From the NCBI RefSeq assembly GCF_011927955.1, contig NZ_JAATJN010000001.1:2170001-2234000 (forward strand): a stretch of 64,000 nucleotides of DNA. Reading direction: 5' to 3'. Both the position numbers and the translations under genes were made by a program. Within the stretch, counting starts at the first letter, position 1. Each line of letters starts with the position of its first letter. Below, piece after piece: positions 1-64,000 of the stretch. This DNA comes from Brevibacterium marinum (GTDB lineage: Bacteria > Actinomycetota > Actinomycetes > Actinomycetales > Brevibacteriaceae). The notes beneath the pieces were generated by a model that was given only the letters and a program-made list of their open reading frames with translations, was not told where the DNA came from and did no database searches.

Positions 1-686
1 CACTCGGCGCCGAAGCCGACGACGATCAGGGCGAGGCCCCCGAGGCCACGGTCGACGACTCGGAGGCGACCGCCTCGGCGACGGGGCCCGAACGGGTCTC
101 CAACATCGTCTTCATGGGCATGGGCGAACCCCTGGCCAACTACAAGCGCGTGATGAACGCGGTGCGGCGGTTCGTCGAGCCGGCGCCGCAGGGACTGGGC
201 ATGTCGGCGCGGCGGATCACCATCTCCACGGTCGGCCTCGTCCCGGGCATCAACAAACTCGCCGCCGAGGACATCCCCATCACCTTTGCGCTGAGCCTCC
301 ACGCGCCCGATGACGAGCTGCGCGACGAAATGATTCCGGTCAACACCCGGTGGAAGGCCGATGAGGCCATCGACGCCGCGTTCAACTACTACCAGACCAC
401 CGGTCGGCGAGTCAGCATCGAATACGCTCTGATCAAGGACATGAACGATCATCCCTGGCGCGCGGAGCTGTTGGCGAAGAAGCTCAATGCTCGCGGCGGC
501 GGGTGGGTCCACGTCAACCCGATCCCGCTCAACCCGACACCCGGCTCCGTCTGGACCGCTTCGGAACCAGAGGTCGCGGACGAATTCGTGCGCAGGCTCG
601 TCGACCAGGGGATCCCGACGACCATCCGCGACACCCGCGGTTCGGACATCGACGGAGCCTGCGGGCAGCTCGCCGCCGCCGACTGA
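1..686 (+). CDS. rlmN: RlmN, 23S rRNA/tRNA adenine-C2 methyltransferase (3' part)
   Basis: This is the C-terminal part of the radical-SAM enzyme that methylates C2 of adenine 2503 in 23S rRNA and A37 of some tRNAs. The start and the CxxxCxxC cluster lie before the window; the frame is open from base 3. Visible are the SAM-binding stretch [14 protein letters not shown], the [10 protein letters not shown] segment, the ALSLHAP motif, the [13 protein letters not shown] segment, and the end [14 protein letters not shown], which contains the Cys that forms the covalent RNA intermediate in this family. Just before FMGMGEP lies an acidic Asp/Glu/Ala-rich stretch of about 30 residues, longer than the linker I would expect there. 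Identification is secure. Confidence 0.96.
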
Positions 687-769
687 GAAGGCGCGAACAC
701 GCATTTTCGGCGTCCGCCATTTATCATGGTGGAACTGACAGTTACGTACGATTCGCTTCTGGAGGCAAC

Positions 770-1330
770 ATGGCGGACACGACTTTCCCCCGAATGTCCG
801 GATGGAAGAACGGCTACGACCCGAAACAGGTCGACAGCTTCTTCAAACGTGCACGCGAATCCTTCGAACGTCCCACCCCTCAGCCCGGTGACCTCGATTC
901 CCGTGCCGTGCGCACCGTCGGCTTCGACCTCGTGCGCAAGGGCTACCACGTCGCCGTCGTCGATGCCGCCCTCGATCGCCTCGAAGACGCCTTCGCCAAA
1001 CAGGCACGCGACCGCCTCATCGCGCAGTCGGGCCAGGATGCCTGGGTGTCCGAGCTGACCCGTGTTGCCGCGTCCCTGCGGGGACGCCTGGTCCGCGAAC
1101 CGGGGGAGCACTTCGACAACCCGGCCCCCGGAGTCATCGGCTACGACATCGACCAGGTCGATGACATGTGTGAGAAGGTCAATGCCTACTTCACGCAGGG
1201 CGTGGCGATGAGCGTCGACCAGGTTCGCCGTGTCCTGTTCAAGACTGCCAAGGGCAACAAGGCCTACGACGAGGATCAGGTGGATGCCTTCATCGATCGC
1301 GTCGTCGAAGTGATGGCCTCAGTTGACTGA
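770..1330 (+). CDS. DivIVA-domain protein
   Basis: A 186-residue soluble protein. It carries three short copies of the DivIVA-domain signature: GYDPKQVDSFFKRARESFE near the N-terminus, GYDIDQVDDMCEKVNAYF around residue 125, and AYDEDQVDAFIDRVVEVM at the C-terminus. Such proteins are usually small relatives of the polar-growth scaffold DivIVA/Wag31, but this one lacks a long coiled coil, so a scaffolding role is only an inference. The ATG at 770 is chosen because GGAGG lies 5 bases upstream; an open frame further upstream overlaps rlmN and has no domain content. The 3' end overlaps the next frame by 8 bases. Confidence 0.85.
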   Translation: MADTTFPRMSGWKNGYDPKQVDSFFKRARESFERPTPQPGDLDSRAVRTVGFDLVRKGYHVAVVDAALDRLEDAFAKQARDRLIAQSGQDAWVSELTRVAASLRGRLVREPGEHFDNPAPGVIGYDIDQVDDMCEKVNAYFTQGVAMSVDQVRRVLFKTAKGNKAYDEDQVDAFIDRVVEVMASVD

Positions 1331-2039
1331 CTTCCATTTCTTTCAGCAGCCGAGCGACACGTCCTCGGGCACGCTCAACCCCGTCTTCGAGCTGCTCGAC
1401 TTCCCGATCGTCATGGGCGGAGCCGATGACATCGTGCTGACCGGCCCGAGCCCGGACAAGCCTTTGGTCGACGGCCGAGAGGTCACCGACCCGCGCCTGG
1501 TCAAAGCACTGTCGAAGCCCGTTGAGATCGATCGCGCCGAGGTGCTTGATCGAAGCGCCAAATTCGCCGGTGTTCTGCGTGCCATGGGCATCGCCGGCGG
1601 TGCCGACGAGCGAATCTCCATCGCCGAGGATGTTCCTCCGATGTCGCGGGCGCTGAGCATCCTCGGTGCAATCCGGATCGGGCTGAGCGTGGATGTGCGC
1701 TCTGGTGCCGGTGCGACCTCGGCCGATTCTGCTGAGGCATCTTCCTCGGATGCCGACGACGGGGCCGCCGTCTCGGTTCTGGTCCACGCGATCGACGCGC
1801 CCCCGGTCGACTCCGGAAGGGCTTCCGTCAAGGTCGTCCGCTCCCGGTTCGAAGGTGTGGGTATTGCGATCGCAGGGGAGTCGGCGAACCTCGACCAGGC
1901 AATGCGGGACTCACGCGTCGAATCCGTCGCGGTCGTTGCGCTGGCACCGGAACACCCGCTGATCCTCACCGACGAGACGCTGCTCGACGCCCGTGCGAGC
2001 CTCGAATGGCTGTCCCGGGAGATACTTCCTGGAGCCTGA
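1323..2039 (+). CDS. Hypothetical protein, possibly a degenerate AMP-binding fold
   Basis: A 238-residue protein with no clear catalytic motif. Residues about 60-115 (ending RALSILGAIRIG) weakly resemble the N-terminal part of AMP-forming acyl-CoA synthetases, where a helix is followed by GDRVAI and a leucine-rich helix. Small actinobacterial proteins of this sort are known, but the P-loop and the ATP motif are absent here. Around residues 130-145 is a Ser/Asp/Ala-rich stretch. The likely start is TTG at 1323, overlapping the stop of the DivIVA-domain gene, which suggests translational coupling. The function is unknown. Confidence 0.6.
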   Translation: MTDFHFFQQPSDTSSGTLNPVFELLDFPIVMGGADDIVLTGPSPDKPLVDGREVTDPRLVKALSKPVEIDRAEVLDRSAKFAGVLRAMGIAGGADERISIAEDVPPMSRALSILGAIRIGLSVDVRSGAGATSADSAEASSSDADDGAAVSVLVHAIDAPPVDSGRASVKVVRSRFEGVGIAIAGESANLDQAMRDSRVESVAVVALAPEHPLILTDETLLDARASLEWLSREILPGA

Positions 2040-2067
2040 GGGCGCCGCGACGCACGGAGCTGCGCGG

Positions 2068-3024
2068 ATGGACCGTTCCACGGTGGTGGCCAGACTGCGG
2101 CAAGCAGGATGCGTCTTCGCCGAGGAGGAGGCCGACATTCTCTTGGCCGCGGCGAAGGACTCCTGCAAACACGAGGCGACACACTCCTGTGCGCATGAAG
2201 CGGCAAGCTGTCACGGTGCCCCGTCCGAGCTCCTGGGCGAGTTCCTGGCTCGCCGTGTCGCCGGGGAGCCTCTCGAACAGATCGTCGGATGGGTCGAGTT
2301 CGCGGGTCAGCGAATCGCGGTTGCGCCCGGCGTCTTCGTGCCCCGGCAGAGAACCGCGCTGTTGGCGCAGCAATCGATTCTGGCCGTGCAGGCTGCGAAA
2401 TCGGCGAAGTCGGCGGAGGCTGCGAGGGTGGCGGAGGCCTTGAAGTCGGCGGAGGCTGCGAATTTGGGGGAAGCCGCGAAGTCGGTGCAGGTCGCGAAGT
2501 CGGCAAATCGTGGCGATAAGGAGGTTCGCTTCCTCGAAGCATTCTGCGGCGTGGGGCCGGTCGCGGCGACCGTCTCACGGGCAGTCCCGGGAACGCGAAT
2601 CCACCTCGGCGACCATGATGAAACGGCGCTCGACTGTGCGCGAATGAATGCCGGACCGCAAGCACATTTCGACCTGCTCGATTGTCTGACGGGTCTGCCG
2701 GAGACCTTGACCGGCGGCTTCGACGTCATCTCCGCGGTCCCGCCCTATGTCCCAGACTCTGCTGCCGAGTTCCTGCCACATGAGGCGGTGGATTATGAGG
2801 CCCAGACCGCTCTGTTCGGAGGAGCCGACGGGCTGGACCTCATCCGCCGTCTCATCTGCGAATCGTGTAAGTGGATGGCGCCCGGTGGCGTCGTGCTCAT
2901 CGAACTCGGCAGCGATCAGCAACACACGGCCGTTGAGTTTGCAACGGCCAAGGGATTCGCCGTGAGCAGCATCCTCGGCGAGGATGGGCAGACCGTCGTC
3001 CTCGAGCTGCGCAGCCGTGACTGA
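2068..3024 (+). CDS. PrmC-like protein glutamine N5-methyltransferase
   Basis: A class I SAM methyltransferase related to PrmC/HemK, which methylates the GGQ glutamine of release factors. The N-terminal helical domain (RRVAGEPLEQIVGWVEFAG, VAPGVFVPRQRT) and the methyltransferase domain (LEAFCGVGPVAAT, then FDVISAVPPYVPD and FGGADGLDLIRRL) are present. The catalytic NPPY motif reads VPPY, as in the PrmC-related subgroup of unknown substrate found in actinobacteria, so I do not call it prmC. Between the two domains is an Ala/Lys/Ser/Glu insertion of about 40 residues made of repeated AKSAEAA-like units. ATG at 2068 is preferred over the longer open frame because the domain begins there and GGAGC precedes it. 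Confidence 0.82.
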   Translation: MDRSTVVARLRQAGCVFAEEEADILLAAAKDSCKHEATHSCAHEAASCHGAPSELLGEFLARRVAGEPLEQIVGWVEFAGQRIAVAPGVFVPRQRTALLAQQSILAVQAAKSAKSAEAARVAEALKSAEAANLGEAAKSVQVAKSANRGDKEVRFLEAFCGVGPVAATVSRAVPGTRIHLGDHDETALDCARMNAGPQAHFDLLDCLTGLPETLTGGFDVISAVPPYVPDSAAEFLPHEAVDYEAQTALFGGADGLDLIRRLICESCKWMAPGGVVLIELGSDQQHTAVEFATAKGFAVSSILGEDGQTVVLELRSRD

Positions 3025-3025
3025 C

Positions 3026-3130
3026 GGCAGCAGCGCACGGCAGCCGCAGCCGCGATGACTGCCAGCAGCGCACGGCAGCCGCAGCCGCGATGACTGCCAG
3101 CAGCGCACGGCAGCCGCAGCCGCGATGACT
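3026..3130. repeat. Three 35-bp tandem repeats downstream of the PrmC-like gene
   Basis: Units at 3026-3060, 3061-3095 and 3096-3130 are identical except for one base near the start of the first copy. The array begins directly after the stop codon, and the unit ends in a sequence (GCAGCCGCGATGACT) resembling the last codons and stop of the gene (GCAGCCGTGACTGA). This suggests that the array arose by expansion of the 3' end. Confidence 0.95.
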
Positions 3131-3135
3131 GGAAA

Positions 3136-3353
3136 CAACCGCTTGCAAAACGTGCAGGGGTGCTGCATTAGTGCTCTACGTACACACTCATAGCAAGCGA
3201 TTGCCATATAGCAAGCGATTGCCCTAGGGATGTGGGACCAGCGCTGGAATGGCCCACGGCACCGGCAACCGTGAAGACCGACAGCAACCGCTTGCAAAAC
3301 GTGCAGGCGTAGAGCGCTTCTGCTCTACGCCCACACTTCTGGCTAGCGGTTGC
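3136..3353. repeat. Pair of related nested-hairpin elements in a convergent intergenic region
   Basis: Two copies of an element of about 70 bases start with AACCGCTTGCAAAACGTGCAG. The second copy has outer arms GCAACCGCT/AGCGGTTGC (3284-3292, 3345-3353) and a perfect inner hairpin GCGTAGAGC-N6-GCTCTACGC (3307-3315, 3322-3330). The first copy (3136-3206) is degenerate, and its right arm GCAAGCGATTGCC is duplicated at 3193-3205 and 3211-3223. With the 35-bp repeats it fills the 400-base gap between two convergent genes. A terminator role is possible, but there is no T tract. Confidence 0.85.
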
Positions 3354-3424
3354 CGTTGGGTCACGGGGCCGCCGCGACGCCGGTGCCGCCACGCTGCCGG
3401 TGCCGTGTTGCGTTGTGCGGGACC

Positions 3425-4624
3425 TCAGTTGGCGAAGGCGTTGATGCCGGTGAGGCTGCGACCCAGCGTGAGTTGATGGACCTCGTGGGTGCCCTCGTAG
3501 GTGAGCACCGTCTCGAGATTGACCGCGTGACGCAGCGGTGGGTATTCGCTGGTGATGCCGGAACCGCCGAACAGCGCACGCAGGTCGCGGCAGATATTCA
3601 TCGCGCTGTCGACGTTGACCATCTTGCCGAGACTGATCTGCTCCGGGCGGACACCCTTCTCCGAGTCCTTGACCTGACCCAGGTGAGCGGCGAGCAGAGT
3701 GATCTGCGAATACTGGCCCAAAGCCTTCGCCAGCTTCTGCTGCGTGATCTGGAACGAGGAGAGAGGACGGTCGAACTGGACACGGGTGCCGGTGTAGTCG
3801 AGGGCAGAGAGAAGGGCATCGCGAGCGGCACCGGTGACGCCGAAGACGATCCCGTAGCGGGCCTCGGACAAGCAGGACAGCGGGCCCTTCAGGCCTTTGG
3901 CATCGGGCAGCATGGCGTCTTCGGGAAGGCGAACGTTGTCGAGGACGATCTCGCCCGTGATCGAAGCCCGCAGGGAGATCTTGCGGTGGATCTCCGGAGT
4001 CTGGACACCTTCGGCGTCGGAGGGGACGACGAATCCGCGCACGATCTGCTTGCCCTTGTCATCGGTCTCCTCGGTCTTGGCCCAGACGACCATGACGTCG
4101 GAGACGGGCGAATTCGTGATCCACATCTTCGCGCCGTTGAGGATCCAGTCGGACCCGTCCTTCTTCGCGGTCGTCTTCATGCCCGAGGGGTCGGAACCGA
4201 CATCCGGTTCGGTCAGCCCGAAGCAGCCGATGGCCTTGCCGACAGCCATCTTCGGCAGCCATTCCTCCTTCTGGGCCTCGGAGCCGAAGTGGTGGATGGC
4301 GAACATGGCCAGCGATCCCTGGACGGAGACGAGTGAGCGCAGGCCCGAGTCCACGGCTTCGAGCTCGCGGCAGGCCAAACCGTACTGGGTGGCGGTGGAT
4401 CCGCCGCAGCCGTAGCCGTCGAGGTGCATGCCGAGGACGCCGAGCTCACCGAGTCCCTCCGCGAGCTCCCGGGCGGGGATAGTGCCGTCGAGGAAGTAGT
4501 CGCCGATCTTCTCGCGGACGTTCTCATCGAGCCATCTCCTCACGACCGACGCGAATTCGAGGTCATCGTCTTCGAAGACCGAATCCAGTCCCAGAATGTC
4601 GTCGGGACTCATCGCTGCACTCAT
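3425..4624 (-). CDS. gcdH: Glutaryl-CoA dehydrogenase-type acyl-CoA dehydrogenase
   Basis: A 399-residue FAD flavoenzyme of the acyl-CoA dehydrogenase family. The segments VDSGLRSLVSVQGSLAM and GCFGLTEPDVGSDPSGM match the glutaryl-CoA dehydrogenase subgroup, including the Arg that binds the substrate gamma-carboxylate. The catalytic Glu sits in TYEGTHEVHQLTLGRSLTG. Such enzymes convert glutaryl-CoA to crotonyl-CoA in lysine/tryptophan degradation. The ATG at 4624 is preceded by GAGAGAGG; 11 further in-frame codons upstream lack a ribosome site. It is transcribed divergently from dxr. The subgroup assignment is likely but not proven. Confidence 0.85.
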   Translation of the reverse strand: MSAAMSPDDILGLDSVFEDDDLEFASVVRRWLDENVREKIGDYFLDGTIPARELAEGLGELGVLGMHLDGYGCGGSTATQYGLACRELEAVDSGLRSLVSVQGSLAMFAIHHFGSEAQKEEWLPKMAVGKAIGCFGLTEPDVGSDPSGMKTTAKKDGSDWILNGAKMWITNSPVSDVMVVWAKTEETDDKGKQIVRGFVVPSDAEGVQTPEIHRKISLRASITGEIVLDNVRLPEDAMLPDAKGLKGPLSCLSEARYGIVFGVTGAARDALLSALDYTGTRVQFDRPLSSFQITQQKLAKALGQYSQITLLAAHLGQVKDSEKGVRPEQISLGKMVNVDSAMNICRDLRALFGGSGITSEYPPLRHAVNLETVLTYEGTHEVHQLTLGRSLTGINAFAN

Positions 4625-4724
4625 ACAAACCTCTCTCGCCTTTGAATCGCATTGCATATCTCACGTCGGACGATGCTGCCGGTGTCGAGTCATTTCTCAG
4701 AGAACTTTGGCATCATCGGTAGGC

Positions 4725-5978
4725 GTGAGCAAACGTAGAATCATTGTAGTCGGCTCGACCGGCTCGGTCGGCACCCAGGCCCTCGATGTCCTTGCGGAGA
4801 ACGCAGCGGACTTCGAACTCATCGGCCTCGCCGCAGGCACCCAACTCGATGCACTGGTATCACAGGCGCTCGAGTTCTCGGTCCCCGTCATCGGTCTCAC
4901 CAGGCCACCCGGCGGCGGAGAGTCCGAGATTCGACAGCGAGTGCAGCAGCTGGCCGCTGAGCGCGGCGTCACCGATCCCGTCCGTGAGATCCATGTCGGC
5001 CCCAACGCCGCCGAGGTGGTCGCTGGGGCCGCGGCGGACATCGTCCTCAATGCGGTGACCGGAGCCGCCGGACTCGGTGCGACACTGGCCGCGCTCGAAC
5101 GCGGAAGCGATGTGGCGCTGGCGAACAAGGAGTCGCTCATCATCGGCGGATCGATCGTCCTCGACGCGGCCGCACGCAACGGTGCCGCGCTCATCCCCGT
5201 GGACAGCGAGCACTCCGCGATCGCGCAGGCGATGCGCTCGGGCACCCACGGCGAGGTGAGCAAGCTCGTCATCACCGCTTCCGGCGGACCGTTCCGCGGC
5301 ATGACCCGCGATGCTCTGCGTCGTGTCACACCGGCACAGGCGCTCAAACATCCCACGTGGTCGATGGGGTCGATGATCACCATCAACTCGGCGACTCTGG
5401 TCAACAAGGGGCTCGAAGTCATCGAAGCGCATCTTCTCTTCGACATCGACTTCGACCATATCGAGGTCGTCGTCCATCCCCAGTCCCAGATCCACTCGAT
5501 GGTCGAATTCAGCGATGCCTCCACCATTGCGCAGATCTCCCCACCGGACATGAAGCTGCCCATCGCCTACGCACTCGGCACCCAGTCAGACGGTCAGACG
5601 CGCAGGCTGACCTCCGGCGCGGTGGCGAACAATTGGGGTCAGCCCATGCACTGGTCGTTCGAGCCGGTCAACCATGCGGCATTCCCCGCATTGGGGCTGG
5701 CGGTCGAAGCCGGCCGCAGGAGGAAGAGCTACCCGGCCGTCTTCAACGCGGCCAACGAGGTCCTCGTCGAAGCCTTCGTCGGCGGCGAGATACCGTTCAC
5801 CGGCATCGACAAGGGCATCGAGCGGGTGCTGAGAGCCCATGAGCCCGCGGCCGAGCACACGGTCGAGACCGTCCTCGCCGCCGATGCCTGGGCCCGTGGC
5901 TTCGCTCGCCGGGAGCTGGTGACACAGTCCGCACACCTAGCCGAGTCCGCACAGGGCAAGACCTCCGGCGGCTCCTGA
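4725..5978 (+). CDS. dxr: 1-deoxy-D-xylulose-5-phosphate reductoisomerase
   Basis: The second enzyme of the non-mevalonate (MEP) isoprenoid pathway, making 2-C-methylerythritol 4-phosphate with NADPH. The N-terminal Rossmann motif IIVVGSTGSVGTQALDV, the metal and substrate region (LANKESLIIGG, PVDSEHSAI, ITASGGPFRG, HPTWSMGSMITINSATL) and the C-terminal domain (FNAANEVLVEAF) are all present at about the usual length (417 residues). The GTG at 4725 is chosen because the Rossmann strand follows within five residues; the frame is open further upstream without homology. rseP follows after one base, so they are probably co-transcribed. ispG, a later step of the pathway, lies 3.3 kb downstream. Confidence 0.97.
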   Translation: MSKRRIIVVGSTGSVGTQALDVLAENAADFELIGLAAGTQLDALVSQALEFSVPVIGLTRPPGGGESEIRQRVQQLAAERGVTDPVREIHVGPNAAEVVAGAAADIVLNAVTGAAGLGATLAALERGSDVALANKESLIIGGSIVLDAAARNGAALIPVDSEHSAIAQAMRSGTHGEVSKLVITASGGPFRGMTRDALRRVTPAQALKHPTWSMGSMITINSATLVNKGLEVIEAHLLFDIDFDHIEVVVHPQSQIHSMVEFSDASTIAQISPPDMKLPIAYALGTQSDGQTRRLTSGAVANNWGQPMHWSFEPVNHAAFPALGLAVEAGRRRKSYPAVFNAANEVLVEAFVGGEIPFTGIDKGIERVLRAHEPAAEHTVETVLAADAWARGFARRELVTQSAHLAESAQGKTSGGS

Positions 5979-5979
5979 T

Positions 5980-7533
5980 ATGACAGTCGTCCTCTACATC
6001 ATCGGGATCGTTCTGTTCCTGGTCGGCATCTCGATCTCGATCGGCCTCCACGAACTCGGTCACCTGACTCCGGCGAAGAAGTTCGGGGTCAAGGTCACCC
6101 ACTACATGGTCGGCTTCGGCCCGACGGTCTTCTCCTTCCGCCGCGGTGAGACCGAGTACGGTATCAAGGCCCTGCCGTTGGGCGGATTCATCGCGATGCC
6201 GGGAATGTACCCGCCTGTCGGTGCGACGAAGAAGCGCGTCGGAGCCTCTTCGGAGACCGGCGCCTCGGCGGGAGACCTCGACGAAGCCGGTGCCTCCGGA
6301 GAGGCCGGAGCCTTCGGGGAAGCCGGTGCCTCCGTTGAGTCCGGCTCCTCCGGGGAGGCCAGAGCCGCCCGTGAATCCGGCGACGTCGACGCTGGTGTCG
6401 CGACCGAAGCGTCTCATCGCCCTCGTCAGCAGCGGCGCGGTCGTCTGTTCGAGAATACGATGGCCGACGCCCGGGACTTCTCCAACCAGGAGATCGAACC
6501 GGGGGAGGAGCACCGAACCTTCTACGCCCTGAACGTGCCCAAGCGCCTCGTCGTCATGTTCGCGGGTCCTGTGGTCAACTTGGTGCTCGGGATCATCATC
6601 ATGGCGATCTCGCTCATCGGGATCGGAGTGATGGCGCCGACGACCACGGTGCAGACCGTCGTCGAATGTGCGGTGCCCGCCTCCGAGGCGGCCCAGCGTC
6701 CCGCGGACCAGAAGGAATCCTGCCAGGAGAACGACCCGCTGACCCCCGCCTGGGAAGCAGGGATCAAACCGGGTGACGACATCACTTCGGTCGCCGGGAT
6801 CTCCACCGACGGCTGGGACGAACTGTCATCGGTCATCAAGGACCACGCCGGCGAGCGCGTCGACGTCGAGTTCACCCGCGACGGCGAGGCGCACAGCGTC
6901 AGCGTCCCGATCATCGCGCATGAGCGGGCGGTGGTCGACGACCGTGGCGAGCCCCAGATGAATGCCGACGGCACGCCCCAAACCGTGACCGAGGGCTTCT
7001 TCGGCGTCGGTCCCGTCCAGGAGCGCCGTCCGCTGCCGCTCGACGAATTCCCAGGCGCGGTCTGGGACCAGGTCAGCGGCGTGTTCCATGCGATCGTGAC
7101 TCTGCCGGTCAAGCTCGTCGACATCGCCGAGGTGGCCACCGGTTCGAAGGAACGCGACGCCGAGGGCCTGGTCGGGATGGTCGGCGTCGGGCGGATCGCC
7201 GGCGAGATCGTATCGACCGATCAACTCCAGATCGTGGAGAAGGCCCAAGTGGGCCTGGGGATGCTGGGCTCGCTCAACATCTTCCTCTTCGCGTTCAATA
7301 TGATCCCGCTGCTGCCGCTCGACGGCGGGCATATCGCGGTCGGCCTCTACGAAGGCGCCCGACGCCAGATCAACCGATTCCGCGGACGCGGCAAGATCGG
7401 CCCCTTCGACACGGCTCGGCTGCTGCCGCTGACCTACGTCGTCATCGGCCTGATGTTGTGCATGACGGCACTGCTCGTCTACGTCGACCTCGTCAAACCG
7501 GTCACCCTCGACGCGATCTTCAACTCCGGGTAG
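5980..7533 (+). CDS. rseP: RseP-type site-2 metalloprotease (M50)
   Basis: An intramembrane zinc protease that cleaves membrane-anchored anti-sigma factors or similar substrates. The zinc motif HELGH is at residues 24-28 in the first membrane helix and the third ligand motif NMIPLLPLDGGH is near residue 450. A PDZ domain (AWEAGIKPGDDITSVAGIS) lies in between, and about four membrane segments are visible. Unusual is an insertion of about 75 residues after FIAMPGMYPP, made of EAGASGEAGAFGEAGAS-type repeats and followed by a basic patch. It probably faces the cytoplasm or membrane surface and is not part of the conserved core. It starts one base after the dxr stop. Confidence 0.93.
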   Translation: MTVVLYIIGIVLFLVGISISIGLHELGHLTPAKKFGVKVTHYMVGFGPTVFSFRRGETEYGIKALPLGGFIAMPGMYPPVGATKKRVGASSETGASAGDLDEAGASGEAGAFGEAGASVESGSSGEARAARESGDVDAGVATEASHRPRQQRRGRLFENTMADARDFSNQEIEPGEEHRTFYALNVPKRLVVMFAGPVVNLVLGIIIMAISLIGIGVMAPTTTVQTVVECAVPASEAAQRPADQKESCQENDPLTPAWEAGIKPGDDITSVAGISTDGWDELSSVIKDHAGERVDVEFTRDGEAHSVSVPIIAHERAVVDDRGEPQMNADGTPQTVTEGFFGVGPVQERRPLPLDEFPGAVWDQVSGVFHAIVTLPVKLVDIAEVATGSKERDAEGLVGMVGVGRIAGEIVSTDQLQIVEKAQVGLGMLGSLNIFLFAFNMIPLLPLDGGHIAVGLYEGARRQINRFRGRGKIGPFDTARLLPLTYVVIGLMLCMTALLVYVDLVKPVTLDAIFNSG

Positions 7534-7665
7534 TTCGAGAAGCTCGGGCAGTTCAAGAACGTCTGTCAGTTCGGGCCAGCGACGTCCGAGCAGCGGCTGC
7601 AGGCTCGAGCGTCGCCAGCAGGGTCGAGCAGCGGTTGCAGGACCGACGCCTCGGCATCCGGGTGA
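7534..7665. repeat. Degenerate short tandem repeats after rseP
   Basis: Directly after the rseP stop come about three 18-bp units beginning AGTTCGAGAAGCTC/AGTTCAAGAACGTC/AGTTCGGG, followed by about three 19-20-bp units of the type CGAGCAGCGGCTGCAGG. No gene is visible in this stretch. It resembles the other stop-proximal arrays in the window but is more diverged. Confidence 0.55.
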
Positions 7666-7670
7666 CCTCC

Positions 7671-9149
7671 TCAGTCGCTCAATGTGATCGTCTGCACCGC
7701 GCCGAGGTGGTCCAAACTCACCGTGATCGTGGCCGACGGTGTGTCCTCAGCATCGATATACGAGTCGGGCACCGTGACCGTCCCCAGCAGCGGCGTCCGC
7801 ATCACGAGATCACCGTAGGTGAAGGCGGCCGTGAGCTGCAGGTCACGGTGTGAGGCCAACCCTTTCCGCCAGGCTGCGAAGCGCTCACGACGTTCGGTGC
7901 GGGGCTCGTCGAGGTCCATGTTCGGTGCGAAGAGCTCATCGGCGACTGCCTCATCGAAGTCGATGACGAGATTCGCCGCTCGCAGCGCGGTCTCCGACTG
8001 CCGCTTCGCGACCGGGAAGCGGGGTGCAGGTGCCGCGGTGGAGGTGCGTGTCGGCCGCAATTCCGGTTTGCCCGCGGCAGACGCCCACCCGGCGTCGACG
8101 GCCTCCCTGACGACGCGCTCGGCCGGATAGTACGTTGTGTTGCCGAGGACGACGATGCTCATCCCGAGGTCCGGGAACCAGCGCATATGCGATCCGTATC
8201 CGGGATACCCGCCGGAATGGCAGACGACGCGGCCGAAGCGGGAATCGAGACGAGGTTGCAGGCCGAAGCCGTAGCTGACGGACTCGGCATGGTGTTCGCT
8301 GCGCTGGACTTCGATGAGGCGGTGCGATTGCTGATTGTCGCTGAGGATCCTCGCCCACGACCCATCTGGCAACGCCTCGGCTCCGGCCGGAGCATCCATC
8401 GTCAGTGCGTCCATATGGGCGCCCATCCACACACCGATGTCGTTGACCGTGGAGATCACTCCGCCGATGGGGGAGAAGACGCCGGGGCCGGTGAGCTCGG
8501 CGGGATGGCCCCGGCCGTGTCGGTCGAGACGGATGCCGGGAGCCAGATCGGGGAAGTCGGCGACATCGAATCCTGTGCGAGTCAGACCCAGGGGGTCGAG
8601 CACCTCGGCGGTGGTGGTGTCGATGAACGAACGACCGGTGACGGATTCGACGACGAGCCCGAGGAGGGCGTAGCCGAGATTCGAATACTCGTAGCCGGTG
8701 TCCGCAGGTGCGATGGGGATGGCGCCGCGCTTGAGATAGGCGATGAGCTCGGGGGCGGTCATCGACTCCATCCGATCGGCCCAGGGATCGTCCTTCGTGA
8801 ACCCGGTGCCCATGGTCAGCGCCTGCCGACACGTGCGATCGGCGATGGACGTGCCCTCAAGATCGGCGAGGATCCGAACGAGCGGCATGTCAAAGTCCAG
8901 GCCTTCGGACGCGAGAACGCCGATCGTCGCGGCGGTGAACGACTTCGTCATCGATGCGATGCGGTACGGAACGTCGCTGTGGGCGGTCTGCCCGGCGCCG
9001 CCTCGGCGGAAGACGCCCCACGCCAGTGCCCCGCCCTGAGCGGCCAGGGAGTCCGCGGCGGCCTCAAGGGAACTGACGACGACCTCGGCGTCGGGTTGGG
9101 TGAAACCCGCGGAAGCTCGACTGCTCACTGACATCTCCTCGGTTCGCAC
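7671..9149 (-). CDS. Serine hydrolase of the beta-lactamase/class C family
   Basis: A 492-residue protein of the penicillin-binding-protein-like serine hydrolase fold. The SxxK motif is SMTK (Ser-Met-Thr-Lys, near residue 67), the YxN motif is YSN (in YEYSNLGYALLGLVVE), and the third element is HSGGYPGYGS. No signal peptide or membrane anchor is apparent, so it may be cytoplasmic. Members act as esterases, D-aminopeptidases or lipid hydrolases; the substrate cannot be told here, and it should not be taken as a resistance beta-lactamase. The start is uncertain: GTG at 9149 has GGGGA upstream, while ATG at 9134 has GAGGAG too close. Confidence 0.85.
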   Translation of the reverse strand: MRTEEMSVSSRASAGFTQPDAEVVVSSLEAAADSLAAQGGALAWGVFRRGGAGQTAHSDVPYRIASMTKSFTAATIGVLASEGLDFDMPLVRILADLEGTSIADRTCRQALTMGTGFTKDDPWADRMESMTAPELIAYLKRGAIPIAPADTGYEYSNLGYALLGLVVESVTGRSFIDTTTAEVLDPLGLTRTGFDVADFPDLAPGIRLDRHGRGHPAELTGPGVFSPIGGVISTVNDIGVWMGAHMDALTMDAPAGAEALPDGSWARILSDNQQSHRLIEVQRSEHHAESVSYGFGLQPRLDSRFGRVVCHSGGYPGYGSHMRWFPDLGMSIVVLGNTTYYPAERVVREAVDAGWASAAGKPELRPTRTSTAAPAPRFPVAKRQSETALRAANLVIDFDEAVADELFAPNMDLDEPRTERRERFAAWRKGLASHRDLQLTAAFTYGDLVMRTPLLGTVTVPDSYIDAEDTPSATITVSLDHLGAVQTITLSD

Positions 9150-9198
9150 GGCAAGTCCCCTTCACACTACCTGCGAAAACGGTCCTTGGTGAGCGATA

Positions 9199-9242
9199 AC
9201 ACCGTGGTCGGTGAGCCGGGACACGGTGTGAAGTTCTACAAT
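9199..9242 (+). promoter_or_regulatory. Putative ispG promoter with inverted repeat
   Basis: A perfect 8-bp inverted repeat ACACCGTG/CACGGTGT (9199-9206, 9222-9229) ends 7 bases before a good -10 box TACAAT (9237-9242). The repeat would cover the -35 region, so it could be an operator controlling ispG, whose GTG lies 57 bases downstream. No convincing -35 box is seen. Confidence 0.45.
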
Positions 9243-9298
9243 GTGAATGACTCGAACGTTCAGGCTGGTCAACAGTCGTCGATGAAGGGATTGTCTTC

Positions 9299-10447
9299 GT
9301 GACATCGGTCAACCTCGGAATGCCCGCCCCACCAGCTCCTGTCCTCTCGCCGCGTCGGAAGACGAGGCAGATTCAGGTCGGAAAGGTCGGCGTCGGTTCC
9401 GATCACCCCGTCAGCGTGCAGTCGATGACGACGACTCCCACCACCGACATCAATGCCACTCTGCAGCAGATCGCCGAGCTGACAGCCGCCGGTTGCGACA
9501 TCGTTCGCGTCGCCTGCCCCACGGGCGATGACGCCGCGGCACTGCCGGCCATCGCGCAGAAGTCGCAGATCCCGGTCATCGCCGACATCCACTTCCAGCC
9601 GAAGTACGTCTACGCCGCGATCGACGCCGGCTGTGCGGCGGTACGCGTCAACCCCGGCAACATCCGCAAATTCGACGATCAGGTCAAGGAGATCTCGAAG
9701 GCCGCGAAGGACGCGGGAGCGTCGATCCGGATCGGTGTCAACGCCGGATCCCTCGACAAACGCCTCATGGAGAAGTACGGCAAGGCCACGCCCGAGGCCC
9801 TCGTCGAGTCCGCAGTGTGGGAGGCTTCGCTGTTCGAAGAGCACGACTTCCACGACTTCAAGATCTCCGTCAAGCACAATGATCCCGTGGTCATGGTCCG
9901 TGCCTACGAGCTGCTCGCCGAGCGCGGCGACTGGCCCCTGCACCTGGGAGTCACCGAGGCGGGGCCCGCCTTCCAGGGCACGATCAAGTCCGCCACAGCC
10001 TTCGGCACCCTGCTGTCGCAGGGCATCGGAGACACGATCCGCGTGTCCCTGTCGGCTCCTCCCGTCGAGGAGATCAAGGTCGGCAATCAGATCCTCGAGA
10101 GCCTCAACCTCAAGCCACGCAAACTCGAGATCGTCTCCTGCCCGTCCTGTGGACGTGCCCAGGTCGACGTCTACAGCCTGGCGGACAAAGTCACGGCCGG
10201 CCTCGAAGGCATGGAGGTTCCGCTGCGGGTTGCCGTCATGGGGTGTGTGGTCAACGGCCCCGGTGAGGCCCGTGAGGCCGATCTCGGTGTGGCCAGCGGC
10301 AACGGCAAGGGTCAGATCTTCGTCAAGGGCGAGGTCATCAAGACCGTGCCCGAAGACCTGATCGTCGAGACCCTCATCGAAGAGGCCAACCGCATCGCCG
10401 AGGAATCCGGCACGCCGTCCGGAACGCCCGACGTCGTCGTCGGCTGA
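9299..10447 (+). CDS. ispG: 4-hydroxy-3-methylbut-2-enyl diphosphate synthase
   Basis: The iron-sulfur enzyme (GcpE) that reduces methylerythritol cyclodiphosphate to HMBPP in the MEP pathway. The N-terminal TIM-barrel region shows [13 protein letters not shown] and ADIHFQPKY. The C-terminal domain has the cluster ligands in [12 protein letters not shown] and [18 protein letters not shown]. The length (382) is normal. The GTG start has GAAGGGA about 10 bases upstream. It is followed by the GNAT gene after 59 bases, a common pairing in actinobacteria. Confidence 0.97.
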
Positions 10448-10506
10448 GACCTGACCTCTGACGAAAGTTCTCCGGTGCGTGACGATCAGACCAAGGAGGC
10501 TCTCTC

Positions 10507-11385
10507 GTGCTGAGAGTTGCTCGCCTGGGGCATCAGCACACCGGTTGGCTCAAGAACCTGCTCACTCTCAACCCCTGTGAGAACGTCTACCTCATCGCGC
10601 TGCTCGAGGTCACTGGCACGGCACAGATGGGGTCGCCGGCCGGTTCTCTGCTGGGTGTCTTCGATGGTGACCGACCGGTCGCCGCCTATTGGGTGGGCGG
10701 CAACATCATCCCCGTGGCCGCCACTGCCGGGACGAACCAGGTCCTGGCCGATAAGCTCAACTCCGACGGACGCTACTCCTGCTCCCTCATCGGGACCCGG
10801 CAGGTCATCCTCGATCTGCAGAGCCGTCTGAACTGGGGGAGGCCTCGTGGAGTCCGCGACCGGCAGCCTCTGCTGGCCATCAGCTCCGACCCGCTGGTCG
10901 AACCCGACGAGGATGTGGAGCTGGTCACGCTCGACCAGCTTCCGGCTGTCTTCTCTGCCAGTGTGGACATGTTCACCAACGAGGTGGGCTTCTCTCCGAT
11001 CGAGGGCGGCCAGTCGAGCTACATGGCCCGGGTGCGCAGCATCATCAGGGGCAAGAACTGCTTCGCTCGAATCTCAGAGTCCCTGCCCCAAGGGGGAGCG
11101 GTGGGGCGGTGGCCGGCGACGAACCAGGCCGAGCAGGTCCTGTTCAAGGCCGATATCGGCATCCGCGCTCCGCGCATCGTCCAGGTCCAGGGCGTTTGGG
11201 TCCACCCCGAGGTGCGGCAGCAGGGACTGGGTGCCGCCGGAATGGCTGCGGTCGTGGCGCAGACCCGCGCGGCCGGGCATACGACAGTCAGCCTCTACGC
11301 CAATGACTACAACGAGGTGGCTCTGCGCATGTACACACGCGTCGGCTTCGAACAGGTCGGGACCTTCGCCACTGTCATGTACTGA
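10507..11385 (+). CDS. GNAT N-acetyltransferase with DUF4081-type N-terminal domain
   Basis: A 292-residue two-domain protein. Residues about 1-130 form an N-terminal domain of the DUF4081 type (NPCENVYLIALLEV, LLGVFDGDRPVAAYWVGGN). The C-terminal half is a GNAT fold with the acetyl-CoA loop region VQGVWVHPEVRQQGLGAAGMAAVV and a terminal strand YTRVGFEQVGTFATVMY. The acceptor is unknown. GTG at 10507 has AAGGAGG 7 bases upstream. The conserved position after ispG suggests a housekeeping role. Confidence 0.85.
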   Translation: MLRVARLGHQHTGWLKNLLTLNPCENVYLIALLEVTGTAQMGSPAGSLLGVFDGDRPVAAYWVGGNIIPVAATAGTNQVLADKLNSDGRYSCSLIGTRQVILDLQSRLNWGRPRGVRDRQPLLAISSDPLVEPDEDVELVTLDQLPAVFSASVDMFTNEVGFSPIEGGQSSYMARVRSIIRGKNCFARISESLPQGGAVGRWPATNQAEQVLFKADIGIRAPRIVQVQGVWVHPEVRQQGLGAAGMAAVVAQTRAAGHTTVSLYANDYNEVALRMYTRVGFEQVGTFATVMY

Positions 11386-11447
11386 CCGGTATCAAACCGC
11401 TCTCGGCCCTCCCGGTCCTCCCGCGCAACGCGCCGCCGCGCGACTCC

Positions 11448-11504
11448 GCGCCGATAGCAGACCCCAGCGTCGGGAGGCGAGGACAGGGAGTCTGCTTTCG
11501 GCGC
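11448..11504. terminator. Inverted repeat between convergent genes
   Basis: Fifteen-base arms (11448-11462, 11490-11504; GCGCCGATAGCAGAC and its complement with one mismatch) are separated by 27 bases. They lie midway between the convergent GNAT and S4 genes. A bidirectional terminator is plausible, but the loop is long and no T tract follows. Confidence 0.45.
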
Positions 11505-11554
11505 TGAAGTCTGCGATCGGCGAGGAGGCGAACCGGGATGAGACTGCGCGCAGG

Positions 11555-11971
11555 TCAGGACCGTCGGCGGTTCCGGTCCTTCGGTTTGGCCATGTCGCCG
11601 AGGAACTTCTCCATCTCCCGGCGGTCCTTCTTCGTCGGACGGCCCAGTCCTTTGTCCCGGCGGGGGACGAATCCACGCAGGGCGGGGTCGGGTGGAGGAG
11701 TGAGATCTTCGTAGCACTGCACGGCGATCGAGGCCTGCAGACGTGTGGGGACGAAGCCGGTGATCTTCCAGATGAACTCGGTGCCCGCCTTGCGCACGCG
11801 CACTTCCTGGCCCACGCCGACCTTCTGCGCCGCCTTCGCGCGCTGACCGTCGACCTTGACGTGGCCGCCCCTGCAGGCCTGAGTCGCCAGATTCCGGGTC
11901 TTGAACATGCGCGTCGTCCACAGCCAGACGTCGACGCGCATCTGTTTGTCGGGTGAGCGATCAATATCCAC
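11555..11971 (-). CDS. S4-domain RNA-binding protein (Hsp15-like)
   Basis: A 138-residue protein. The S4 domain occupies the N-terminal part (MRVDVWLWTTRMFKTRNLAT, GGHVKVDGQRAKAAQKVGVG) and is followed by a basic tail ending RDKGLGRPTKKDRREMEK and KPKDRNRRRS. The layout is that of the Hsp15/HslR family, which binds 50S subunits carrying stalled peptidyl-tRNA. The GTG at 11971 is chosen because GGAGG lies 6 bases upstream; an internal ATG at 11941 is the next option. The open frame continues far upstream through repetitive Asp/Gly-rich codons that are unlikely to be translated. Confidence 0.85.
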   Translation of the reverse strand: MDIDRSPDKQMRVDVWLWTTRMFKTRNLATQACRGGHVKVDGQRAKAAQKVGVGQEVRVRKAGTEFIWKITGFVPTRLQASIAVQCYEDLTPPPDPALRGFVPRRDKGLGRPTKKDRREMEKFLGDMAKPKDRNRRRS

Positions 11972-12083
11972 AGTCAGCCTCCAATACTGAATCCCCGTGT
12001 CAATGCCGCGGCCGGCGCCACTGTCATCGTCAATGCCGCGGCCGGTGGCGCTGTCATCGTCGACGTAGCGGTCAGTGCCACCA

Positions 12084-12893
12084 TCATCGTCTGCGGTCGT
12101 CGTCGGTGCCCGTGGCTGCACCTTCTCCCGTGCCGGTCGCTGCGCCTTCTCCGGTGCCGGTCGCTGTGTCGTCACCGGCCGCGCGCACATGCGGGGGCGT
12201 GACACGGGTGTCCTGCCACAGGGCGATCTCGGACCGGCGGGTGAAGGTCTGAGCGGGCCGACCGCGCCCCTGGGAGACGGCCTGACCGGTCGGCGAGAGC
12301 AGCGGCAGCATCGTGCGGCGGAACGTGTCCGCCTGCAGACTCTCACCCGAGACGATCTCGTGCAGCTCCCGCAGCTCACGCAGGGAGAACTCATCGGGCA
12401 GCAGTCCGAACGGATCCGGGGTGCGCTCGTGCAGCGACCGCAGACGGTGTACCGCGACCCGTACGATCTCTTGATGCTCGGCGCTGAGTTCATGGACCGT
12501 GTGGACGGGTGTCAGTTTGCGACGGCGGGAATCGGGGGAGTCGTCTTCGGTCTCCGGCGAGCTGGCATCGTCGAATCCCACATCGGCGGCCGAGAGCACA
12601 TCGAGGTGGGCCACCGAGATCACCCACCCGCGATCGTCACGATCGGGCTGGTCGAAGACATGAAGCTGGACGGGCGCACGGTCGATCAACCGCGCCTTTT
12701 CGCGCAGGCACCGTGCAACCGCCTCGGCGAGTCGCTCCTGGGGTCGGAGGATCGAACCCGGCAGCTGCCAGATGCCGTCACCGGAATGGGTGAGGAGCAC
12801 GTGCAGTCCACGCCTGGGAACGGGGCAGAGGACCGCGGTGTCGACCGCGACCGAGGGGCGCGGGAACTGCGTCAGTTGAGTGGAATCAGGCAT
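12084..12893 (-). CDS. Nudix-like protein with C-terminal winged-helix region (NrtR-like)
   Basis: A 269-residue protein. Residues about 10-120 follow a Nudix fold (VAVDTAVLCPVP, HVLLTHSGDGIWQLPGS), but the Nudix box reads GSILRPQERLAEAVARCLRE then KARLI. The EExG metal-binding part is therefore lost, so hydrolysis is doubtful. Residues about 160-230 (FSLRELRELHEIVSGESL, then TFRRTML) resemble the winged helix of NrtR-type regulators. The last 30 residues are repeats of GEGAATGT, and the DNA beyond the stop to about 12000 is similarly repetitive. ATG at 12893 is chosen; a 33-residue upstream extension has no homology. It may be a transcriptional sensor of a nucleotide. Confidence 0.72.
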   Translation of the reverse strand: MPDSTQLTQFPRPSVAVDTAVLCPVPRRGLHVLLTHSGDGIWQLPGSILRPQERLAEAVARCLREKARLIDRAPVQLHVFDQPDRDDRGWVISVAHLDVLSAADVGFDDASSPETEDDSPDSRRRKLTPVHTVHELSAEHQEIVRVAVHRLRSLHERTPDPFGLLPDEFSLRELRELHEIVSGESLQADTFRRTMLPLLSPTGQAVSQGRGRPAQTFTRRSEIALWQDTRVTPPHVRAAGDDTATGTGEGAATGTGEGAATGTDDDRRR

Positions 12894-13091
12894 GCTCTTC
12901 GTATCGATGTGCGAGTCGGCCCGAAACGATCGGGGCCGAGTGGACGTCTGTGCCCACCAGTCTAATTCGCTTCCACCTGGTGACGAATCCACGCCCGGTG
13001 ATCACCGCACGCATACTCTTATGATTGCCGTGCGCCTACTCGCGTGCGATAGTGTTCGATCTGAGTCCTGACAAGTTGAGGAGAATCACCC

Positions 13092-15008
13092 ATGACCCTG
13101 CGCATGTCGTCCCTGTTTGTGCGAACCCAGAAGGAGGACCCGGTCGGCGCCGAGGTCGCCAGCCACAGACTGCTGCACCGTGCGGGCTACATCCGCCGAT
13201 CGGCCCCGGGGATCTACACATGGCTGCCGCTGGGACTGCAGGTCCTGGGCAAGATCGAAGCGATCGTGCGCGAAGAGATGGCCCGTGCCGGGTCTCAAGA
13301 GGTCCATTTCCCAGGCTTGCTGCCGGCCGACCCGTACCGGAAGTCCGGGCGTTGGGAGGCCTTCGGCCCCGACCTGTTCCACCTCAAGGATCGCAAGGAC
13401 AACGACTACATCCTCGCGCCCACCCACGAGGAGGTCTTCACCCTCCTCGTCAAGGATCTCTACTCCTCCTACAAGGACCTCCCGCTCTCGATCTATCAGG
13501 TCCAGAACAAGTACCGCGACGAAGCCCGTCCCCGCGCCGGTCTGCTGCGCGGCCGGGAATTCATCATGAAGGACGCCTATTCCTTCGACATCGACGACGC
13601 CGGACTCGATGCTTCCTACGAAAGGATGCGGGTGGCCTACCAGCGCACCTTCGCCCGCCTCGGGCTGCCCTGCCTGCCGGTCAAGGCCACTCCGGGGGCC
13701 ATGGGCGGATCCGGCACCGAGGAGTTCATCTACCCCTCCGAGGTCGGCGAGGACACATTCGTACGCTCCTCCGGCGGTTACGCGGCCAACGTCGAGGCCG
13801 TGACCTCGATCGTGCCCGAACCCATCGACTACTCGCTCTCACCCGCGGCCCACGTCGAAGACACCCCCGACACCCCGACGATCGAGACCCTCGTGGCCGC
13901 CGCGAACGCCGACCACCCCCGCGAAGACCGCGCCTGGACCGCGGCCGACACACTCAAGAACGTCGTCTGCGCCGTCACCCACCCCGATGGCACCCGCGAG
14001 ATCATCGTCATCGGTCTGCCCGGTGACCGTGAAGTCGATCTCGACCGCGCCGCCGGCACCGGGATGCTGGGCAACGGCGAGGTCGAACTCGAAGCAGCCA
14101 CCTCCGAGGATCTCGCCGCCCACCCGGAGCTCATCAGGGGCTACATCGGTCCCGGGGTCGACCTCGACGATCAGGTCCTGGGCCTCGAGGGCACCTCGAA
14201 GGTCCGCTTCCTCCTCGACCCCCGCGTCGTCGACGGCACCCGCTGGATCACCGGAGCCAACGAACCCGGACGTCACGTCTTCGACCTCGTCGCGGGTCGT
14301 GATTTCGCCGCCGATGGCACCATCGAGGCCGCCGAGGTGGTCCTCGGTGACCCGGCACCCGACGGTTCCGGCCCGCTGGAGCTGGCCCGTGGCGTGGAGA
14401 TCGGTCAGATCTTCAAGCTCGGCCGCAAGTACGCCGACTCCCTCGACCTCAAGGTCCTCGACGCCAACGGCAAGGCCACGACGGTGACCATGGGCTCCTA
14501 TGGACTCGGCGTCACCCGCGTCATGGCCTGCATCGCCGAGGAGTACCACAGCGAGTCCGGTCTCCTCTGGCCCCAGCACCTGGCTCCGGCCGATGTGCAC
14601 ATCATCGCCGCGGGCAAGGGCGACGACATCGCCGAGGCGGCGGAGAAGATGACCGCCGAACTGGAGGCCGAAGGCATCACCGTCCTCCTCGACGACCGCA
14701 ACAAGGTCTCACCCGGCTTCAAGTTCGCCGATGCCGAGCTCATCGGCATTCCGACCGTGATCGTCGTCGGCCGCGGACTCGCCGAGGGCAAGGTCGAGGT
14801 CCGCAATCGTCTCAGCGATGAGAAGTCGGACCAGCCCGTCGCCGAGGTGGTCGCTTCCACCGTGGCCACGATCCGTGCCGCTTACGCCACGGCCGATGCC
14901 GCGGCCGATGCCGCGATCGCCGAGGGAGCCGCGGCCGATGCCGCGATCGCCGACGATGCCGAGCTCACGGAGTCGATCCGTGCAGACTCGTCGGCCTCGG
15001 CACGATGA
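13092..15008 (+). CDS. proS: Prolyl-tRNA synthetase, bacterial type with editing domain
   Basis: A class II synthetase charging tRNA-Pro. Motif 1 and 2 regions ([47 protein letters not shown]) and motif 3 ([17 protein letters not shown]) flank a large insertion from about residue 230 to 400 corresponding to the YbaK-type editing domain that removes mischarged alanine. The anticodon-binding domain follows ([19 protein letters not shown]). A C-terminal tail of about 40 residues is made of [19 protein letters not shown]-type repeats, beyond the normal end. The ATG has GAGGAG about 9 bases upstream. A TauE/SafE gene begins 13 bases downstream. Confidence 0.97.
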
Positions 15009-15021
15009 GCACACCGAGGTG

Positions 15022-15828
15022 ATGGAGGCTCTCACCGGCGGCATCGATGTCACGCTCGCCATGCTCCTGTGGCTGCTGGCCGCAGGAGCACTCGCCGGCT
15101 GGATCGACGCCGTCGTCGGCGGTGGCGGACTGATCCAGCTTCCGGCGCTGCTGCTGGTCCCGGGCATGACACCGGTCCAAGCGGTCGCGACGAACAAGGT
15201 GGGATCGATCGCGGGCACGACCGCCTCGGCGGTGACCTATCTGCGCAAGATCACCCCCGACCGATCGGCGACGATCCCGGCCGCGGCCACGGCCTTTCTC
15301 GGTGCGGTCCTCGGAGCGAAACTCGCGACCTTCATCCCCAGCGATCTCTTCACCCCGATCATCCTCTTGGCGCTCATCGGGGTCGGACTCTTCACGGTCC
15401 TCAACCCCAGCCTCGGCGCCGATGCGAGTCTGCGGTTCGGCGAATCCTCGAAACGCCACCACGGTCTGTCATGGCTGATCGGCCTCGTCATCGGCGTCTA
15501 CGACGGCGTGCTCGGGCCCGGCACGGGATCGTTCCTTGTCATCGCCTTCGTCACCCTCATCGGATTCTCATTCCTCCAGGCCTCCGCCACCGCCAAGGTC
15601 ATCAACTGGGCGACGAACTTCGGCGCACTCGTCTACTTCATCCCCGACGGCCAGGTCGTATGGGCACTGGGTCTCGTCGTGGCCGTGGGCAACGTCCTCG
15701 GCGGGATCTTCGGAGCACGCACGGCCCTGAAGCAGGGCTCCGGGTTCGTCCGGGTCGTCTTCGTCGTCGTGGTTTCAGCGATGATCCTCAAACTCGGCTA
15801 CGACGTGATCGCCGGCCTCATCCACTGA
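15022..15828 (+). CDS. TauE/SafE-family membrane exporter
   Basis: A 268-residue membrane protein with about eight hydrophobic segments. The family repeats are visible: GWIDAVVGGGGLIQLPALLL with ATNKVGSIAGTT in the first half, and GVYDGVLGPGTGSFLVIAFV with ATAKVINWATNFGAL in the second half. Members move sulfite, sulfoacetate or other small organic anions. The substrate is not evident. Start: ATG 15022, with GTG at 15019 as an alternative. It lies just after proS and may be read on the same message. Confidence 0.9.
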   Translation: MEALTGGIDVTLAMLLWLLAAGALAGWIDAVVGGGGLIQLPALLLVPGMTPVQAVATNKVGSIAGTTASAVTYLRKITPDRSATIPAAATAFLGAVLGAKLATFIPSDLFTPIILLALIGVGLFTVLNPSLGADASLRFGESSKRHHGLSWLIGLVIGVYDGVLGPGTGSFLVIAFVTLIGFSFLQASATAKVINWATNFGALVYFIPDGQVVWALGLVVAVGNVLGGIFGARTALKQGSGFVRVVFVVVVSAMILKLGYDVIAGLIH

Positions 15829-15849
15829 GGCTCCCGGCAACTGTGAGGA

Positions 15850-16116
15850 TCCTTCAGGTCGCTCAGCCACCCGGCGCTGGAGGATGAAGACGTCTCAGCA
15901 ACCTTTCGGTCGCTGCGCAACCTGTCGCCGGGTTGCTCAGCGACCGGAAGGTTGCTGGCCTCGACCGCGGGGTTGCTCGGTGACCGCGGGGTTGCCAAGG
16001 CCGCTAGGGGTTGCTCAGCGGCGGAAGGTGTCGCTCAGTGGCGGAAGGTGTCGCTCAGTGGCGGAAGGGGTTGCTCAGTGGCGGTGGGGTTGCACAGCGG
16101 CGGTGGGGGTTGCTGG
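15850..16116. repeat. Array of 19-21-bp repeats beginning TTGC, with long hairpin
   Basis: From about 15933 to 16116 there are about ten units such as TTGCTCAGCGGCGGAAGGTG (16011), TCGCTCAGTGGCGGAAGGTG (16031) and TTGCTCAGTGGCGGTGGGGT (16071), mostly exactly 20 bp. The first part forms a hairpin with 26-base arms (15897-15922, 15931-15956; two mismatches, loop TGTCGCCG). A further diverged copy lies at 15850-15870. The same core reappears near 41960. It fills the gap between two convergent genes; no gene is seen here. Confidence 0.9.
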
Positions 16117-16128
16117 GACAAGGCTGAG

Positions 16129-17148
16129 TCAGCCGATGGGCTTGAGGGCGTGGGCGTTGACGCCGGCGACGTCGGCACCCGACAGCGCACGTGCGACCCA
16201 CAGCGACCTCGCAGCATCGGCGAGTGGTCCGGTCGCTCCGCCCCGGGCCGAGCGCAGATACCAGAACATGTTCGTGATCTCTCGGGCGACTGCGGCGCCC
16301 ATCCCGTACTGCGGATCCATGCCGGCACACAGGGCGAGATCGGTGGCGAATCCGCGCAGCCAGGCGGCCTGGGCCTGCGGATGCTGGGACGGGATCTCGA
16401 CCAGGCGGTTCCACAGCACCGGTGCCAGAGTGTATGCGGTGGGGCCCGAGAGCGGCAGCGGGTCGATGGCCTTCCACGTCGAGATCCCGGCGGAATCCGG
16501 GTTGCCGGCGAGGATGTTGTAGTAGTGCAGATCGGCGTGGATGAGCCAATTCTCGTCCGATGCGGCGAGCGTGTGCATCCAGTTCCGGGCGAACGAGAGC
16601 AGCAGAGAATCACCCGGCCCGGCTTCCGACCATCCGCTCAGCAGACTCGCATCGGCGTCGAAGGTGCTCAGCCATCCTGCGGCGACGTCTTGAACGCGCA
16701 GGAAGTCCGCGTCCGCCGGAACCTCGAGCGAGCGCTGCAGGGCTCCCCAGACCGGGGGCACATCGGCCAGCGGCAGTACGGAGAGGTTGTCCGTCGTTCG
16801 CAATCGCTCCTGCAGCGTCACCCGGAAGCTGTGATCGTCTCTGATGACCCTCACCGCGCCGTGGCCGTTCCACATCTTCAGTGCCCGCAGCGCCTGCGCA
16901 TGTGCGGCCGTATGCGCCGAGGTGGGGGCAGCGAACCGCAGAACGCCCTGATAGTTCTCCTGGGTCAGGACCGGGATGACGAGGCTCTCGCAGCCGGCCC
17001 AGGGCGCGCCGGGGACGTCGTCGAAACTCAGCTGCCACCGGTCGCTGAGCTCATTGGCCATGAAATCCAGTGCGGCGGTCCAGGAGGAGGTGCGGAACTC
17101 GCCGATGATGTCGCGAGTGGAGTTGAACAGAACCGGCGGCACCTTCAC
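16129..17148 (-). CDS. Aminoglycoside/hydroxyurea phosphotransferase family kinase
   Basis: A 339-residue protein of the streptomycin 6-kinase/hydroxyurea kinase family. The catalytic loop reads IHADLHYYNILAG (usual form HGDLHxxNxL), with the metal-binding Asp downstream in AIDPLPLSGPTAY. The N-terminal lobe is recognisable (CESLVIPVL, LRFAAPTSAHTAAH, AVRVIRDD). Members phosphorylate small hydroxylated antibiotics, but many chromosomal copies have no known substrate. Gly to Ala in the HGD motif is mild. The GTG start overlaps the preceding lipoprotein stop by four bases (GTGA), so the two are translationally coupled. Confidence 0.82.
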   Translation of the reverse strand: MKVPPVLFNSTRDIIGEFRTSSWTAALDFMANELSDRWQLSFDDVPGAPWAGCESLVIPVLTQENYQGVLRFAAPTSAHTAAHAQALRALKMWNGHGAVRVIRDDHSFRVTLQERLRTTDNLSVLPLADVPPVWGALQRSLEVPADADFLRVQDVAAGWLSTFDADASLLSGWSEAGPGDSLLLSFARNWMHTLAASDENWLIHADLHYYNILAGNPDSAGISTWKAIDPLPLSGPTAYTLAPVLWNRLVEIPSQHPQAQAAWLRGFATDLALCAGMDPQYGMGAAVAREITNMFWYLRSARGGATGPLADAARSLWVARALSGADVAGVNAHALKPIG

Positions 17149-18122
17149 TTCTTCGCCTCCGCCTCACCGGACTCCCCGGGATAGGAGTACCGAAGCACCT
17201 GCGGAATCGTGAAGACCGTCCGTGCACGTGCCGATTCCCACAGCCGCAGCGCGGCCGACCCATCGCTGCGCAGCCAGGGCAGAAGCGCCGCCGCCAGGCC
17301 GTCTTCGAGGTTCAGGGCCAGCTCCTCGGCGGTCGCGGGATCGGTGGGGCTTGGGTCGAGGTTCCAAGCGGGCGCGCCCGGGTCCGCATCGGTCTCGCCC
17401 AGTTTCTCGAGCATCTCTCCGGCCAGCGAGCCCAGGGACTCCAGTCGAGCCACACCGCGTCGGCGCTGGGGCGACTTTGCATCGAACATCACGGTCAGAC
17501 GCTCGTAGCCGTAGGAGGCTGCCCGAGCCCGGTCGAGGATCGCATTCCACACCTGTGGCCCTGGGGCACCCGCAGGCTGTGGGGTCTCAGCTGACGGTGC
17601 GGTCTCAGTGGACTGTTCGGAAGCGCGGTCGGCAGGGGACCCGCCGACGGAGGCACGTGAGTCGCGGATGAGGGATTCGCAGCTGCGGAGAATCCCGGAG
17701 TCCTCGGCTCCCGCCGTCACCGCCAACCCGGTGGCCGCATCCACGAGGACGGGGATGAGGGGTGGGGACAGGCTCGGGAGGGCACTGAACACCTCCTCGG
17801 TGACCGCCTCGGCGGCCTGAATGTAGGTGCGGGACTTCTCGGTCGGTGGGGGATCGGTGGCCATCTGACTCGGGGGTGACCAGATCGGTCCGATCGCCTT
17901 CCGCAGCTTCTGCAGATCCTCGCGTGCCGTGTCGGTGTCGGAGCCGTCCGGCGTGGTGGCGTCCAGGATCCGGGCGACCTTGTTGCGCAGCCGATCCGTG
18001 TCATCCAGCGTCGGAACGTCAGGCCCGGTGTCGAGTCTCAGACCGCAGCCCGACAGCAGGCTCAGGCTCGCCCCGCTTGCACCGAAGAGGAGAAGAGAAC
18101 GACGGCTGACGGGAAAACGCAT
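17145..18122 (-). CDS. Lipoprotein, probably DUF4439 (ferritin-like)
   Basis: A 325-residue exported protein. The N-terminus MRFPVSRRSLLLFGASGAS has a twin-arginine-like pair followed by a hydrophobic core and a lipobox LLSGC (Cys near residue 26), so it is likely lipidated at the outer membrane face. The C-terminal part (VWNAILDRARAASYGYERL, EELALNLEDGLAAALLPWL) is helical and resembles the DUF4439 ferritin-like proteins that actinobacteria often carry next to rimP and proS; this match is from memory and uncertain. A Ser/Pro/Ala-rich linker lies around residues 160-185. It is divergent from rimP. Confidence 0.68.
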   Translation of the reverse strand: MRFPVSRRSLLLFGASGASLSLLSGCGLRLDTGPDVPTLDDTDRLRNKVARILDATTPDGSDTDTAREDLQKLRKAIGPIWSPPSQMATDPPPTEKSRTYIQAAEAVTEEVFSALPSLSPPLIPVLVDAATGLAVTAGAEDSGILRSCESLIRDSRASVGGSPADRASEQSTETAPSAETPQPAGAPGPQVWNAILDRARAASYGYERLTVMFDAKSPQRRRGVARLESLGSLAGEMLEKLGETDADPGAPAWNLDPSPTDPATAEELALNLEDGLAAALLPWLRSDGSAALRLWESARARTVFTIPQVLRYSYPGESGEAEAKK

Positions 18123-18138
18123 AGCCCAATCCTAGCGG

Positions 18139-18179
18139 ATGCTTAACCTCGGTCAGGGGAGTCGCTTAGGGTTGAGCAT
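18139..18179. promoter_or_regulatory. Inverted repeat in the divergent region before rimP
   Basis: ATGCTTAACC (18139-18148) and GGTTGAGCAT (18170-18179) are inverted with one mismatch, 21 bases apart, between the lipoprotein gene and rimP. They could be an operator or overlapping promoter element. No clear -35/-10 pair could be fixed. Confidence 0.3.
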
Positions 18180-18256
18180 AGGCAATCAGCAGGGCATCGA
18201 GATCGTCCGAGGAGCGGGGAGCAGACCCCGCGATCGGGACGAGGACTGGAGGAGAT

Positions 18257-18721
18257 ATGGACGAGGACGTGGCTCGGATCGAAGAGCTGCTGCGGGAACC
18301 GCTCAGGACGTCCGGATTTCACCTGGAATCGGTCAAGGCCGTCGCCGCGGGACCGCGGCGGACGCTGACGGTCGTCGTCGACCTCGACGAATCCAGCACG
18401 GAGGCGATGTCGATGGACAAGATCGCCGAATCCAGCCGTCTGGTCGGAGACACCCTCGACGAGGTCGAGATCTTTCGGGACAAGCCCTATCAGCTCGAGG
18501 TGACCAGCCCGGGGGCGACGAGGAAGCTCGAGTGCCCCCGGCACTTCAAACGTGTGCTCGGCCGCAGGCTCGAGATCACGACGAAGAAGGACTCGTTCAA
18601 GCTCGATCTCGCCGATGTGGGCGAGAACTCAATTTCGGGAACCGACCCCGCCAGTCGTGAGAAGCGGACGGTGTCGCTGCCAGACATCGTCAAGGCGCAG
18701 GTCGAACTCAAGTTCCGGTGA
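18257..18721 (+). CDS. rimP: Ribosome maturation factor RimP
   Basis: A 154-residue protein needed for 30S subunit maturation. The N-terminal domain (RTLTVVVDLDE, DKIAESSRLVGDTLD), the family signature YQLEVTSPGATRKLECPRHF and the C-terminal SH3-like barrel (LEITTKKDSFKLDLADV) are present. GGAGGAG lies 5 bases before the ATG. It is the first gene of the nusA-infB cluster; nusA follows after 83 bases, with a possible internal -10 TAGAAT at 18735. Confidence 0.96.
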   Translation: MDEDVARIEELLREPLRTSGFHLESVKAVAAGPRRTLTVVVDLDESSTEAMSMDKIAESSRLVGDTLDEVEIFRDKPYQLEVTSPGATRKLECPRHFKRVLGRRLEITTKKDSFKLDLADVGENSISGTDPASREKRTVSLPDIVKAQVELKFR

Positions 18722-18804
18722 GTCCAAACTGCGATAGAATGTCACGCCTGCATAAATGAAGACAGACAATTCAATGCTCGAGGGAGCCGGAGAGGATATA
18801 GGCC

Positions 18805-19767
18805 ATGGATATCGACCTCAGTGTTCTGCGCATTATCGAGCGAGAGCGGGAGATTCCGCTCGAGACGCTGATCGAACTCATCGAACAGGCGCTCTACCTC
18901 GCTTATCAGAAAACCGAAGGCGCCTGGCCCGATGCTCGCGCCGAGCTGGACAAGTCTTCGGGGGAGGTCCGGATCCTCGCCGTCGAGTTCGACAATGACG
19001 ACAACCCGATCGGTGAATTCGACGACACCCCCGCCGGGTTCGGACGCATCGCGGCGCAGACCGCTCGCCAGGTCATCCACCAGCGTCTGCGCGACGTCGA
19101 GGACGAATCGCTGCTCGGCAGCTTCAAGGGCCGCGAAGGCGAGATCGTGTCCGGCACCATCCAGCAGGGCAGGGACCCGCAGATGGTCCAGGTCGACCTC
19201 GGCGATGTCGAAGCGGTGCTGCCTCCGCACGAGCAGGTCCCCGGTGAGACCTACCGGCACGGAACACGCCTCCGCGTCTATATCGCCGATGTCCACAAGG
19301 GGCCGAAGGGCACCTCTGTGACCGTCTCGCGCACGCACCCGAACCTCGTGCGCAAACTGTTCGCGCACGAGACGCCCGAAATCGCCGACGGCACCGTCGA
19401 GATCGTCTCCCTGGCCCGTGAAGCCGGTCACCGAACCAAGCTCGCGGTGCGTGCGACGAAGCCCGGTGTGAATGCGAAGGGTTCCTGCATCGGCGAACTC
19501 GGCTCCCGCGTCCGTGCCGTGATGAATGAGCTGGGCCAGGAGAAGATCGACATCGTCGACTACAACGACGATCCGGCCCAGTTCATCGGACACGCCCTGT
19601 CACCGGCCAAGGCGTCGCAGGTCGACATCATCGATGCGGATATGCAGGAATCACGTGCACTCGTCCCGCGCGACCAACTGTCCCTGGCCATCGGCAAAGA
19701 GGGTCAGAATGCGCGTCTGGCAGCCAAACTCACCGGCTGGAAGATCGACATCATCGCCGGCGAGTAG
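18805..19767 (+). CDS. nusA: Transcription termination/antitermination factor NusA
   Basis: A 320-residue RNA polymerase-binding factor. The N-terminal RNAP-binding domain (MDIDLSVLRIIEREREIPLE), the S1 domain (EIVSGTIQQGRD, DVEAVLPPHEQVPGE) and two KH domains (TKLAVRATKPGVNAKGSCIG and DQLSLAIGKEGQNARLAAKL) occur in order. The acidic C-terminal repeats of proteobacterial NusA are absent, as usual in actinobacteria. The start is fixed by a GGAG-rich region and the conserved N-terminus. Confidence 0.97.
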   Translation: MDIDLSVLRIIEREREIPLETLIELIEQALYLAYQKTEGAWPDARAELDKSSGEVRILAVEFDNDDNPIGEFDDTPAGFGRIAAQTARQVIHQRLRDVEDESLLGSFKGREGEIVSGTIQQGRDPQMVQVDLGDVEAVLPPHEQVPGETYRHGTRLRVYIADVHKGPKGTSVTVSRTHPNLVRKLFAHETPEIADGTVEIVSLAREAGHRTKLAVRATKPGVNAKGSCIGELGSRVRAVMNELGQEKIDIVDYNDDPAQFIGHALSPAKASQVDIIDADMQESRALVPRDQLSLAIGKEGQNARLAAKLTGWKIDIIAGE

Positions 19768-19825
19768 GCGTCAGGCGTGATCTGAACCACGCAGGGGGAT
19801 GGCGCGGGCGAGGGTGGAAGTGCTG

Positions 19826-19840
19826 TAGAATTAAGAACTG
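19826..19840 (+). promoter_or_regulatory. -10 box giving a probable leaderless ylxR transcript
   Basis: TAGAAT (19826-19831) lies 8 bases before the GTG of ylxR, so transcription would begin at or within a few bases of the start codon. No Shine-Dalgarno sequence precedes the gene. This would give ylxR-infB its own promoter inside the cluster. Confidence 0.5.
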
Positions 19841-20115
19841 TGAATGTAGGCGCCGCACCCCGAAGGACGTGCATCGCCTGCAGGCAGAAGGCCGACCGGG
19901 ACGAGCTCACACGATTCGTGATTCGCCCCGATCAGCATCCGGCCATCGTCCACGACGTGTCAGCGACACTGCCCGGGCGAGGAGCCTGGGTGCACCCGGA
20001 TGCCACGTGCCTGAAGAGGGCACTGACATCCGCGTCCTTTGCTCGAGCCTTTCGAACGAAGGTCACCGCCTCGGATCTGCCGAGGATGGATACCGAACCC
20101 AAGAAGAGCGGGTAG
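19840..20115 (+). CDS. ylxR: YlxR-family RNA-binding protein
   Basis: A 91-residue DUF448 protein. The family signature PRRTCIACRQKADRDELTRFV is near the N-terminus, with GRGAWVHPDATCLKRAL further on. YlxR binds RNA in other bacteria and sits between nusA and infB almost universally. The GTG at 19840 is chosen because PRRTC follows within seven codons. Confidence 0.93.
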   Translation: MNVGAAPRRTCIACRQKADRDELTRFVIRPDQHPAIVHDVSATLPGRGAWVHPDATCLKRALTSASFARAFRTKVTASDLPRMDTEPKKSG

Positions 20116-20172
20116 CCCGAATGGATGACAAGTTGTGAGTGTCGTGCGATGACACCGCTATCGGAATTCGAG

Positions 20173-20233
20173 AGAGCAGTGAAATGAGAACTGCTCTTCA
20201 TTGATGAGGTTCTTTCCTGACCGGGAAAGAACC
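20173..20233 (+). promoter_or_regulatory. Two hairpins in the infB leader
   Basis: The 132-base gap before infB can fold into AGAGCAGT-N9-ACTGCTCT (20173-20180, 20190-20197) and GGTTCTTTCC-N6-GGAAAGAACC (20208-20217, 20224-20233), both perfect. The second ends 14 bases before the GTG and just upstream of the CAGGAG ribosome site. They could modulate infB translation or mark an RNA processing site. Confidence 0.6.
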
Positions 20234-20247
20234 CGGACAGGAGAACT

Positions 20248-23200
20248 GTGGCAAAGCCCCGTGTCCATGAGCTCGCGAAGGAGCTCGGCACTACAAGCAA
20301 GAACGTCCTCGAGAAACTGCAGGACCAGGGCGAATTCGTTCGCTCCGCCTCCTCGACCCTTGAAGCACCTGTCGTGCGCAAGGTGAGGGAAGCGTTCGCC
20401 GATTCCGCTCCGGCCGAACCCGGCGGCGACAAGACCTCCGGCGCATCCGGTGGCTCGAAGTCGGCGGCCAAGCCCGGAGCCAAGCCCGCGGCGAAGCCCG
20501 GAGCCCCCAAACCCGGCGCTAAGACCCAGGCCAAACCGGGAGCCAAGCCCGGCCCGAAGGCCCCTTCGGCGAAGACCGATGCGGCCGAATCCGACTCCGC
20601 AGCGGCGCAGTCGGCGACCGAGTCGACCGAAACGAAGCCCGTACCCGAGTCGACCGAGGCGAAGCCTGCTGCCAAACCGGCTGCGGGGCCCAAATCCGGC
20701 GCCGCAGCCGACGCTGCCGAGACCGGCCCAGCCGACTCCTCGGCCGAGGCCAAGCCGGCAGCCAAGCCGAACGCACCGAAGCCGGGAGCCCCGACTCCGA
20801 ATCCGGGGGCGGCTCCCAAGCCGGGCGGCGCACCGAAGCCCGGTGCTGCGCCCAAACCTGGTGCCGGCCCGAAGCCGGGTGCTGCACCCAAACCGGGCGG
20901 TCGTTCGTCGGCCCGTCCCGGAAACAATCCGTTCGCTTCCGCCCAGGGGATGCCCAAGTCCGGCGGCCGCGGAGGCTCCAAGTCCGGTAACCGCTCCGGT
21001 GGTCAGGGAGGCCCGGGCGCGCGTCCGGGCAACAACCCGTTCGCGAACTCGCAGGGTATGCCCAAGCCGGGCCAGAAGCCTCGCCCAGCCGGCGAGGAGA
21101 GCTCGGACGGACCACGTCCGGGACCGCGTCCTGGCGCGCCCCGTCCCAACCCGTCGATGCTGAAGAACTCCGCGCTCAACAAGCCGGCGCCCAGTCGCGG
21201 CCGTGGCGGAGGTCGCGGCAACGCGCCGGCCGGCGGTCCGGGCGGTCCAGGCGGCGCCCCGGGCGGAGGACCAGGCGGACGTCGCGGACCGGGTGGTCCC
21301 GGTGGACGCGGCTCGGGCCGGGGTCGTGGAAGCACTCAGGGTGCATTCGGCCGCGGCGGCGGTCCCCGTCAGAAGGGACGCAAGTCGAAGCGGGCCAAGC
21401 GCGCCGAGTTCGAGCAGATGCAGACGCCGTCCGTCGGCGGCGTCTCCGTTCCACGCGGTGACGGCAACACCCCGCTGCGTCTGCGCCGCGGATCCTCGTT
21501 GGCAGACTTCGCCGAGAAGATCAACACCGATCCGACCAACCTCGTGACGGTGCTGTTCCACCTCGGCGAGATGGCGACCATCACCCAGTCATTGGACGAG
21601 GGGACGTTCGAGGTCCTCGGTGAGGAACTCGGTTACAAGATCGAGATCGTCTCGCCCGAGGACGAGGACCGCGAGCTGCTCGAGACCTTCGACATCGACC
21701 TCGACGCCGAAGCCGCGGAAGAGGACGATGAGGACCTGGCTGCCCGTCCACCGGTTATCACGGTCATGGGTCACGTCGATCACGGTAAGACCAAACTTCT
21801 GGACGCGATCCGGTCGGCCAACGTCGCCGGCCGCGAGGCCGGTGGGATCACCCAGCACATCGGTGCCTACCAGGTCGAGGTCGAACACGACGATGCCGAT
21901 CGCAAACTCACCTTCCTCGACACCCCCGGTCACGAGGCGTTCACCGCCATGCGTGCCCGCGGTGCGAAGTCGACGGACCTTGCGATCCTCGTGGTCGCAG
22001 CCGATGACGGCGTCATGCCGCAGACGGTTGAAGCGCTCAACCACGCGCAGGCGGCGGATGTGCCGATCGTGGTCGCGGTGAATAAGGTCGACAAGGAAGG
22101 CGCGAATCCCGCCAAGGTCATGCAGCAGCTGACCGAGTACAACCTGGTGGCCGAGGAGTACGGCGGCGAGACCATGTTCGTCCCGATCTCCGCGCTCAAG
22201 CGCGAGGGCATCGACCAGCTGCTCGAATCCGTGCTGCTGACCACCGATGCCGCGCTGGACCTGCGGGCCAACCCGGACAAGTCCGCTCGCGGCATCGCCA
22301 TCGAGGCCAAGCTGGACAAGGGTCGCGGTGCGGTCGCCACCGTCCTCGTCGACTCCGGCACCCTGCACCAGGGAGACGCCATCGTGTGCGGCACGGCCTA
22401 TGGCCGCGTGCGTGCGATGTTCGATGAGAACGGCAATCAGGTCGCCGAGGCGGGCCCATCGCGTCCCGTCCAGGTGCTGGGGCTGTCGTCCGTGCCGCGC
22501 GCCGGTGATACGTTCATTTCCACCGATGACGATCGCACGGCCCGTCAGATCGCTGAGAAGCGCGACGCCATCGAGCGCAACGCGGCTCAGGCTCGCGGAC
22601 GCAAGCGGATCAGCCTCGAGGACTTCACCAAGGCACTGGCGGAGGGCAAGGTCGACATGCTCAACCTCATCCTCAAGGGCGACGTGTCCGGTGCGGTCGA
22701 AGCGCTGGAGGACTCGCTGCTCAAGATCGATGTGGGCGACGAGGTCGACCTGCGCATCATCCACCGCGGAGTCGGTGCGATCACCGAGAACGACATCAAC
22801 CTGGCCACGGTCGACAATGCGATCGTCATCGGCTTCAACGTCCGGCCGGAGGCGAAGGCTCGCGACCTGGCCGACCGCGAAGGGGTCGACGTCAGGTACT
22901 ACTCGGTCATCTACCAGGCGATCGACGACATCGAGAGCTCGCTCAAGGGCATGCTCAAGCCGGAGTACGAAGAGGTCCAGACGGGCACCGCGGAGATCCG
23001 CGAAGTCTTCCGGTCCTCGAAGTTCGGCAACATCGCCGGCTCCATCGTCCGCGATGGGCACATCACCAGGAACGCCTCTGCTCGCGTCACACGTGATGGA
23101 GTCGTCGTCGGCGACAAGGTCAAGATCGAGTCCCTGCGTCGCTTCAAGGACGATGCCACCGAGGTCCGCGAAGGATTCGAGTGCGGTATCGGACTGGGCA

Positions 23201-23268
23201 GTTTCAACGATCTCAAGGTCGGCGACATCATCGAGACCGTCGAGATGCGCGAGAAGCCTCGCGACTGA
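20248..23268 (+). CDS. infB: Translation initiation factor IF-2
   Basis: A 1006-residue GTPase that brings fMet-tRNA to the 30S subunit. The N-terminal IF2-N domain ([20 protein letters not shown]) is followed by about 350 residues of Ala/Pro/Lys- then Gly/Arg-rich low complexity, which is typical of high-GC actinobacteria though long. After a second IF2-N domain come the G domain motifs GHVDHGKT (G1), DTPGHEAF (G3) and NKVDK (G4), then domains II to IV ending near [15 protein letters not shown] 20248 has CAGGAG upstream. The low-complexity part is in frame and continuous. Confidence 0.98.
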
Positions 23269-23490
23269 TCAGCGATGGCTGTCACACCGGGTTCTGCGCG
23301 GGCCGTGTGCGAGCGGGCGGCATGAGCCGCCTCGCCTGCACACTGCTCGGGCAGGACCCGGTCTGCTCTTGTCGCACACCGCAATCCCGCTCGGCCCGAT
23401 CCGGCCGAGACATACAGATAGAGTCACCGACGAATACATACGGTCACCGCCGCACACACTCGGTTCCAGCTCATGAAGAAGGAAGACACA

Positions 23491-23916
23491 ATGGCAGATG
23501 CAACTCGGCCGCGTAAGATCGCCGACCAGATCAAGGTCATCGTCGCCGGCACGATCGAACGCAGACTCAAAGACCCCCGTCTCGGATTCGTCACGGTCAC
23601 CGATGTGCGTGTGACCGGAGACCTGCAGCACGCCTCGATCTTCTACACCGTGTTCGGTGACGATCAGGACCTGGAAGCCACGGGCAAGGCGCTGGAGTCG
23701 GCGAAGGGCTTCATCCGCTCCGAGGTGGGCAAGGGGCTGACGATCCGTCTCACACCGAGCCTCGAATTCATCGCGGACTCCGTCCCGGAGGCCGCTGCCC
23801 ATCTGGACGGACTCCTGGCCGAAGCCGCAGCCAACGATGCCAGGATCGCTGACCTGGCCAGGGACGCCGAGCCTGCCGGGGACGAAGATCCCTATAAGAC
23901 CCGCGACGACGACTGA
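23491..23916 (+). CDS. rbfA: Ribosome-binding factor A
   Basis: A 141-residue KH-like factor for 30S maturation. The core is ADQIKVIVAGTIERRLKDPR, GFVTVTDVRVTGDLQHASIF and IRSEVGKGLTIRLTPSLEF, with an acidic C-terminal tail (DAEPAGDEDPYKTRDDD). The ATG at 23491 follows GAAGGAAG; six codons of upstream extension are unlikely. The 222-base gap after infB contains a GC-rich near-palindrome (GCGGGCGGC...GCCGCCTCGC near 23317) that may terminate or attenuate. Confidence 0.96.
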   Translation: MADATRPRKIADQIKVIVAGTIERRLKDPRLGFVTVTDVRVTGDLQHASIFYTVFGDDQDLEATGKALESAKGFIRSEVGKGLTIRLTPSLEFIADSVPEAAAHLDGLLAEAAANDARIADLARDAEPAGDEDPYKTRDDD

Positions 23917-24043
23917 CGACAGACAGTCGACGCGACGACGACCGACGAGACGCAGTCGACGTATCGACACTGCCGACACGCGGGCGACAAACGGCCCTGC
24001 CGGTGCGAACGCGATCTCAATCACCTTTGCGAAAAAACTTCAC

Positions 24044-24080
24044 GTAACAGTTTTGTTATCTTTGTGATCTGGTCTAGACT
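24044..24080 (+). promoter_or_regulatory. Promoter of the secreted-protein gene with GTAAC-type half-sites
   Basis: In a stretch much richer in A+T than its surroundings, TTGTTA (24053-24058) and TAGACT (24075-24080), 16 bases apart, make a good vegetative promoter. GTAAC (24044-24048) and GTTAT (24055-24059) lie 11 bases apart over the -35 region, and another GTAAC is at 24088. Direct repeats of GTAAC type are reported for the cell-envelope regulator MtrA; I offer that only as a possibility. Confidence 0.5.
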
Positions 24081-24126
24081 TTTTCCGGTAACGAAATGAT
24101 TACGACTCTGTTAAGGGATTTCTGCA

Positions 24127-24993
24127 TTGGGTAAGCACTCTTCGCCAAAGCCTGGCTTCGCTAAGCAGCTGGTACGGGACCTGACCCCTGCCAGCAAACG
24201 CTCTGCGGGTCGGCACTCCGCTGATGCGCCGTCGACGGCCACCTCCGTGCTGGCCACCGTCAGGCAGCGTCCCGTCGTTGCCGCGATCGCCGTTCCCGCC
24301 GCGGCCACCGCCGCCGTCGTCGGCTCGACCGTCGCCATGGGACCCCCCGATACCGGCAATGTCACGACCGAGGCCGCTGACACGTCACAGCAGGAAGAGC
24401 AGACGAGCCCCTCTGCAGTCAGCCAGGACCAGATCGAAGCCCAGCGTGAGAAGGCCGGCGAAGAGTACCTCGAGGACGTCAAGGACGATCCCAAGTACAA
24501 GAACAAGACTTCGAAGACGACGCTCGACGTCAAGTCCCCCAAGCCGTCGCCGACGAGGGAGAAGGCCGAGGCGGAGTCCGGCACCGCGAAGGCCTCGGAC
24601 GAGAAGTCATCCGAAGGCGGAGACACCCCAGAGGGCATCTCGAACGAGCCCTGCTCGGTCTCGTCCTCCATCGAATCCGGGCTGCAGCCCAACGCCGTCA
24701 ACGGTTACCGCGCGGTCTGCGCGAAGTTCCCCGAGGTCAAGACCTACGGTGGCGTTCGGCCAGGGTCGGGCAGCTCAGACCACTACACCGGTGCCGCCGT
24801 CGACATCATGATCACCGGGTCCACCGGCGACCGTATCGCCGAGTACCTGATCCAGAACCAGAGCGCGCTCAACGTCAAGTACATCATCTGGGAGCAGCGC
24901 ATCTGGCAGCCGGGCAGCGGCTGGAGCAGCATGGAAGACCGAGGCTCACCGACGGACAACCACTTCGACCACGTGCACGCGTCGTTCAACTGA
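24127..24993 (+). CDS. Secreted/anchored protein with ARB_07466-like C-terminal domain
   Basis: A 288-residue protein. A basic N-terminus is followed by a hydrophobic segment (VVAAIAVPAAATAAVVGSTV, about residues 49-69), then a charged linker of about 90 residues. The C-terminal domain is FPEVKTYGGVRPGSGSSDHYTGAAVDI with a late NHFDHVHASF motif. The SDHYTGAAVD and HFDHVH residues match the zinc-site arrangement of D-Ala-D-Ala peptidase-like (ARB_07466/VanY-related) domains, so a peptidoglycan role outside the cell is likely. The start is TTG 24127, inferred from the frame and a weak AAGGGA upstream. It interrupts the rbfA-truB order and has its own promoter. Confidence 0.72.
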   Translation: MGKHSSPKPGFAKQLVRDLTPASKRSAGRHSADAPSTATSVLATVRQRPVVAAIAVPAAATAAVVGSTVAMGPPDTGNVTTEAADTSQQEEQTSPSAVSQDQIEAQREKAGEEYLEDVKDDPKYKNKTSKTTLDVKSPKPSPTREKAEAESGTAKASDEKSSEGGDTPEGISNEPCSVSSSIESGLQPNAVNGYRAVCAKFPEVKTYGGVRPGSGSSDHYTGAAVDIMITGSTGDRIAEYLIQNQSALNVKYIIWEQRIWQPGSGWSSMEDRGSPTDNHFDHVHASFN

Positions 24994-25006
24994 TCGCATC
25001 GGCCAC

Positions 25007-25924
25007 GTGAGTGATACCTCGCCGCAGGGCGTCCTCGTCTGCGACAAGCCCCAGGGCCTGACTTCCCACGGCGTCGTCTCCCGGATTCGACGCTGGTACG
25101 GCACCCGCAAGGTCGGGCATGCCGGGACCCTCGATCCCATGGCCACGGGCGTGCTCGTTCTCGGCCTGGGCCGCGGGACCAAACTGCTGGGCTACCTCAC
25201 CGGCGTCTCCAAGACGTATCGGGCGACCATCCGACTCGGCGCGGCCACGCCCACCGACGACGCCGACTCCGAACCGGATCTCTTCGCCGACCCCTCGGCC
25301 CTTGCCGCCGTCACCGACGCCGCGATCGCCGAGGGGGTCTCCGCACTCACGGGCTCCATCGACCAGGTGCCCAGCGCGGTCTCCGCGATCAAGGTCGACG
25401 GCCAGCGCTCCTATGCCCGTGTCCGCGCGGGCGAGGACGTCTCTCTCAAGGCCCGCCGGGTCGAAGTCTCGACCTTCGCCATTCGCGAGACCCGCTATAG
25501 GGCTGCGGAGGGCCACGTCGACGTCGACGTCGAGGTCGACTGCTCCTCGGGCACCTACGTGCGTGCCCTGGCACGCGATCTCGGGGACAGCCTCGGCGTC
25601 CATGGTCATCTCACCGCTCTGCGGCGCACCCGCGTCGGCGCATTCGACATCGACGAGGCGGTGACGATCCCTGAGGACCTCGACATCGATCCGCCCCGGC
25701 TGAGAACCCTCGCCGAGGTGGCACGGACGCTGCTGCCGAACATGAGCGTCGATGCCGCCGAGGCCCAAGCCCTCATGCAGGGAAAGACCATCACCACCGA
25801 CCGCGCTCCGTCTGCGGACGACGAGATCGCGGTGACCTGCGGTGAGGACCTCGTCTCCATCGCCGAGGTGCGTCCCGGGGGAGGGCTGAAGTCTCTGACC
25901 GCCTTCGCCATCGACCTCGCCTGA
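25007..25924 (+). CDS. truB: tRNA pseudouridine-55 synthase
   Basis: A 305-residue enzyme forming pseudouridine 55 in the T-loop of tRNAs. The catalytic Asp is in HAGTLDPMATGVLVLGLG, preceded by LVCDKPQGLTSHGVV. The substrate-binding stretches TYRATIRLGAATPTDDADSE, SIDQVPSAVSAIKVDGQR and VDCSSGTYVRALARDLG are intact. GTG 25007 begins shortly after the previous stop. Confidence 0.96.
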   Translation: MSDTSPQGVLVCDKPQGLTSHGVVSRIRRWYGTRKVGHAGTLDPMATGVLVLGLGRGTKLLGYLTGVSKTYRATIRLGAATPTDDADSEPDLFADPSALAAVTDAAIAEGVSALTGSIDQVPSAVSAIKVDGQRSYARVRAGEDVSLKARRVEVSTFAIRETRYRAAEGHVDVDVEVDCSSGTYVRALARDLGDSLGVHGHLTALRRTRVGAFDIDEAVTIPEDLDIDPPRLRTLAEVARTLLPNMSVDAAEAQALMQGKTITTDRAPSADDEIAVTCGEDLVSIAEVRPGGGLKSLTAFAIDLA

Positions 25925-25941
25925 TCCAACAACTCATTCGC

Positions 25942-25960
25942 TTGTATTTGATAAATACAA
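25942..25960. promoter_or_regulatory. Perfect AT-rich palindrome upstream of the satD-like gene
   Basis: TTGTATTT-GAT-AAATACAA, an 8+3+8 palindrome, lies 45 bases before the satD-like ATG in otherwise GC-rich DNA. It is a strong operator candidate. The downstream protein has its own HTH, so autoregulation is a reasonable guess. Confidence 0.6.
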
Positions 25961-26004
25961 CTTGAACACTTGTCTGCTCCGGCGGTGTTTGGTGTACTTG
26001 GGAC

Positions 26005-26586
26005 ATGTACGTCATGACCATCGATCAGCGTGGCTCGAGAGACCGTGCGGATGAGGTGCCCGAGGCGCTCGACATGCTCCAGCGGGTCGAGACGGCACGC
26101 GGCTTCACACGCACCATCGGCGACGAGGTCCAGGGTGTCCTCGACTCGCCCGAGCAGGTGAGCCTGGCCGTGCGTCTGCTGGCCGGTCGGACGGGGTGGC
26201 ACATCGGCATCGGGATCGGACCGGTCGACGTCCCGCTGCCGGACTCCACGGCCGAAGGCAGGGGAGAGGCCTTCTACGCCGCGAGGCGGGCGGTCGAAGC
26301 GGCGAAGGGTGCACCCGCCCATCTCGTCGTCGACGCGGCGGCCGCACAGGCCCATCTCGCCGAGAGCGCTCTGCGCCTGATGGTCTGGACGATCGAGAAC
26401 ATCCATCCCCGATCCAGACGCTACATCGAGCATCGGCTCGATCATCCCGACTCCACCCAGGCGGACATCGCCGCGGAGTTCGACGTCTCCCAGCAGGCTG
26501 TATCGCGTGTCCTCTCACCGGGCGGGGTGGAACTCATCGCAGGCGCCCTCACGCTGTCCGCCTTCCATCTCTCGCAAAGCAGGTGA
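26005..26586 (+). CDS. SatD-like protein with C-terminal helix-turn-helix
   Basis: A 193-residue protein. The N-terminal part (MYVMTIDQRGSRDR, TIGDEVQGVLDSPEQV, HIGIGIGPVDVPLPDSTAEG, GEAFYAARRAVEAAK) follows the SatD family pattern, including the GDExQG motif. Residues about 145-180 (STQADIAAEFDVSQQAVSRV) are a clear HTH. SatD was described in streptococcal acid tolerance; its biochemical role is not established. A 3-helix membrane protein gene follows by two bases, so the pair is probably one operon. Confidence 0.72.
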   Translation: MYVMTIDQRGSRDRADEVPEALDMLQRVETARGFTRTIGDEVQGVLDSPEQVSLAVRLLAGRTGWHIGIGIGPVDVPLPDSTAEGRGEAFYAARRAVEAAKGAPAHLVVDAAAAQAHLAESALRLMVWTIENIHPRSRRYIEHRLDHPDSTQADIAAEFDVSQQAVSRVLSPGGVELIAGALTLSAFHLSQSR

Positions 26587-26588
26587 CC

Positions 26589-26960
26589 ATGTGGTTTGAT
26601 GTGCTCATCGCGGTCCTCACGGCGATCGTGGCCGCGGCCGGCGGGTATCCGCTGGTCCCGCTGTTCCTGAGGATGACCCACGTCGGGCCGGGCTCGAAGC
26701 CCAGCCGCACCGGAAGCGAAGACATCGAGGTGCTGCGGGGCGGAATGTGGATCGGCATCGTCGAGCGTGCCCTCGTGGCCGGAGCCATCGTGCTGGGACG
26801 CCCCGAGCTCATGGCCGTCGTCGTCGCCGTGAAGGGACTCGGCCGTTTCGCGGAGATCAAATCCTCGGCGGCCGCGGGTGAACGATTCATCATCGGAACG
26901 TTCGTCTCGATCACGATCGCTTCGCTGATGGGCATCCTCGGCTGGGCCGTCATCACCTGA
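26589..26960 (+). CDS. Small membrane protein, partner of the SatD-like gene
   Basis: A 123-residue protein with an N-terminal membrane segment (FDVLIAVLTAIVAAAGGYPLV), a polar stretch containing SRTGSEDIEVLRGG, a middle segment (ALVAGAIVLGRPELMAVVVAV) and a C-terminal one (IIGTFVSITIASLMGILGWA). No enzyme motif is visible. SatD genes elsewhere are often paired with a small membrane protein gene, which supports reality. The start is ATG 26589, two bases after the upstream stop, with CAGGTG as weak ribosome site. Confidence 0.7.
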   Translation: MWFDVLIAVLTAIVAAAGGYPLVPLFLRMTHVGPGSKPSRTGSEDIEVLRGGMWIGIVERALVAGAIVLGRPELMAVVVAVKGLGRFAEIKSSAAAGERFIIGTFVSITIASLMGILGWAVIT

Positions 26961-27033
26961 TGCGCGCCCGGGTTAGCGCCTCGGAACATCTCTGAGATAA
27001 CCTGATTCGGTGCACGGAAGGAGCGAACATCGA

Positions 27034-27972
27034 GTGGAGCTGTATCACGGACTGAATGAGGTCGGGGCCGATGGTGTCGACACCGTTGTGACCCTGGGCA
27101 ACTTCGACGGTGTCCACCGCGGACACCAAACCGTCCTCCAGGCAGTCGCCGCCCTGGCCAGGCAACGTTCCCTGCGCTCCGTGGCCATGACCTTCGACCC
27201 GCACCCGCGCACCGTCCACCGCCCGGATGAGCCCACCCTGATGATCACGAGCACCGATCAGAAGGCGGCGCTGTTGGCAGAGACCGGCATCGACGCCCTG
27301 TTCGTCCAGCACTACGATCTCGACTTCGCGAACCAGACGGCAGAGGAGTTCGTCCGCAGGTACTTCGTCGATGCCCTGCACTGTCAGACCGTCGTCGTCG
27401 GCGACGATGTGCGGTTCGGCAAGGACAACGAAGGCACCATCGACACCTTGCGCAGCCTCGGCGAGAAATACGGATTCAGCACCGAGACGATCGAAGAGGT
27501 CGGGCGCGGCGGACGCTATTCCTCCTCACGCATCCGCGATCAGATCATCGCCGGTGATGTCGCCGAGGCGGCCGATCAGCTGGGGCGCTACCACCGGGTC
27601 GAAGGGACGGTCGTCCACGGCGATGCCCGCGGCCGCGATCTCGGATTCCCGACCGCGAATCTCGCCGAGGACGGCCAGGGCCTCGTTCCCGCCGACGGCG
27701 TCTACGCCGGATGGGCGACGTTCTCCGACGACGACCAGGCCTACCCCGCGGCGATCTCTGTGGGCACCAACCCCACGTTCAAAGGCGATATTCGGCGGGT
27801 CGAGGCTCATGTGCTCGACAAGGAGTTCGGCGAGTTCGACGTCTACGGCAGACACATGGACCTCGACTTCGTAGCTCGGATCCGCGGACAGGTGGCTTTC
27901 ACAGGGATGGATGAGCTCGTCGTCAAGATGCATGAGGACACTGCCGATGTGCGCGAGGTCCTCCACACCTGA
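27034..27972 (+). CDS. ribF: Bifunctional riboflavin kinase/FAD synthetase
   Basis: Makes FMN and FAD from riboflavin. The nucleotidyltransferase domain has TLGNFDGVHRGHQ and FDPHPRTVHRPDEPT, and ends with RYSSSRIRDQI. The C-terminal kinase domain has GHARGRDLGFPTANL-like VHGDARGRDLGFPTANL and SVGTNPTFKGD. GTG 27034 is preferred because GGAAGGAG lies 10 bases upstream; an in-frame GTG at 27010 would add eight residues. The truB-ribF order is conserved, though two genes are inserted here. Confidence 0.96.
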   Translation: MELYHGLNEVGADGVDTVVTLGNFDGVHRGHQTVLQAVAALARQRSLRSVAMTFDPHPRTVHRPDEPTLMITSTDQKAALLAETGIDALFVQHYDLDFANQTAEEFVRRYFVDALHCQTVVVGDDVRFGKDNEGTIDTLRSLGEKYGFSTETIEEVGRGGRYSSSRIRDQIIAGDVAEAADQLGRYHRVEGTVVHGDARGRDLGFPTANLAEDGQGLVPADGVYAGWATFSDDDQAYPAAISVGTNPTFKGDIRRVEAHVLDKEFGEFDVYGRHMDLDFVARIRGQVAFTGMDELVVKMHEDTADVREVLHT

Positions 27973-28065
27973 TAAGCTGAACGCTGCCGTTTTCACCGGC
28001 CGCGGTTCCATAGTGCTGAGACTGACCTGTCCTGGCGCCGCGCAATGATCGCAAAGGAGACACCC

Positions 28066-28335
28066 ATGGCTCTCAGTTCCGCTGAAAAGCAAGAGGTCAT
28101 CAAGGAATATGCAACTCACGAGGGCGACACCGGTTCTCCCGAGGTTCAGGTCGCGCTGCTCACCCGCCGGATCACCGAGCTCACCGAGCACTTCAAGGAT
28201 CACAAGCAGGACCACCACTCGCGTCGCGGCCTGCTGCTCCTCGTCGGCCAGCGCCGCAGGATGCTCAAGTACCTGCAGCGCGTGGAGATCGAGCGTTACC
28301 GTTCGCTCATCAAGCGCCTGGGTCTGCGTCGCTGA
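28066..28335 (+). CDS. rpsO: 30S ribosomal protein S15
   Basis: An 89-residue protein binding the central domain of 16S rRNA. The signature [17 protein letters not shown] and the region [20 protein letters not shown] are unchanged. ATG 28066 has AAGGAGA 6 bases upstream; 7 more codons upstream are in frame but not conserved. A -10-like TAAGCT at 27973 would give a leader of about 85 bases. Confidence 0.98.
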
Positions 28336-28408
28336 GACCGACACGGCTCCACTGAGCGCGAGCCGGGCGAGCCGACAGCGGCTCTGCCGATGAGCGCCCC
28401 AGGCGACG

Positions 28409-28442
28409 AGAAGCGTCCCGCATCATGCGGGGCGCTTCTTCG
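28409..28442 (+). terminator. Intrinsic terminator after rpsO
   Basis: AGAAGCGTCCCGC (28409-28421) pairs with GCGGGGCGCTTCT (28427-28439) with one G-T position and a 5-base loop ATCAT, followed by T-containing sequence. This is one of the clearest terminators in the window. Confidence 0.8.
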
Positions 28443-28443
28443 C

Positions 28444-28515
28444 GTTTCCGCGCATGCTCCGCGCGGGTATGCTTCGCACGGGCACGCTTCGCGATTCCAG
28501 GCATGCTCCGCGACC
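28444..28515. repeat. Degenerate short repeats after the rpsO terminator
   Basis: Four imperfect copies of a roughly 14-18-base unit with the core (C/T)(A/G)TGCTCCGCG or TGCTTCGC occur: GCATGCTCCGCG, GTATGCTTCGCA, GCACGCTTCGCG and GCATGCTCCGCG. No gene is visible from 28443 to 28809; the later half holds the pnp leader. Confidence 0.5.
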
Positions 28516-28743
28516 GAGAGCCCGAGACGGGCCGGCATCTGCCGCGTCGAACGGGTGGCGTGCGTCTCGACCGCTCGTTGCGGCAACTGCGGTAGACTTC
28601 GAAGTGGACAATCATGCCATGGACGTTTCGGTCCTCGGTAGTGGCCTCCGGAGGAACGCGCACAATCCCGCCGGTTCCGTGGGCCCCGATCGATGACCGG
28701 CTTGGATCCATGGGATGTCCAAGCCAATATCCGCCGGATCGAC

Positions 28744-28779
28744 GCGGGCTCTGCGCCTTCGCTCTTCGAAGGTGCCCGC
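28744..28779 (+). promoter_or_regulatory. Hairpin in the pnp leader
   Basis: GCGGGC(28744-28749)/GCCCGC(28774-28779) and CCTTCG(28756-28761)/CGAAGG(28767-28772) form a two-part stem. It ends 19 bases before the AAGGAGA ribosome site of pnp. pnp leaders in other bacteria carry hairpins for RNase III/PNPase autoregulation; that role is inferred here. Confidence 0.45.
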
Positions 28780-28809
28780 CCTCGTGTCGGCAACGAACAA
28801 GGAGAATAC

Positions 28810-31023
28810 GTGGGACTCAACCCTGAATCCGCCGTAGCGCACATCGACAATGGCAGCTTCGGCTCACACACCGTCCGTTTCGAAACAGGACGGCTCGCAC
28901 AACAGGCCGCCGGCTCGGCCGTGGCCTACCTCGACGACGAAACCATGCTCTTCTCGGCCACCTCGGCCGGCAAGAACCCCCGTGAGGGCTTCGACTTCTT
29001 CCCCCTGACCGTCGACGTCGAAGAGCGCATGTACGCCGCCGGCCGCATCCCCGGATCGTTCTTCCGCCGGGAAGGACGCCCGTCGACCGACGCCGTCCTC
29101 ACCTGCCGACTCATCGACCGTCCCCTGCGCCCATCCTTCGTCAAGGGGCTGCGCAACGAGGTCCAGGTCGTCGTCACGGTGATGTCCATCCACCCCGACC
29201 ACATCTACGACGCCCTGGCCATCAACGCGGCCTCGATGTCGACCCAGCTCTCCGGACTGCCCTTCTCCGGCCCCATCGGCGGTGTGCGGATCGCACTCAT
29301 CGACGGACAGTGGGTCGCGTTCCCGAACCATTCGCAGCTCGATGACGCCGTGTTCAACATGGTCGTGGCCGGACGTGTCGTCGGTGACGACGTCGCCATC
29401 ATGATGGTCGAGGCCGAAGCCACGGACAACGCCGTGGACCGGATCAAGACCGGCGCGCCCGCACCGACCGAAGAAGTCGTGGCCGAGGGACTCGAAGCGG
29501 CCAAGCCCTTCATCAGCGAACTCTGCCGTGCTCAGCAGGAGCTGGCCGACAGCGCCGCCAAGCCGACCGTCGAATTCCCGGTCTTCCACGACTACGAAGA
29601 AGACGTCTACGAAGCTGTGCGAGAGCTCGCCGAAGCCAAGCAGACCGAGAACTTCCAGATCGCGGACAAGCAGGAACGCGAAGCCGCAGGAGAAGTCCTC
29701 CTCTCGGAGCTCTTCGACAAGCTCGGCGAGCGATTCGAAGGCCGCGAGAAGGAGATCGCCGGAGCGCTGAACGCCCTGACCAAACAGGTCGTGCGCAAGC
29801 GCATCCTCACCGACCAGATCCGCATCGACGGACGGGGACTCAAGGACATCCGTCCGCTGACCGCCGAGACCAACGTGATTCCACGGGCACACGGCTCGGC
29901 GATCTTCGAGCGCGGAGAGACGCAGATCCTCGGTGTGACCACGCTGAACATGCTCAAGCTCGAACAGCACATCGACTCGCTGTCGCCCGTGACCTCGAAG
30001 CGCTACATGCACCACTACAACTTCCCGCCCTACTCGGTCGGTGAGACCGGTCGTGTGGGCAGCCCGAAGCGCCGCGAGATCGGTCACGGCGCCCTGGCGG
30101 AGCGTGCGCTCGTGCCGGTTCTGCCCAAGCGCGAGGACTTCCCCTACGCCATCCGCGAGGTCTCGGAGGCACTCGGATCCAACGGGTCGACCTCGATGGG
30201 CTCGGTCTGCGCCTCGACGCTGGCCATGCTCTCGGCCGGTGTGCCGCTGCAGGCTCCGGTCGCCGGCATCGCCATGGGCCTCGTCTCCGACGTCATCTCC
30301 ACCGACACCGGCGACCAGACCGCATACGCGGCACTGACCGACATCCTCGGTGCCGAAGACGCCTTCGGCGACATGGACTTCAAGGTCGCCGGCACGCGCG
30401 ACTTCATCACGGCGATCCAGCTCGACACCAAGCTCGACGGGCTGCCCGCCTCGGTGCTCGGTGCCGCACTCAAGCAGGCTCGCGAAGCCCGCATGGTCAT
30501 CCTCGACGTCATCGCCGAGGCCATCGACGCGCCGGCAGAGATGGCTCCGACCGCTCCGCGCATCATCTCCGTGAACATCCCCGTGGACAAGATCGGTGAG
30601 ATCATCGGGCCCAAGGGCAAGATGATCAACCAGATGCAGGAAGACACCGGCGCCGACATCAGCGTCGAAGACGACGGAACCGTGCTCATCGGCGCCGCCG
30701 ACGGACCGGCTGCAGAGGCCGCCCGCTCGATGATCAACGCGATCGCCAACCCGCAGGTGCCCGAGGTCGGCGAACGCTACCTCGGAACCGTCGTGAAGAC
30801 GATGAGCTTCGGCGCATTCGTCTCCTTGACACCGGGCAAGGACGGATTGCTGCACATCTCCGAGCTGCGCAAGCTCAACGATGGCAAACGCGTCGAGGAC
30901 GTCGAAGACGTCGTCGGAGTCGGACAGAAGGTCCAGGTCGAGATCACGAAGATCGACGACCGGGGCAAGCTCTCGCTCTCACCCGTCGGCGATGAGGACG
31001 AAGAAGAGGGATCAGACAACTGA
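28810..31023 (+). CDS. pnp: Polyribonucleotide nucleotidyltransferase (PNPase)
   Basis: A 737-residue phosphorolytic 3'-5' exoribonuclease. Two RNase PH domains are visible (first: [35 protein letters not shown]; second: [36 protein letters not shown]). They are followed by the KH domain [20 protein letters not shown] and the S1 domain [20 protein letters not shown], with an acidic end. GTG 28810 is chosen because CAAGGAGA precedes it by about 5 bases and homology starts here. An in-frame ATG at 28693 would add 39 residues without family similarity. Confidence 0.97.
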
Positions 31024-32354
31024 TACTCAAGGATTCCCACACCGGGGAGGACGCACCGATTGATCGGTCCGTCCTCCCCGGTGGTCTGACGGTGACCACC
31101 GAACACATGCCCGGACTGGCATCGGAGACCATCGGCATCTGGGTCGCGGCCGGATCGCGCGACGAATCGAGAGAGACCGCCGGCTCGACCCATTTCCTCG
31201 AGCACATGCTGTTCAAGGGAACGGCGACGAAGGACGCGAGGACGATCGCCGCGGCCTTCGACAAGACCGGGGGAGACTCCAACGCCATCACGGCCAAGGA
31301 GCTCACCTGCTACTACTCGAGGTGCCTGGTCACCGACCTGGCCGACATCACCTCGCTGCTCGTCGACATGGTCTCGAACTCGAATCTGGACGCCGAGGAG
31401 TTCGCACGCGAGCGCGGAGTCATCATCGAAGAGCTGGCGATGTCCGCCGACGACCCCGGTGACGTCCTGTTCGACGACTTCGACGAGCTCATCTTCGGAG
31501 ACCACCCACTGGCACGGCCGGTCGGCGCGACCAAGGACCAGATCCGCATGCTCGACCACAACACGCTGCTCGAGCACTATTCGTCCACCTATGTCCCACC
31601 GCGTCTGGTCATCGCCGCCGCAGGCGGTGCCACCCACGACGAGGTCGTGACAATGGTCGAAGAAGCTCTGAACGAGGCGAACTCGGGTTCCGGGCCCCGC
31701 TCGTGGGCCGAGTCGACCGGCGCCGATGCATCCGCAGGAGGGGCCGACGCCGACGGGCGGGGAGCGCGAGAGACTCCCACGTTCCACTCGGGCCGCTCCC
31801 ACACCTATAAGGACAACGAACAGCTGGGGATCCTCCTCGGCTGTGAGGGCCTCGAGGAAGGGCACGAGGATCGCTTCATCTACTCGGTGCTGCTGACGAT
31901 GCTCGGCGGCGGCATGTCCTCCCGCCTGTTCCAGAGCGTGCGCGAAGACCGCGGCCTCGCCTACGCCGTCAGCTGCATGGCGAGCCAGTTCACCGATTTC
32001 GGAACGTTCGGCATCTATGCCGGATGTGCGCCGGAGAACGGCCAGTCCGTGGTCGATCTGGCGCTGGCCGAATGGGACCGTCTCGCACAGGAGGAGCCGA
32101 GCCGGGCCGAGTTGGATGCGATCGTGTCCCAGCTGTCGGGGTCGATGGTCCTCGGGCTCGAGTCCTCGGCCGCGCGCATGAATCGACTGGCCCGATCGGA
32201 GATCTTCGGGGTGCCCCTCGAATCTCCGCTCGATCTCATCGAACGCGTCCGTTCGGTCACCTCCGCGCAGGTGTCCGCGATGGCCGGCCAGCTCATGGAA
32301 CGCCCGAAGTCCCTGTCCCTCGTCGGGCCGACGACCGACATCGCGCTGCCCTGA
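31020..32354 (+). CDS. M16-family zinc peptidase, probably CTG-initiated
   Basis: A 444-residue relative of mitochondrial processing peptidase/PepR. The inverted zinc motif is THFLEHML (HxxEH) and the distal Glu is in [10 protein letters not shown]. The family's first strand ([14 protein letters not shown]) lies upstream of the first GTG at 31092, so the start must be earlier. The frame is closed by a TGA at 30993 and holds no ATG, GTG or TTG before 31092. CTG at 31020 overlaps the pnp stop as CTGA and has AAGAGGG 9 bases upstream, so I choose it; ATT 31059 after GGGGAGG is the alternative. A Ser/Ala/Gly/Asp-rich loop lies at about residues 225-255. Confidence 0.85.
31040..31083 (+). promoter_or_regulatory. 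Strong hairpin at the pnp/M16 junction
   Basis: CACCGGGGAGGACG (31040-31053) pairs perfectly with CGTCCTCCCCGGTG (31070-31083), and inside it ACCGAT pairs with ATCGGT around a TG loop. It lies within the first codons of the M16 gene and has no T tract. It may be an mRNA-end stabiliser, RNase processing site or translational control element. Confidence 0.75.
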
Positions 32355-32390
32355 GTCCTCCGCACCGCCGCACCGAGGGCTTTGGGCCCG

Positions 32391-32470
32391 CTCGGAGTGT
32401 GGTCGGCCTGCTCGGAGTGTGGTCGACTTGCTCGCAGCGTGGCCGCCCTGCTCGCAATGCGGGCGCTTAG
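32391..32470. repeat. Four exact-length 20-bp tandem repeats
   Basis: Units begin at 32391, 32411, 32431 and 32451: CTCGGAGTGTGGTCGGCCTG, CTCGGAGTGTGGTCGACTTG, CTCGCAGCGTGGCCGCCCTG and CTCGCAATGCGGGCGCTTAG. The array starts 36 bases after the M16 peptidase stop and runs directly into the operator of the TetR gene. Confidence 0.9.
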
Positions 32471-32507
32471 AATGGCTGTACAGCAGATTCCCTGCTGTAC
32501 AGCCATT
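32471..32507. promoter_or_regulatory. 16-bp-arm palindrome, putative TetR operator
   Basis: AATGGCTGTACAGCAG (32471-32486) and its perfect complement CTGCTGTACAGCCATT (32492-32507) are separated by ATTCC. Each arm holds the small palindrome CTGTACAG, 20 bases (two helical turns) apart. It lies 26 bases before the TetR start. The half CTGTACAGCAG resembles CTGAACAGCGG in the promoter of the dehydrogenase operon at 34667. Confidence 0.7.
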
Positions 32508-32532
32508 TGAGTCTGTGGGGGAGAGGGACTGA

Positions 32533-33165
32533 ATGCCCAGGAAGAGTGCATCGGATCGCCGGGAGGAGATCCTGGCCGCGACCGTCGAGGAGATCGAGAG
32601 CACGGGCCTGCGCACCCTCCGAGTCGCCGATGTCGCCGACCGGCTGGGCCTGAGTCCGAGCCTGGTCATCTACCACTTCGTGACGAAGGAAGCGCTCGTC
32701 GCTGCGGCCTTCGCGCATGCCGGGGAGAACGACCTCTATCGCGCGCGTCGCCTCGCCACCGGTCGCAGGCCGGCGACGGAAAGGCTGAGCGACGTCGTCC
32801 GGTGGTACATGCCGACCGGGTCGACGCGAAGCTGGAAAATCTGGATCGACGGCTGGTCGGCCGGGCTCTTCGACGCCGAGGTGAGGTCGACGTTCGCCGC
32901 GCTCGACCGCGACTGGAAGACGATCCTCTCGGGACTCATCGTCGAAGGCCTCGAAGCCGGAGAGTTCCGGTGCGCTGGCACTGCGGAGGTTACATCCGCA
33001 GGGGTGGCGGAGGCCACATCCACGGAGGCGGCCGAGGCCTGTGCGACGCGGATTCTCGCCTACCTCGATGGGTTGGCGGTCCAGCTCATCTTCAACCCCG
33101 AATCCGTCTCCCCGGCGGCCCTGTCTCGATGGGTCGAGGCCTTCGTCGCCCGGGAGCTCGAATGA
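32533..33165 (+). CDS. TetR/AcrR-family transcriptional regulator
   Basis: A 210-residue regulator. The N-terminal HTH domain is RREEILAATVEEIESTGLRTLRVADV in two parts, with recognition region GLSPSLVIYHFVTKEALV. The C-terminal ligand domain (RSWKIWIDGWSAGLFDAEV, LDGLAVQLIFNPES) is of the TetR_C/BetI-like kind. A Thr/Ser/Ala/Glu stretch (EVTSAGVAEATSTEAAEA) near residue 155 looks like a short repeat insertion. If the insertion sequence is removed, the gene would lie about 190 bases from the dehydrogenase operon, its likely target. Confidence 0.88.
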   Translation: MPRKSASDRREEILAATVEEIESTGLRTLRVADVADRLGLSPSLVIYHFVTKEALVAAAFAHAGENDLYRARRLATGRRPATERLSDVVRWYMPTGSTRSWKIWIDGWSAGLFDAEVRSTFAALDRDWKTILSGLIVEGLEAGEFRCAGTAEVTSAGVAEATSTEAAEACATRILAYLDGLAVQLIFNPESVSPAALSRWVEAFVARELE

Positions 33166-33195
33166 ATGTCGCGGGCGCCTCGGCGCGCTCCGTAA

Positions 33196-33221
33196 TGCCT
33201 CATGTCAATATGCCCGCGAAA
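33196..33221. repeat. Solo copy of the insertion-sequence end
   Basis: TGCCTCATGTCAATATGCCC followed by GCGAAA closely matches the left end of the adjacent element (starting at 33231) in the same orientation. It lies outside the 4-bp duplication. It may be the remnant of an earlier insertion, or a preferred landing site. Confidence 0.75.
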
Positions 33222-33230
33222 AGTTTCCGA

Positions 33231-34577
33231 TGCCTCACATAGATTTGCCCGCGAAACTTACCCCGTCTTGACTCGCACACCCTTGCGCACATCCGGCAAC
33301 GCTGACGGGAACGACGCTAGATAGAGCTGCTCAGTCTTCTTGCTCGATAGCACCAGCAACCGGTCCTGGACCCGAGCGATCTCAGCAGCGATCTTCGCCG
33401 GATTGAGACCATCGCGATACGCCGTCATCTCCTCGACCTGTTTTGGCGAGAGCACGCCGGCCTCGAGGAGCCTGTCGAACGGTGTTCGCGGAGCATCATA
33501 GATCCGTTTACGCCGCCCATTCTTCGTCGACCCATACCCAGTCGGTTTGACCGTGGGCATCAGATAATTCACCCGATCATTGACCAGATGCCATAACCGG
33601 TTCAATGCTCGTCGCTCCAGATCAGTGTCGTAGCGATAGTAAAATCCGTACCGGCGCACGACGTGATTGTTCTTCGACTCGATGGTGGCCTGATCGTTCT
33701 TCTTATACGGCCTGGACCTGGTGAAGTAGATACCCTTCGATCCGGCCCACTCGATGACGTATTGGTTGAGGAACTCCGACCCGTTATCGAAGTCCAGACC
33801 AGTAATCTCAAACGGAATCTCACGAGCCGCAGTCTTCAATCCGGCCAGAATGTTCGTATGCGCGTTGTTACGCACCGTGCGCGAGAACGTCCACCCGGTA
33901 TGGAAATCGGTGAGGTTGAGCGTGCGTGCGAATTCCCCAGACTCGACAGGACCACAGTGGGCGACGGTATCGCCTTCGAAGAAGCCGGGTTCGTCTTCGA
34001 CCTCGTCACCGGCCCGCCGAATCGTGATCGCCGAGCGTAGCAAAGAACCCGGCTTCGTTGTTGAGATCCCATTGATCGCGTCCCTGGCTCGCATAGGTTT
34101 GAGGTACCGGTCGATCGTGGCCGGACTCATCGCCAATAGCTCCTTGCGCACGTGCTTGTCGTAGCGGTCCTGGCCGGTGGTGAGCTCGTTGTGGGCTTCG
34201 AGGAGGTCAAGGAGGATGCGCATCGTGGCGTGAAGGTATTTGCCGCACTGGCCGCCCGAGATCGCCCACACGCGCTGGAGAACCTTGACCGCGTCGTAGG
34301 AGTATTTCCTCGCACGCGGCTTCCGAGGCTGTTTGGCGACCTGCCGGCCGGGCCCTGGCGGATGTTTAGCTGCCTGAGTCAGACGCCGTCGAGCGTTGTC
34401 GCGGGTCCACCCCGTGACTGCCACGACTTCGTCGAGCACGGCGCCCTTGTTCTTCTTCGAAGCCTTCTTGTATTGCCTGGCGTATTTCGTGGTGATCTCT
34501 GTACGAGTCGCCATCGACAGTTCACTCCCCATAGCTTCCGAGGATCCACCATTTCGCGGGCAAAAGTATATGAGGCA
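33231..34577 (-). mobile_element. DD(35)E insertion sequence with CCGA target duplication
   Basis: A 1347-base element. The ends TGCCTCACATAGATTTGCCC+GCGAAA (33231-33256) and the complement of 34552-34577 (TGCCTCATATACTTTTGCCC+GCGAAA) are imperfect inverted repeats of 26 bases. Four-base direct repeats CCGA flank it at 33227-33230 and 34578-34581. It contains one transposase gene. Its base composition is lower in G+C than neighbouring genes. The ends and duplication are intact, so it is likely a recent insertion. I do not assign it to a named IS family. Confidence 0.88.
33258..34514 (-). CDS. Transposase with integrase (rve) catalytic core
   Basis: A 418-residue transposase. An N-terminal DNA-binding region (LDEVVAVTGWTRDNARRRL) is followed by a basic linker. 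The catalytic core carries Asp 182 in FFEGDTVAHC, Asp 243 in LDFDNGSEFL and Glu 279 in NDQATIESKNNH, giving the spacing D-35-E. All three residues are present, so it should be active. ATG 34514 has GGGGAG 10 bases upstream; ATG 34532 would add six residues. The open frame runs on to 36041 but that part is antisense to the neighbouring dehydrogenase. The stop TAA touches the left inverted repeat. Confidence 0.92.
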   Translation of the reverse strand: MATRTEITTKYARQYKKASKKNKGAVLDEVVAVTGWTRDNARRRLTQAAKHPPGPGRQVAKQPRKPRARKYSYDAVKVLQRVWAISGGQCGKYLHATMRILLDLLEAHNELTTGQDRYDKHVRKELLAMSPATIDRYLKPMRARDAINGISTTKPGSLLRSAITIRRAGDEVEDEPGFFEGDTVAHCGPVESGEFARTLNLTDFHTGWTFSRTVRNNAHTNILAGLKTAAREIPFEITGLDFDNGSEFLNQYVIEWAGSKGIYFTRSRPYKKNDQATIESKNNHVVRRYGFYYRYDTDLERRALNRLWHLVNDRVNYLMPTVKPTGYGSTKNGRRKRIYDAPRTPFDRLLEAGVLSPKQVEEMTAYRDGLNPAKIAAEIARVQDRLLVLSSKKTEQLYLASFPSALPDVRKGVRVKTG

Positions 34578-34660
34578 CCGAGGGTGGCATCCGGGCTGTT
34601 TATCTGAGTCTTGTCGCGCTCTTGACGCATGTTGCGCGGGACGCCAGACTGGGAGCAGAC

Positions 34661-34688
34661 TTGTACTGAACAGCGGTTCAGTTAAATC
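34661..34688 (+). promoter_or_regulatory. Promoter with palindromic operator in its spacer
   Basis: TTGTAC (34661-34666) and TAAATC (34683-34688) are 16 bases apart. The palindrome ACTGAAC-AGCG-GTTCAGT (34665-34682) fills the spacer exactly, the classic arrangement for TetR-type repression. The dehydrogenase ATG is 12 bases downstream, so the message would be nearly leaderless. Confidence 0.72.
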
Positions 34689-34700
34689 CTTGGGAGCGAC

Positions 34701-35909
34701 ATGTTCATGGACATCACCTGGCAGGATCCGGGCACCGGAGCACACGGATTCGTCGTCATCGACACTCTCGTTCGAGGGGCCGCCTCCGGAGGGCTGCGGA
34801 TGCGTGAGGGATGCACCCTGGAGGAGGTGCGGGGCCTGGCGCAGGCGATGACCCGCAAGGAGGCGATCCACTTCCGACCGGGTCGAGCCTACGTCCCGAT
34901 CGGAGGTGCGAAGGGAGGCATCGACTTCGACCCACGGGACCCGAGGGCCAAGCACGTCCTCGAACGATTCCTCATCGCCGTGAATCCGATCATGCGCAGC
35001 TATTGGGCACTCGGTGAGGACCTCGGAGTCCGCCAGAGCGACATCGACGACATCGTCTCCTCCCGCGGGCTCGGCAGTGCACTGGCGGCGATCGAGAAGC
35101 TGCTCACTGATCCGAGTGCGGCCGCCGAGCGGACCGCCGCGGCATTCGGCACCGTCGTCGACGGCCTGTCCCAGGACGAACTCGTCGGCGGACTCGGCGT
35201 GGCCACCTCGGCGATCACTACACTTGCGGCCCAGGGGTCGGATCCGGCAACCGCTTCCGCAGTGATCCAGGGATTCGGATCGATGGGTGGGGCGAGCGCC
35301 CGGTTCCTCGCCGAGGCGGGGGTGCGGATCGTCGGCATCGCCGACGCCGACGGGTTCGTGACCAACCCGGCCGGCCTCGACGTCGAGACCCTGTTGGCGA
35401 CCCGCGATCCCTTCGGCGGCATCGACCGCTCGGCCCTGCGTCCCGGCGACAGCGACGGTGATCGCGAGGGCTGGCTGAGTGCCGACTGCGATGTGCTCGT
35501 GCCCGCCGCGGTCAGCTACGCGATCACGGCCGAGAACTGTGATGCCGTCAATGCCGGGCTCATCGTCGAAGCCGCGAACATGCCCGTGCTGCCCGCGGCC
35601 GAGTCTCGGCTGCGAGACCGCGGGGTGACGGTGGTGCCCGACTTCCTCGCGAACTCCGGCACGAACGCTTGGTGGTGGTGGGTGACGTTCGGCGACGTCG
35701 ACGGCGGCTGGGAGGACACCCGCCGGCTGGTGACCACGACTCTGCGTGAGCTCACGGAAGACGTGCTGAGAGAGGCCGATCGGCGACATATCTCCGTCAG
35801 GCAGGCTGCTCAGGCACGGGTCGATGCCAATCTCGAACGGCTGCGGGCGCCGGCCGGCCCCGAAGCCGGGGCCGCTGCTGAGGTGGCCGACACGATGGTC
35901 GGACCCTAG
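34701..35909 (+). CDS. Glu/Leu/Phe/Val dehydrogenase family protein
   Basis: A 402-residue NAD(P)-dependent amino acid dehydrogenase homologue. The substrate domain shows RGAASGGLRMREGCTLEEV, MTRKEAIHF and PIGGAKGGIDFDP (catalytic Lys), and the acidic site GEDLGVRQSDIDD. The Rossmann domain is VIQGFGSMGGASARFL. The usual NAGGV motif after VVPDFLAN is replaced by SGTNAWWWWVTFGDV, so substrate range probably differs from glutamate or leucine dehydrogenase. It heads a four-gene operon; the next gene starts five bases on. Confidence 0.88.
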   Translation: MFMDITWQDPGTGAHGFVVIDTLVRGAASGGLRMREGCTLEEVRGLAQAMTRKEAIHFRPGRAYVPIGGAKGGIDFDPRDPRAKHVLERFLIAVNPIMRSYWALGEDLGVRQSDIDDIVSSRGLGSALAAIEKLLTDPSAAAERTAAAFGTVVDGLSQDELVGGLGVATSAITTLAAQGSDPATASAVIQGFGSMGGASARFLAEAGVRIVGIADADGFVTNPAGLDVETLLATRDPFGGIDRSALRPGDSDGDREGWLSADCDVLVPAAVSYAITAENCDAVNAGLIVEAANMPVLPAAESRLRDRGVTVVPDFLANSGTNAWWWWVTFGDVDGGWEDTRRLVTTTLRELTEDVLREADRRHISVRQAAQARVDANLERLRAPAGPEAGAAAEVADTMVGP

Positions 35910-35913
35910 AATC

Positions 35914-38052
35914 ATGGATCGGTTCTTCGACCCCTCCAGCGTGGCCATCCTCGGGGCGTCGAACGACCCCGCGAAATGGGGATTCTGGCTCTCCGCCGGT
36001 GCCCTCAGAGGTGCCGAGAGGCGCCGGGTGCACCTCATCAACTCACGAGTGGCCTCGATTCAGGCCCAACCCACCTACGCGAGCCTCGGCGATCTGCCGG
36101 AGGTTCCGGAGCTGCTGGTGGTCTCGATCCCCGGCAGCGGGGTCCACTCGGTCGTCACGGAAGCGCTGGATGCCGGGGTCGGGGCCTTCCTCATCGTCTC
36201 GGCCCGGGTCCCCGACGCCGCCGATCTTGCCGCCCGCATCGTCTCCGCCGGTGCCCGCCTCATCGGCCCGTCATCGCTGGGCATCGTCGATTCGGGCAAC
36301 GATCTGCTTCTGGCCTGGGGCAACTTCACCCCCGGGTCCCTGGCCGTCGTGACGCAGAGCGGCCAGTTGGGAACGGAGATCGCGACCCTGTCCGCGCGCA
36401 GCGGGCTGGGCATCTCCCGCTTCGCCTCCATCGGGGGACAGTCCGACGTTCGGGCCGCAGAGGTCCTCAACACCCTCGTCGACGACGTCGACACCACCCA
36501 GGTGGTCATCTACCTCGAGTCCTTCACCGGCGGAAGCGCACTCGTTACCGCCATGCAGGGACTGCGTGCGGCCGGAAAGCCCACGATGATACTGACTACG
36601 GGCCAATCGGACGCCGGTGCCAGGCTCGCCCGCTCACACACCGGCTCGCTCACCTCGGCGAGGGACACCGTCGATGCGGCCTGTCGCGCCGCCGGCGCCA
36701 TCCGACTGGATACGCCGGTCGAAGCCGTCGAACTCGCCGGATACTTCGCCACATCCTGGCTGCCCGCAGGCAGGAGACTCGCCATCATCTCGGACTCCGG
36801 CGGGCAGGGAGCCATCGCCGCGGACCGGGCCGAGAGCCACGGGCTGAGCGTCGACGTCCTTTCCACACCCACCCGCCTGCGCGTCGAAGAGCACCTGCCA
36901 CAGGCCGGGCACATCGACAATCCGATCGATCTCGACGGGGCGGGGGAAGCGGATCTGTCGGTCCACTCCTCACTTGTCGACGCCCTCCTGCGCGACGACA
37001 CGATCGACGCCGTCGTCCTCAGCGGCTACTTCGGCTGCTACGGCGAGGACGTCGCTGCTCTTCTGGACGCGGAGCTGGCCGAGGTCGATCGGCTGGGCGA
37101 GGTCGTGCGAACTCACCGCAAACCCCTCATCGTCCACTCGATGAGTGCCGACTCCCAGGCCGTCGCGGCGCTGTGGCAGAACTCGATACCCGTCTACACC
37201 TCGATCGAATCGGCCATGCGAGTCATCGCGCGCGCCGGCTTCTACGCCGCGCATTCGGGCCGCATCACCGAGGCCCTGGAGCAGTCGGGGCCGGTCACCC
37301 CATGGGGGACCGGCTATGGCGCTGCCCGGAACACGCTCACGGCGGCCGGGGTCCCGATGCCGCGAGCCATGACCCTGAATCGCGGAACCGAACTCGCCGA
37401 GGCGCTGGCACAGTCCGGACTGACCCCGCCGTTCGTGCTCAAGGCCGGGTGGCCCGCGCACAAGACCGAACTCGGGGCCATCGCCCTCGGATTGGGCGAT
37501 GCCGCAGCGCTCGAGCACGCCCATGGGGAGATGATCGGCCGACTCGGCGAGGGCGAGTACATCGTCGAAGAGATGGACACCCGCGACGAGGTCGTCGAGA
37601 TCCTCGTCGGCGGGCGACGGGACGAGAAATTCGGGCCGATCGTGATGGTCGGTGCGGGCGGGACCGAGACCGAACTCTACGGAGACACGTGGCTGGAACT
37701 GGCACCGGTCTCGCACGCGGAAGCCCTCGATATGATCTCCCGACTCACCTGCTACCGGCTCCTCACCGGGTGGCGGGGCAGGACGGCGGCGGACCTCGAC
37801 GAGCTGGCCGAGATCATCGTCTCCGTCTCCCGCCTCATCGCGGGGCACAATGAGATCCAGGAGATCGAGATCAACCCGGTCCGGGTCACCCCCGCCGGAG
37901 CACTCGCGGTCGACGCGCTCGTCGTGACCGACCGCGGCAGTGACGAGACCGACAGCGATGACGAGAACGACTGCAGTCACGACAGCGGCGGCCGCGGTGA
38001 TGCCGCGACCGAGACCGACGACCGCGGTGACGACGAGAAGGAGCCACAATGA
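35914..38052 (+). CDS. ADP-forming acyl-CoA synthetase (fused subunits)
   Basis: A 712-residue NDP-forming acyl-CoA ligase. Order of domains: CoA-binding (FFDPSSVAILGASNDPAKWG), succinyl-CoA-ligase-like (AVVTQSGQLGTEIATLSA, with the phospho-His region ARSHTGSLTSARD near residue 240), a flavodoxin-like middle domain (IDNPIDLDGAGEADLS), and a C-terminal ATP-grasp domain (PFVLKAGWPAHKTELG, VGAGGTETELYGDTWLELAP). Such enzymes interconvert acid + CoA + ATP with acyl-CoA. The tail of about 35 residues is Asp/Glu-rich with repeats. The stop overlaps the next ATG (ATGA). Confidence 0.92.
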   Translation: MDRFFDPSSVAILGASNDPAKWGFWLSAGALRGAERRRVHLINSRVASIQAQPTYASLGDLPEVPELLVVSIPGSGVHSVVTEALDAGVGAFLIVSARVPDAADLAARIVSAGARLIGPSSLGIVDSGNDLLLAWGNFTPGSLAVVTQSGQLGTEIATLSARSGLGISRFASIGGQSDVRAAEVLNTLVDDVDTTQVVIYLESFTGGSALVTAMQGLRAAGKPTMILTTGQSDAGARLARSHTGSLTSARDTVDAACRAAGAIRLDTPVEAVELAGYFATSWLPAGRRLAIISDSGGQGAIAADRAESHGLSVDVLSTPTRLRVEEHLPQAGHIDNPIDLDGAGEADLSVHSSLVDALLRDDTIDAVVLSGYFGCYGEDVAALLDAELAEVDRLGEVVRTHRKPLIVHSMSADSQAVAALWQNSIPVYTSIESAMRVIARAGFYAAHSGRITEALEQSGPVTPWGTGYGAARNTLTAAGVPMPRAMTLNRGTELAEALAQSGLTPPFVLKAGWPAHKTELGAIALGLGDAAALEHAHGEMIGRLGEGEYIVEEMDTRDEVVEILVGGRRDEKFGPIVMVGAGGTETELYGDTWLELAPVSHAEALDMISRLTCYRLLTGWRGRTAADLDELAEIIVSVSRLIAGHNEIQEIEINPVRVTPAGALAVDALVVTDRGSDETDSDDENDCSHDSGGRGDAATETDDRGDDEKEPQ

Positions 38053-39779
38053 CAGAGGAACGGGCCGAGATCACCGGTGGCGCACACCTGGCCCGTGCGC
38101 TGAGAGCCGAGGGAATCACACGGGTCTTCGGGATCCCAGGGACGCACAACCTCGAGATCTTCGCACAGCTGGCGGCCGAGGACATCGAGATCATCACGCC
38201 TCGACACGAACAGGGCGCCGGGTTCATGGCAGACGGCGCCGCCCGCGCCTCCGGCGAAGTGCAGGTCGTCGTCACCACGACGGGGCCGGCTGTGCTCAAC
38301 GCCCTGACCGCGCTGCTTCAGTCCTTCACCGACTCGGTCCCCGTCCTGCTCATCGGCCCCGGCATGCCCCTGACCCACCCCGGGCGGGGCAATGGGCTCC
38401 TCCATGAGGTGCGCAATCAGAGCCAGGCGATCGAAGCGATCCTCGGCGACAGCCACCGGGTGACGAGTCCCGGCGAGGTGTCGCTGGCACTCGGGCAGGC
38501 CCTGTCGACGATGCGGACCGGTCGCGCCCGCCCCGCCTACATCGAGATTCCGCTCGACCTCATCGAGACGGAGGGACCAGGATGGCTGCACCCGGCGGTG
38601 ACCCGAGGTGTCCCGGCACCCGAACCCTCGGCCATCAGATCCGCCGCAGAGGCGCTGGCGGGCTCCCAGCGCCCCCTCCTCATCGTCGGTGCAGGGGCCC
38701 GCAGTGCCGGACCGGAGATCGAAGAGCTCTCCGAGGCGCTCGGAGCCGGGGTGATCCTGTCCTCGAATGCCAAGGGCACGATCGACGACGGGTTCGAGAA
38801 CTGCCTCGGCGCCATCGGAGTCCTCGAGGAGCTGCCCGACCTGCTCGGCGCCGCCGACGCAGTCGTGGCCATCGGCACGGAACTCGCGCCCAGCGATTTC
38901 TGGCCCGAACCCTTGCCGCTGCCGCACACGGTCGTGCGCATCGACCTCGACGAGATCCAGATGCTGCGCAACGCCCGCGTCACCCACCCGATCCCGGCCC
39001 ACGCCAAGGACTCGACGACCGCCCTGACACACCGACTGCAGCAGACCAGATCGCCCAGCCTCTCACAGTCGGCACTCGAGTGGCTGCGCAGTCGGCAGGA
39101 GACGATCGCTGCGGCAGCCGCGAACGACGGTACACCCTGGGCAATTCTCAGCGGAGCACTCAACGACTACACCGCCTCGGCGGAATCGACTGTCATCGTT
39201 GCCGCGGATTCCACGATGTGCTGCTACTACGGAGTCCAGACCGGATGGAACGCCCGCCGAGGCGACCGCTTCCTCTACCCTGCGGGAGCCGGAACACTGG
39301 GCTACGGTCTGCCGGCCGGGATCGGGGCGAAACTCGCCGTCCCCGAGTCCACGGTCGTGGCGATCGAGGGCGACGGCGGTGCGATGTTCACGATCACCGA
39401 ACTCGCCGCCGCGGTGCAGGCGCGGGTGTCGCTGACCCTCATCATCGTCGACAACGGCGGCTACGGCGAGATCCGGAACGAGATGGCCGATCGCGGTGAC
39501 ACTCCTGCGGGTGTGGCACTGCTGGGACCCGACTTCCCCGCCTTGGCGAGATCGATGGGCGCTCGCGGCCACCACATCGATACGCGCGCTCAGCTGCTGT
39601 CGGCGCTGAGGGACGCGGAGGACTTCGCCGGACCGAGCCTCATCCACATGACCGAGGACTCACGAGCCGCGACCGACATGCTGGGCCGGTCCCGGGACAA
39701 CGACGAATCCCGGCAGCACGACCGACCCCGAGACGCCCACGACCGGCCCCGGAAGAACGAGGAGAGCGATCTGACATGA
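38049..39779 (+). CDS. TPP-dependent 2-oxoacid decarboxylase/acetolactate synthase-like enzyme
   Basis: A 576-residue three-domain thiamine diphosphate enzyme. The Pyr domain has RVFGIPGTHNLEIFAQL and the catalytic Glu in TPRHEQGAGFMADGAA. The central domain follows (RPLLIVGAGARSAG), and the PP domain has GDGGAMFTITELAAA to VDNGGYGEIRNEM for Mg-TPP binding. PLTHPGRGNGLLHEVRNQ resembles 2-ketoarginine (5-guanidino-2-oxopentanoate) decarboxylases of the AruI type more than biosynthetic IlvB, which fits its place after an amino acid dehydrogenase. The tail has HDRPRDAHDRPR repeats. ATGA overlaps on both sides. Confidence 0.85.
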   Translation: MTEERAEITGGAHLARALRAEGITRVFGIPGTHNLEIFAQLAAEDIEIITPRHEQGAGFMADGAARASGEVQVVVTTTGPAVLNALTALLQSFTDSVPVLLIGPGMPLTHPGRGNGLLHEVRNQSQAIEAILGDSHRVTSPGEVSLALGQALSTMRTGRARPAYIEIPLDLIETEGPGWLHPAVTRGVPAPEPSAIRSAAEALAGSQRPLLIVGAGARSAGPEIEELSEALGAGVILSSNAKGTIDDGFENCLGAIGVLEELPDLLGAADAVVAIGTELAPSDFWPEPLPLPHTVVRIDLDEIQMLRNARVTHPIPAHAKDSTTALTHRLQQTRSPSLSQSALEWLRSRQETIAAAAANDGTPWAILSGALNDYTASAESTVIVAADSTMCCYYGVQTGWNARRGDRFLYPAGAGTLGYGLPAGIGAKLAVPESTVVAIEGDGGAMFTITELAAAVQARVSLTLIIVDNGGYGEIRNEMADRGDTPAGVALLGPDFPALARSMGARGHHIDTRAQLLSALRDAEDFAGPSLIHMTEDSRAATDMLGRSRDNDESRQHDRPRDAHDRPRKNEESDLT

Positions 39780-40942
39780 GCTACACACCCTGGCCGCTGA
39801 CCGATGAGCAGAACGACATCATCGAACTGTGTCGGACCTTCGCGAAAGACAGGATTCGTCCGGCAGCGCGAGCCGTCGACGAAGCCGATACCCAGTCGCC
39901 GGTCGAACTGTTCCGTGAGGCGGCACGCGTGGGCATCACCGACTTCATGATCCCCGAAGAGTACGGGGGTGGCGGATTCACCGACGTCTTCACCCAATGC
40001 CTCGTTCAGGAGCAGCTGTGCTTCGGAGACCCCGGCATCGGCAATCTCCTGTGTTCCAACGGGTTCTTCGCCGATCCGATCCTCGCGCTGGGAACCACGG
40101 ACCAGAAGGAGATGTGGCTGAGTCCGCTGACCGGGCCCGACCCGAACCTCACCGCGCTGGCAACGACCGAACCGGGTTCCGGATCCGACTCGGCCTCGAT
40201 CACCACTCGGGCGACAGCCGTCGACGGAGGGTACGTCCTCAACGGGCAGAAGGCCTGGATCTCGAACGCGGGGCTGGCCGACAGCTACGTCGTCTTCGCG
40301 AAGACGGATCCCTCGCAGCGCTCCCGCGGGGTCAGCGCCTTCCTCCTGCCCCGCGAGACCTCGGGCATGGATTTCGGGGCACCGATGAAGAAGATGGGCC
40401 AGCGCGCGATCGTGTGTCGCGAGATCTTCTTCGACGATGCATTCGTGCCCACGGACAACCGCCTCGGCGAGGAGGGACAGGGCTTCTACGGGCTTATGCG
40501 CACCTTCGACATCTCCCGTGTGGTCCTCGGCGCTGCGGCACTGGGCACGGCCAGGGCCGCCTACGAATACGCCCGCGACTATGCACGGGATCGCACACAG
40601 TTCGGCTCACCGGTCATCGATCACCAGGCCGTGGGCTTCCGCCTGGCGGACATGGCGTCGCGGATCGACGCTGCTTGGCTGCAGGTCCTCAACGCGGCGC
40701 GGATGATCGATGCGGGCGGTGACGTGCCACGGGAGACGGTCACCGCCTCGGCGGCGATGGCGAAGCTGGGCGCCTCCGAGACGGCGATGTTCTGCACCTG
40801 GGCTGGAGTCCAGACCTTGGGAGGTTGGGGGTACTCCCGCGAACACCCGGTCGAGCAGTGGATGCGCGATGCCAAACTCGAGGAGATCGAGGAGGGCACC
40901 TCGGACATCATGCGGCTGCTCATCTCACGCAACCTGCCGTGA
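39776..40942 (+). CDS. Acyl-CoA dehydrogenase
   Basis: A 388-residue FAD enzyme introducing a 2,3 double bond in an acyl-CoA. Family motifs: MIPEEYGGGGFTDV, ATTEPGSGSDSASI, KAWISNAGLADSYVVFAKT, RTQFGSPVIDHQAVGF and VQTLGGWGYSREHPVEQW. The catalytic Glu is in LEEIEEGTSDIMRLLI. It is the last gene of the operon and overlaps the decarboxylase by four bases. Together with the ligase it implies oxidation of the acid formed upstream. The chain specificity cannot be told. Confidence 0.93.
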   Translation: MSYTPWPLTDEQNDIIELCRTFAKDRIRPAARAVDEADTQSPVELFREAARVGITDFMIPEEYGGGGFTDVFTQCLVQEQLCFGDPGIGNLLCSNGFFADPILALGTTDQKEMWLSPLTGPDPNLTALATTEPGSGSDSASITTRATAVDGGYVLNGQKAWISNAGLADSYVVFAKTDPSQRSRGVSAFLLPRETSGMDFGAPMKKMGQRAIVCREIFFDDAFVPTDNRLGEEGQGFYGLMRTFDISRVVLGAAALGTARAAYEYARDYARDRTQFGSPVIDHQAVGFRLADMASRIDAAWLQVLNAARMIDAGGDVPRETVTASAAMAKLGASETAMFCTWAGVQTLGGWGYSREHPVEQWMRDAKLEEIEEGTSDIMRLLISRNLP

Positions 40943-41060
40943 GGCGGGCGATCCGTCGTGGGAAGGCGAAATCTGCCGTGAGACGGCGCAATCGGTTGTG
41001 GGACGGCACAATCGGTTGTGAGGCGGCGCATTCGTCTCTGAAGTGGCGCGACATTTTCCG
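40942..41060. repeat. Six tandem units of 19-20 bp starting at the stop codon
   Basis: Units start at 40942 (19 bp), 40961, 40981, 41001, 41021 and 41041, for example AGACGGCGCAATCGGTTGTG and GGACGGCACAATCGGTTGTG. The first unit begins on the last base of the acyl-CoA dehydrogenase stop codon. They differ by several substitutions, so the array is not newly formed. Confidence 0.9.
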
Positions 41061-41103
41061 AGATCACTTCTCGTCATCTGGAATAGGGCGTGCCGTAGCC
41101 CTG

Positions 41104-41133
41104 TTGTCCCTAGTGAGACCCTGATATAGGGTC
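41104..41133 (+). promoter_or_regulatory. Putative sodA promoter/operator
   Basis: TTGTCC (41104-41109) precedes TATAGG (41125-41130) by 15 bases. The inverted repeat GACCCT-GATAT-AGGGTC (41117-41133) overlaps the -10 box, so a repressor or redox regulator could act here. The sodA ATG is 52 bases downstream. Confidence 0.5.
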
Positions 41134-41185
41134 GAAAACAAGCCGCCGACTCTGGCGGACATCAATTCTCATCAGGAGGAATCTC

Positions 41186-41812
41186 ATGGCTGAGCAGTAC
41201 ACACTTCCGGAACTGCCCTACGACTACTCCGCTCTCGAGCCGCACATCTCGGCTCGCATCATGGAGCTGCATCACGACAAGCACCACGCAACCTACGTCA
41301 AGGGTGCGAACACCGCCGTTGAACAGCTGGCCGAAGCCCGCGAGTCCGGCAACCTCGCCAACGTGCCGAAGCTGACCCGCGACCTCGCGTTCAACCTCGG
41401 CGGACACGTCAACCACTCGATCTTCTGGAACAACATGTCCCCGGACGGCGGCGACAAGCCCGTCGGCGAACTCGCAGCGGCCATCGACGACCAGTTCGGC
41501 TCCTTCGACAAGTTCCGTGAGCACTTCACCACGGCAGCCACCACGATTCAGGGATCCGGCTGGGCCGTGCTCGTCTACGATCAGCTCGGTGGAAACCTCT
41601 TCATCGAGCAGCTCAAGGACCAGCAGTCGGACATCCAGCTCGGCGGAACCCCGGTTCTTCAGCTCGACATGTGGGAGCACGCCTTCTACCTCGACTACCA
41701 GAACGTCAAGCCTGACTACGTCAAGGCATGGTGGAACATCGTCAACTGGGCGGATGCAGGCGCACGCTTCGACCGTGCCGTCGCTCAGACCAAGGGCCTC
41801 CTGCTCGGCTGA
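41186..41812 (+). CDS. sodA: Superoxide dismutase, Mn/Fe type
   Basis: A 208-residue cytoplasmic enzyme disproportionating superoxide. Metal ligands are His in [13 protein letters not shown] and HVNHSIFW, and Asp/His in [14 protein letters not shown]. The region [16 protein letters not shown] and [10 protein letters not shown] are typical. Mn versus Fe use cannot be decided with certainty from sequence. AGGAGG precedes the ATG. A strong terminator follows. Confidence 0.97.
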
Positions 41813-41856
41813 TCGGTTGAACTGATCGCAGCTGTTGCAGCTGCATAACCCCTTCA

Positions 41857-41896
41857 AGGCGGCCCGGGAACCTCGCGGACGGTTCCCGGGCCGCCT
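41857..41896 (+). terminator. Intrinsic terminator after sodA
   Basis: AGGCGGCCCGGGAACC (41857-41872) and GGTTCCCGGGCCGCCT (41881-41896) form a perfect 16-bp stem with loop TCGCGGAC, 45 bases after the stop codon. Confidence 0.8.
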
Positions 41897-41958
41897 CGTG
41901 TGTCCACAACTCCGATCACACGACCACCCTCCCGTGAGCGCCAGCGAAATCCCAGCAT

Positions 41959-42008
41959 CCTTCTGGGCGCTCAGCAACCCGTCGACAGGTTGCTGAGCGC
42001 CCAGAAGG
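41959..42008. repeat. 21-bp-arm hairpin of the GCTCAGCAACC family
   Basis: CCTTCTGGGCGCTCAGCAAC+C (41959-41979) is perfectly complementary to 41988-42008, with loop CGTCGACA. The stem core and the GTCG-containing loop match the hairpin at 15897-15956. It lies between sodA and dapB, 125 bases before dapB. Confidence 0.85.
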
Positions 42009-42132
42009 TTGCCGGAATCGGCGAGGTGGGTGAGGGCATCGACGCTGTTGGCCACATCACCGGATGACGACCGCAGGGTGCCGAGTCGTTAGACTGGCCT
42101 GCGGAGATCGTCGAGCAAGGAGTTACGAACTT

Positions 42133-42882
42133 ATGAATGCGATTCGAGTAGCCGTCATCGGAGCACAGGGCCGTATGGGTGCCCAAGCCGTCGACGCCAT
42201 CACAGAGGCCGAAGGCCTCGAACTCGTCGCGACCCTGGGCAGCAGCGACTCGCTGGAGGGCGTGCTCGACAAGGACATCGACGTCGCGGTCGAACTCACC
42301 GTCCCCGCAGCCACCGAGGCGAATGTGCGCTTCCTCGTCGAGCACGAGATCGACACCGTCGTGGGCACGACCGGCTGGGACGCGCAGAAGCTGTCCGGGC
42401 TCGAAGACCTGCTGAAGGACCACTCGGACACGGCTGTGCTCATCGCTCCCAACTTCTCGATCGGCGCGGTCCTGGCGATGCGCTTCGCGGAGCTGGCCGC
42501 ACCGTACTTCGACTCCGCCGAGGTGGTCGAAATCCATCACCCCCGCAAGCTCGACGCCCCGTCAGGAACCGCCAACCACACCGCCCAGCGGATCGCCGCT
42601 GCCCGGAAGGACGCAGGGCTGCCTGACGTTCCCGACGCGACGGAGATGGATCCCGACGGCGCCCGGGGTGCCGTCGTCGATGGCATCCACGTGCACGCGA
42701 TCCGCCAGCAGGGCATGACCGCCTCGGAGGAGATCCACTTCGGCTCGAGCGGTGAAGCGCTGACGATCCGGACCGACTCGCTGTCCACCTCGGCGTTCAT
42801 GCCGGGAATCGTCACAGCCGTGCGGTCGATCTCTGAGTACACCGGCCTGGTGCACGGCCTCGAGAACATGCTCGACCTCTGA
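42133..42882 (+). CDS. dapB: 4-hydroxy-tetrahydrodipicolinate reductase
   Basis: A 249-residue NAD(P)H enzyme of lysine/diaminopimelate synthesis. The Rossmann motif is VAVIGAQGRMG, the linker is TTGW, and the substrate region is APNFSIGAVLAMRF with the signature EIHHPRKLDAPSGTA. The catalytic His/Lys pair is in that signature. ATG 42133 has AAGGAG 10 bases upstream. A membrane protein gene overlaps its stop (TGATG). dapA, the preceding step, is 6.9 kb downstream. Confidence 0.97.
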   Translation: MNAIRVAVIGAQGRMGAQAVDAITEAEGLELVATLGSSDSLEGVLDKDIDVAVELTVPAATEANVRFLVEHEIDTVVGTTGWDAQKLSGLEDLLKDHSDTAVLIAPNFSIGAVLAMRFAELAAPYFDSAEVVEIHHPRKLDAPSGTANHTAQRIAAARKDAGLPDVPDATEMDPDGARGAVVDGIHVHAIRQQGMTASEEIHFGSSGEALTIRTDSLSTSAFMPGIVTAVRSISEYTGLVHGLENMLDL

Positions 42883-43340
42883 TGTCGAAGGCCAAGATCG
42901 GGGCGATCATCGTCTCCGTCCTGCTCGTCTTCTACTTCGTTCTGATGGGACAGCGGGCGTGGATTCTGGTCAGAGAACCCGATCTGGTTCCCCGGATCAT
43001 GGGCATCGCCCTTTTCGTCCTGCCCATCATCGGTGCCTGGACCCTGGTGGTGGAGCTGATGTTCGGTGCCCGGTCGGAGAAGCTGGCACGCATCCTCGCA
43101 TCCGAGGGCGGGCTGCCCGTCGACGACCTGCCGCGCACCCCGGGCGGACGGATCATTCGCGAATCCGCAGATGAGGCCTTCGGTCAGTACCAGTCGGAGG
43201 CCGAGGCAGCTCCCGAGGATTGGCGGTCATGGTTCCGACTGTCCTGTGCCTACGACGCATGCGGAGATCGCAAGCGCGCCAGGTCGACGATGCGCCACGC
43301 GATCAGTCTGTTTCGGGCGGGCGCGAAACAGACTACCTGA
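42882..43340 (+). CDS. Small membrane protein with TPR-like C-terminus
   Basis: A 152-residue protein. Two hydrophobic segments (IGAIIVSVLLVFYFVLMG and MGIALFVLPIIGAWTLVVEL) are followed by a cytoplasmic part in which EDWRSWFRLSCAYDACGDR+KRARSTMRHAI has the look of one TPR-type helical pair. Similar proteins are common after dapB in actinobacteria; none has a known function to my knowledge. Its ATG overlaps the dapB stop, so it is translationally coupled. Its last 8 bases overlap the convergent next gene. Confidence 0.75.
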   Translation: MSKAKIGAIIVSVLLVFYFVLMGQRAWILVREPDLVPRIMGIALFVLPIIGAWTLVVELMFGARSEKLARILASEGGLPVDDLPRTPGGRIIRESADEAFGQYQSEAEAAPEDWRSWFRLSCAYDACGDRKRARSTMRHAISLFRAGAKQTT

Positions 43341-44640
43341 CGGAGCCCGGCACCGGCCCGGAGCCCGGCGCCGGCCCTGAGTCCGGCACCGGCCCGGGGC
43401 CCTGCGCCTGCCCGGGGCCCGGTGACGCCGAGCGGATGATCGCGGCGATTGCCCCTTCGAGCGGCCCGTGCGTCCCGATCGTCAGCTTCCACACCAGCGC
43501 GAAGCCGATGAAGATGATGGCATGCAGGCAGAACTCGACGGTCCGGGGGCCCAACATCTCACCGCCGAGCATCGGATTGGCCAGAATCCAGGGCCGAGTG
43601 ATCTCGAGCAGGACGACGTGGGCCGAGTACACGCTCAGCGGCATCGACCCGGCGGCTGTCAGCGGTGCCAACGCCCAGGCGCGGCGACCCAGCAGCACGG
43701 CCAGCGACTGACAGACCGCAATCGTCAGCAGCGCGGTACCGGCGGTTGAGGTCATGTCGAACGGCGTTCCCGAGTGCGGCCCGGCGATCGCCAGCCACCA
43801 CCAGGACGTCGGCGGCGTCACCCCGTAGCTGCCGGTGAACAGCGCTGCGTTGAGATCGGTTCCGTACAGTTCGGACACCCGAACCAGAGCAGTCCCGCCG
43901 CCGGCGACGTTGATCAGCAGCCAGGAGACTCCCTTGCCCACGAGAAGCAGCCCGAACCCGAGGGCGAAGAGGGAGATGAGGTGTCTGCCGATGTCGATCT
44001 TGGCGACGGCCATCCCCAACAGGATGTAGGACAGCCACTGCAGAATCGGATAGTAGCCGGTCAGCACAAGGTCCTGGAGCATGCTCAGCGGAGTCGTCAG
44101 CTCGAACCACGACATTGCATGGTACATGGACTCGAGCCCGAACTCGCTGCGAATGAGCATCGAGAGCACCGGGCTGAGTAGCATCCATCCCAAGGCGATG
44201 GGGAAGAGGATCCTCGCACGCAGCCGCAGAAACAGCATCGCAATCGCGAACATGACTCCATAGTTGACGAGGATGACTGCGAGCAGCGTCGACACCGACC
44301 CCAAACACAGACCGATGACGATGATCGAACCCGCACGGATGAGCACACTGGGCACAGCATCGAGCAGTCTTCCGGACTCGGCCATCCGTGACCGGGTCGA
44401 GAGCACCAGCGAGCAGCCCGCGAGGACTGCGAACAGGGCCGAGGCGCGCCCCGCGAACACCGCCGCCCAGGTCGGGAAGCCCGCGAGGTCCGAGAGTTCG
44501 AAGATGTGCGTGACCATCATCGCGAACAGGGCGATCCCGCGTGCGGCATCGAGCCCGAGGAGACGACCGGCGGGGCTCAGACGTTCCAGGAATGTCCGAC
44601 CGGTAGCCGTCGCCGAGGCAGGGGAGCGGTGAGTGCTCAT
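43333..44640 (-). CDS. DUF1624/DUF418-type multi-spanning membrane protein
   Basis: A 435-residue protein with about ten membrane segments. The start of the first helix, LGLDAARGIALFAMMVTHIF, matches heparan-alpha-glucosaminide acetyltransferase-like (DUF1624) and YeiB-like proteins, and the late part GSMPLSVYSAHVVLLEI fits DUF418. The role may be acyl transfer to cell-envelope material, which is speculative. The C-terminal 30 residues are Gly/Pro/Ser repeats (GPVPDSGPAPGSGPVPG) encoded by a short GC-rich tandem repeat. ATG 44640 is chosen; 13 codons upstream are in frame. Confidence 0.72.
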   Translation of the reverse strand: MSTHRSPASATATGRTFLERLSPAGRLLGLDAARGIALFAMMVTHIFELSDLAGFPTWAAVFAGRASALFAVLAGCSLVLSTRSRMAESGRLLDAVPSVLIRAGSIIVIGLCLGSVSTLLAVILVNYGVMFAIAMLFLRLRARILFPIALGWMLLSPVLSMLIRSEFGLESMYHAMSWFELTTPLSMLQDLVLTGYYPILQWLSYILLGMAVAKIDIGRHLISLFALGFGLLLVGKGVSWLLINVAGGGTALVRVSELYGTDLNAALFTGSYGVTPPTSWWWLAIAGPHSGTPFDMTSTAGTALLTIAVCQSLAVLLGRRAWALAPLTAAGSMPLSVYSAHVVLLEITRPWILANPMLGGEMLGPRTVEFCLHAIIFIGFALVWKLTIGTHGPLEGAIAAIIRSASPGPGQAQGPGPVPDSGPAPGSGPVPGSVR

Positions 44641-44727
44641 GCATCGATTCTCACATGGTCGGGTCCAGTGCCGATTCACTGTCCGGGTGCGGGGGCTTCT
44701 CTGCCCGGGGGCCGGGCACTTCCCCTG

Positions 44728-44751
44728 TTATAAATATCGTGATATGAATAA
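44728..44751. promoter_or_regulatory. AT-rich imperfect palindrome upstream of the flavin oxidoreductase
   Basis: TTATAAATATC (44728-44738) and GATATGAATAA (44741-44751) are inverted with two mismatches around GT; the inner ATATC-GT-GATAT is perfect. It sits 36 bases before the oxidoreductase start and is the likely site for the TetR protein encoded at the end of that unit. Confidence 0.55.
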
Positions 44752-44787
44752 TGGATCAGCTCGTACCCGCATGGATCAAGGATGATC

Positions 44788-46791
44788 ATGTCTTCACTGT
44801 TCCCGCACCTCTTCGACCCCATCACGCTGGGCCGGCGGACCATCCGCAACCGCATCGTGTCCTCGGGCCACGACACCGTGCTCGACGATCACGGGATGAT
44901 CGGCGACGACCTCGTGGCCTACCATGAAGCACGCGCCGAAGGCGGCTGCGGACTCATCGTCCTCCAAGTCTCCGGCGTCCACGAGACCGCCCGCTACACC
45001 AACCACGTGCTCATGGCCACCGACGATTCCTCGGTGCCCGGCTACCGGGCCGTCGCCGATGCGGTCCATCGTCACGGGGCCACCATCTTCGCTCAGCTCT
45101 TCCACCCCGGCCGTGAGGTCATGGACGGCGAGCGTGGTATGGCCCCGCGCGCAGTCGCGCCCAGCGATGAAGCGCAGGAGCGGTTCAAGGTCGTCCCCGA
45201 GGCGCTGAGCACGACCGCGATCAAGGAGATCATCGCCGGGTATGCGAGCGCCGCCAAACGGATCACCGACAGCGGCATCGATGGGGTCGAGATCGTCGCC
45301 AGCCACGGTTATCTGCCCATCCAGTTCTTCAGCCCACGGGTGAATACCCGCACCGACGAATACGGCGGGAGTCCGGTCAACCGCCGTCGCTTCCTCGCCG
45401 AGGTGGTCGCCGGGGTCCGCGAAGCAGTGGGGCCCGACGTGGTGGTGGGTCTGAGGATCTCGGGGGAGGAGAAGACCGAGGACGGGCTGGTCGCCACCGA
45501 GGTCCTCGAGCTCATCGAGTATCTCGACGGAATGAAGACAGGCTCCGGTACCGGAGGAGCAGACGGCGTGGACTGCCTCGACTACTTCTCGATCACCGCC
45601 GGAGACTCGTCGACCCTGCAGGGCGCGGCGCACATCGCGCCCTCGATGCAGATCGACCCGGCCTATGCGGCCAACCTGTCCGAACAGGTCAAGAAGATCA
45701 CCGACCGCCCCGTGATGGTGGCGGGTCGGATCAACCAACCGCACGAGGCGGAGAAGGCCGTCGCCGAGGGGCGCACCGACATGGCGATCATGACGCGGGC
45801 GATGATCAGCGATCCCGCGATGGCAGGCAAGGCGCAGCGTGATGCCGTCGATGAGATCAGAGCCTGCATCGGCTGCAATCAGGCCTGCATCGGTCACTTC
45901 CAACAGGGTGTGCCCATCTCCTGCATCCAGTACCCCGAATCCGGCAGAGAACTGGCCTTCCTGCCCCGGCCGACGGTGAGGACCCGCCGACGCGTGCTCG
46001 TCATCGGGGGAGGCCCGGCCGGACTCAAGGCGGCAGCGGTGGCAGCCGAAGCCGGCGATGACGTCGTTCTGTGCGAGAGGGAGCCCCACCTCGGCGGGGC
46101 CGTGCTGCTGGCCCAGGAACTGCCCTACCGAGCCGAATTCGGGGGAGCGGCGACGAACCTCAGCGCCGAGGCGCAGCGCGCCGGCGTCGACATCCGCACC
46201 TCGACGCCGGTGACTCAGGCACTGGTCGACGGGCTGTCTGCCGATCACGTGATCGTGGCAAGCGGTGCGATCCAGCGCATGCCGGACATCGAGATCGCCG
46301 ACGAAGCCCTTGTCATCGGCGCCCGCGACTATCTGAGCAGCCGAGCGACACTGCCGGCGGGGCGTGTGCTCGTCACCGACTGGAAAGGCGATTGGATCGG
46401 GCTCGGCGTCGCCCTGCGTCTGGCCGAGGCCCGGGTTCCGGTGACCCTGGCGACGGCGGCGAACTTCGCGGGAGCCGCGATCCAGCAGTACACGCGCACG
46501 CTGCTCGTGGCCCAGGCACTGCGAGCCGGAGTCGACTTCGTCAACGACGCCCGGCTGGTCGGTGTCGACGGCGAGACCGGATACCTGCAGTCGACGTTGT
46601 GCGAGATCGTCCACGAGGTCGATGGAGTCGCGGCGACAATCGTCTCCGGTGCGCCCAAGTCGGTCGTCCCCGATCTCGACTTCGGTGCCGCGATCGTGCG
46701 CGTGATCGGGGACGCTCTGGCGCCCCGGACGGTGGAGGAAGCGGTCTTCGAGGGGCTGCAGTCCGCGAGCAGTGTGGCGACAGCCTCGTGA
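44788..46791 (+). CDS. Old-yellow-enzyme/FAD iron-sulfur oxidoreductase
   Basis: A 667-residue enzyme of the 2,4-dienoyl-CoA reductase/trimethylamine dehydrogenase family. An N-terminal FMN TIM barrel (FDPITLGRRTIRNRIV, LIVLQVSGVHE, FFSPRVNTRTDEYGGS) is followed by a 4Fe-4S cluster CIGCNQACIGHFQQGVPISC and a FAD/NAD domain starting VLVIGGGPAGLKAAAVAAEA. Relatives demethylate N-methylproline or dimethylglycine, or reduce enones; a neighbouring Na+ symporter hints at an imported amine-type substrate, but this is inference. ATG 44788 has AAGGA 5 bases upstream; ATG 44782 adds two residues. Confidence 0.88.
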   Translation: MSSLFPHLFDPITLGRRTIRNRIVSSGHDTVLDDHGMIGDDLVAYHEARAEGGCGLIVLQVSGVHETARYTNHVLMATDDSSVPGYRAVADAVHRHGATIFAQLFHPGREVMDGERGMAPRAVAPSDEAQERFKVVPEALSTTAIKEIIAGYASAAKRITDSGIDGVEIVASHGYLPIQFFSPRVNTRTDEYGGSPVNRRRFLAEVVAGVREAVGPDVVVGLRISGEEKTEDGLVATEVLELIEYLDGMKTGSGTGGADGVDCLDYFSITAGDSSTLQGAAHIAPSMQIDPAYAANLSEQVKKITDRPVMVAGRINQPHEAEKAVAEGRTDMAIMTRAMISDPAMAGKAQRDAVDEIRACIGCNQACIGHFQQGVPISCIQYPESGRELAFLPRPTVRTRRRVLVIGGGPAGLKAAAVAAEAGDDVVLCEREPHLGGAVLLAQELPYRAEFGGAATNLSAEAQRAGVDIRTSTPVTQALVDGLSADHVIVASGAIQRMPDIEIADEALVIGARDYLSSRATLPAGRVLVTDWKGDWIGLGVALRLAEARVPVTLATAANFAGAAIQQYTRTLLVAQALRAGVDFVNDARLVGVDGETGYLQSTLCEIVHEVDGVAATIVSGAPKSVVPDLDFGAAIVRVIGDALAPRTVEEAVFEGLQSASSVATAS

Positions 46792-47432
46792 CCCCCCGTC
46801 CTCACTACTCCACGGAGGAGGTCACGGCCAGGCGCGGGGCCATCCTCGAATCGACGCTCGACCAGATCGCGCAGCGCGGTCCCGAATCCCTGCGGATGAA
46901 GGACGTCGCCGCGGCGGCAGGGGTCTCCGTAGGAACGCTGCAGTACTACTTCGGGTCACGGGAGGACCTGATCGTCCAGGCGTTCTCGGCCCACAGTCGC
47001 TCGGTCGTCGAGGCCATTGCGGGCCTGTCGCAGACACACGGATCGGCGTGGGAGAAACTGCGGTCCAGTCTGCACGCTGTGCCGACGATCGGAGACTACC
47101 GGAGACGCTCGCAGGTCTGGGTGGAACTCGTCGCAGTCTCGAGCCGCAACGATTTCCTGCGGGCCTCGGTCGACGAGGTCTTCGACGGTTGGAAGTCGCA
47201 TTTCCGCGCCCTCCTCGACACCGGCATCCGCGATGGCAGCTTCCGGCCGGCGGCAGAAGCGGACCTCATCGTCGACAGTCTCATCGCAGCCATCGACGGC
47301 TTCGACATCGTGGCGGTCGCCGGTCGGGCTCCAGCCTCGTCCGACCGGATCGCGGAGTCTCTCGTACTCACGGCCGCGGCGCTGCTGGGCGTGAGCTCGG
47401 AACGCCCGCGTGCACGAGAATCGGCCAGGTGA
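46788..47432 (+). CDS. TetR-family transcriptional regulator
   Basis: A 214-residue regulator. HTH: RGAILESTLDQIAQRGPESL then MKDVAAAAGVSVGTLQYYFG. The C-terminal ligand domain has WVELVAVSSRNDFLRASVDE and DSLIAAIDGFDIVAVAG. GTG 46788 overlaps the oxidoreductase stop as GTGA, so it is made together with that enzyme and probably controls it and the downstream symporter. Confidence 0.9.
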   Translation: MTPRPHYSTEEVTARRGAILESTLDQIAQRGPESLRMKDVAAAAGVSVGTLQYYFGSREDLIVQAFSAHSRSVVEAIAGLSQTHGSAWEKLRSSLHAVPTIGDYRRRSQVWVELVAVSSRNDFLRASVDEVFDGWKSHFRALLDTGIRDGSFRPAAEADLIVDSLIAAIDGFDIVAVAGRAPASSDRIAESLVLTAAALLGVSSERPRARESAR

Positions 47433-47565
47433 CCCGGTGCGTGACCAAGTCAGCTCCTATTCGTCAGCGGCTGCGGTCAGCGACCTCCACCCATGAAGAC
47501 TCTGCGTGGCCAGAGATCTCACACAATCTCAATGGAACTCAGACAAGTTGTTCAAAGGAGAACTC

Positions 47566-47763
47566 ATGATAGGGACATACCTGGTATCGATCTGCTACGG
47601 GTTGGTTCCTGCAGCGATCATTATGTTCGGCTGGCTCATCGTCCGTCGAGATTATGGAGCAAGTCGAGACTATGGAGCTAAGGGAGTCGGCGAATCGTCC
47701 GTCAAAACCACACAGACTCGCAATCGGCAACCACGCTCCGAGCAGAGCGGTGATGGACGATGA
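47566..47763 (+). CDS. Small membrane protein preceding the Na+ symporter
   Basis: A 65-residue protein. One membrane helix (TYLVSICYGLVPAAIIMFGWLIV) is followed by a basic tail with a short duplication (RRDYGASRDYGAKG). ATG 47566 has AAAGGAG 5 bases upstream, and its stop overlaps the symporter ATG (ATGA). Small one-helix partners encoded before SSS symporters are known, so it is probably an accessory subunit. Confidence 0.75.
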   Translation: MIGTYLVSICYGLVPAAIIMFGWLIVRRDYGASRDYGAKGVGESSVKTTQTRNRQPRSEQSGDGR

Positions 47764-49505
47764 TGTTCACATTCGCAATCTTCGGCTCGTTCATCCTCTA
47801 CTTGGTCATCGGCGCAGTCGTCGGGCGGAAAGTCAAGAACACCTCCGACTACTATGTGGCCGGCCGAGCGGCCCCAACCCTGCTCATAGCCGGTACATTG
47901 GTCGCATCTTTCCTGTCGACGGTGTCGTTCATGGGGGAGCTCGGTTTCTCCTACGACGGCTATCCCGTGCCGATGCTGTTCCTGACCCTGTTCAATGTGT
48001 GCGGCTACGTTGTCGGCGTGCTGTTCTTCGGCCGATACCTGCGGCGTTCCCAAGCTCTGACAGTTCCGGAATACTTCGGTAAGCGGTTCGATTCCAAAGC
48101 AGTCCAGGCCATCGCAGGGGCCATGGTCGTTGTCGGCATCGGGCTCTACCTCGTGGCGGTCACCCAGGGGCTCGTCCTCGTGCTTGTGCAGCTGACCGGG
48201 CTGAACGAGACCTTGCTGCTCGTCATCGTGTGGGCCAGCTACACTCTATTCACAATGCTGTCGGGGTCCCAGGGAGTCCTCGTCAATGACACTCTGATGT
48301 TCTTCGTCTTCACTGTGGCCTCTGTTCTGGGCATGGGGTATGTCCTCATCAAGGCCGGTGGCCCGGGGGCGGCGATTGAGAAGCTCTCCGCATTGGCACC
48401 GAAGCCGGACGGCCTGGCCTGGCATGGGATGACTGGTGAAGCCAACTATATGGGCTCCCACGCGGATATCGTCATGTACTGTGTGACGCTCGGACTCGTC
48501 TGGGCCACGGTCGTTGCAGTCAGTCCGTGGCAGTCGAGTCGCTTCCTCATGGCGAAGAACGAACACGTGTGCATACGTTCGGGCGTGATTTCGATGGCGG
48601 TGCTGGCCGCCATCTACCTCTTTCTCACGTTCGGCGGTTTCGCAATCAATGCGTTCAACCCTGCGATCGATCCGTCGGAGGTCGCCTTCATCTGGACGGC
48701 CCAGAATGTCATGCCTCCGGTTGTCGGAGTCATCGCTGTCACCGGAATTGTGGCGGCCGGGCTCTCGTCTGCCGCATCGTTTCTGTCGCTTATCGGGTTC
48801 AGCACCGCCAATGACATACTTCCCGTGCTCTTGCGTCGTGGCACGACGAGCGCGGAGAGCGTCTCGGCTGTCGCAGCCACGACGGCTTCGCACAATGGAT
48901 ATGCCTCGCATGACTTAGCCGACGTATCCGGTGAGACGGTCAGGGGGTCCGAGTCGGCAGAGGCAGAAAGCTTCGCAGCAGACGAAGGCACACGCGGTCT
49001 GTGGGCCTCTCGGATCACCATGTTCGTCGTCGGTCTGATCGTTCTGGCAATCACCGCAGTTGCGAGCCCTGCCGTTCTGACAATCGGATACTTCGCAGCC
49101 ACCCTGTTTGCCGCCTCATGGGGCCCGATCGCCTTTTGGTCGGTCCGCAGCGAGCGTCTGACCGCTCGAGGCGCCGGCGTTGGAATGATCTGCGGATTTC
49201 TCGTTGTCGGGGTGCTCAACAGCGCCACGGAGTTCGCCGGACTGACACTTCCGACGATTCTCGATCCTGTCATCCTCGGATTCCTCGCCAGCATCGTGGG
49301 CACGTGGGCGGGAAACATCGGCCAGGTGCCATCCGAGGCGGGCAACGCGTTTCGGCGGACACTGCTCGCGGTGCCGGACGAAGATCGCGATCCGAAGGAC
49401 CTCAAGTTGACCAAGATCATCATGGCGATCTGTGGCATCGGCCTCGTCTTCTGCTCGGTCGTCATGGTGGTGCTGTATGCAATTCCATACAGCGGTGCCT
49501 CCTGA
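47760..49505 (+). CDS. Sodium:solute symporter (SSS family)
   Basis: A 581-residue transporter with about 13 membrane segments. Family features: DYYVAGRAAPTLLIAGTLVA, FLSTVSFMGELGFSYDGYPV, GRYLRRSQALTVPEYFGKRF, and GIVAAGLSSAASFLSLIGFS (Na+ site region). A hydrophilic loop of about 70 residues around residue 400 is Ser/Ala/Glu-rich. Its substrate is unknown; its position after the oxidoreductase and TetR genes suggests import of that enzyme's substrate. Confidence 0.9.
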   Translation: MMFTFAIFGSFILYLVIGAVVGRKVKNTSDYYVAGRAAPTLLIAGTLVASFLSTVSFMGELGFSYDGYPVPMLFLTLFNVCGYVVGVLFFGRYLRRSQALTVPEYFGKRFDSKAVQAIAGAMVVVGIGLYLVAVTQGLVLVLVQLTGLNETLLLVIVWASYTLFTMLSGSQGVLVNDTLMFFVFTVASVLGMGYVLIKAGGPGAAIEKLSALAPKPDGLAWHGMTGEANYMGSHADIVMYCVTLGLVWATVVAVSPWQSSRFLMAKNEHVCIRSGVISMAVLAAIYLFLTFGGFAINAFNPAIDPSEVAFIWTAQNVMPPVVGVIAVTGIVAAGLSSAASFLSLIGFSTANDILPVLLRRGTTSAESVSAVAATTASHNGYASHDLADVSGETVRGSESAEAESFAADEGTRGLWASRITMFVVGLIVLAITAVASPAVLTIGYFAATLFAASWGPIAFWSVRSERLTARGAGVGMICGFLVVGVLNSATEFAGLTLPTILDPVILGFLASIVGTWAGNIGQVPSEAGNAFRRTLLAVPDEDRDPKDLKLTKIIMAICGIGLVFCSVVMVVLYAIPYSGAS

Positions 49506-49631
49506 AGGCCACACCTTCTGCTGGCCAAGGAATCGACGGCAAATGCACCGGACCGTCTCCGGCGACAGCACCCGAGTCTGTGATCTGTCTCTCAGTGCCG
49601 CGGCGACCGCGAACGCTCCGGGTGAACGCGG

Positions 49632-49657
49632 CGCATGCCGCCGATGAGCGGCATGCG
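49632..49657. terminator. Hairpin between symporter and dapA
   Basis: CGCATGCCGC (49632-49641) and GCGGCATGCG (49648-49657) form a perfect stem with loop CGATGA. No T tract follows, so terminator function is likely but not certain. Confidence 0.5.
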
Positions 49658-49737
49658 GCGACGGGTGGTGGCCAGCCGGGCGGAAACGCATCCGTGGCAC
49701 GCGCACGGCCGCTGCCGCAGTCGTGAGCTGTGCGCGG

Positions 49738-49750
49738 TATCCTTTTCGTA
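49738..49750 (+). promoter_or_regulatory. -10 box of a probable leaderless dapA transcript
   Basis: TATCCT (49738-49743) ends 6 bases before the dapA ATG at 49750, and no Shine-Dalgarno sequence precedes that ATG. Transcription would start at the A of the start codon. Confidence 0.55.
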
Positions 49751-50673
49751 TGGCGATTCTCGGTGATAGCGCAGCAGCCGCTGCGATTGATGCGTTCGGT
49801 ACGGTCGGCACGGCGATGGTCACGCCGTTCAAGCACGACGGAACCATCGACTATCCTGCCGTGGAGAAGGTCGCGACCCACCTCGTCGACCTCGGCAACA
49901 ACATGCTCGTCGTGTCCGGAACCACCGGCGAATCGCCGACGACGACCGACGACGAGAAGATCGAGCTGCTCAAGGTCGTCCGCGGCGTCGTCGGACACCG
50001 TGCCAAGCTGATCGCCGGGACCGGCAACAACGTCACCTCACACACCATCGATCTGTCCAAGCGCTCGGCGGCGGCGGGAGCCGACGGCATCCTCGTCGTC
50101 ACCCCCTACTACTCGAAGCCGACCCAGCCGGCCATTGCCGCGCATATGTGGGCGGCCGCCGACTCGACGGACCTTCCCGTCATGCTCTACGACATCCCGG
50201 GACGTGCGGGCGTGCCCATCAGGACGGAGACGCTCCTCGGGCTGGCCGATCACCCCAACATCCTCGCGGTCAAAGACGCCAAGGGCGACCTCTTCGCCTC
50301 AGCGCAGGTGATGAACCGCAGCTCCCTCGTCTACTACTCGGGCGAGGACGCGCTCAACCTTCCGCTGCTCTCACTCGGCGCCCTGGGCGTCGTCTCCGTG
50401 GCCGGTCACGTCTGCACCCCGCAGTTCGCCGACATGGTCGCGGCAGTGGTGAACAACGACCTCGCCACCGCTCGCGCGATCGCCCTCGAAACGGGGGACA
50501 TGGTCGACGCACTCATGAACCACATGCCGGGTGTCATCTCGGCGAAGGCCGCATTGCAGGCCCAAGGAATACTCGACAACCGCGGAACGCGAATGCCGCT
50601 GCTCCCAGCAGATGAGGAGCAGATGGCGCTCGTGACCGCCCAATTGACCAGGAGTGGTTACCTCAGTGAATAA
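49750..50673 (+). CDS. dapA: 4-hydroxy-tetrahydrodipicolinate synthase
   Basis: A 307-residue TIM-barrel aldolase condensing pyruvate with aspartate semialdehyde. Motifs: VSGTTGESPTTTDDEK, the catalytic Tyr in VTPYYSKPTQPAI, YDIPGRAGVPI, and the Schiff-base Lys in ILAVKDAKGDL. The length is normal. ATG 49750 is preferred over an in-frame upstream start because of the leaderless promoter geometry and homology. The RNase J gene overlaps its end, a conserved pairing in actinobacteria. Confidence 0.97.
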   Translation: MAILGDSAAAAAIDAFGTVGTAMVTPFKHDGTIDYPAVEKVATHLVDLGNNMLVVSGTTGESPTTTDDEKIELLKVVRGVVGHRAKLIAGTGNNVTSHTIDLSKRSAAAGADGILVVTPYYSKPTQPAIAAHMWAAADSTDLPVMLYDIPGRAGVPIRTETLLGLADHPNILAVKDAKGDLFASAQVMNRSSLVYYSGEDALNLPLLSLGALGVVSVAGHVCTPQFADMVAAVVNNDLATARAIALETGDMVDALMNHMPGVISAKAALQAQGILDNRGTRMPLLPADEEQMALVTAQLTRSGYLSE

Positions 50674-52354
50674 TGCATTGACCCAAGAGCTCAAGCTTCC
50701 GCCGAAGATGGACCGAGAAGCGGTCCGCATCGTCGCGCTCGGCGGCCTCGGCGAAGTCGGACGCAACATGACCGTGTTCGAATACCACGGCAAGCTCCTC
50801 ATCGTCGACTGCGGCGTCCTCTTCCCCGAAGAGGACCAGCCCGGCGTCGACCTCATCCTCCCCGACTTCTCCTATCTCGACGACCGCCTCGACGACATCG
50901 TCGGACTCGTCCTCACACACGGACACGAGGACCACATCGGGGCCGTGCCCTACCTGCTGCGCCGCAAGGCCGACATCCCGATCCTCGGATCGAAGCTGAC
51001 GATCGCGCTCATCGAGGCCAAGCTCAAGGAACACCGGATCAAGCCGATCACCCGCGTGGTCAAGGAAGACGACCTCGATCAGCTCGGTCCCTTCGACCTC
51101 GAGTTCGTCGCCGTCAACCACTCGATCCCCGATGCCCTCGCGGTCTTCATCCGCACCGGGGCAGGGAACATCCTCCACACCGGCGACTTCAAGATGGACC
51201 AGCTCCCGCTCGACGCCCGGATCACGGACCTGCGCGCCTTCGCCCGCCTCGGCGAGGAAGGCGTGGATCTGTTCATGACGGACTCGACGAACGCCGAGGT
51301 CCCCGGGTTCACCGCCCTGGAGAAGGACATCGGGCCCGTCCTCGAGAACCTCTTCGGCCACGCCGAGCGCCGGATCATCGTCGCCTCGTTCTCCTCGCAC
51401 ATCCACCGTGTCCAGCAGGTGCTCAACGCCGCGGACGCACACGGTCGCAAGGTCGCACTCGTCGGCCGTTCGATGGTGCGCAACATGAAGATCGCCGAGG
51501 AGCTCGGGTACCTCGAGGTTCCGCGTGGCGCGCTCATCGACATCAAGGAGGTCGACAACCTCCCCGACGATCAGGTCGTGCTCATGTGCACCGGTTCGCA
51601 GGGTGAGCCGATGGCGGCACTGTCGCGGATGGCCAACCGCAGCCATCGCGTCGAGGTGGGCGACGGCGACACCGTCATCCTTGCCTCGTCGCTCATCCCC
51701 GGCAACGAGAACTCCGTGTTCAAGGTCATCAACGGGCTGATGAAGCTGGGCGCCAACGTCATCTCCAAGGCCGATGCGAAGATCCACGTGTCCGGCCACG
51801 CCTCCGGCGGGGAGCTGCTCTACTGCTACAACATCGTCAAGCCCCGCGGTGTCCTGCCCGTGCACGGCGAATGGCGGCACATGCTGGCCAATGCCAGGCA
51901 CGCCGAGGCGACCGGAGTTGATCCGGAGAACATCGTCCTCGCCGACGACGGCTGGGTCGTCGACCTCAAGGACGGCCGCGCCGAGGTGGTCGGTGCCGTG
52001 GACTGCAACTACGTCTTCGTCGACGGATCCTCGGTCGGTGAGATCACCGAGGCGGACCTCAAGGACCGTCTCGTGCTCTCCGGCGAAGGCTTCGTCACGA
52101 TCTTCATGGCCATCAACAGCCAGTCCAAGTCCCTCCTAGCCGGCCCCGAGATCCATGCTCGCGGCGTGGCCGAGTCCGATTCCGTCTTCGACTCGATCCG
52201 GCCGAAGGTCACGAAGGCCGTCGAGGATGCGCTCAAGGACGGAACGACCGACCAGTACCAGCTGCAGCAGGTCGTGCGCCGCACCGTGGGACGTTGGGCG
52301 TCCTCGAAGCTGCGCCGCAAGCCCATGATCGTGCCCATGGTCGTCATCGTCTGA
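50666..52354 (+). CDS. rnj: Ribonuclease J
   Basis: A 562-residue beta-CASP metallo-beta-lactamase RNase with 5'-exo and endonuclease activity. The zinc site is THGHEDHIGAVPYLL, other metallo-beta-lactamase residues are in HTGDFKMDQLP and DSTNAEVPG, the beta-CASP part is VASFSSHIHRVQQVLNAA and MCTGSQGEPMAALSRMA, and the final His is in HVSGHASGGELLYC. GTG 50666 is chosen because AGGAG lies 11 bases upstream; GTG 50654 is an alternative. It overlaps dapA by 8 bases. Confidence 0.96.
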   Translation: MNNALTQELKLPPKMDREAVRIVALGGLGEVGRNMTVFEYHGKLLIVDCGVLFPEEDQPGVDLILPDFSYLDDRLDDIVGLVLTHGHEDHIGAVPYLLRRKADIPILGSKLTIALIEAKLKEHRIKPITRVVKEDDLDQLGPFDLEFVAVNHSIPDALAVFIRTGAGNILHTGDFKMDQLPLDARITDLRAFARLGEEGVDLFMTDSTNAEVPGFTALEKDIGPVLENLFGHAERRIIVASFSSHIHRVQQVLNAADAHGRKVALVGRSMVRNMKIAEELGYLEVPRGALIDIKEVDNLPDDQVVLMCTGSQGEPMAALSRMANRSHRVEVGDGDTVILASSLIPGNENSVFKVINGLMKLGANVISKADAKIHVSGHASGGELLYCYNIVKPRGVLPVHGEWRHMLANARHAEATGVDPENIVLADDGWVVDLKDGRAEVVGAVDCNYVFVDGSSVGEITEADLKDRLVLSGEGFVTIFMAINSQSKSLLAGPEIHARGVAESDSVFDSIRPKVTKAVEDALKDGTTDQYQLQQVVRRTVGRWASSKLRRKPMIVPMVVIV

Positions 52355-52423
52355 GTTCGTCTTCACGCTGCGGCGACCGCCGAGTGCCGCTGCGGCGAGC
52401 GTCGAGTCTTCTTCAGCTACCTC

Positions 52424-52465
52424 AACCTGCAAAAGCACCCCGCACGCGGGGTGCTTTTGCAGGTT
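52424..52465. terminator. Bidirectional terminator between rnj and the lactate permease gene
   Basis: AACCTGCAAAAGCACCCCG (52424-52442) pairs perfectly over 19 bases with 52447-52465; the loop is CACG. The A run on the left arm and T run on the right arm give U-rich ends on both strands. It serves the two convergent genes. Confidence 0.9.
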
Positions 52466-52522
52466 CAGGGTGCCGAAGCGGTGAGGTGACGGCGCCGCCG
52501 CAGGTGTCGGCGTGCTGGTGTA

Positions 52523-54373
52523 TCAGGACTCCGGCGACTGGGCCTTCGGCGTCGGCTCCTCGATGTCGCTGCTCGGCGCGACGAGTGGCTTCCCGGGCGC
52601 CCTCCGAGCGAGGACGACGGCCACGATCAGGCCCACGAGCACCGCCCCGAAGACGACGGTTCCCGCGTTGAACCCGAGGCCGTTGATGCCGATGAATGCC
52701 AGGGCACCGGCGGTGAGCGAATAGACGAGCATCGGGATGGAGGTGCGTCTGATGAGCTCCCCTTCACGTCCGACGAGGCCGACCGTGGCCGACGCGGCCA
52801 CGACATTGTGCACAGCGACCATGTTTCCGGCGGCACCACCCACCGCCTGCGCCGCGACGATCGTCTCGGGACTGGCCGCCCCGATGGCCGTGCCGGTGGA
52901 GAACTGGAACTGCGAGAACATGATGTTCGAGACGGTGTTCGATCCCGCGACGAACGCGCCCAGGGCGCCGACGAACGGGGCCAGGAGCGGCCAACCGCTG
53001 CCGACCGTGCTGGCGGCGGCTTCGGCCAAGGTCACGGGCATCGAGTCCAGGCCCGAGGCGTTGTAGTCGCTGCCCGAGTTGATGAACACGCGAACCAACG
53101 GCAGCGAACACAGAAGGGCCACGGCGGCACCGGCGATCTGCGAACCGGCGATCTTCCACGAGCCGGTGATCTGGCCACCGGTCATCCGGTGGATGAAGTA
53201 GGTGGCGAGGCAGGCGATGACGAAGATGAAGCCGGGCGACCACAGGAGGTCCATGTCGGAGCTGATCGGGGTGCCGAAGATCTCCTCGATGGTGAGGACC
53301 GCGGGGCCGGTGAGGAACTCTTTGACCGAAGGCACATTGCGTGTGAACAGCAGGAGGGCGACCACGACGAGGTAAGGCGACCAGGCCCGCAGCAGCGACA
53401 TCTTCTTCGTCATCTCGGCCGCCTCTTCGGCTGGGTCCACGGTGCCCATCCAGTGCTTGGGCCACATCTCGCGTGGAGCGAAATCCCATGTCTCCTTCGG
53501 CATCAGGAAGCCGGCCCTGCTCGCGGAGACCACGATCGCCAGACCGACGAGGCCGCCGATGAGGGACGGGAACTCGGGTCCGAGCAGGTTCGCCACGAGA
53601 AGGTAGGGCACGATCATGGCCAGTGCCGCGAAGAGCGCGAACGGGGCCACCGCCAGGCCGTCGGCAAAGCGTCGATTGCGACCGAAGAATCCGGTGAGCA
53701 GGCAGGACAGCAGGAGAGGGATGAGGATTCCGCAGACGCCGTGCATGAGCGCGACCTGGGCGGCGGTGTGCGCCACGAATTCGCTCTGGTCGAGTCCGAG
53801 TTCCGCCGCTCGGGCGGCCACATCGGAGGACATGCTGCCATCCTCCTGGGACAGCCCCGTGCCGATCCCGACGACCATGGGGGTGCCCACGGCGCCGAAG
53901 CTGACGGGAGTGGACTGGATGACGAGACCGGCGAGCACCGCGGCGATGGCGGGGAAGCCGAGCGCGAGCAGGAGCGGGGCGACGACCGCGGCAGGGGTGC
54001 CGAAGCCGGCCGCGCCTTCGATGAAGGAGCCGAAGAGCCAGGCGATGATGATGACTTGGATGCGCCGATCGGGTGAGATCGAGACGAATCCGGCACGAAT
54101 CGTCTGAATCGCTCCCGAGCGGGTGATCGTGGCCAGGAGGAGGAGCGCCCCGAACACGATCCACAGCAGTCCGACTGCGGTGAACAGGCCTTGGACCACG
54201 GAGGCGCCGATCGTCACCCACTCGATCTGCCATGCGAAGTTCGCAATCAGGGCGGCCGCTACCAGGCCGATCGGCATCGCGTACTTCGCCGGCCAGCGAA
54301 AGCCGATGAGCAGGATTCCTGCCAGGAGAATGGGTGTCAGCGCCAGAAGCGCTGCGACAGCGAGGTTGTCCAT
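52523..54373 (-). CDS. lctP: L-lactate permease
   Basis: A 616-residue membrane protein of the LctP/LldP family with about 14 hydrophobic segments. Signature stretches: [35 protein letters not shown] and [20 protein letters not shown]; such proteins import lactate (and glycolate) with protons. ATG 54373 begins just before the first membrane segment; the frame is open to ATG 54493, which would add 40 residues including a TSWWQ element, so the start is uncertain. It is divergent from aceB. Glycolate and lactate use fits the glc genes nearby. Confidence 0.92.
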
Positions 54374-54553
54374 CGTGATTCCGATCCGCGGCGTCCTTGC
54401 CGCTTGGTCGAGGAGTCCGAGACCCATCGTCTGCCACCAGCTGGTGGACAGTTGACACGGTGTCGTCTCCGCTGACGAAGTACCTGCGTTCATCGTGCCC
54501 GGTGGGCTGTCATACCGTCAAGGGATTTCCGCGTCTCACGAGGAGGATGGCGT

Positions 54554-54618
54554 TTGACGAGAGGTGCATCACCTCCTATCCTTTTCGTTGTGTGAACAAT
54601 AAATTTCACGATGTGAAA
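54554..54618 (+). promoter_or_regulatory. aceB promoter with two palindromic sites
   Basis: TTGACG (54554-54559) and TATCCT (54577-54582) are 17 bases apart. GAGGTG-CAT-CACCTC (54561-54575) fills the spacer, and TTTCAC-GAT-GTGAAA (54604-54618) lies about 15 bases after the expected start of transcription. Two regulators, or one dimer at each site, could act here. The rest of the 342-base gap upstream shows no gene; a direct repeat AGGTGCTGACT occurs twice just before aceB (from 54667 and 54691). Confidence 0.7.
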
Positions 54619-54715
54619 GTTTCGCAGCTCAAACCCCGCTGCCAGCGACAAGCGACGCACCGCCACAGGTGCTGACTGATGCACCATCCAAGGTGCTGAC
54701 TAAGGAGAACCACCG

Positions 54716-56320
54716 ATGACTGCTCATATCGAGAATCTGGACGTTCCAGCAGGCATGGAGATCACCGGCGAACTGCCGGACCGAGCAGAGAAGGTGCTCA
54801 CCCCGAAGGCCCTCGAACTCATCGTTGAACTGCAGCGGAAGTTCAACGATGAGCGTCTCGAACGTCTTGAGGCCCGCAAGAAGCGTCAGGCCGAGATCGC
54901 GGCCGGCGCCGATCTCGACTTCCTCCCCGAGACCGCCGAGATCCGCAACGACCCGAGCTGGCAGGTCGCACCGCCGGCTCCGGGTCTCGAGGATCGGCGC
55001 GTGGAGATGACCGGTCCGACGTACAAGAAGATGACGATCAACGCACTGAACTCCGGGGCCAAGGTGTGGCTGGCCGACCAGGAGGATGCGAACACCCCGC
55101 AGTGGGACTCGGTCATCGGCGGCCAGCTCAACCTGCTCGATTCGCTCAACCGTGAGATCGACTTCACCTCTCCGGAGGGCAAGTCCTACACCTTGGTCCC
55201 CGATGAGGAGCTGCCGACGATCGTCGTCCGCCCCCGCGGCTGGCACATGCCCGAGAAGCACATCCTCGTCGACGGTGAGGAGGCCTCGGGGTCCCTCGTG
55301 GACTTCGCCCTCTACTTCGCCACCGCCGGTCAGCTGCAGATCGAGAAGGGCAAGGGCCCCTACTTCTACCTGCCGAAGATGGAGTCCCACCTCGAAGCAC
55401 GCCTGTGGAACCAGGTCTTCGACCACGCCGAGGACTCCTTCGGCCTGGCCCGCGGAACCATCCGCGCCACCGTGCTCATCGAGACCTACCCCGCGGCCTT
55501 CGAGATGGAGGAGATCCTCTACGAACTGCGCGAGCACTCCTCGGGCCTCAACGCCGGCCGCTGGGACTACATCTTCTCCGTGATCAAGAACTTCCGCGCC
55601 CGCGGCTCCGACTACCTTCTGCCCGACCGCTCGGACGTGACGATGACGGTGCCGTTCATGCGCGCCTACACCGAACTCCTCGTACGCACCTGTCACAAAC
55701 GCGGGGCCCACGCCATCGGCGGCATGTCCGCCTTCGTGCCCTCGAAGGACCCCGAAGAGAACGAGGCCGCCTTCAACAAGGTCCGCGAGGACAAGTCGCG
55801 TGAGGCCGGCAAGGGCTTCGACGGCTCGTGGGTCGCCCACCCCGGCATGGTCGCCCTGTGCAAGGAGGTCTTCACCGAGACGCTGGGTGAGAACGCCAAC
55901 CAGATCGAGAACAAGCGCGAGGACGTCTCCGTGACCGCCGCCGACCTCCTCGACGTGAAGTCGACACCGGGCTCCATGACGGAGAAGGGTCTGCGGACCA
56001 ACATCTCCGTGGGCATCCAGTACCTGCGGGCCTGGCTCGAAGGCAACGGTGCTGTGGCCATCAACGGACTCATGGAGGACGCGGCAACGGCAGAGATCTC
56101 ACGGTCCCAGGTCTGGCAGTGGATGGACGCCGAGGTCGAGCTCGACACCGGGGTCACCGTCACCGCGGATCTGGTGCGCCGGGTCGTGGCCGAGGAGGTC
56201 GCGAAGCTCCCGGGGGAGGAGGCGGATTGGAAGGACGCCACCGACGCCTTCCTGTCGGTGGCCGTCGCCGATGAATACGTCGACTTCCTCACGCTGCCTG
56301 CGTACGCCCGCATGCCCTGA
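54716..56320 (+). CDS. aceB: Malate synthase A
   Basis: A 534-residue enzyme condensing glyoxylate with acetyl-CoA to malate. Motifs: VEMTGPTYKKMTINALNSGA, VWLADQEDANTPQWDSVIGG, IVVRPRGWHMPEKHILVDGE (active-site Arg), PKMESHLEARLWNQVF and GGMSAFVPSKDPEENEAAF. The size fits isoform A (aceB) rather than GlcB. TAAGGAG precedes the ATG. Directly downstream is glcDEF, whose product glyoxylate is its substrate, so this region forms a glycolate-use unit. Confidence 0.97.
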   Translation: MTAHIENLDVPAGMEITGELPDRAEKVLTPKALELIVELQRKFNDERLERLEARKKRQAEIAAGADLDFLPETAEIRNDPSWQVAPPAPGLEDRRVEMTGPTYKKMTINALNSGAKVWLADQEDANTPQWDSVIGGQLNLLDSLNREIDFTSPEGKSYTLVPDEELPTIVVRPRGWHMPEKHILVDGEEASGSLVDFALYFATAGQLQIEKGKGPYFYLPKMESHLEARLWNQVFDHAEDSFGLARGTIRATVLIETYPAAFEMEEILYELREHSSGLNAGRWDYIFSVIKNFRARGSDYLLPDRSDVTMTVPFMRAYTELLVRTCHKRGAHAIGGMSAFVPSKDPEENEAAFNKVREDKSREAGKGFDGSWVAHPGMVALCKEVFTETLGENANQIENKREDVSVTAADLLDVKSTPGSMTEKGLRTNISVGIQYLRAWLEGNGAVAINGLMEDAATAEISRSQVWQWMDAEVELDTGVTVTADLVRRVVAEEVAKLPGEEADWKDATDAFLSVAVADEYVDFLTLPAYARMP

Positions 56321-56349
56321 GTCCACACGGTTCAGGAGTCTCACCAAGT

Positions 56350-56398
56350 AGAACGCCGTCGAAAAATGTGCTTCATCGCACATTTTCGGCGGCGTTCT
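56350..56398 (+). terminator. Intrinsic terminator after aceB
   Basis: Arms at 56350-56371 and 56378-56398 (AGAACGCCG...ATGTGC and complement) pair over about 21 bases with one mismatch and one bulge, loop TTCATC, ending in GTTCTTC. It separates aceB from glcD. Confidence 0.8.
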
Positions 56399-56442
56399 TC
56401 GCTAAGCTCGGCACCAACGATGCACCGGAGGCAGGAGTGGAC

Positions 56443-57903
56443 ATGAGCAGAATCGAGTCGGTTCTCGAGCACATCGAACCACGATTGCCGGCCGGGGCGA
56501 TCGTCACCGACGAGACCGAGCGCAAGACCTATGAGTGCGATGGCCTGGCCGTGCACAGGACCGTTCCGGCTCTGGTCGTCCGCGTCACCTCCACCGCCGA
56601 GGTGGCCCTGGCCGTGCGTGCCTGCCATGAGTTCGACGTCCCCTTCGTCGCCCGCGGCTCCGGCACCGGCCTGTCCGGAGGAGCACAACCGCACGCGGAG
56701 GGCGTGCTCATCGTCATGGCGACAATGCGCGACATCCTCGACATCGATCTCATCGCTCAGCGCGCCGTCGTCCAGCCCGGAGTCATCAACCTCGACCTGT
56801 CGAACGAAGCCAACCCGGACGGCTACTACTTCGCCCCGGACCCTTCGAGCCAGAGCGTGTGCTCGATCGGCGGCAACGTCGCCGAGAACTCCGGCGGCGC
56901 CCACTGCCTCAAATACGGCTTCACCACCAACCACGTCACCGGCTGCACCCTCGTCACGGCCCAGGGCGAGATCGTCGAGATCGGGGGACAGGCACCCGAA
57001 TATCCGGGTTACGACCTCCTCGGCGTGCTCTGCGGGTCCGAAGGGACACTCGGGATCGTCACGGAGGTGACCGTCCGGCTCACCCGCCTGCCCGAAGCCG
57101 TAGAGACGCTGCTCATCGGATTCGACTCGACCGATGCGGCGGGGGAGGCGGTCAGCGACATCATCTCGGCGGGCATCATGCCCGCCGCCATCGAGATGAT
57201 GGACGCGCTGGCGATCGAGGCCGCCGAGAAGGCCGTGGCCTGCAACTACCCCGAGGGCGCCGGCGCGGTCCTCGTCGTCGAACTCGACGGACCGGCCATC
57301 GACGTCGAACTCGAGCGGGAGACGGTCATCGCCAGGGCCAGGGACCACCATGCCGGTGAGATCCGAGTCGCCGTCGACGACGTCGAACGCGGGCTGATCT
57401 GGAAGGGCCGGAAATCGGCCTTCGCAGCGGTCGGTCGGATCAGTCCCGACTACATCGTCCAGGACGGTGTGATCCCGCGCTCGCGGCTGGGACCCGTGCT
57501 CGCCTCGATCTCGACGATCGCCGAAGAGTGCGGTGTGCGGGTTGCCAACGTCTTCCACGCCGGCGACGGTAACCTGCACCCCCTCGTGCTCTTCGACGGT
57601 GCTCTCGAGGGACAGGCCGAGCTGGCCGAGACGGCCTCGGGCCGGATCCTCGACCTGTGCCTGAGCGAAGGGGGTTCGATCACCGGCGAACACGGAGTCG
57701 GATCGGACAAGGCCAAATTCATGCCCCGCATGTTCACGAACGAGGACCTCGACACGATGCAGATCCTGCGGTGCGCCTTCGATCCGAGTCATCTGTCCAA
57801 TCCGGGCAAGGTCTTCCCGACACCACGGCTCTGCGGAGAACCACCTCGGCGAACATCGGGGGAACATCCCCTGCAGACGGCAGGAAAGGCGGAGCTGTTT
57901 TGA
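56443..57903 (+). CDS. glcD: Glycolate oxidase subunit GlcD (FAD-linked)
   Basis: A 486-residue FAD-binding oxidase subunit of the vanillyl-alcohol oxidase fold. The FAD-binding stretch is PFVARGSGTGLSGGAQPHAE with SSQSVCSIGGNVAENSGGAH and LCGSEGTLGIVTEVTV. The C-terminal domain has FHAGDGNLHPLVLFD (metal/flavin His) and GEHGVGSDKAKFMP. With GlcE and GlcF it oxidises glycolate (or lactate) to glyoxylate. ATG 56443 has GGAG 5 bases upstream. TTG of glcE overlaps its stop. Confidence 0.95.
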   Translation: MSRIESVLEHIEPRLPAGAIVTDETERKTYECDGLAVHRTVPALVVRVTSTAEVALAVRACHEFDVPFVARGSGTGLSGGAQPHAEGVLIVMATMRDILDIDLIAQRAVVQPGVINLDLSNEANPDGYYFAPDPSSQSVCSIGGNVAENSGGAHCLKYGFTTNHVTGCTLVTAQGEIVEIGGQAPEYPGYDLLGVLCGSEGTLGIVTEVTVRLTRLPEAVETLLIGFDSTDAAGEAVSDIISAGIMPAAIEMMDALAIEAAEKAVACNYPEGAGAVLVVELDGPAIDVELERETVIARARDHHAGEIRVAVDDVERGLIWKGRKSAFAAVGRISPDYIVQDGVIPRSRLGPVLASISTIAEECGVRVANVFHAGDGNLHPLVLFDGALEGQAELAETASGRILDLCLSEGGSITGEHGVGSDKAKFMPRMFTNEDLDTMQILRCAFDPSHLSNPGKVFPTPRLCGEPPRRTSGEHPLQTAGKAELF

Positions 57904-59051
57904 CCGAGGCACGTCCCGGATTCGCTCGACCCGACAGCGTCGAAGAACTCTCCGAACTCATGACCGGAGCTCATCGCGACGGTCGCAGCGTTGCCGTCTG
58001 CGGCGGCGGCACCGCGTTCGACGACCACCCACCGGGACGCACCCCGAACCTCCTCATCGACATGGGTGGACTCGACCAGGTCATCGAACATTCCCCGGGA
58101 GACCTCATCCTCGTCGCCGGAGCCGGTGCCGCGATCTCCGAGCTCAACCGGGTCGCCGGGACGGGCGGCCAAGAGCTCCTCCCGGATTTCCCCGCCGACC
58201 GGACCGACTCCGGGGCGACGCTGGGCGGGGCCATCGCCACCCGCGCCGTGGGGCCACGTCGCATCGGTCGCCTGCCCCTGCGTGAGGTCGTCCTCGGCGT
58301 CACGGTCGTCCTCGCCGACGGCACTATCGCAAGGGCCGGAGGCAAGGTCGTGAAGAACGTGGCCGGCTACGACCTCGCCAAGCTGATGACCGGCTCCTGG
58401 GGCACGCTGGGCATCATCGCCGACGTCGCGATCAGGCTGTACCCGAAACCGCAGACCGAAGGCTTCGTCGAACTCCCGGGCGCAGAGGCCGCCCTCGAGG
58501 TCCTCGGCTCTCAAGTGGCTCCGTCGGCCGTGGAGATCGACCGGTCGCCGGGCGGTCGGGCATCGGCCGTGGTCATGGTCGAAGGACTCCCCGAATCGGT
58601 GGAGTCGAGAACCGCTCGGATGGTCGACACGTTTCCCGGAGCAGCGCCCGGGGTCCGGCCGAGCTGGTGGTCCAGGCGCGCCCAGGCACCGGTGACGATC
58701 AGGGCCTCGGTCTCACCGGCGCTGGTACCCGAGCTGGTGGCTCAGATCTCCCAGCTCGAGGACACCATCGGGCACCCGATCCAGCTGCGGGGGTCCGCCA
58801 TGGGGGTCTTCGACCTCGGCATCGGCGCAGCAGACGCGGACCCGACGATCGCGACCCGGGTGGTTCTCGAACATCTGCGCTCATGGAGCCGGAGGCAGCT
58901 TTCGGCGACCTTGCTCTGCGCCCCGGCAGCAGTGTGGGACGAAGTCGACGCCTGGGGCGAGGTCCCCGGATTCGGACTCATGCGCACCATCAAGGACCAG
59001 TTCGACCCGGACGGTCTGCTCTCACCCGGACGTGGAATAGGAGGACTGTGA
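57900..59051 (+). CDS. glcE: Glycolate oxidase subunit GlcE
   Basis: A 383-residue shorter FAD-binding partner of GlcD. It has the FAD pocket (VAVCGGGTAFDDHPPGRTPN, TLGGAIATRAVGPRRIG, GGKVVKNVAGYDLAKLMTGS) and the C-terminal signature LMRTIKDQFDPDGLLSPGR. The start is probably TTG 57900, overlapping the glcD stop as TTGA with GGAG upstream. Its stop overlaps the ATG of glcF. The arrangement glcD-glcE-glcF is complete. Confidence 0.94.
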   Translation: MTEARPGFARPDSVEELSELMTGAHRDGRSVAVCGGGTAFDDHPPGRTPNLLIDMGGLDQVIEHSPGDLILVAGAGAAISELNRVAGTGGQELLPDFPADRTDSGATLGGAIATRAVGPRRIGRLPLREVVLGVTVVLADGTIARAGGKVVKNVAGYDLAKLMTGSWGTLGIIADVAIRLYPKPQTEGFVELPGAEAALEVLGSQVAPSAVEIDRSPGGRASAVVMVEGLPESVESRTARMVDTFPGAAPGVRPSWWSRRAQAPVTIRASVSPALVPELVAQISQLEDTIGHPIQLRGSAMGVFDLGIGAADADPTIATRVVLEHLRSWSRRQLSATLLCAPAAVWDEVDAWGEVPGFGLMRTIKDQFDPDGLLSPGRGIGGL

Positions 59052-60574
59052 TGTCATGCGATTGCGGTGGCTCAGGAGGCTGCCAGGGCGGCGGGCCGAG
59101 CGGAGCCTCGACGCCGAAGGAGACGCCTGTCTGGAACGCAGCCTCGGGATCGGCAGCCTCTCGTGGGCCGACCTCGTTGGAAGAGACCGTGGCGAGCGCC
59201 GGACAGGCGACGATGCTGATGGAGCCCCCGACCATGGACCATTCGGCCTTTGACGTGTTCAACCCGCCGGATGCGGGACTCATCGCCGACTGCGTCCACT
59301 GCGGCTTCTGTCTGCCCGCCTGTCCGACCTACCAGCTCTGGGGCCGGGAGGAGGACTCGCCGCGCGGACGCATCCACCTCATGCAGGAGGGTCTGGAGAA
59401 CGGGCCGATGAACGCGGCCATGGTCGACCACTTCGACGCGTGCCTGGGCTGCATGGCGTGTGTGACCGCGTGCCCCTCCGGCGTCCAGTACGACAAGCTC
59501 ATCGAAGCCACCCGAGGACAGGTCGAACGCAACGGCAGGGAACATCGCAGCCGCGCCGAGGTGGTGCTGCGGGAGGCGATCTTCCAACTCTTCCCGTACC
59601 CGGATCGTCTCAATGCCCTGCTGGCCCCGCTCAAGCTCTACCAGCGGAGCGGCCTGTCCACGGTCATCCGCAGATCCAAGGTCCTCGAGAAGCTCTCACC
59701 GACCCTGGCCACGATGGAGGCCATCGCACCGCCGGTGGCCAAGAAGGTCAGCGTTCCCGAGTCGAACCCGCCGCGATCGGTGGAGGGGGAGAGCCTGCCG
59801 GTCAGGGCACGGGTGGGGATGCTGCTCGGCTGTGTGCAGCGGACCTTCTACCCTCAGGTCAACGCGGCGACGGTGCGGGTGCTCAATATGGAAGGCTGCG
59901 AGGTCGTGGTGCCGCAGTCGCAGGGGTGCTGTGGTGCGCTGTCGGTCCACGCCGGACGCAGCGAGGAAGGTGAGGACTTCGCGCGCAGGATCGTCGACAC
60001 CTTCACCTCGGCGCAGGTGGACTACCTCGTCGTGAACTCCGCGGGATGCGGATCGACGATGAAGGAGTATGCGGACATCCTCTCCGATGACCCCGCCTAT
60101 GCACAGCGCGCCGAGGCTCTGTCCGACAAGGTCAGAGACGTGACGGAGATCCTCGCCGAGCTCGGGCCCAACGCGCCGCGACACCCGGTCACCGACGGCG
60201 AGCTGCGTGTGGCCTACCACGACGCCTGCCATCTCTCGCATGCCCAGGGGGTGCGCAACCCGCCGCGCGAGCTGTTGGGTCAGATCCCCGGGATCGAGTT
60301 GGCTCCCATCAAGGACGCCGACACCTGCTGCGGCTCGGCCGGCATCTACAACCTCGTGCGTCCCGAGGCGGCACGCGAACTCGGGGACAAGAAGGCGACG
60401 AACATCGCCGCCACCGAAGCGGAACTCGTCGTCACCGGCAATCCGGGATGCCTGCTGCAGGTCACCGACGCCCTGCGCAGACAGGGGGAGGACACGTTGC
60501 CGACCGCCCATACGATCGAACTCCTCGATGCGTCGCTGACCGGGGCGGGGGCCGGTCAGCTGCTGGACCGATGA
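59051..60574 (+). CDS. glcF: Glycolate oxidase iron-sulfur subunit GlcF
   Basis: A 507-residue electron-transfer subunit. Two 4Fe-4S motifs (CVHCGFCLPACPTY and CLGCMACVTACPSG) are followed by two CCG domains (QSQGCCGALSVHAGR and ADTCCGSAGIYNLV with YHDACHLSHAQGVR), as in heterodisulfide reductase-like subunits passing electrons to quinone. Before the normal start there is an extension of about 70 residues opening with MSCDCGGSGGCQGGG, rich in Gly and Cys. The ATG overlaps the glcE stop, so this extension is probably translated. Confidence 0.94.
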   Translation: MSCDCGGSGGCQGGGPSGASTPKETPVWNAASGSAASRGPTSLEETVASAGQATMLMEPPTMDHSAFDVFNPPDAGLIADCVHCGFCLPACPTYQLWGREEDSPRGRIHLMQEGLENGPMNAAMVDHFDACLGCMACVTACPSGVQYDKLIEATRGQVERNGREHRSRAEVVLREAIFQLFPYPDRLNALLAPLKLYQRSGLSTVIRRSKVLEKLSPTLATMEAIAPPVAKKVSVPESNPPRSVEGESLPVRARVGMLLGCVQRTFYPQVNAATVRVLNMEGCEVVVPQSQGCCGALSVHAGRSEEGEDFARRIVDTFTSAQVDYLVVNSAGCGSTMKEYADILSDDPAYAQRAEALSDKVRDVTEILAELGPNAPRHPVTDGELRVAYHDACHLSHAQGVRNPPRELLGQIPGIELAPIKDADTCCGSAGIYNLVRPEAARELGDKKATNIAATEAELVVTGNPGCLLQVTDALRRQGEDTLPTAHTIELLDASLTGAGAGQLLDR

Positions 60575-60686
60575 GCCACCGGTCCGGGAGCTGGTCGGGC
60601 GCTGAAGCGATGAGCCACCGGTCGTAGCAGGGGCCGGGCGCTGAAGCGATGAGCCACCGGTCGTAGCAGGGGCCGGGCCGGTGAGT
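60570..60686. repeat. Three 39-bp tandem repeats at the glcF stop codon
   Basis: Units start at 60570, 60609 and 60648 (GATGAGCCACCGGTC...). The first contains the glcF stop codon itself, so the repeat arose from the very end of the gene. The second and third are nearly identical, the first is diverged. The array fills the convergent gap before uspA. Confidence 0.95.
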
Positions 60687-60701
60687 CGGTGGCGCCGAAC
60701 G

Positions 60702-61163
60702 CTACTTGACGATGAGCACCGGGCATTCGGCTTCGAGGATCACCCGCTGGGTGCTCGAGCCCAGAAGCAGCTTGACCACGGGTGAACGGCGTTTGGAGGC
60801 GACCACGATCAGTTCCGCCTGCGAATGCTCGGCGAGGTCGATGATCTGCGAGGCGACATCGGAATCGGCTCGTTGGATCTCGAATTCGACCTCCGCCGCC
60901 GTGAGCTGCTCGGCCAACTCCCTCGTGTCGGACAGGGCGCCGGTCGATGGGGCAGTCGTCGTGTCGGTGTCGAAGTGCACGGCGCGCAGGGCCGCGTTCT
61001 CCCGGCGGGCGGCGGCGATCGCCTGGTCGAGGACCGCGGGCGACGAATCGGCGCGGTAGGCCAGGACGATCGTGCGCCGGGCATCGTCGATGCCGGCCGA
61101 GGCCGCCATCCGCAACGAGGGCGCCGGGTATCTGTGCTGCGGCGTCGAGTAGAAATCAGTCAT
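60702..61163 (-). CDS. Universal stress protein, UspA family
   Basis: A 153-residue UspA domain. It starts with TIVLAYRADSSPAVLDQAI and ends with AELIVVASKRRSPVVKLLLG+SSTQRVILEAECPVLIVK. The ATP-binding G-2x-G-9x-G(S/T) motif is only partly kept: the first glycines are replaced (SKRRS). The ATG lies 13 bases after the citrate transporter stop, with AGGAGAG overlapping that stop, so the two are one operon. Confidence 0.9.
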   Translation of the reverse strand: MTDFYSTPQHRYPAPSLRMAASAGIDDARRTIVLAYRADSSPAVLDQAIAAARRENAALRAVHFDTDTTTAPSTGALSDTRELAEQLTAAEVEFEIQRADSDVASQIIDLAEHSQAELIVVASKRRSPVVKLLLGSSTQRVILEAECPVLIVK

Positions 61164-61176
61164 ATGGGTCTCTCTC

Positions 61177-62679
61177 CTATCCGATCGCGATGACGCCGAC
61201 GAGGACGCCGACGGTCAGCATCACCAGGGCCACGATCAGCGCTCGCCACAGGACCTTCTTGTGGTGGTCGCCGAGCTCGACTCCGGAGAGTGAGACGAGG
61301 AGGAGGATCGCGGGAACCAGCGGTGACTGCATGTGCACCGGTTGTCCGGTGATCGAAGCGCGGGCCATGTCGGCCGCGGAGATCCCGAAGTGTCCCGCGG
61401 TCTCCGCGAGCACCGGGAGGATGCCGAAGTAGAAGGCGTCATTGCTCATGAAGAAGGTCATCGGAATCGAGAGGAGACCGGTGATGACGGCCATGTAGGG
61501 GCCCATCGAGGACGGGATGACGTCGACGAGCCAGGAGGCCATGGCGTCGACCATGCCGGTCCCGCTCATGATGCCGGTGAGGACACCGGCGGCCATGACC
61601 ATGGCGACGACGGAGATGATCGCACCCGCATGGGAAGCCAGTTCCTCCTGCTGCGCCTTGATGTTGGGGAAGTTGACCAAGAGCGCGATGACCATGGCGA
61701 TCATGAACAGGTACGGCAGGGGCAGCAGATCGGCGATCAGCATGACCATCACGGCAACGGTGAGGACCAGATTGAACCAGAAGAGCTTGGGCCGCAGAGT
61801 CGACCGGTTGGGATCGAGCGCCGTCCCGGTCAGCGCCGAACCACTGCCCGAGGCGGGTTCGGGCCGTCCGCCCGTGATGCCCGTGGCCGTCGATCCCGCC
61901 GAGGCTCCCGCACCCCGATCGGAATCTGCAGCGCCCGAGCCGGCACCTGCGCCTGCAGCAGCGTCGACTCCCGCAGCGGACGCGGAGGACGACCGCGCGA
62001 CCGCGCCGACCAGATCGGAGCGCCCCGAACTCGACTGGCGCTCCTCGGGCCAGGCCACATCGTTCTTGGCCAGGCGGCGACGCTCTGAGATACCGAGGAA
62101 GTAGGCGAAGACGAAGCACACCAGCAGACCTGCGATGAGGGAGGGGACCATCGGGGCAAAGATCTCGTTGGCATCGATCTGCAGGGCGGACGAGGCACGT
62201 GCCGTCGGACCGCCCCAGGGGACGATGTTGAGAGTGCCGTTGATCAGGCCGGCGACGCAGGTGAGCACGACCGGCGACATCTCCAAGCGCTGGTAGATCG
62301 GCAGCATCGCGGCGGTGACGACGATGAACGTCGTCGATCCGTCGCCGTCGAGGGAGACCGCTCCTGTCAGCAGGGCGGTGCCCATGACGACCTTGACGGG
62401 GTCATGACCGGCCACCCTGAGGATGAATGCGACGAGCTTGTCGAACAGGCCCACGTCGATCATGATGCCGAAGTAGATGATGGCGAAGAGCAGCAGCGCT
62501 GCCGTCGACGACATGTCGGCGATGGCGTCCATGACCATTTCGCCGATTCCCAGCCCTGCGCCGGTGAACAGCCCGAAGATGGTCGGGACGATGATCAGCG
62601 CCAGGATCGGTGAGAGTCGTTTCGTCATGATCAGTGTCATGAAGACGATGATCATTGCGAAACCGAGTATAACGAGCAC
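61177..62679 (-). CDS. CitMHS-family citrate-metal:proton symporter
   Basis: A 500-residue transporter with about 11 hydrophobic segments. Family stretches: TGAVSLDGDGSTTFIVVTAA, LINGTLNIVPWGGPTARASS, and MTFFMSNDAFYFGILPVLAE with QPVHMQSPLVPA. Members import citrate complexed with a divalent metal. The central loop (about residues 220-290) is Ser/Ala/Gly low complexity (GVDAAAGAGAGSGAADS). The start is GTG 62679, with GAGGGAGA upstream. It is divergent from the CitA/DcuS-type kinase that probably senses its substrate. Confidence 0.93.
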   Translation of the reverse strand: MLVILGFAMIIVFMTLIMTKRLSPILALIIVPTIFGLFTGAGLGIGEMVMDAIADMSSTAALLLFAIIYFGIMIDVGLFDKLVAFILRVAGHDPVKVVMGTALLTGAVSLDGDGSTTFIVVTAAMLPIYQRLEMSPVVLTCVAGLINGTLNIVPWGGPTARASSALQIDANEIFAPMVPSLIAGLLVCFVFAYFLGISERRRLAKNDVAWPEERQSSSGRSDLVGAVARSSSASAAGVDAAAGAGAGSGAADSDRGAGASAGSTATGITGGRPEPASGSGSALTGTALDPNRSTLRPKLFWFNLVLTVAVMVMLIADLLPLPYLFMIAMVIALLVNFPNIKAQQEELASHAGAIISVVAMVMAAGVLTGIMSGTGMVDAMASWLVDVIPSSMGPYMAVITGLLSIPMTFFMSNDAFYFGILPVLAETAGHFGISAADMARASITGQPVHMQSPLVPAILLLVSLSGVELGDHHKKVLWRALIVALVMLTVGVLVGVIAIG

Positions 62680-62821
62680 GAACTTCTCCCTCGAAGGCGG
62701 ATGTGATGCCCGATACACGTTAGGTCGCGTCCGAAAGCGGCGCGCGTTTGTGTGCACTGAACACGTTCTGCCTGTTTGGCACCTTTTGCGCATTTCGCTC
62801 ATGCACGGCTAGCCTGAGCGG

Positions 62822-64000
62822 GTGACTCGACCCACCAGACCGTTCTCCCGCCGTGTGCTGCTCAGCCAGCTCGCCGTCGTCGTCGTGACCTTGGCCCTGG
62901 TGACGGGAGTCTTCGCCTGGATGGGAGCGCGAGCGGTCACCGATGTCACCGAGACCAAGGCGCTGGCGACCGCGCGGACGCTGGCGATCGATCCTGAGGT
63001 GAGGAAGGGGGCGACCCGGGCCTCGGCCGAGCACGCGGCGGTGCCCGATGATGCGATCACCCGTCCGCTGCTCGCCATCACCGACGACCTGCGGGCCTCC
63101 TCGGGCATCGTGTTCGCCGTCATCACAGACGATCGCGGCATCCGACTGACCCATCCCGATCGGGACAACATCGGACACCGGGTCTCGACCTCGCCGGACG
63201 AGGCCTTGGCCGGACGGGAGAACATCAGTCACGAGCGGGGGACCCTCGGCGAGACCGTGCGGGCCAAGGTCCCGATCTATTCCACCTCGGATGACGAGAC
63301 GGTCGTCGGTGAAGTCTCTGTGGGCATCCACGCCTCGGTGCTCGATGCCGATCTTCGCCGTGAGTTCCTCGCTCTCGGCTCCGTCGCCGTCCTGGCCCTT
63401 GCGATCGGAGTCGTCGCGTCTCTGGCCCTGGGACGGCGCCTGCGCCGGGAGACCCTCGGCGTGGGACCCGAGGAACTTGCGGAGATGGCTCGTGACCAGG
63501 GGGCGGTCCTGCGTGGACTCGACGACGGGGTCCTGGCCTTCAGCTCGTCCGGAGAGCCGACCCTGAGCAATTCCACGGCGGAGCACCTGTTGGGTATCGC
63601 GGCCGTCGGGACCGACGGCTCGAACGGAGTGGACGCATCGCGCTCGGACGGAGCGGAGGCGTCGAATTCGAACGGAGCGGACGCGTCGCGCTCGATCATA
63701 GAAGTGCCCGAACAGATCCGTCTCATGATGCTCGATGCGCCCGTGGACGGGGCCCTACGGCGCCGAATCAACGTCGGCGATCGGATCCTCCTGGCCACCG
63801 CCGTCAGGGTCAGCCGAGGGGGAGTCTCGATCGGAGGAGTCGTCACGCTGCGGGACGAGACCCAGGTGCTGACGATGGCCCGACAGCTGGAGTCCGTGAC
63901 CTCGATGGCCGGGGCGCTGCGTACGCAGCGGCACGAGTTCGCCAATCGTCTCCACACCGTTCTCGGGCTCGTCGACACCGGAGCGACCGATGAGGCGAAG
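62822..64000 (+). CDS. CitA/DcuS-family sensor histidine kinase (5' part)
   Basis: The frame is open from GTG 62822 to the window end (393 codons). Layout: membrane helix 1 (VLLSQLAVVVVTLALVTGVF), a periplasmic sensor domain of about 130 residues (SGIVFAVITDDRGIRLTHPD, TVRAKVPIYS), helix 2 (FLALGSVAVLALAIGVVASL), a cytoplasmic PAS domain (LRGLDDGVLAFSSSGEPTLS), and the start of the kinase core with the H-box LRTQRHEFANRLHTVLGL. The PAS domain carries a Ser/Asn/Asp/Gly insertion (DGSNGVDASRSDGAEASNSN) of about 25 residues. The DNA-binding response regulator gene would be expected after the window. Divergent from citMHS by 142 bases. Confidence 0.92.
   Translation, partial: MTRPTRPFSRRVLLSQLAVVVVTLALVTGVFAWMGARAVTDVTETKALATARTLAIDPEVRKGATRASAEHAAVPDDAITRPLLAITDDLRASSGIVFAVITDDRGIRLTHPDRDNIGHRVSTSPDEALAGRENISHERGTLGETVRAKVPIYSTSDDETVVGEVSVGIHASVLDADLRREFLALGSVAVLALAIGVVASLALGRRLRRETLGVGPEELAEMARDQGAVLRGLDDGVLAFSSSGEPTLSNSTAEHLLGIAAVGTDGSNGVDASRSDGAEASNSNGADASRSIIEVPEQIRLMMLDAPVDGALRRRINVGDRILLATAVRVSRGGVSIGGVVTLRDETQVLTMARQLESVTSMAGALRTQRHEFANRLHTVLGLVDTGATDEAK

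Follow-up and report, generated by a model that had tools for sequence, protein, structure and literature searches.

The region analyzed is a 64,000-nucleotide stretch of the Brevibacterium marinum genome (the window), in which positions 32533 to 40942 carry a TetR-family regulator gene followed by four enzyme genes, with all five frames open and on the + strand. The regulator (32533..33165, 210 aa) has a BetI-type C-terminal domain, and both Pfam TetR_N (38.5 against a gathering cut-off of 24) and TetR_C_6 score above cut-off; it is not BetI itself (NCBIfam BetI equivalog, 46.8 against a cut-off of 201.3). The enzymes are, in order, a Glu/Leu/Phe/Val (ELFV)-type amino acid dehydrogenase (34701..35909, 402 aa), an ADP-forming acyl-CoA synthetase (35914..38052, 712 aa; the ligase), a TPP-dependent enzyme (38049..39779, 576 aa) and an acyl-CoA dehydrogenase (ACAD; 39776..40942, 388 aa). 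Pfam and NCBIfam domains match the families that the initial annotation had given to all five. Its description of four genes coupled by ATGA overlaps holds for the ligase/TPP (38049) and TPP/ACAD (39776) junctions; the dehydrogenase stop codon (TAG, 35907-35909) is followed by a 4-nt gap and then by the ligase ATG at 35914. Alignment of the ligase to its solved homologue 9y43 starts at the Met of this ATG, and a longer ligase frame from 35824, a less likely start, would overlap the dehydrogenase gene. As the annotation had stated, no aldehyde dehydrogenase gene is seen within 32533-40942. A search for Rfam RNAs at gathering score returned none in seven cluster loci, and its sole match in the window plus four loci was Actino-pnp near a pnp gene; a guanidine riboswitch is unsupported in the loci scanned.

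The dehydrogenase is a member of the ELFV family (PF02812, 45.7 bits, cut-off 25.3; PF00208, 117.8 bits, cut-off 23.4). It shares with the glutamate, leucine and phenylalanine dehydrogenases both Pfam domains, the fold and, by alignment, two lysines and one aspartate, which we take to be the functional residues of the family, the aspartate being catalytic. Its AlphaFold model (mean pLDDT 92.2) best matches the glutamate dehydrogenase 4xgi (Z 43.5, rmsd 3.5, 354 aligned) and also matches the phenylalanine dehydrogenase 1c1d (Z 36.6, rmsd 2.6, 324 aligned). Unlike these enzymes, it contains an insertion of six residues following the first lysine region, and a TNAWWWW motif, which marks a distinct subfamily in three sequence alignments. 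The Lys and Ser that presumably hold the glutamate gamma-carboxylate in glutamate dehydrogenases are replaced, as judged by sequence alignment, by Ser29 and Trp325; among the 44 TNAWWWW rows, 42 have Ser and two have Gly at position 29, and Trp325 is invariant (44/44). NCBIfam glutamate dehydrogenase models reach at best 131.9 against a cut-off of 620, and this score together with the pocket residues rules out a glutamate dehydrogenase. The substrate of the TNAWWWW subfamily cannot be read off the family, and the present cluster places the subfamily in a pathway and regulon that can be tested.

The ligase combines CoA_binding_2, Succ_CoA_lig and ATP-grasp_5 domains (PF13380, PF13607 and PF13549 above cut-off) with an SHTG motif, presumably the phospho-His loop, which identifies it as an ADP-forming acyl-CoA synthetase. 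Its nearest solved sequences are 4-hydroxybutyrate-CoA ligase, 3-hydroxypropionate-CoA ligase and DMSP lyase. It resembles the DddX-type and hydroxyacid ADP-forming synthetases in its three kinds of domain and its nearest solved sequences, but scores well short of the cut-offs of the NCBIfam acetate, hydroxypropionate and hydroxybutyrate ligase models. The TPP enzyme (TPP_enzyme N, M and C domains) finds its best NCBIfam match in NF005712, 5-guanidino-2-oxopentanoate decarboxylase, at 422.9 bits, below the cut-off of 500; five orthologues score 503.1, 494.8, 536.3, 545.8 and 518.3, four of them above it. From its sequence it is probably a 2-oxo-acid decarboxylase. The ACAD has the three domains of its family (Acyl-CoA_dh N, M and 1) and an IEEGT sequence at residues 371-375, in which the Glu of the EGT motif is presumably catalytic. 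The nearest solved ACADs show YEGT at this site (two alignments), whereas the window's enzyme reads EEGT, a variant present in 38/38 subfamily rows reaching the motif (42 rows minus L042, which ends before it, and three other ACADs at 29-31% identity: L082 and the second copies of L089 and L104).

Genomic neighborhood analysis covered loci L038-L117, the best 80 of at least 485 dehydrogenase relatives, gathered by dehydrogenase similarity and therefore non-random for linkage. With partners accepted at E ≤ 1e-40 and identities of at least 33% (TPP), 35% (ligase) and 55% (ACAD), all four genes occur together in 16/19 Brevibacterium loci, in which sister species are not independent, and in 21/61 loci of other genera (14 of the 61 end early at contig ends); the cluster that the initial annotation had proposed to look for in other actinobacteria is thus found there. 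Loci L141-L153 may duplicate some of the same genomes. The full set is encoded in Brevibacterium, Arthrobacter, Streptomyces, Amycolatopsis, Gordonia, Geodermatophilus and others, and some mycobacteria have only the pair of dehydrogenase and TPP genes. In a sample of 396 genomes from the phylum, selected irrespective of linkage, the TPP enzyme was detected at E ≤ 1e-100 in five genomes, the window's own included, and its gene directly adjoins a dehydrogenase match in 4/4 of the non-window genomes. The grouping of the four genes is not due to chance. Among the matches listed, 28/61 other-genus loci contain the dehydrogenase without any of the three partners in the fetched stretch, which suggests that the subfamily may have other uses. 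Similarly, 3/19 Brevibacterium loci (among the matches listed) keep only the dehydrogenase and TPP genes, and 2/4 Brevibacterium genomes searched contain no ligase match at E ≤ 1e-60; the CoA half is therefore dispensable.

Such incomplete sets bear on whether the four genes form one pathway. The TPP enzyme could be a carboligase or oxidase of the acetolactate synthase group, the ligase and ACAD acting on another compound, as two modules under one repressor. Consistent with this, acetolactate synthase models also score (TIGR00118, 229.7 bits), dehydrogenase-TPP pairs lacking the ligase occur in 8/61 other-genus as well as the 3/19 Brevibacterium loci among the matches listed, and the two halves lie apart in Fodinicola. 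However, the NF005712 decarboxylase model fits far better, in the window and in the five relatives (494.8-545.8), and an aldehyde dehydrogenase gene is clustered in relatives; we regard two modules as quite unlikely.

The regulator and the operon are separated by an insertion sequence, unmentioned in the initial annotation: a 1427-bp block (33190..34616, - strand) whose transposase (33261-34514) matches rve above and the IS481 model below cut-off. All 19 named Brevibacterium loci among the matches listed have a TetR orthologue upstream of the dehydrogenase and in the same orientation; the distance is 94-275 nt in 13 of them and 578-1863 nt in the other six. None of the 80 named loci (best 80 of at least 485 relatives) showed the transposase. 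A second full copy of the element elsewhere in the host genome is identical, so the insertion is probably young. CGCT flanks it on both sides and may represent a target duplication; no duplication of this type flanks the other full copy. The element ends 5 bp before a putative promoter, TTGACG-N17-CAGACT (34622..34650, + strand), and leaves promoter and operator intact; the corresponding pattern, TTGAC-N(12-24)-CAGA(C/A)T, is present in 18/19 named Brevibacterium upstream regions among the matches listed. It is conceivable that the window copy is decaying, the insertion having cut off the regulator and left the operon dead or constitutive, but all five genes are open and the element inserted upstream of both the promoter-like pair and the operator, which makes decay highly improbable.

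The putative operator, ACTGAACAGCGGTTCAGT (34665..34682), is an ACTGA-N8-TCAGT palindrome that occurs exactly only once in the 4.22-Mb host genome and is conserved upstream of the dehydrogenase gene beyond Brevibacterium. Around the clusters, 64 of its 66 occurrences precede a dehydrogenase, TetR/permease, ligase, ACAD or TPP gene by no more than 155 bp; five control palindromes gave 0, 0, 0, 0 and 6 matches in total. This conservation upstream of the genes, as expected of a TetR regulon, supports TetR control of the operon, as originally proposed, with the qualification that the regulator is now split from it.

The conserved operator also offers a handle for mapping the regulon. A relaxed pattern in the host genome gave, besides the exact window site, two sites with one mismatch and 12 with two. 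One of the former is 24 bp upstream of a gene for a peptidase S15, itself adjoining a betaine-type ABC system, and the other is flanked by genes for an alcohol dehydrogenase and a phosphotransferase-domain protein; nothing resembling the pathway was found at these two sites or at 3/12 two-mismatch sites. Eight whole genomes contain 24 exact sites (13 at known loci, 11 elsewhere) against 15 for a reversed-pattern control, an excess small enough that unlinked sites need gene evidence. Among the six off-locus sites examined (five regions), one precedes an unlinked ligase-ACAD-TetR group in Fodinicola, whose frames look broken, and one lies ∼14 bp before the called start of a GABA/polyamine-type binding protein in Prescottella. 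Two are in tandem near a TetR gene in Mycobacterium, with a different gene set, and two others looked unrelated.

Further genes cluster with the operon in the 29 TPP-bearing other-genus loci (L095 included; L104, with a TPP tail only, excluded), the counts that follow being among the matches listed. The transporters and aldehyde dehydrogenases that the initial annotation had suggested seeking are both present: 24/29 loci encode an importer or an amino-acid permease, and 8/29 an aldehyde dehydrogenase. The latter is aminobutyraldehyde-dehydrogenase-like, below that model's cut-off. These clusters answer the annotation's main doubt, that the aldehyde-to-acid step must be supplied elsewhere or the chemistry be different; with 23 PF00171 matches at E ≤ 1e-30 in the host genome, the missing gene is not a fatal gap. 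Polar amino-acid ABC systems occur in 6/29 loci, and beside TetR in three Brevibacterium loci; the L063 binding protein keeps an Arg and an Asp matching glutamine-binding protein, where the pair presumably holds the alpha-carboxylate and alpha-amino group. GABA/polyamine-type binding proteins, so judged from the solved sequence closest to the L060 copy, are found in 2/29. Two Geodermatophilus clusters enclose a dimethylargininase (381.9 and 374.6 bits, cut-off 340), genes for an amine oxidase and for a protein with an Orn/Lys/Arg-decarboxylase domain stand close to the dehydrogenase in three mycobacterial loci, and monoamine/putrescine-oxidase-like genes occur in 4/29.

This neighborhood bears on the choice between candidate substrates. 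An Ehrlich-type degradation of methionine (or leucine), through 4-methylthio-2-oxobutanoate, methional and 3-methylthiopropionate to a CoA ester and an enoyl-CoA, as in the second half of DMSP demethylation, would match the reaction order exactly. In Arthrobacter crusticola (L063), moreover, the ACAD gene is followed by one for a crotonase, a type present in 2/29 loci. It is distinctly improbable, fitting poorly with the polar and GABA/polyamine-type importers, the dimethylargininase and the Orn/Lys/Arg-decarboxylase-domain genes, and no methionine-specific regular neighbor appeared among the families looked for in the 29 loci. A quaternary-ammonium or sulfonium amino acid (e.g. trimethyllysine or S-methylmethionine) could enter the same order of reactions, yielding a betaine-like acid (e.g. 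trimethylaminovalerate or DMSP) for the ligase. The relationship of the ligase to the ADP-forming DMSP lyase 7cm9 (E 1.9e-52) and the BetI-type domain of the regulator point this way, and the four neighboring tryptophans of the dehydrogenase could cage a methylated cation. Sarcosine-oxidase-like genes (3/29 loci) and a homocysteine S-methyltransferase domain (1/29, and L104) are also consistent with it. The one c42 permease scanned (L067; type in 5/29) has the S-methylmethionine permease as its best model, but at 487.8 against a cut-off of 716. Such a substrate leaves the dimethylargininase and the guanidino-type TPP score unexplained, and we consider it unlikely.

The enzyme families, gene linkage, operator conservation and linked importers and aldehyde dehydrogenase are best explained by a TetR-repressed catabolic operon that converts arginine, or a closely related amino acid of guanidino or cationic type, to an acyl-CoA and then an enoyl-CoA, a reading to which we give an even chance. 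The reactions, substrate, repressor binding and ligand predicted for it are as follows. The ELFV-type dehydrogenase would deaminate an imported alpha-amino acid to the 2-oxo acid, which the TPP enzyme would decarboxylate to the aldehyde with one carbon fewer. Oxidation to the acid would fall to an aldehyde dehydrogenase whose gene is part of the cluster in some relatives but lies elsewhere in the host genome; the ligase would then yield the acyl-CoA and the ACAD the 2-enoyl-CoA, ahead of a beta-oxidation-like end. For arginine, the series would run through 2-ketoarginine, 4-guanidinobutanal and 4-guanidinobutyrate to 4-guanidinobutyryl-CoA. TetR would bind the palindrome just downstream of the -10 box until a compound of the pathway released it. 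Deamination, decarboxylation, activation and desaturation, the sequence of steps already put forward in the initial annotation, fit the genes that accompany the four in other genomes, with the substrate still a matter of inference. The hints of a guanidino compound come from the dimethylargininase, the TPP orthologue scores, the Orn/Lys/Arg-decarboxylase-domain genes and the amine/putrescine oxidases; the score of the window's own TPP enzyme, below the NF005712 cut-off, counts against it. Also counting against the arginine-type route are the best NCBIfam matches of the dehydrogenase, ligase and ACAD, which name other substrates and lie far below cut-off, the low frequency of the dimethylargininase (only 2/29) and the aldehyde dehydrogenase among the matches listed, and the loci described above that have the dehydrogenase without some or all of its partners.

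No description of the cluster was found in the open PMC literature under narrow search terms, subscription papers lying mostly outside it, and for the step after 4-guanidinocrotonyl-CoA the same literature gave two papers that mention 4-guanidinobutyryl-CoA, one of them on arginine-derived polyketides. The enzyme families are known; their combination is apparently undescribed. In Mycobacterium tuberculosis, the rocDE-Rv2323c locus likewise ties a dimethylargininase-annotated protein to arginine, being needed for growth on it, but the passages seen mention no dehydrogenase/TPP/CoA-ligase set (PMC4569260). More tentatively, and rather less probably than the route itself, the operon may belong to an undescribed, widespread actinobacterial arginine-type regulon, in which an ELFV (methyl)arginine dehydrogenase replaces the transaminase and a CoA-ester route via 4-guanidinocrotonyl-CoA perhaps frees guanidine or urea with no need for guanidinobutyrase. 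Should the substrate prove to be a methylated or guanidino amino acid, the operon would provide a CoA-dependent means of degrading it and extend a widely used enzyme family to a new specificity. Among the closest known systems is the arginine transaminase route of Pseudomonas (AruH, AruI), which converts arginine via 2-ketoarginine and 4-guanidinobutanal to 4-guanidinobutyrate. The proposed pathway would share these intermediates, and the window's TPP enzyme resembles the 5-guanidino-2-oxopentanoate decarboxylase model. Unlike the Pseudomonas route, however, a dehydrogenase would here take the place of the transaminase, and the acid would proceed to a CoA ester and desaturation rather than to hydrolysis by guanidinobutyrase.

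The forward-strand TetR gene (32533-33165) is followed on the same strand by four enzyme genes: an ELFV-type dehydrogenase (34701-35909), an ADP-forming acyl-CoA ligase (35914-38052), a TPP enzyme (38049-39779) and an acyl-CoA dehydrogenase (ACAD, 39776-40942). All five frames are open and carry the expected domains, in agreement with the families named in the initial annotation; the ATGA overlaps it placed between the four enzyme genes are present at the last two junctions, whereas 4 nt separate the first pair. Both the ligase (37940-38049) and the TPP enzyme (39680-39776) have a long C-terminal tail of charged, low-complexity sequence, and an Actino-pnp RNA sits where the pnp gene begins (28627-28701).

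The gene cluster is genuine and conserved. Gene order was taken from the best 80 of at least 485 dehydrogenase relatives, 19 from Brevibacterium and 61 from other genera. Among these best 80, the dehydrogenase is accompanied by all three partners in 16/19 Brevibacterium and 21/61 other loci; by the TPP enzyme without the ligase in 3/19 and 8/61; and by no partner at all in 28 other-genus loci, 14 of the 61 ending early. With the host counted throughout, dehydrogenase matches (E ≤ 1e-30) occur in 37 of 60 family genomes, all within one genus of four, and across 396 phylum genomes in 18 (E ≤ 1e-45), with ligase (E ≤ 1e-110) and TPP enzyme (E ≤ 1e-100) matches in five each. In the phylum sample, all four non-host TPP matches directly adjoin a dehydrogenase match, and one of the four non-host ligases (genome G134) sits in such a cluster. 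The enzymes themselves are of known kinds; their combination is apparently undescribed, a narrow search of the open literature having returned no description of it.

The putative operator, a palindrome ACTGA-N8-TCAGT (34665-34682), makes co-regulation of the four genes probable. A scan of 94 sources (1,853,437 bases) finds 66 copies, 64 of them ≤155 bp upstream of cluster genes and two elsewhere; the dehydrogenase is the downstream gene for 49, some sites being shared by two divergent genes. Five control palindromes occur 0, 0, 0, 0 and 6 times in the same sources, and because these centre on the cluster, the test is one of position more than frequency. Genome-wide, the 4.22-Mb host genome has a single exact palindrome, that of this operon, while eight whole genomes hold 24 sites versus 15 for the reversed control. 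Two unlinked palindromes precede genes of pathway type: in Fodinicola a ligase-ACAD-TetR group with broken-looking frames, in Prescottella the gene for a GABA/polyamine-type binding protein. Elsewhere, two tandem operator-type palindromes near a TetR gene precede a different gene set in Mycobacterium (L170, 9429-9468), and a one-mismatch site in the host (L136, 4689-6928) lies 24 bp before a gene for an S15 peptidase that adjoins a betaine-type ABC system.

TetR is set apart from the operon and its operator by a 1427-bp insertion sequence (33190-34616) absent from the initial annotation. Elsewhere in the host genome are one further complete copy, identical in sequence, and several that are interrupted or partial; CGCT flanks the window copy on either side, and the other full copy lacks similar flanks. 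Its transposase was found in none of the best 80 loci. In all 19 Brevibacterium loci among these, TetR precedes the dehydrogenase in the same orientation, at 94-275 nt in 13 and 578-1863 nt in six. A promoter-like pair, TTGACG-N17-CAGACT (34622-34650), begins 5 bp past the end of the insertion sequence and is conserved in 18 of the same 19 loci. Since the insertion stops before both this pair and the operator, TetR may still act on the operon across it.

Neighbor genes were counted in the 29 TPP-bearing other-genus loci from the best 80, each kind being named after scanning one representative. The ligase and ACAD each occur in 21/29 and an SDR in 15/29. Both gene types that the initial annotation had proposed to look for are found nearby: importers or permeases of the kinds listed here in 24/29 (amino-acid permeases of kinds c19, 10/29, and c42, 5/29; polar amino-acid ABC permease plus binding protein, 6/29; GABA/polyamine-type binding protein, 2/29) and aldehyde dehydrogenases in 8/29. 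A monoamine/putrescine-oxidase-like amine oxidase is present in 4/29 and a dimethylargininase in 2/29. One Geodermatophilus (L106, 677-12588) encodes in succession on one strand an ABC importer, dimethylargininase, ACAD, ligase, SDR, TPP enzyme, dehydrogenase and aldehyde dehydrogenase, and polar ABC genes adjoin TetR in three Brevibacterium loci (L045, L051, L053).

The proposed order, from amino acid through 2-oxo acid, aldehyde, acid and acyl-CoA to enoyl-CoA, is likely to hold. A guanidino or cationic amino acid is favored as substrate because dimethylargininase and GABA/polyamine-type importers are among the neighbors, because four of five TPP relatives exceed the NF005712 (5-guanidino-2-oxopentanoate decarboxylase) cut-off of 500, the window enzyme falling below it, and because three mycobacterial loci that have the dehydrogenase without the TPP enzyme pair an Orn/Lys/Arg-decarboxylase-domain gene with an amine oxidase. 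A guanidino compound specifically is a tentative assignment, slightly short of an even chance; the reading as a whole, graded as a compromise between pathway order and substrate, is evenly balanced. M. tuberculosis growth on arginine requires a dimethylargininase-annotated protein (PMC4569260). Mycobacterial dehydrogenase paralogs without the TPP enzyme (L072, L075 and L080, around 8579-19400) are flanked by an amine oxidase, an amidohydrolase, two Orn/Lys/Arg-decarboxylase-type genes (one scanned) and an amino-acid permease.

Structurally, the dehydrogenase model (pLDDT 92.2) matches the GDH and PheDH folds, and alignment shows the active-site lysines Lys53 and Lys71 retained, together with Asp107. 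The Lys and Ser that bind the glutamate side chain in GDH align instead with Ser29 and Trp325. Glu54, Tyr64, a six-residue insertion and TNAWWWW are shared by 44 of 50 sequences compared, and a sister group of six lacks all four; sister-clade enzymes at L141 and L152 carry WAWW without the insertion, with an amidase gene nearby. An acidic residue and several aromatic ones near the pocket would be in keeping with a side chain that carries a positive charge. Likewise, the two nearest solved ACAD relatives shown carry YEGT, whereas all 38 rows of this subfamily carry EEGT, which would be compatible with a cationic acyl group.
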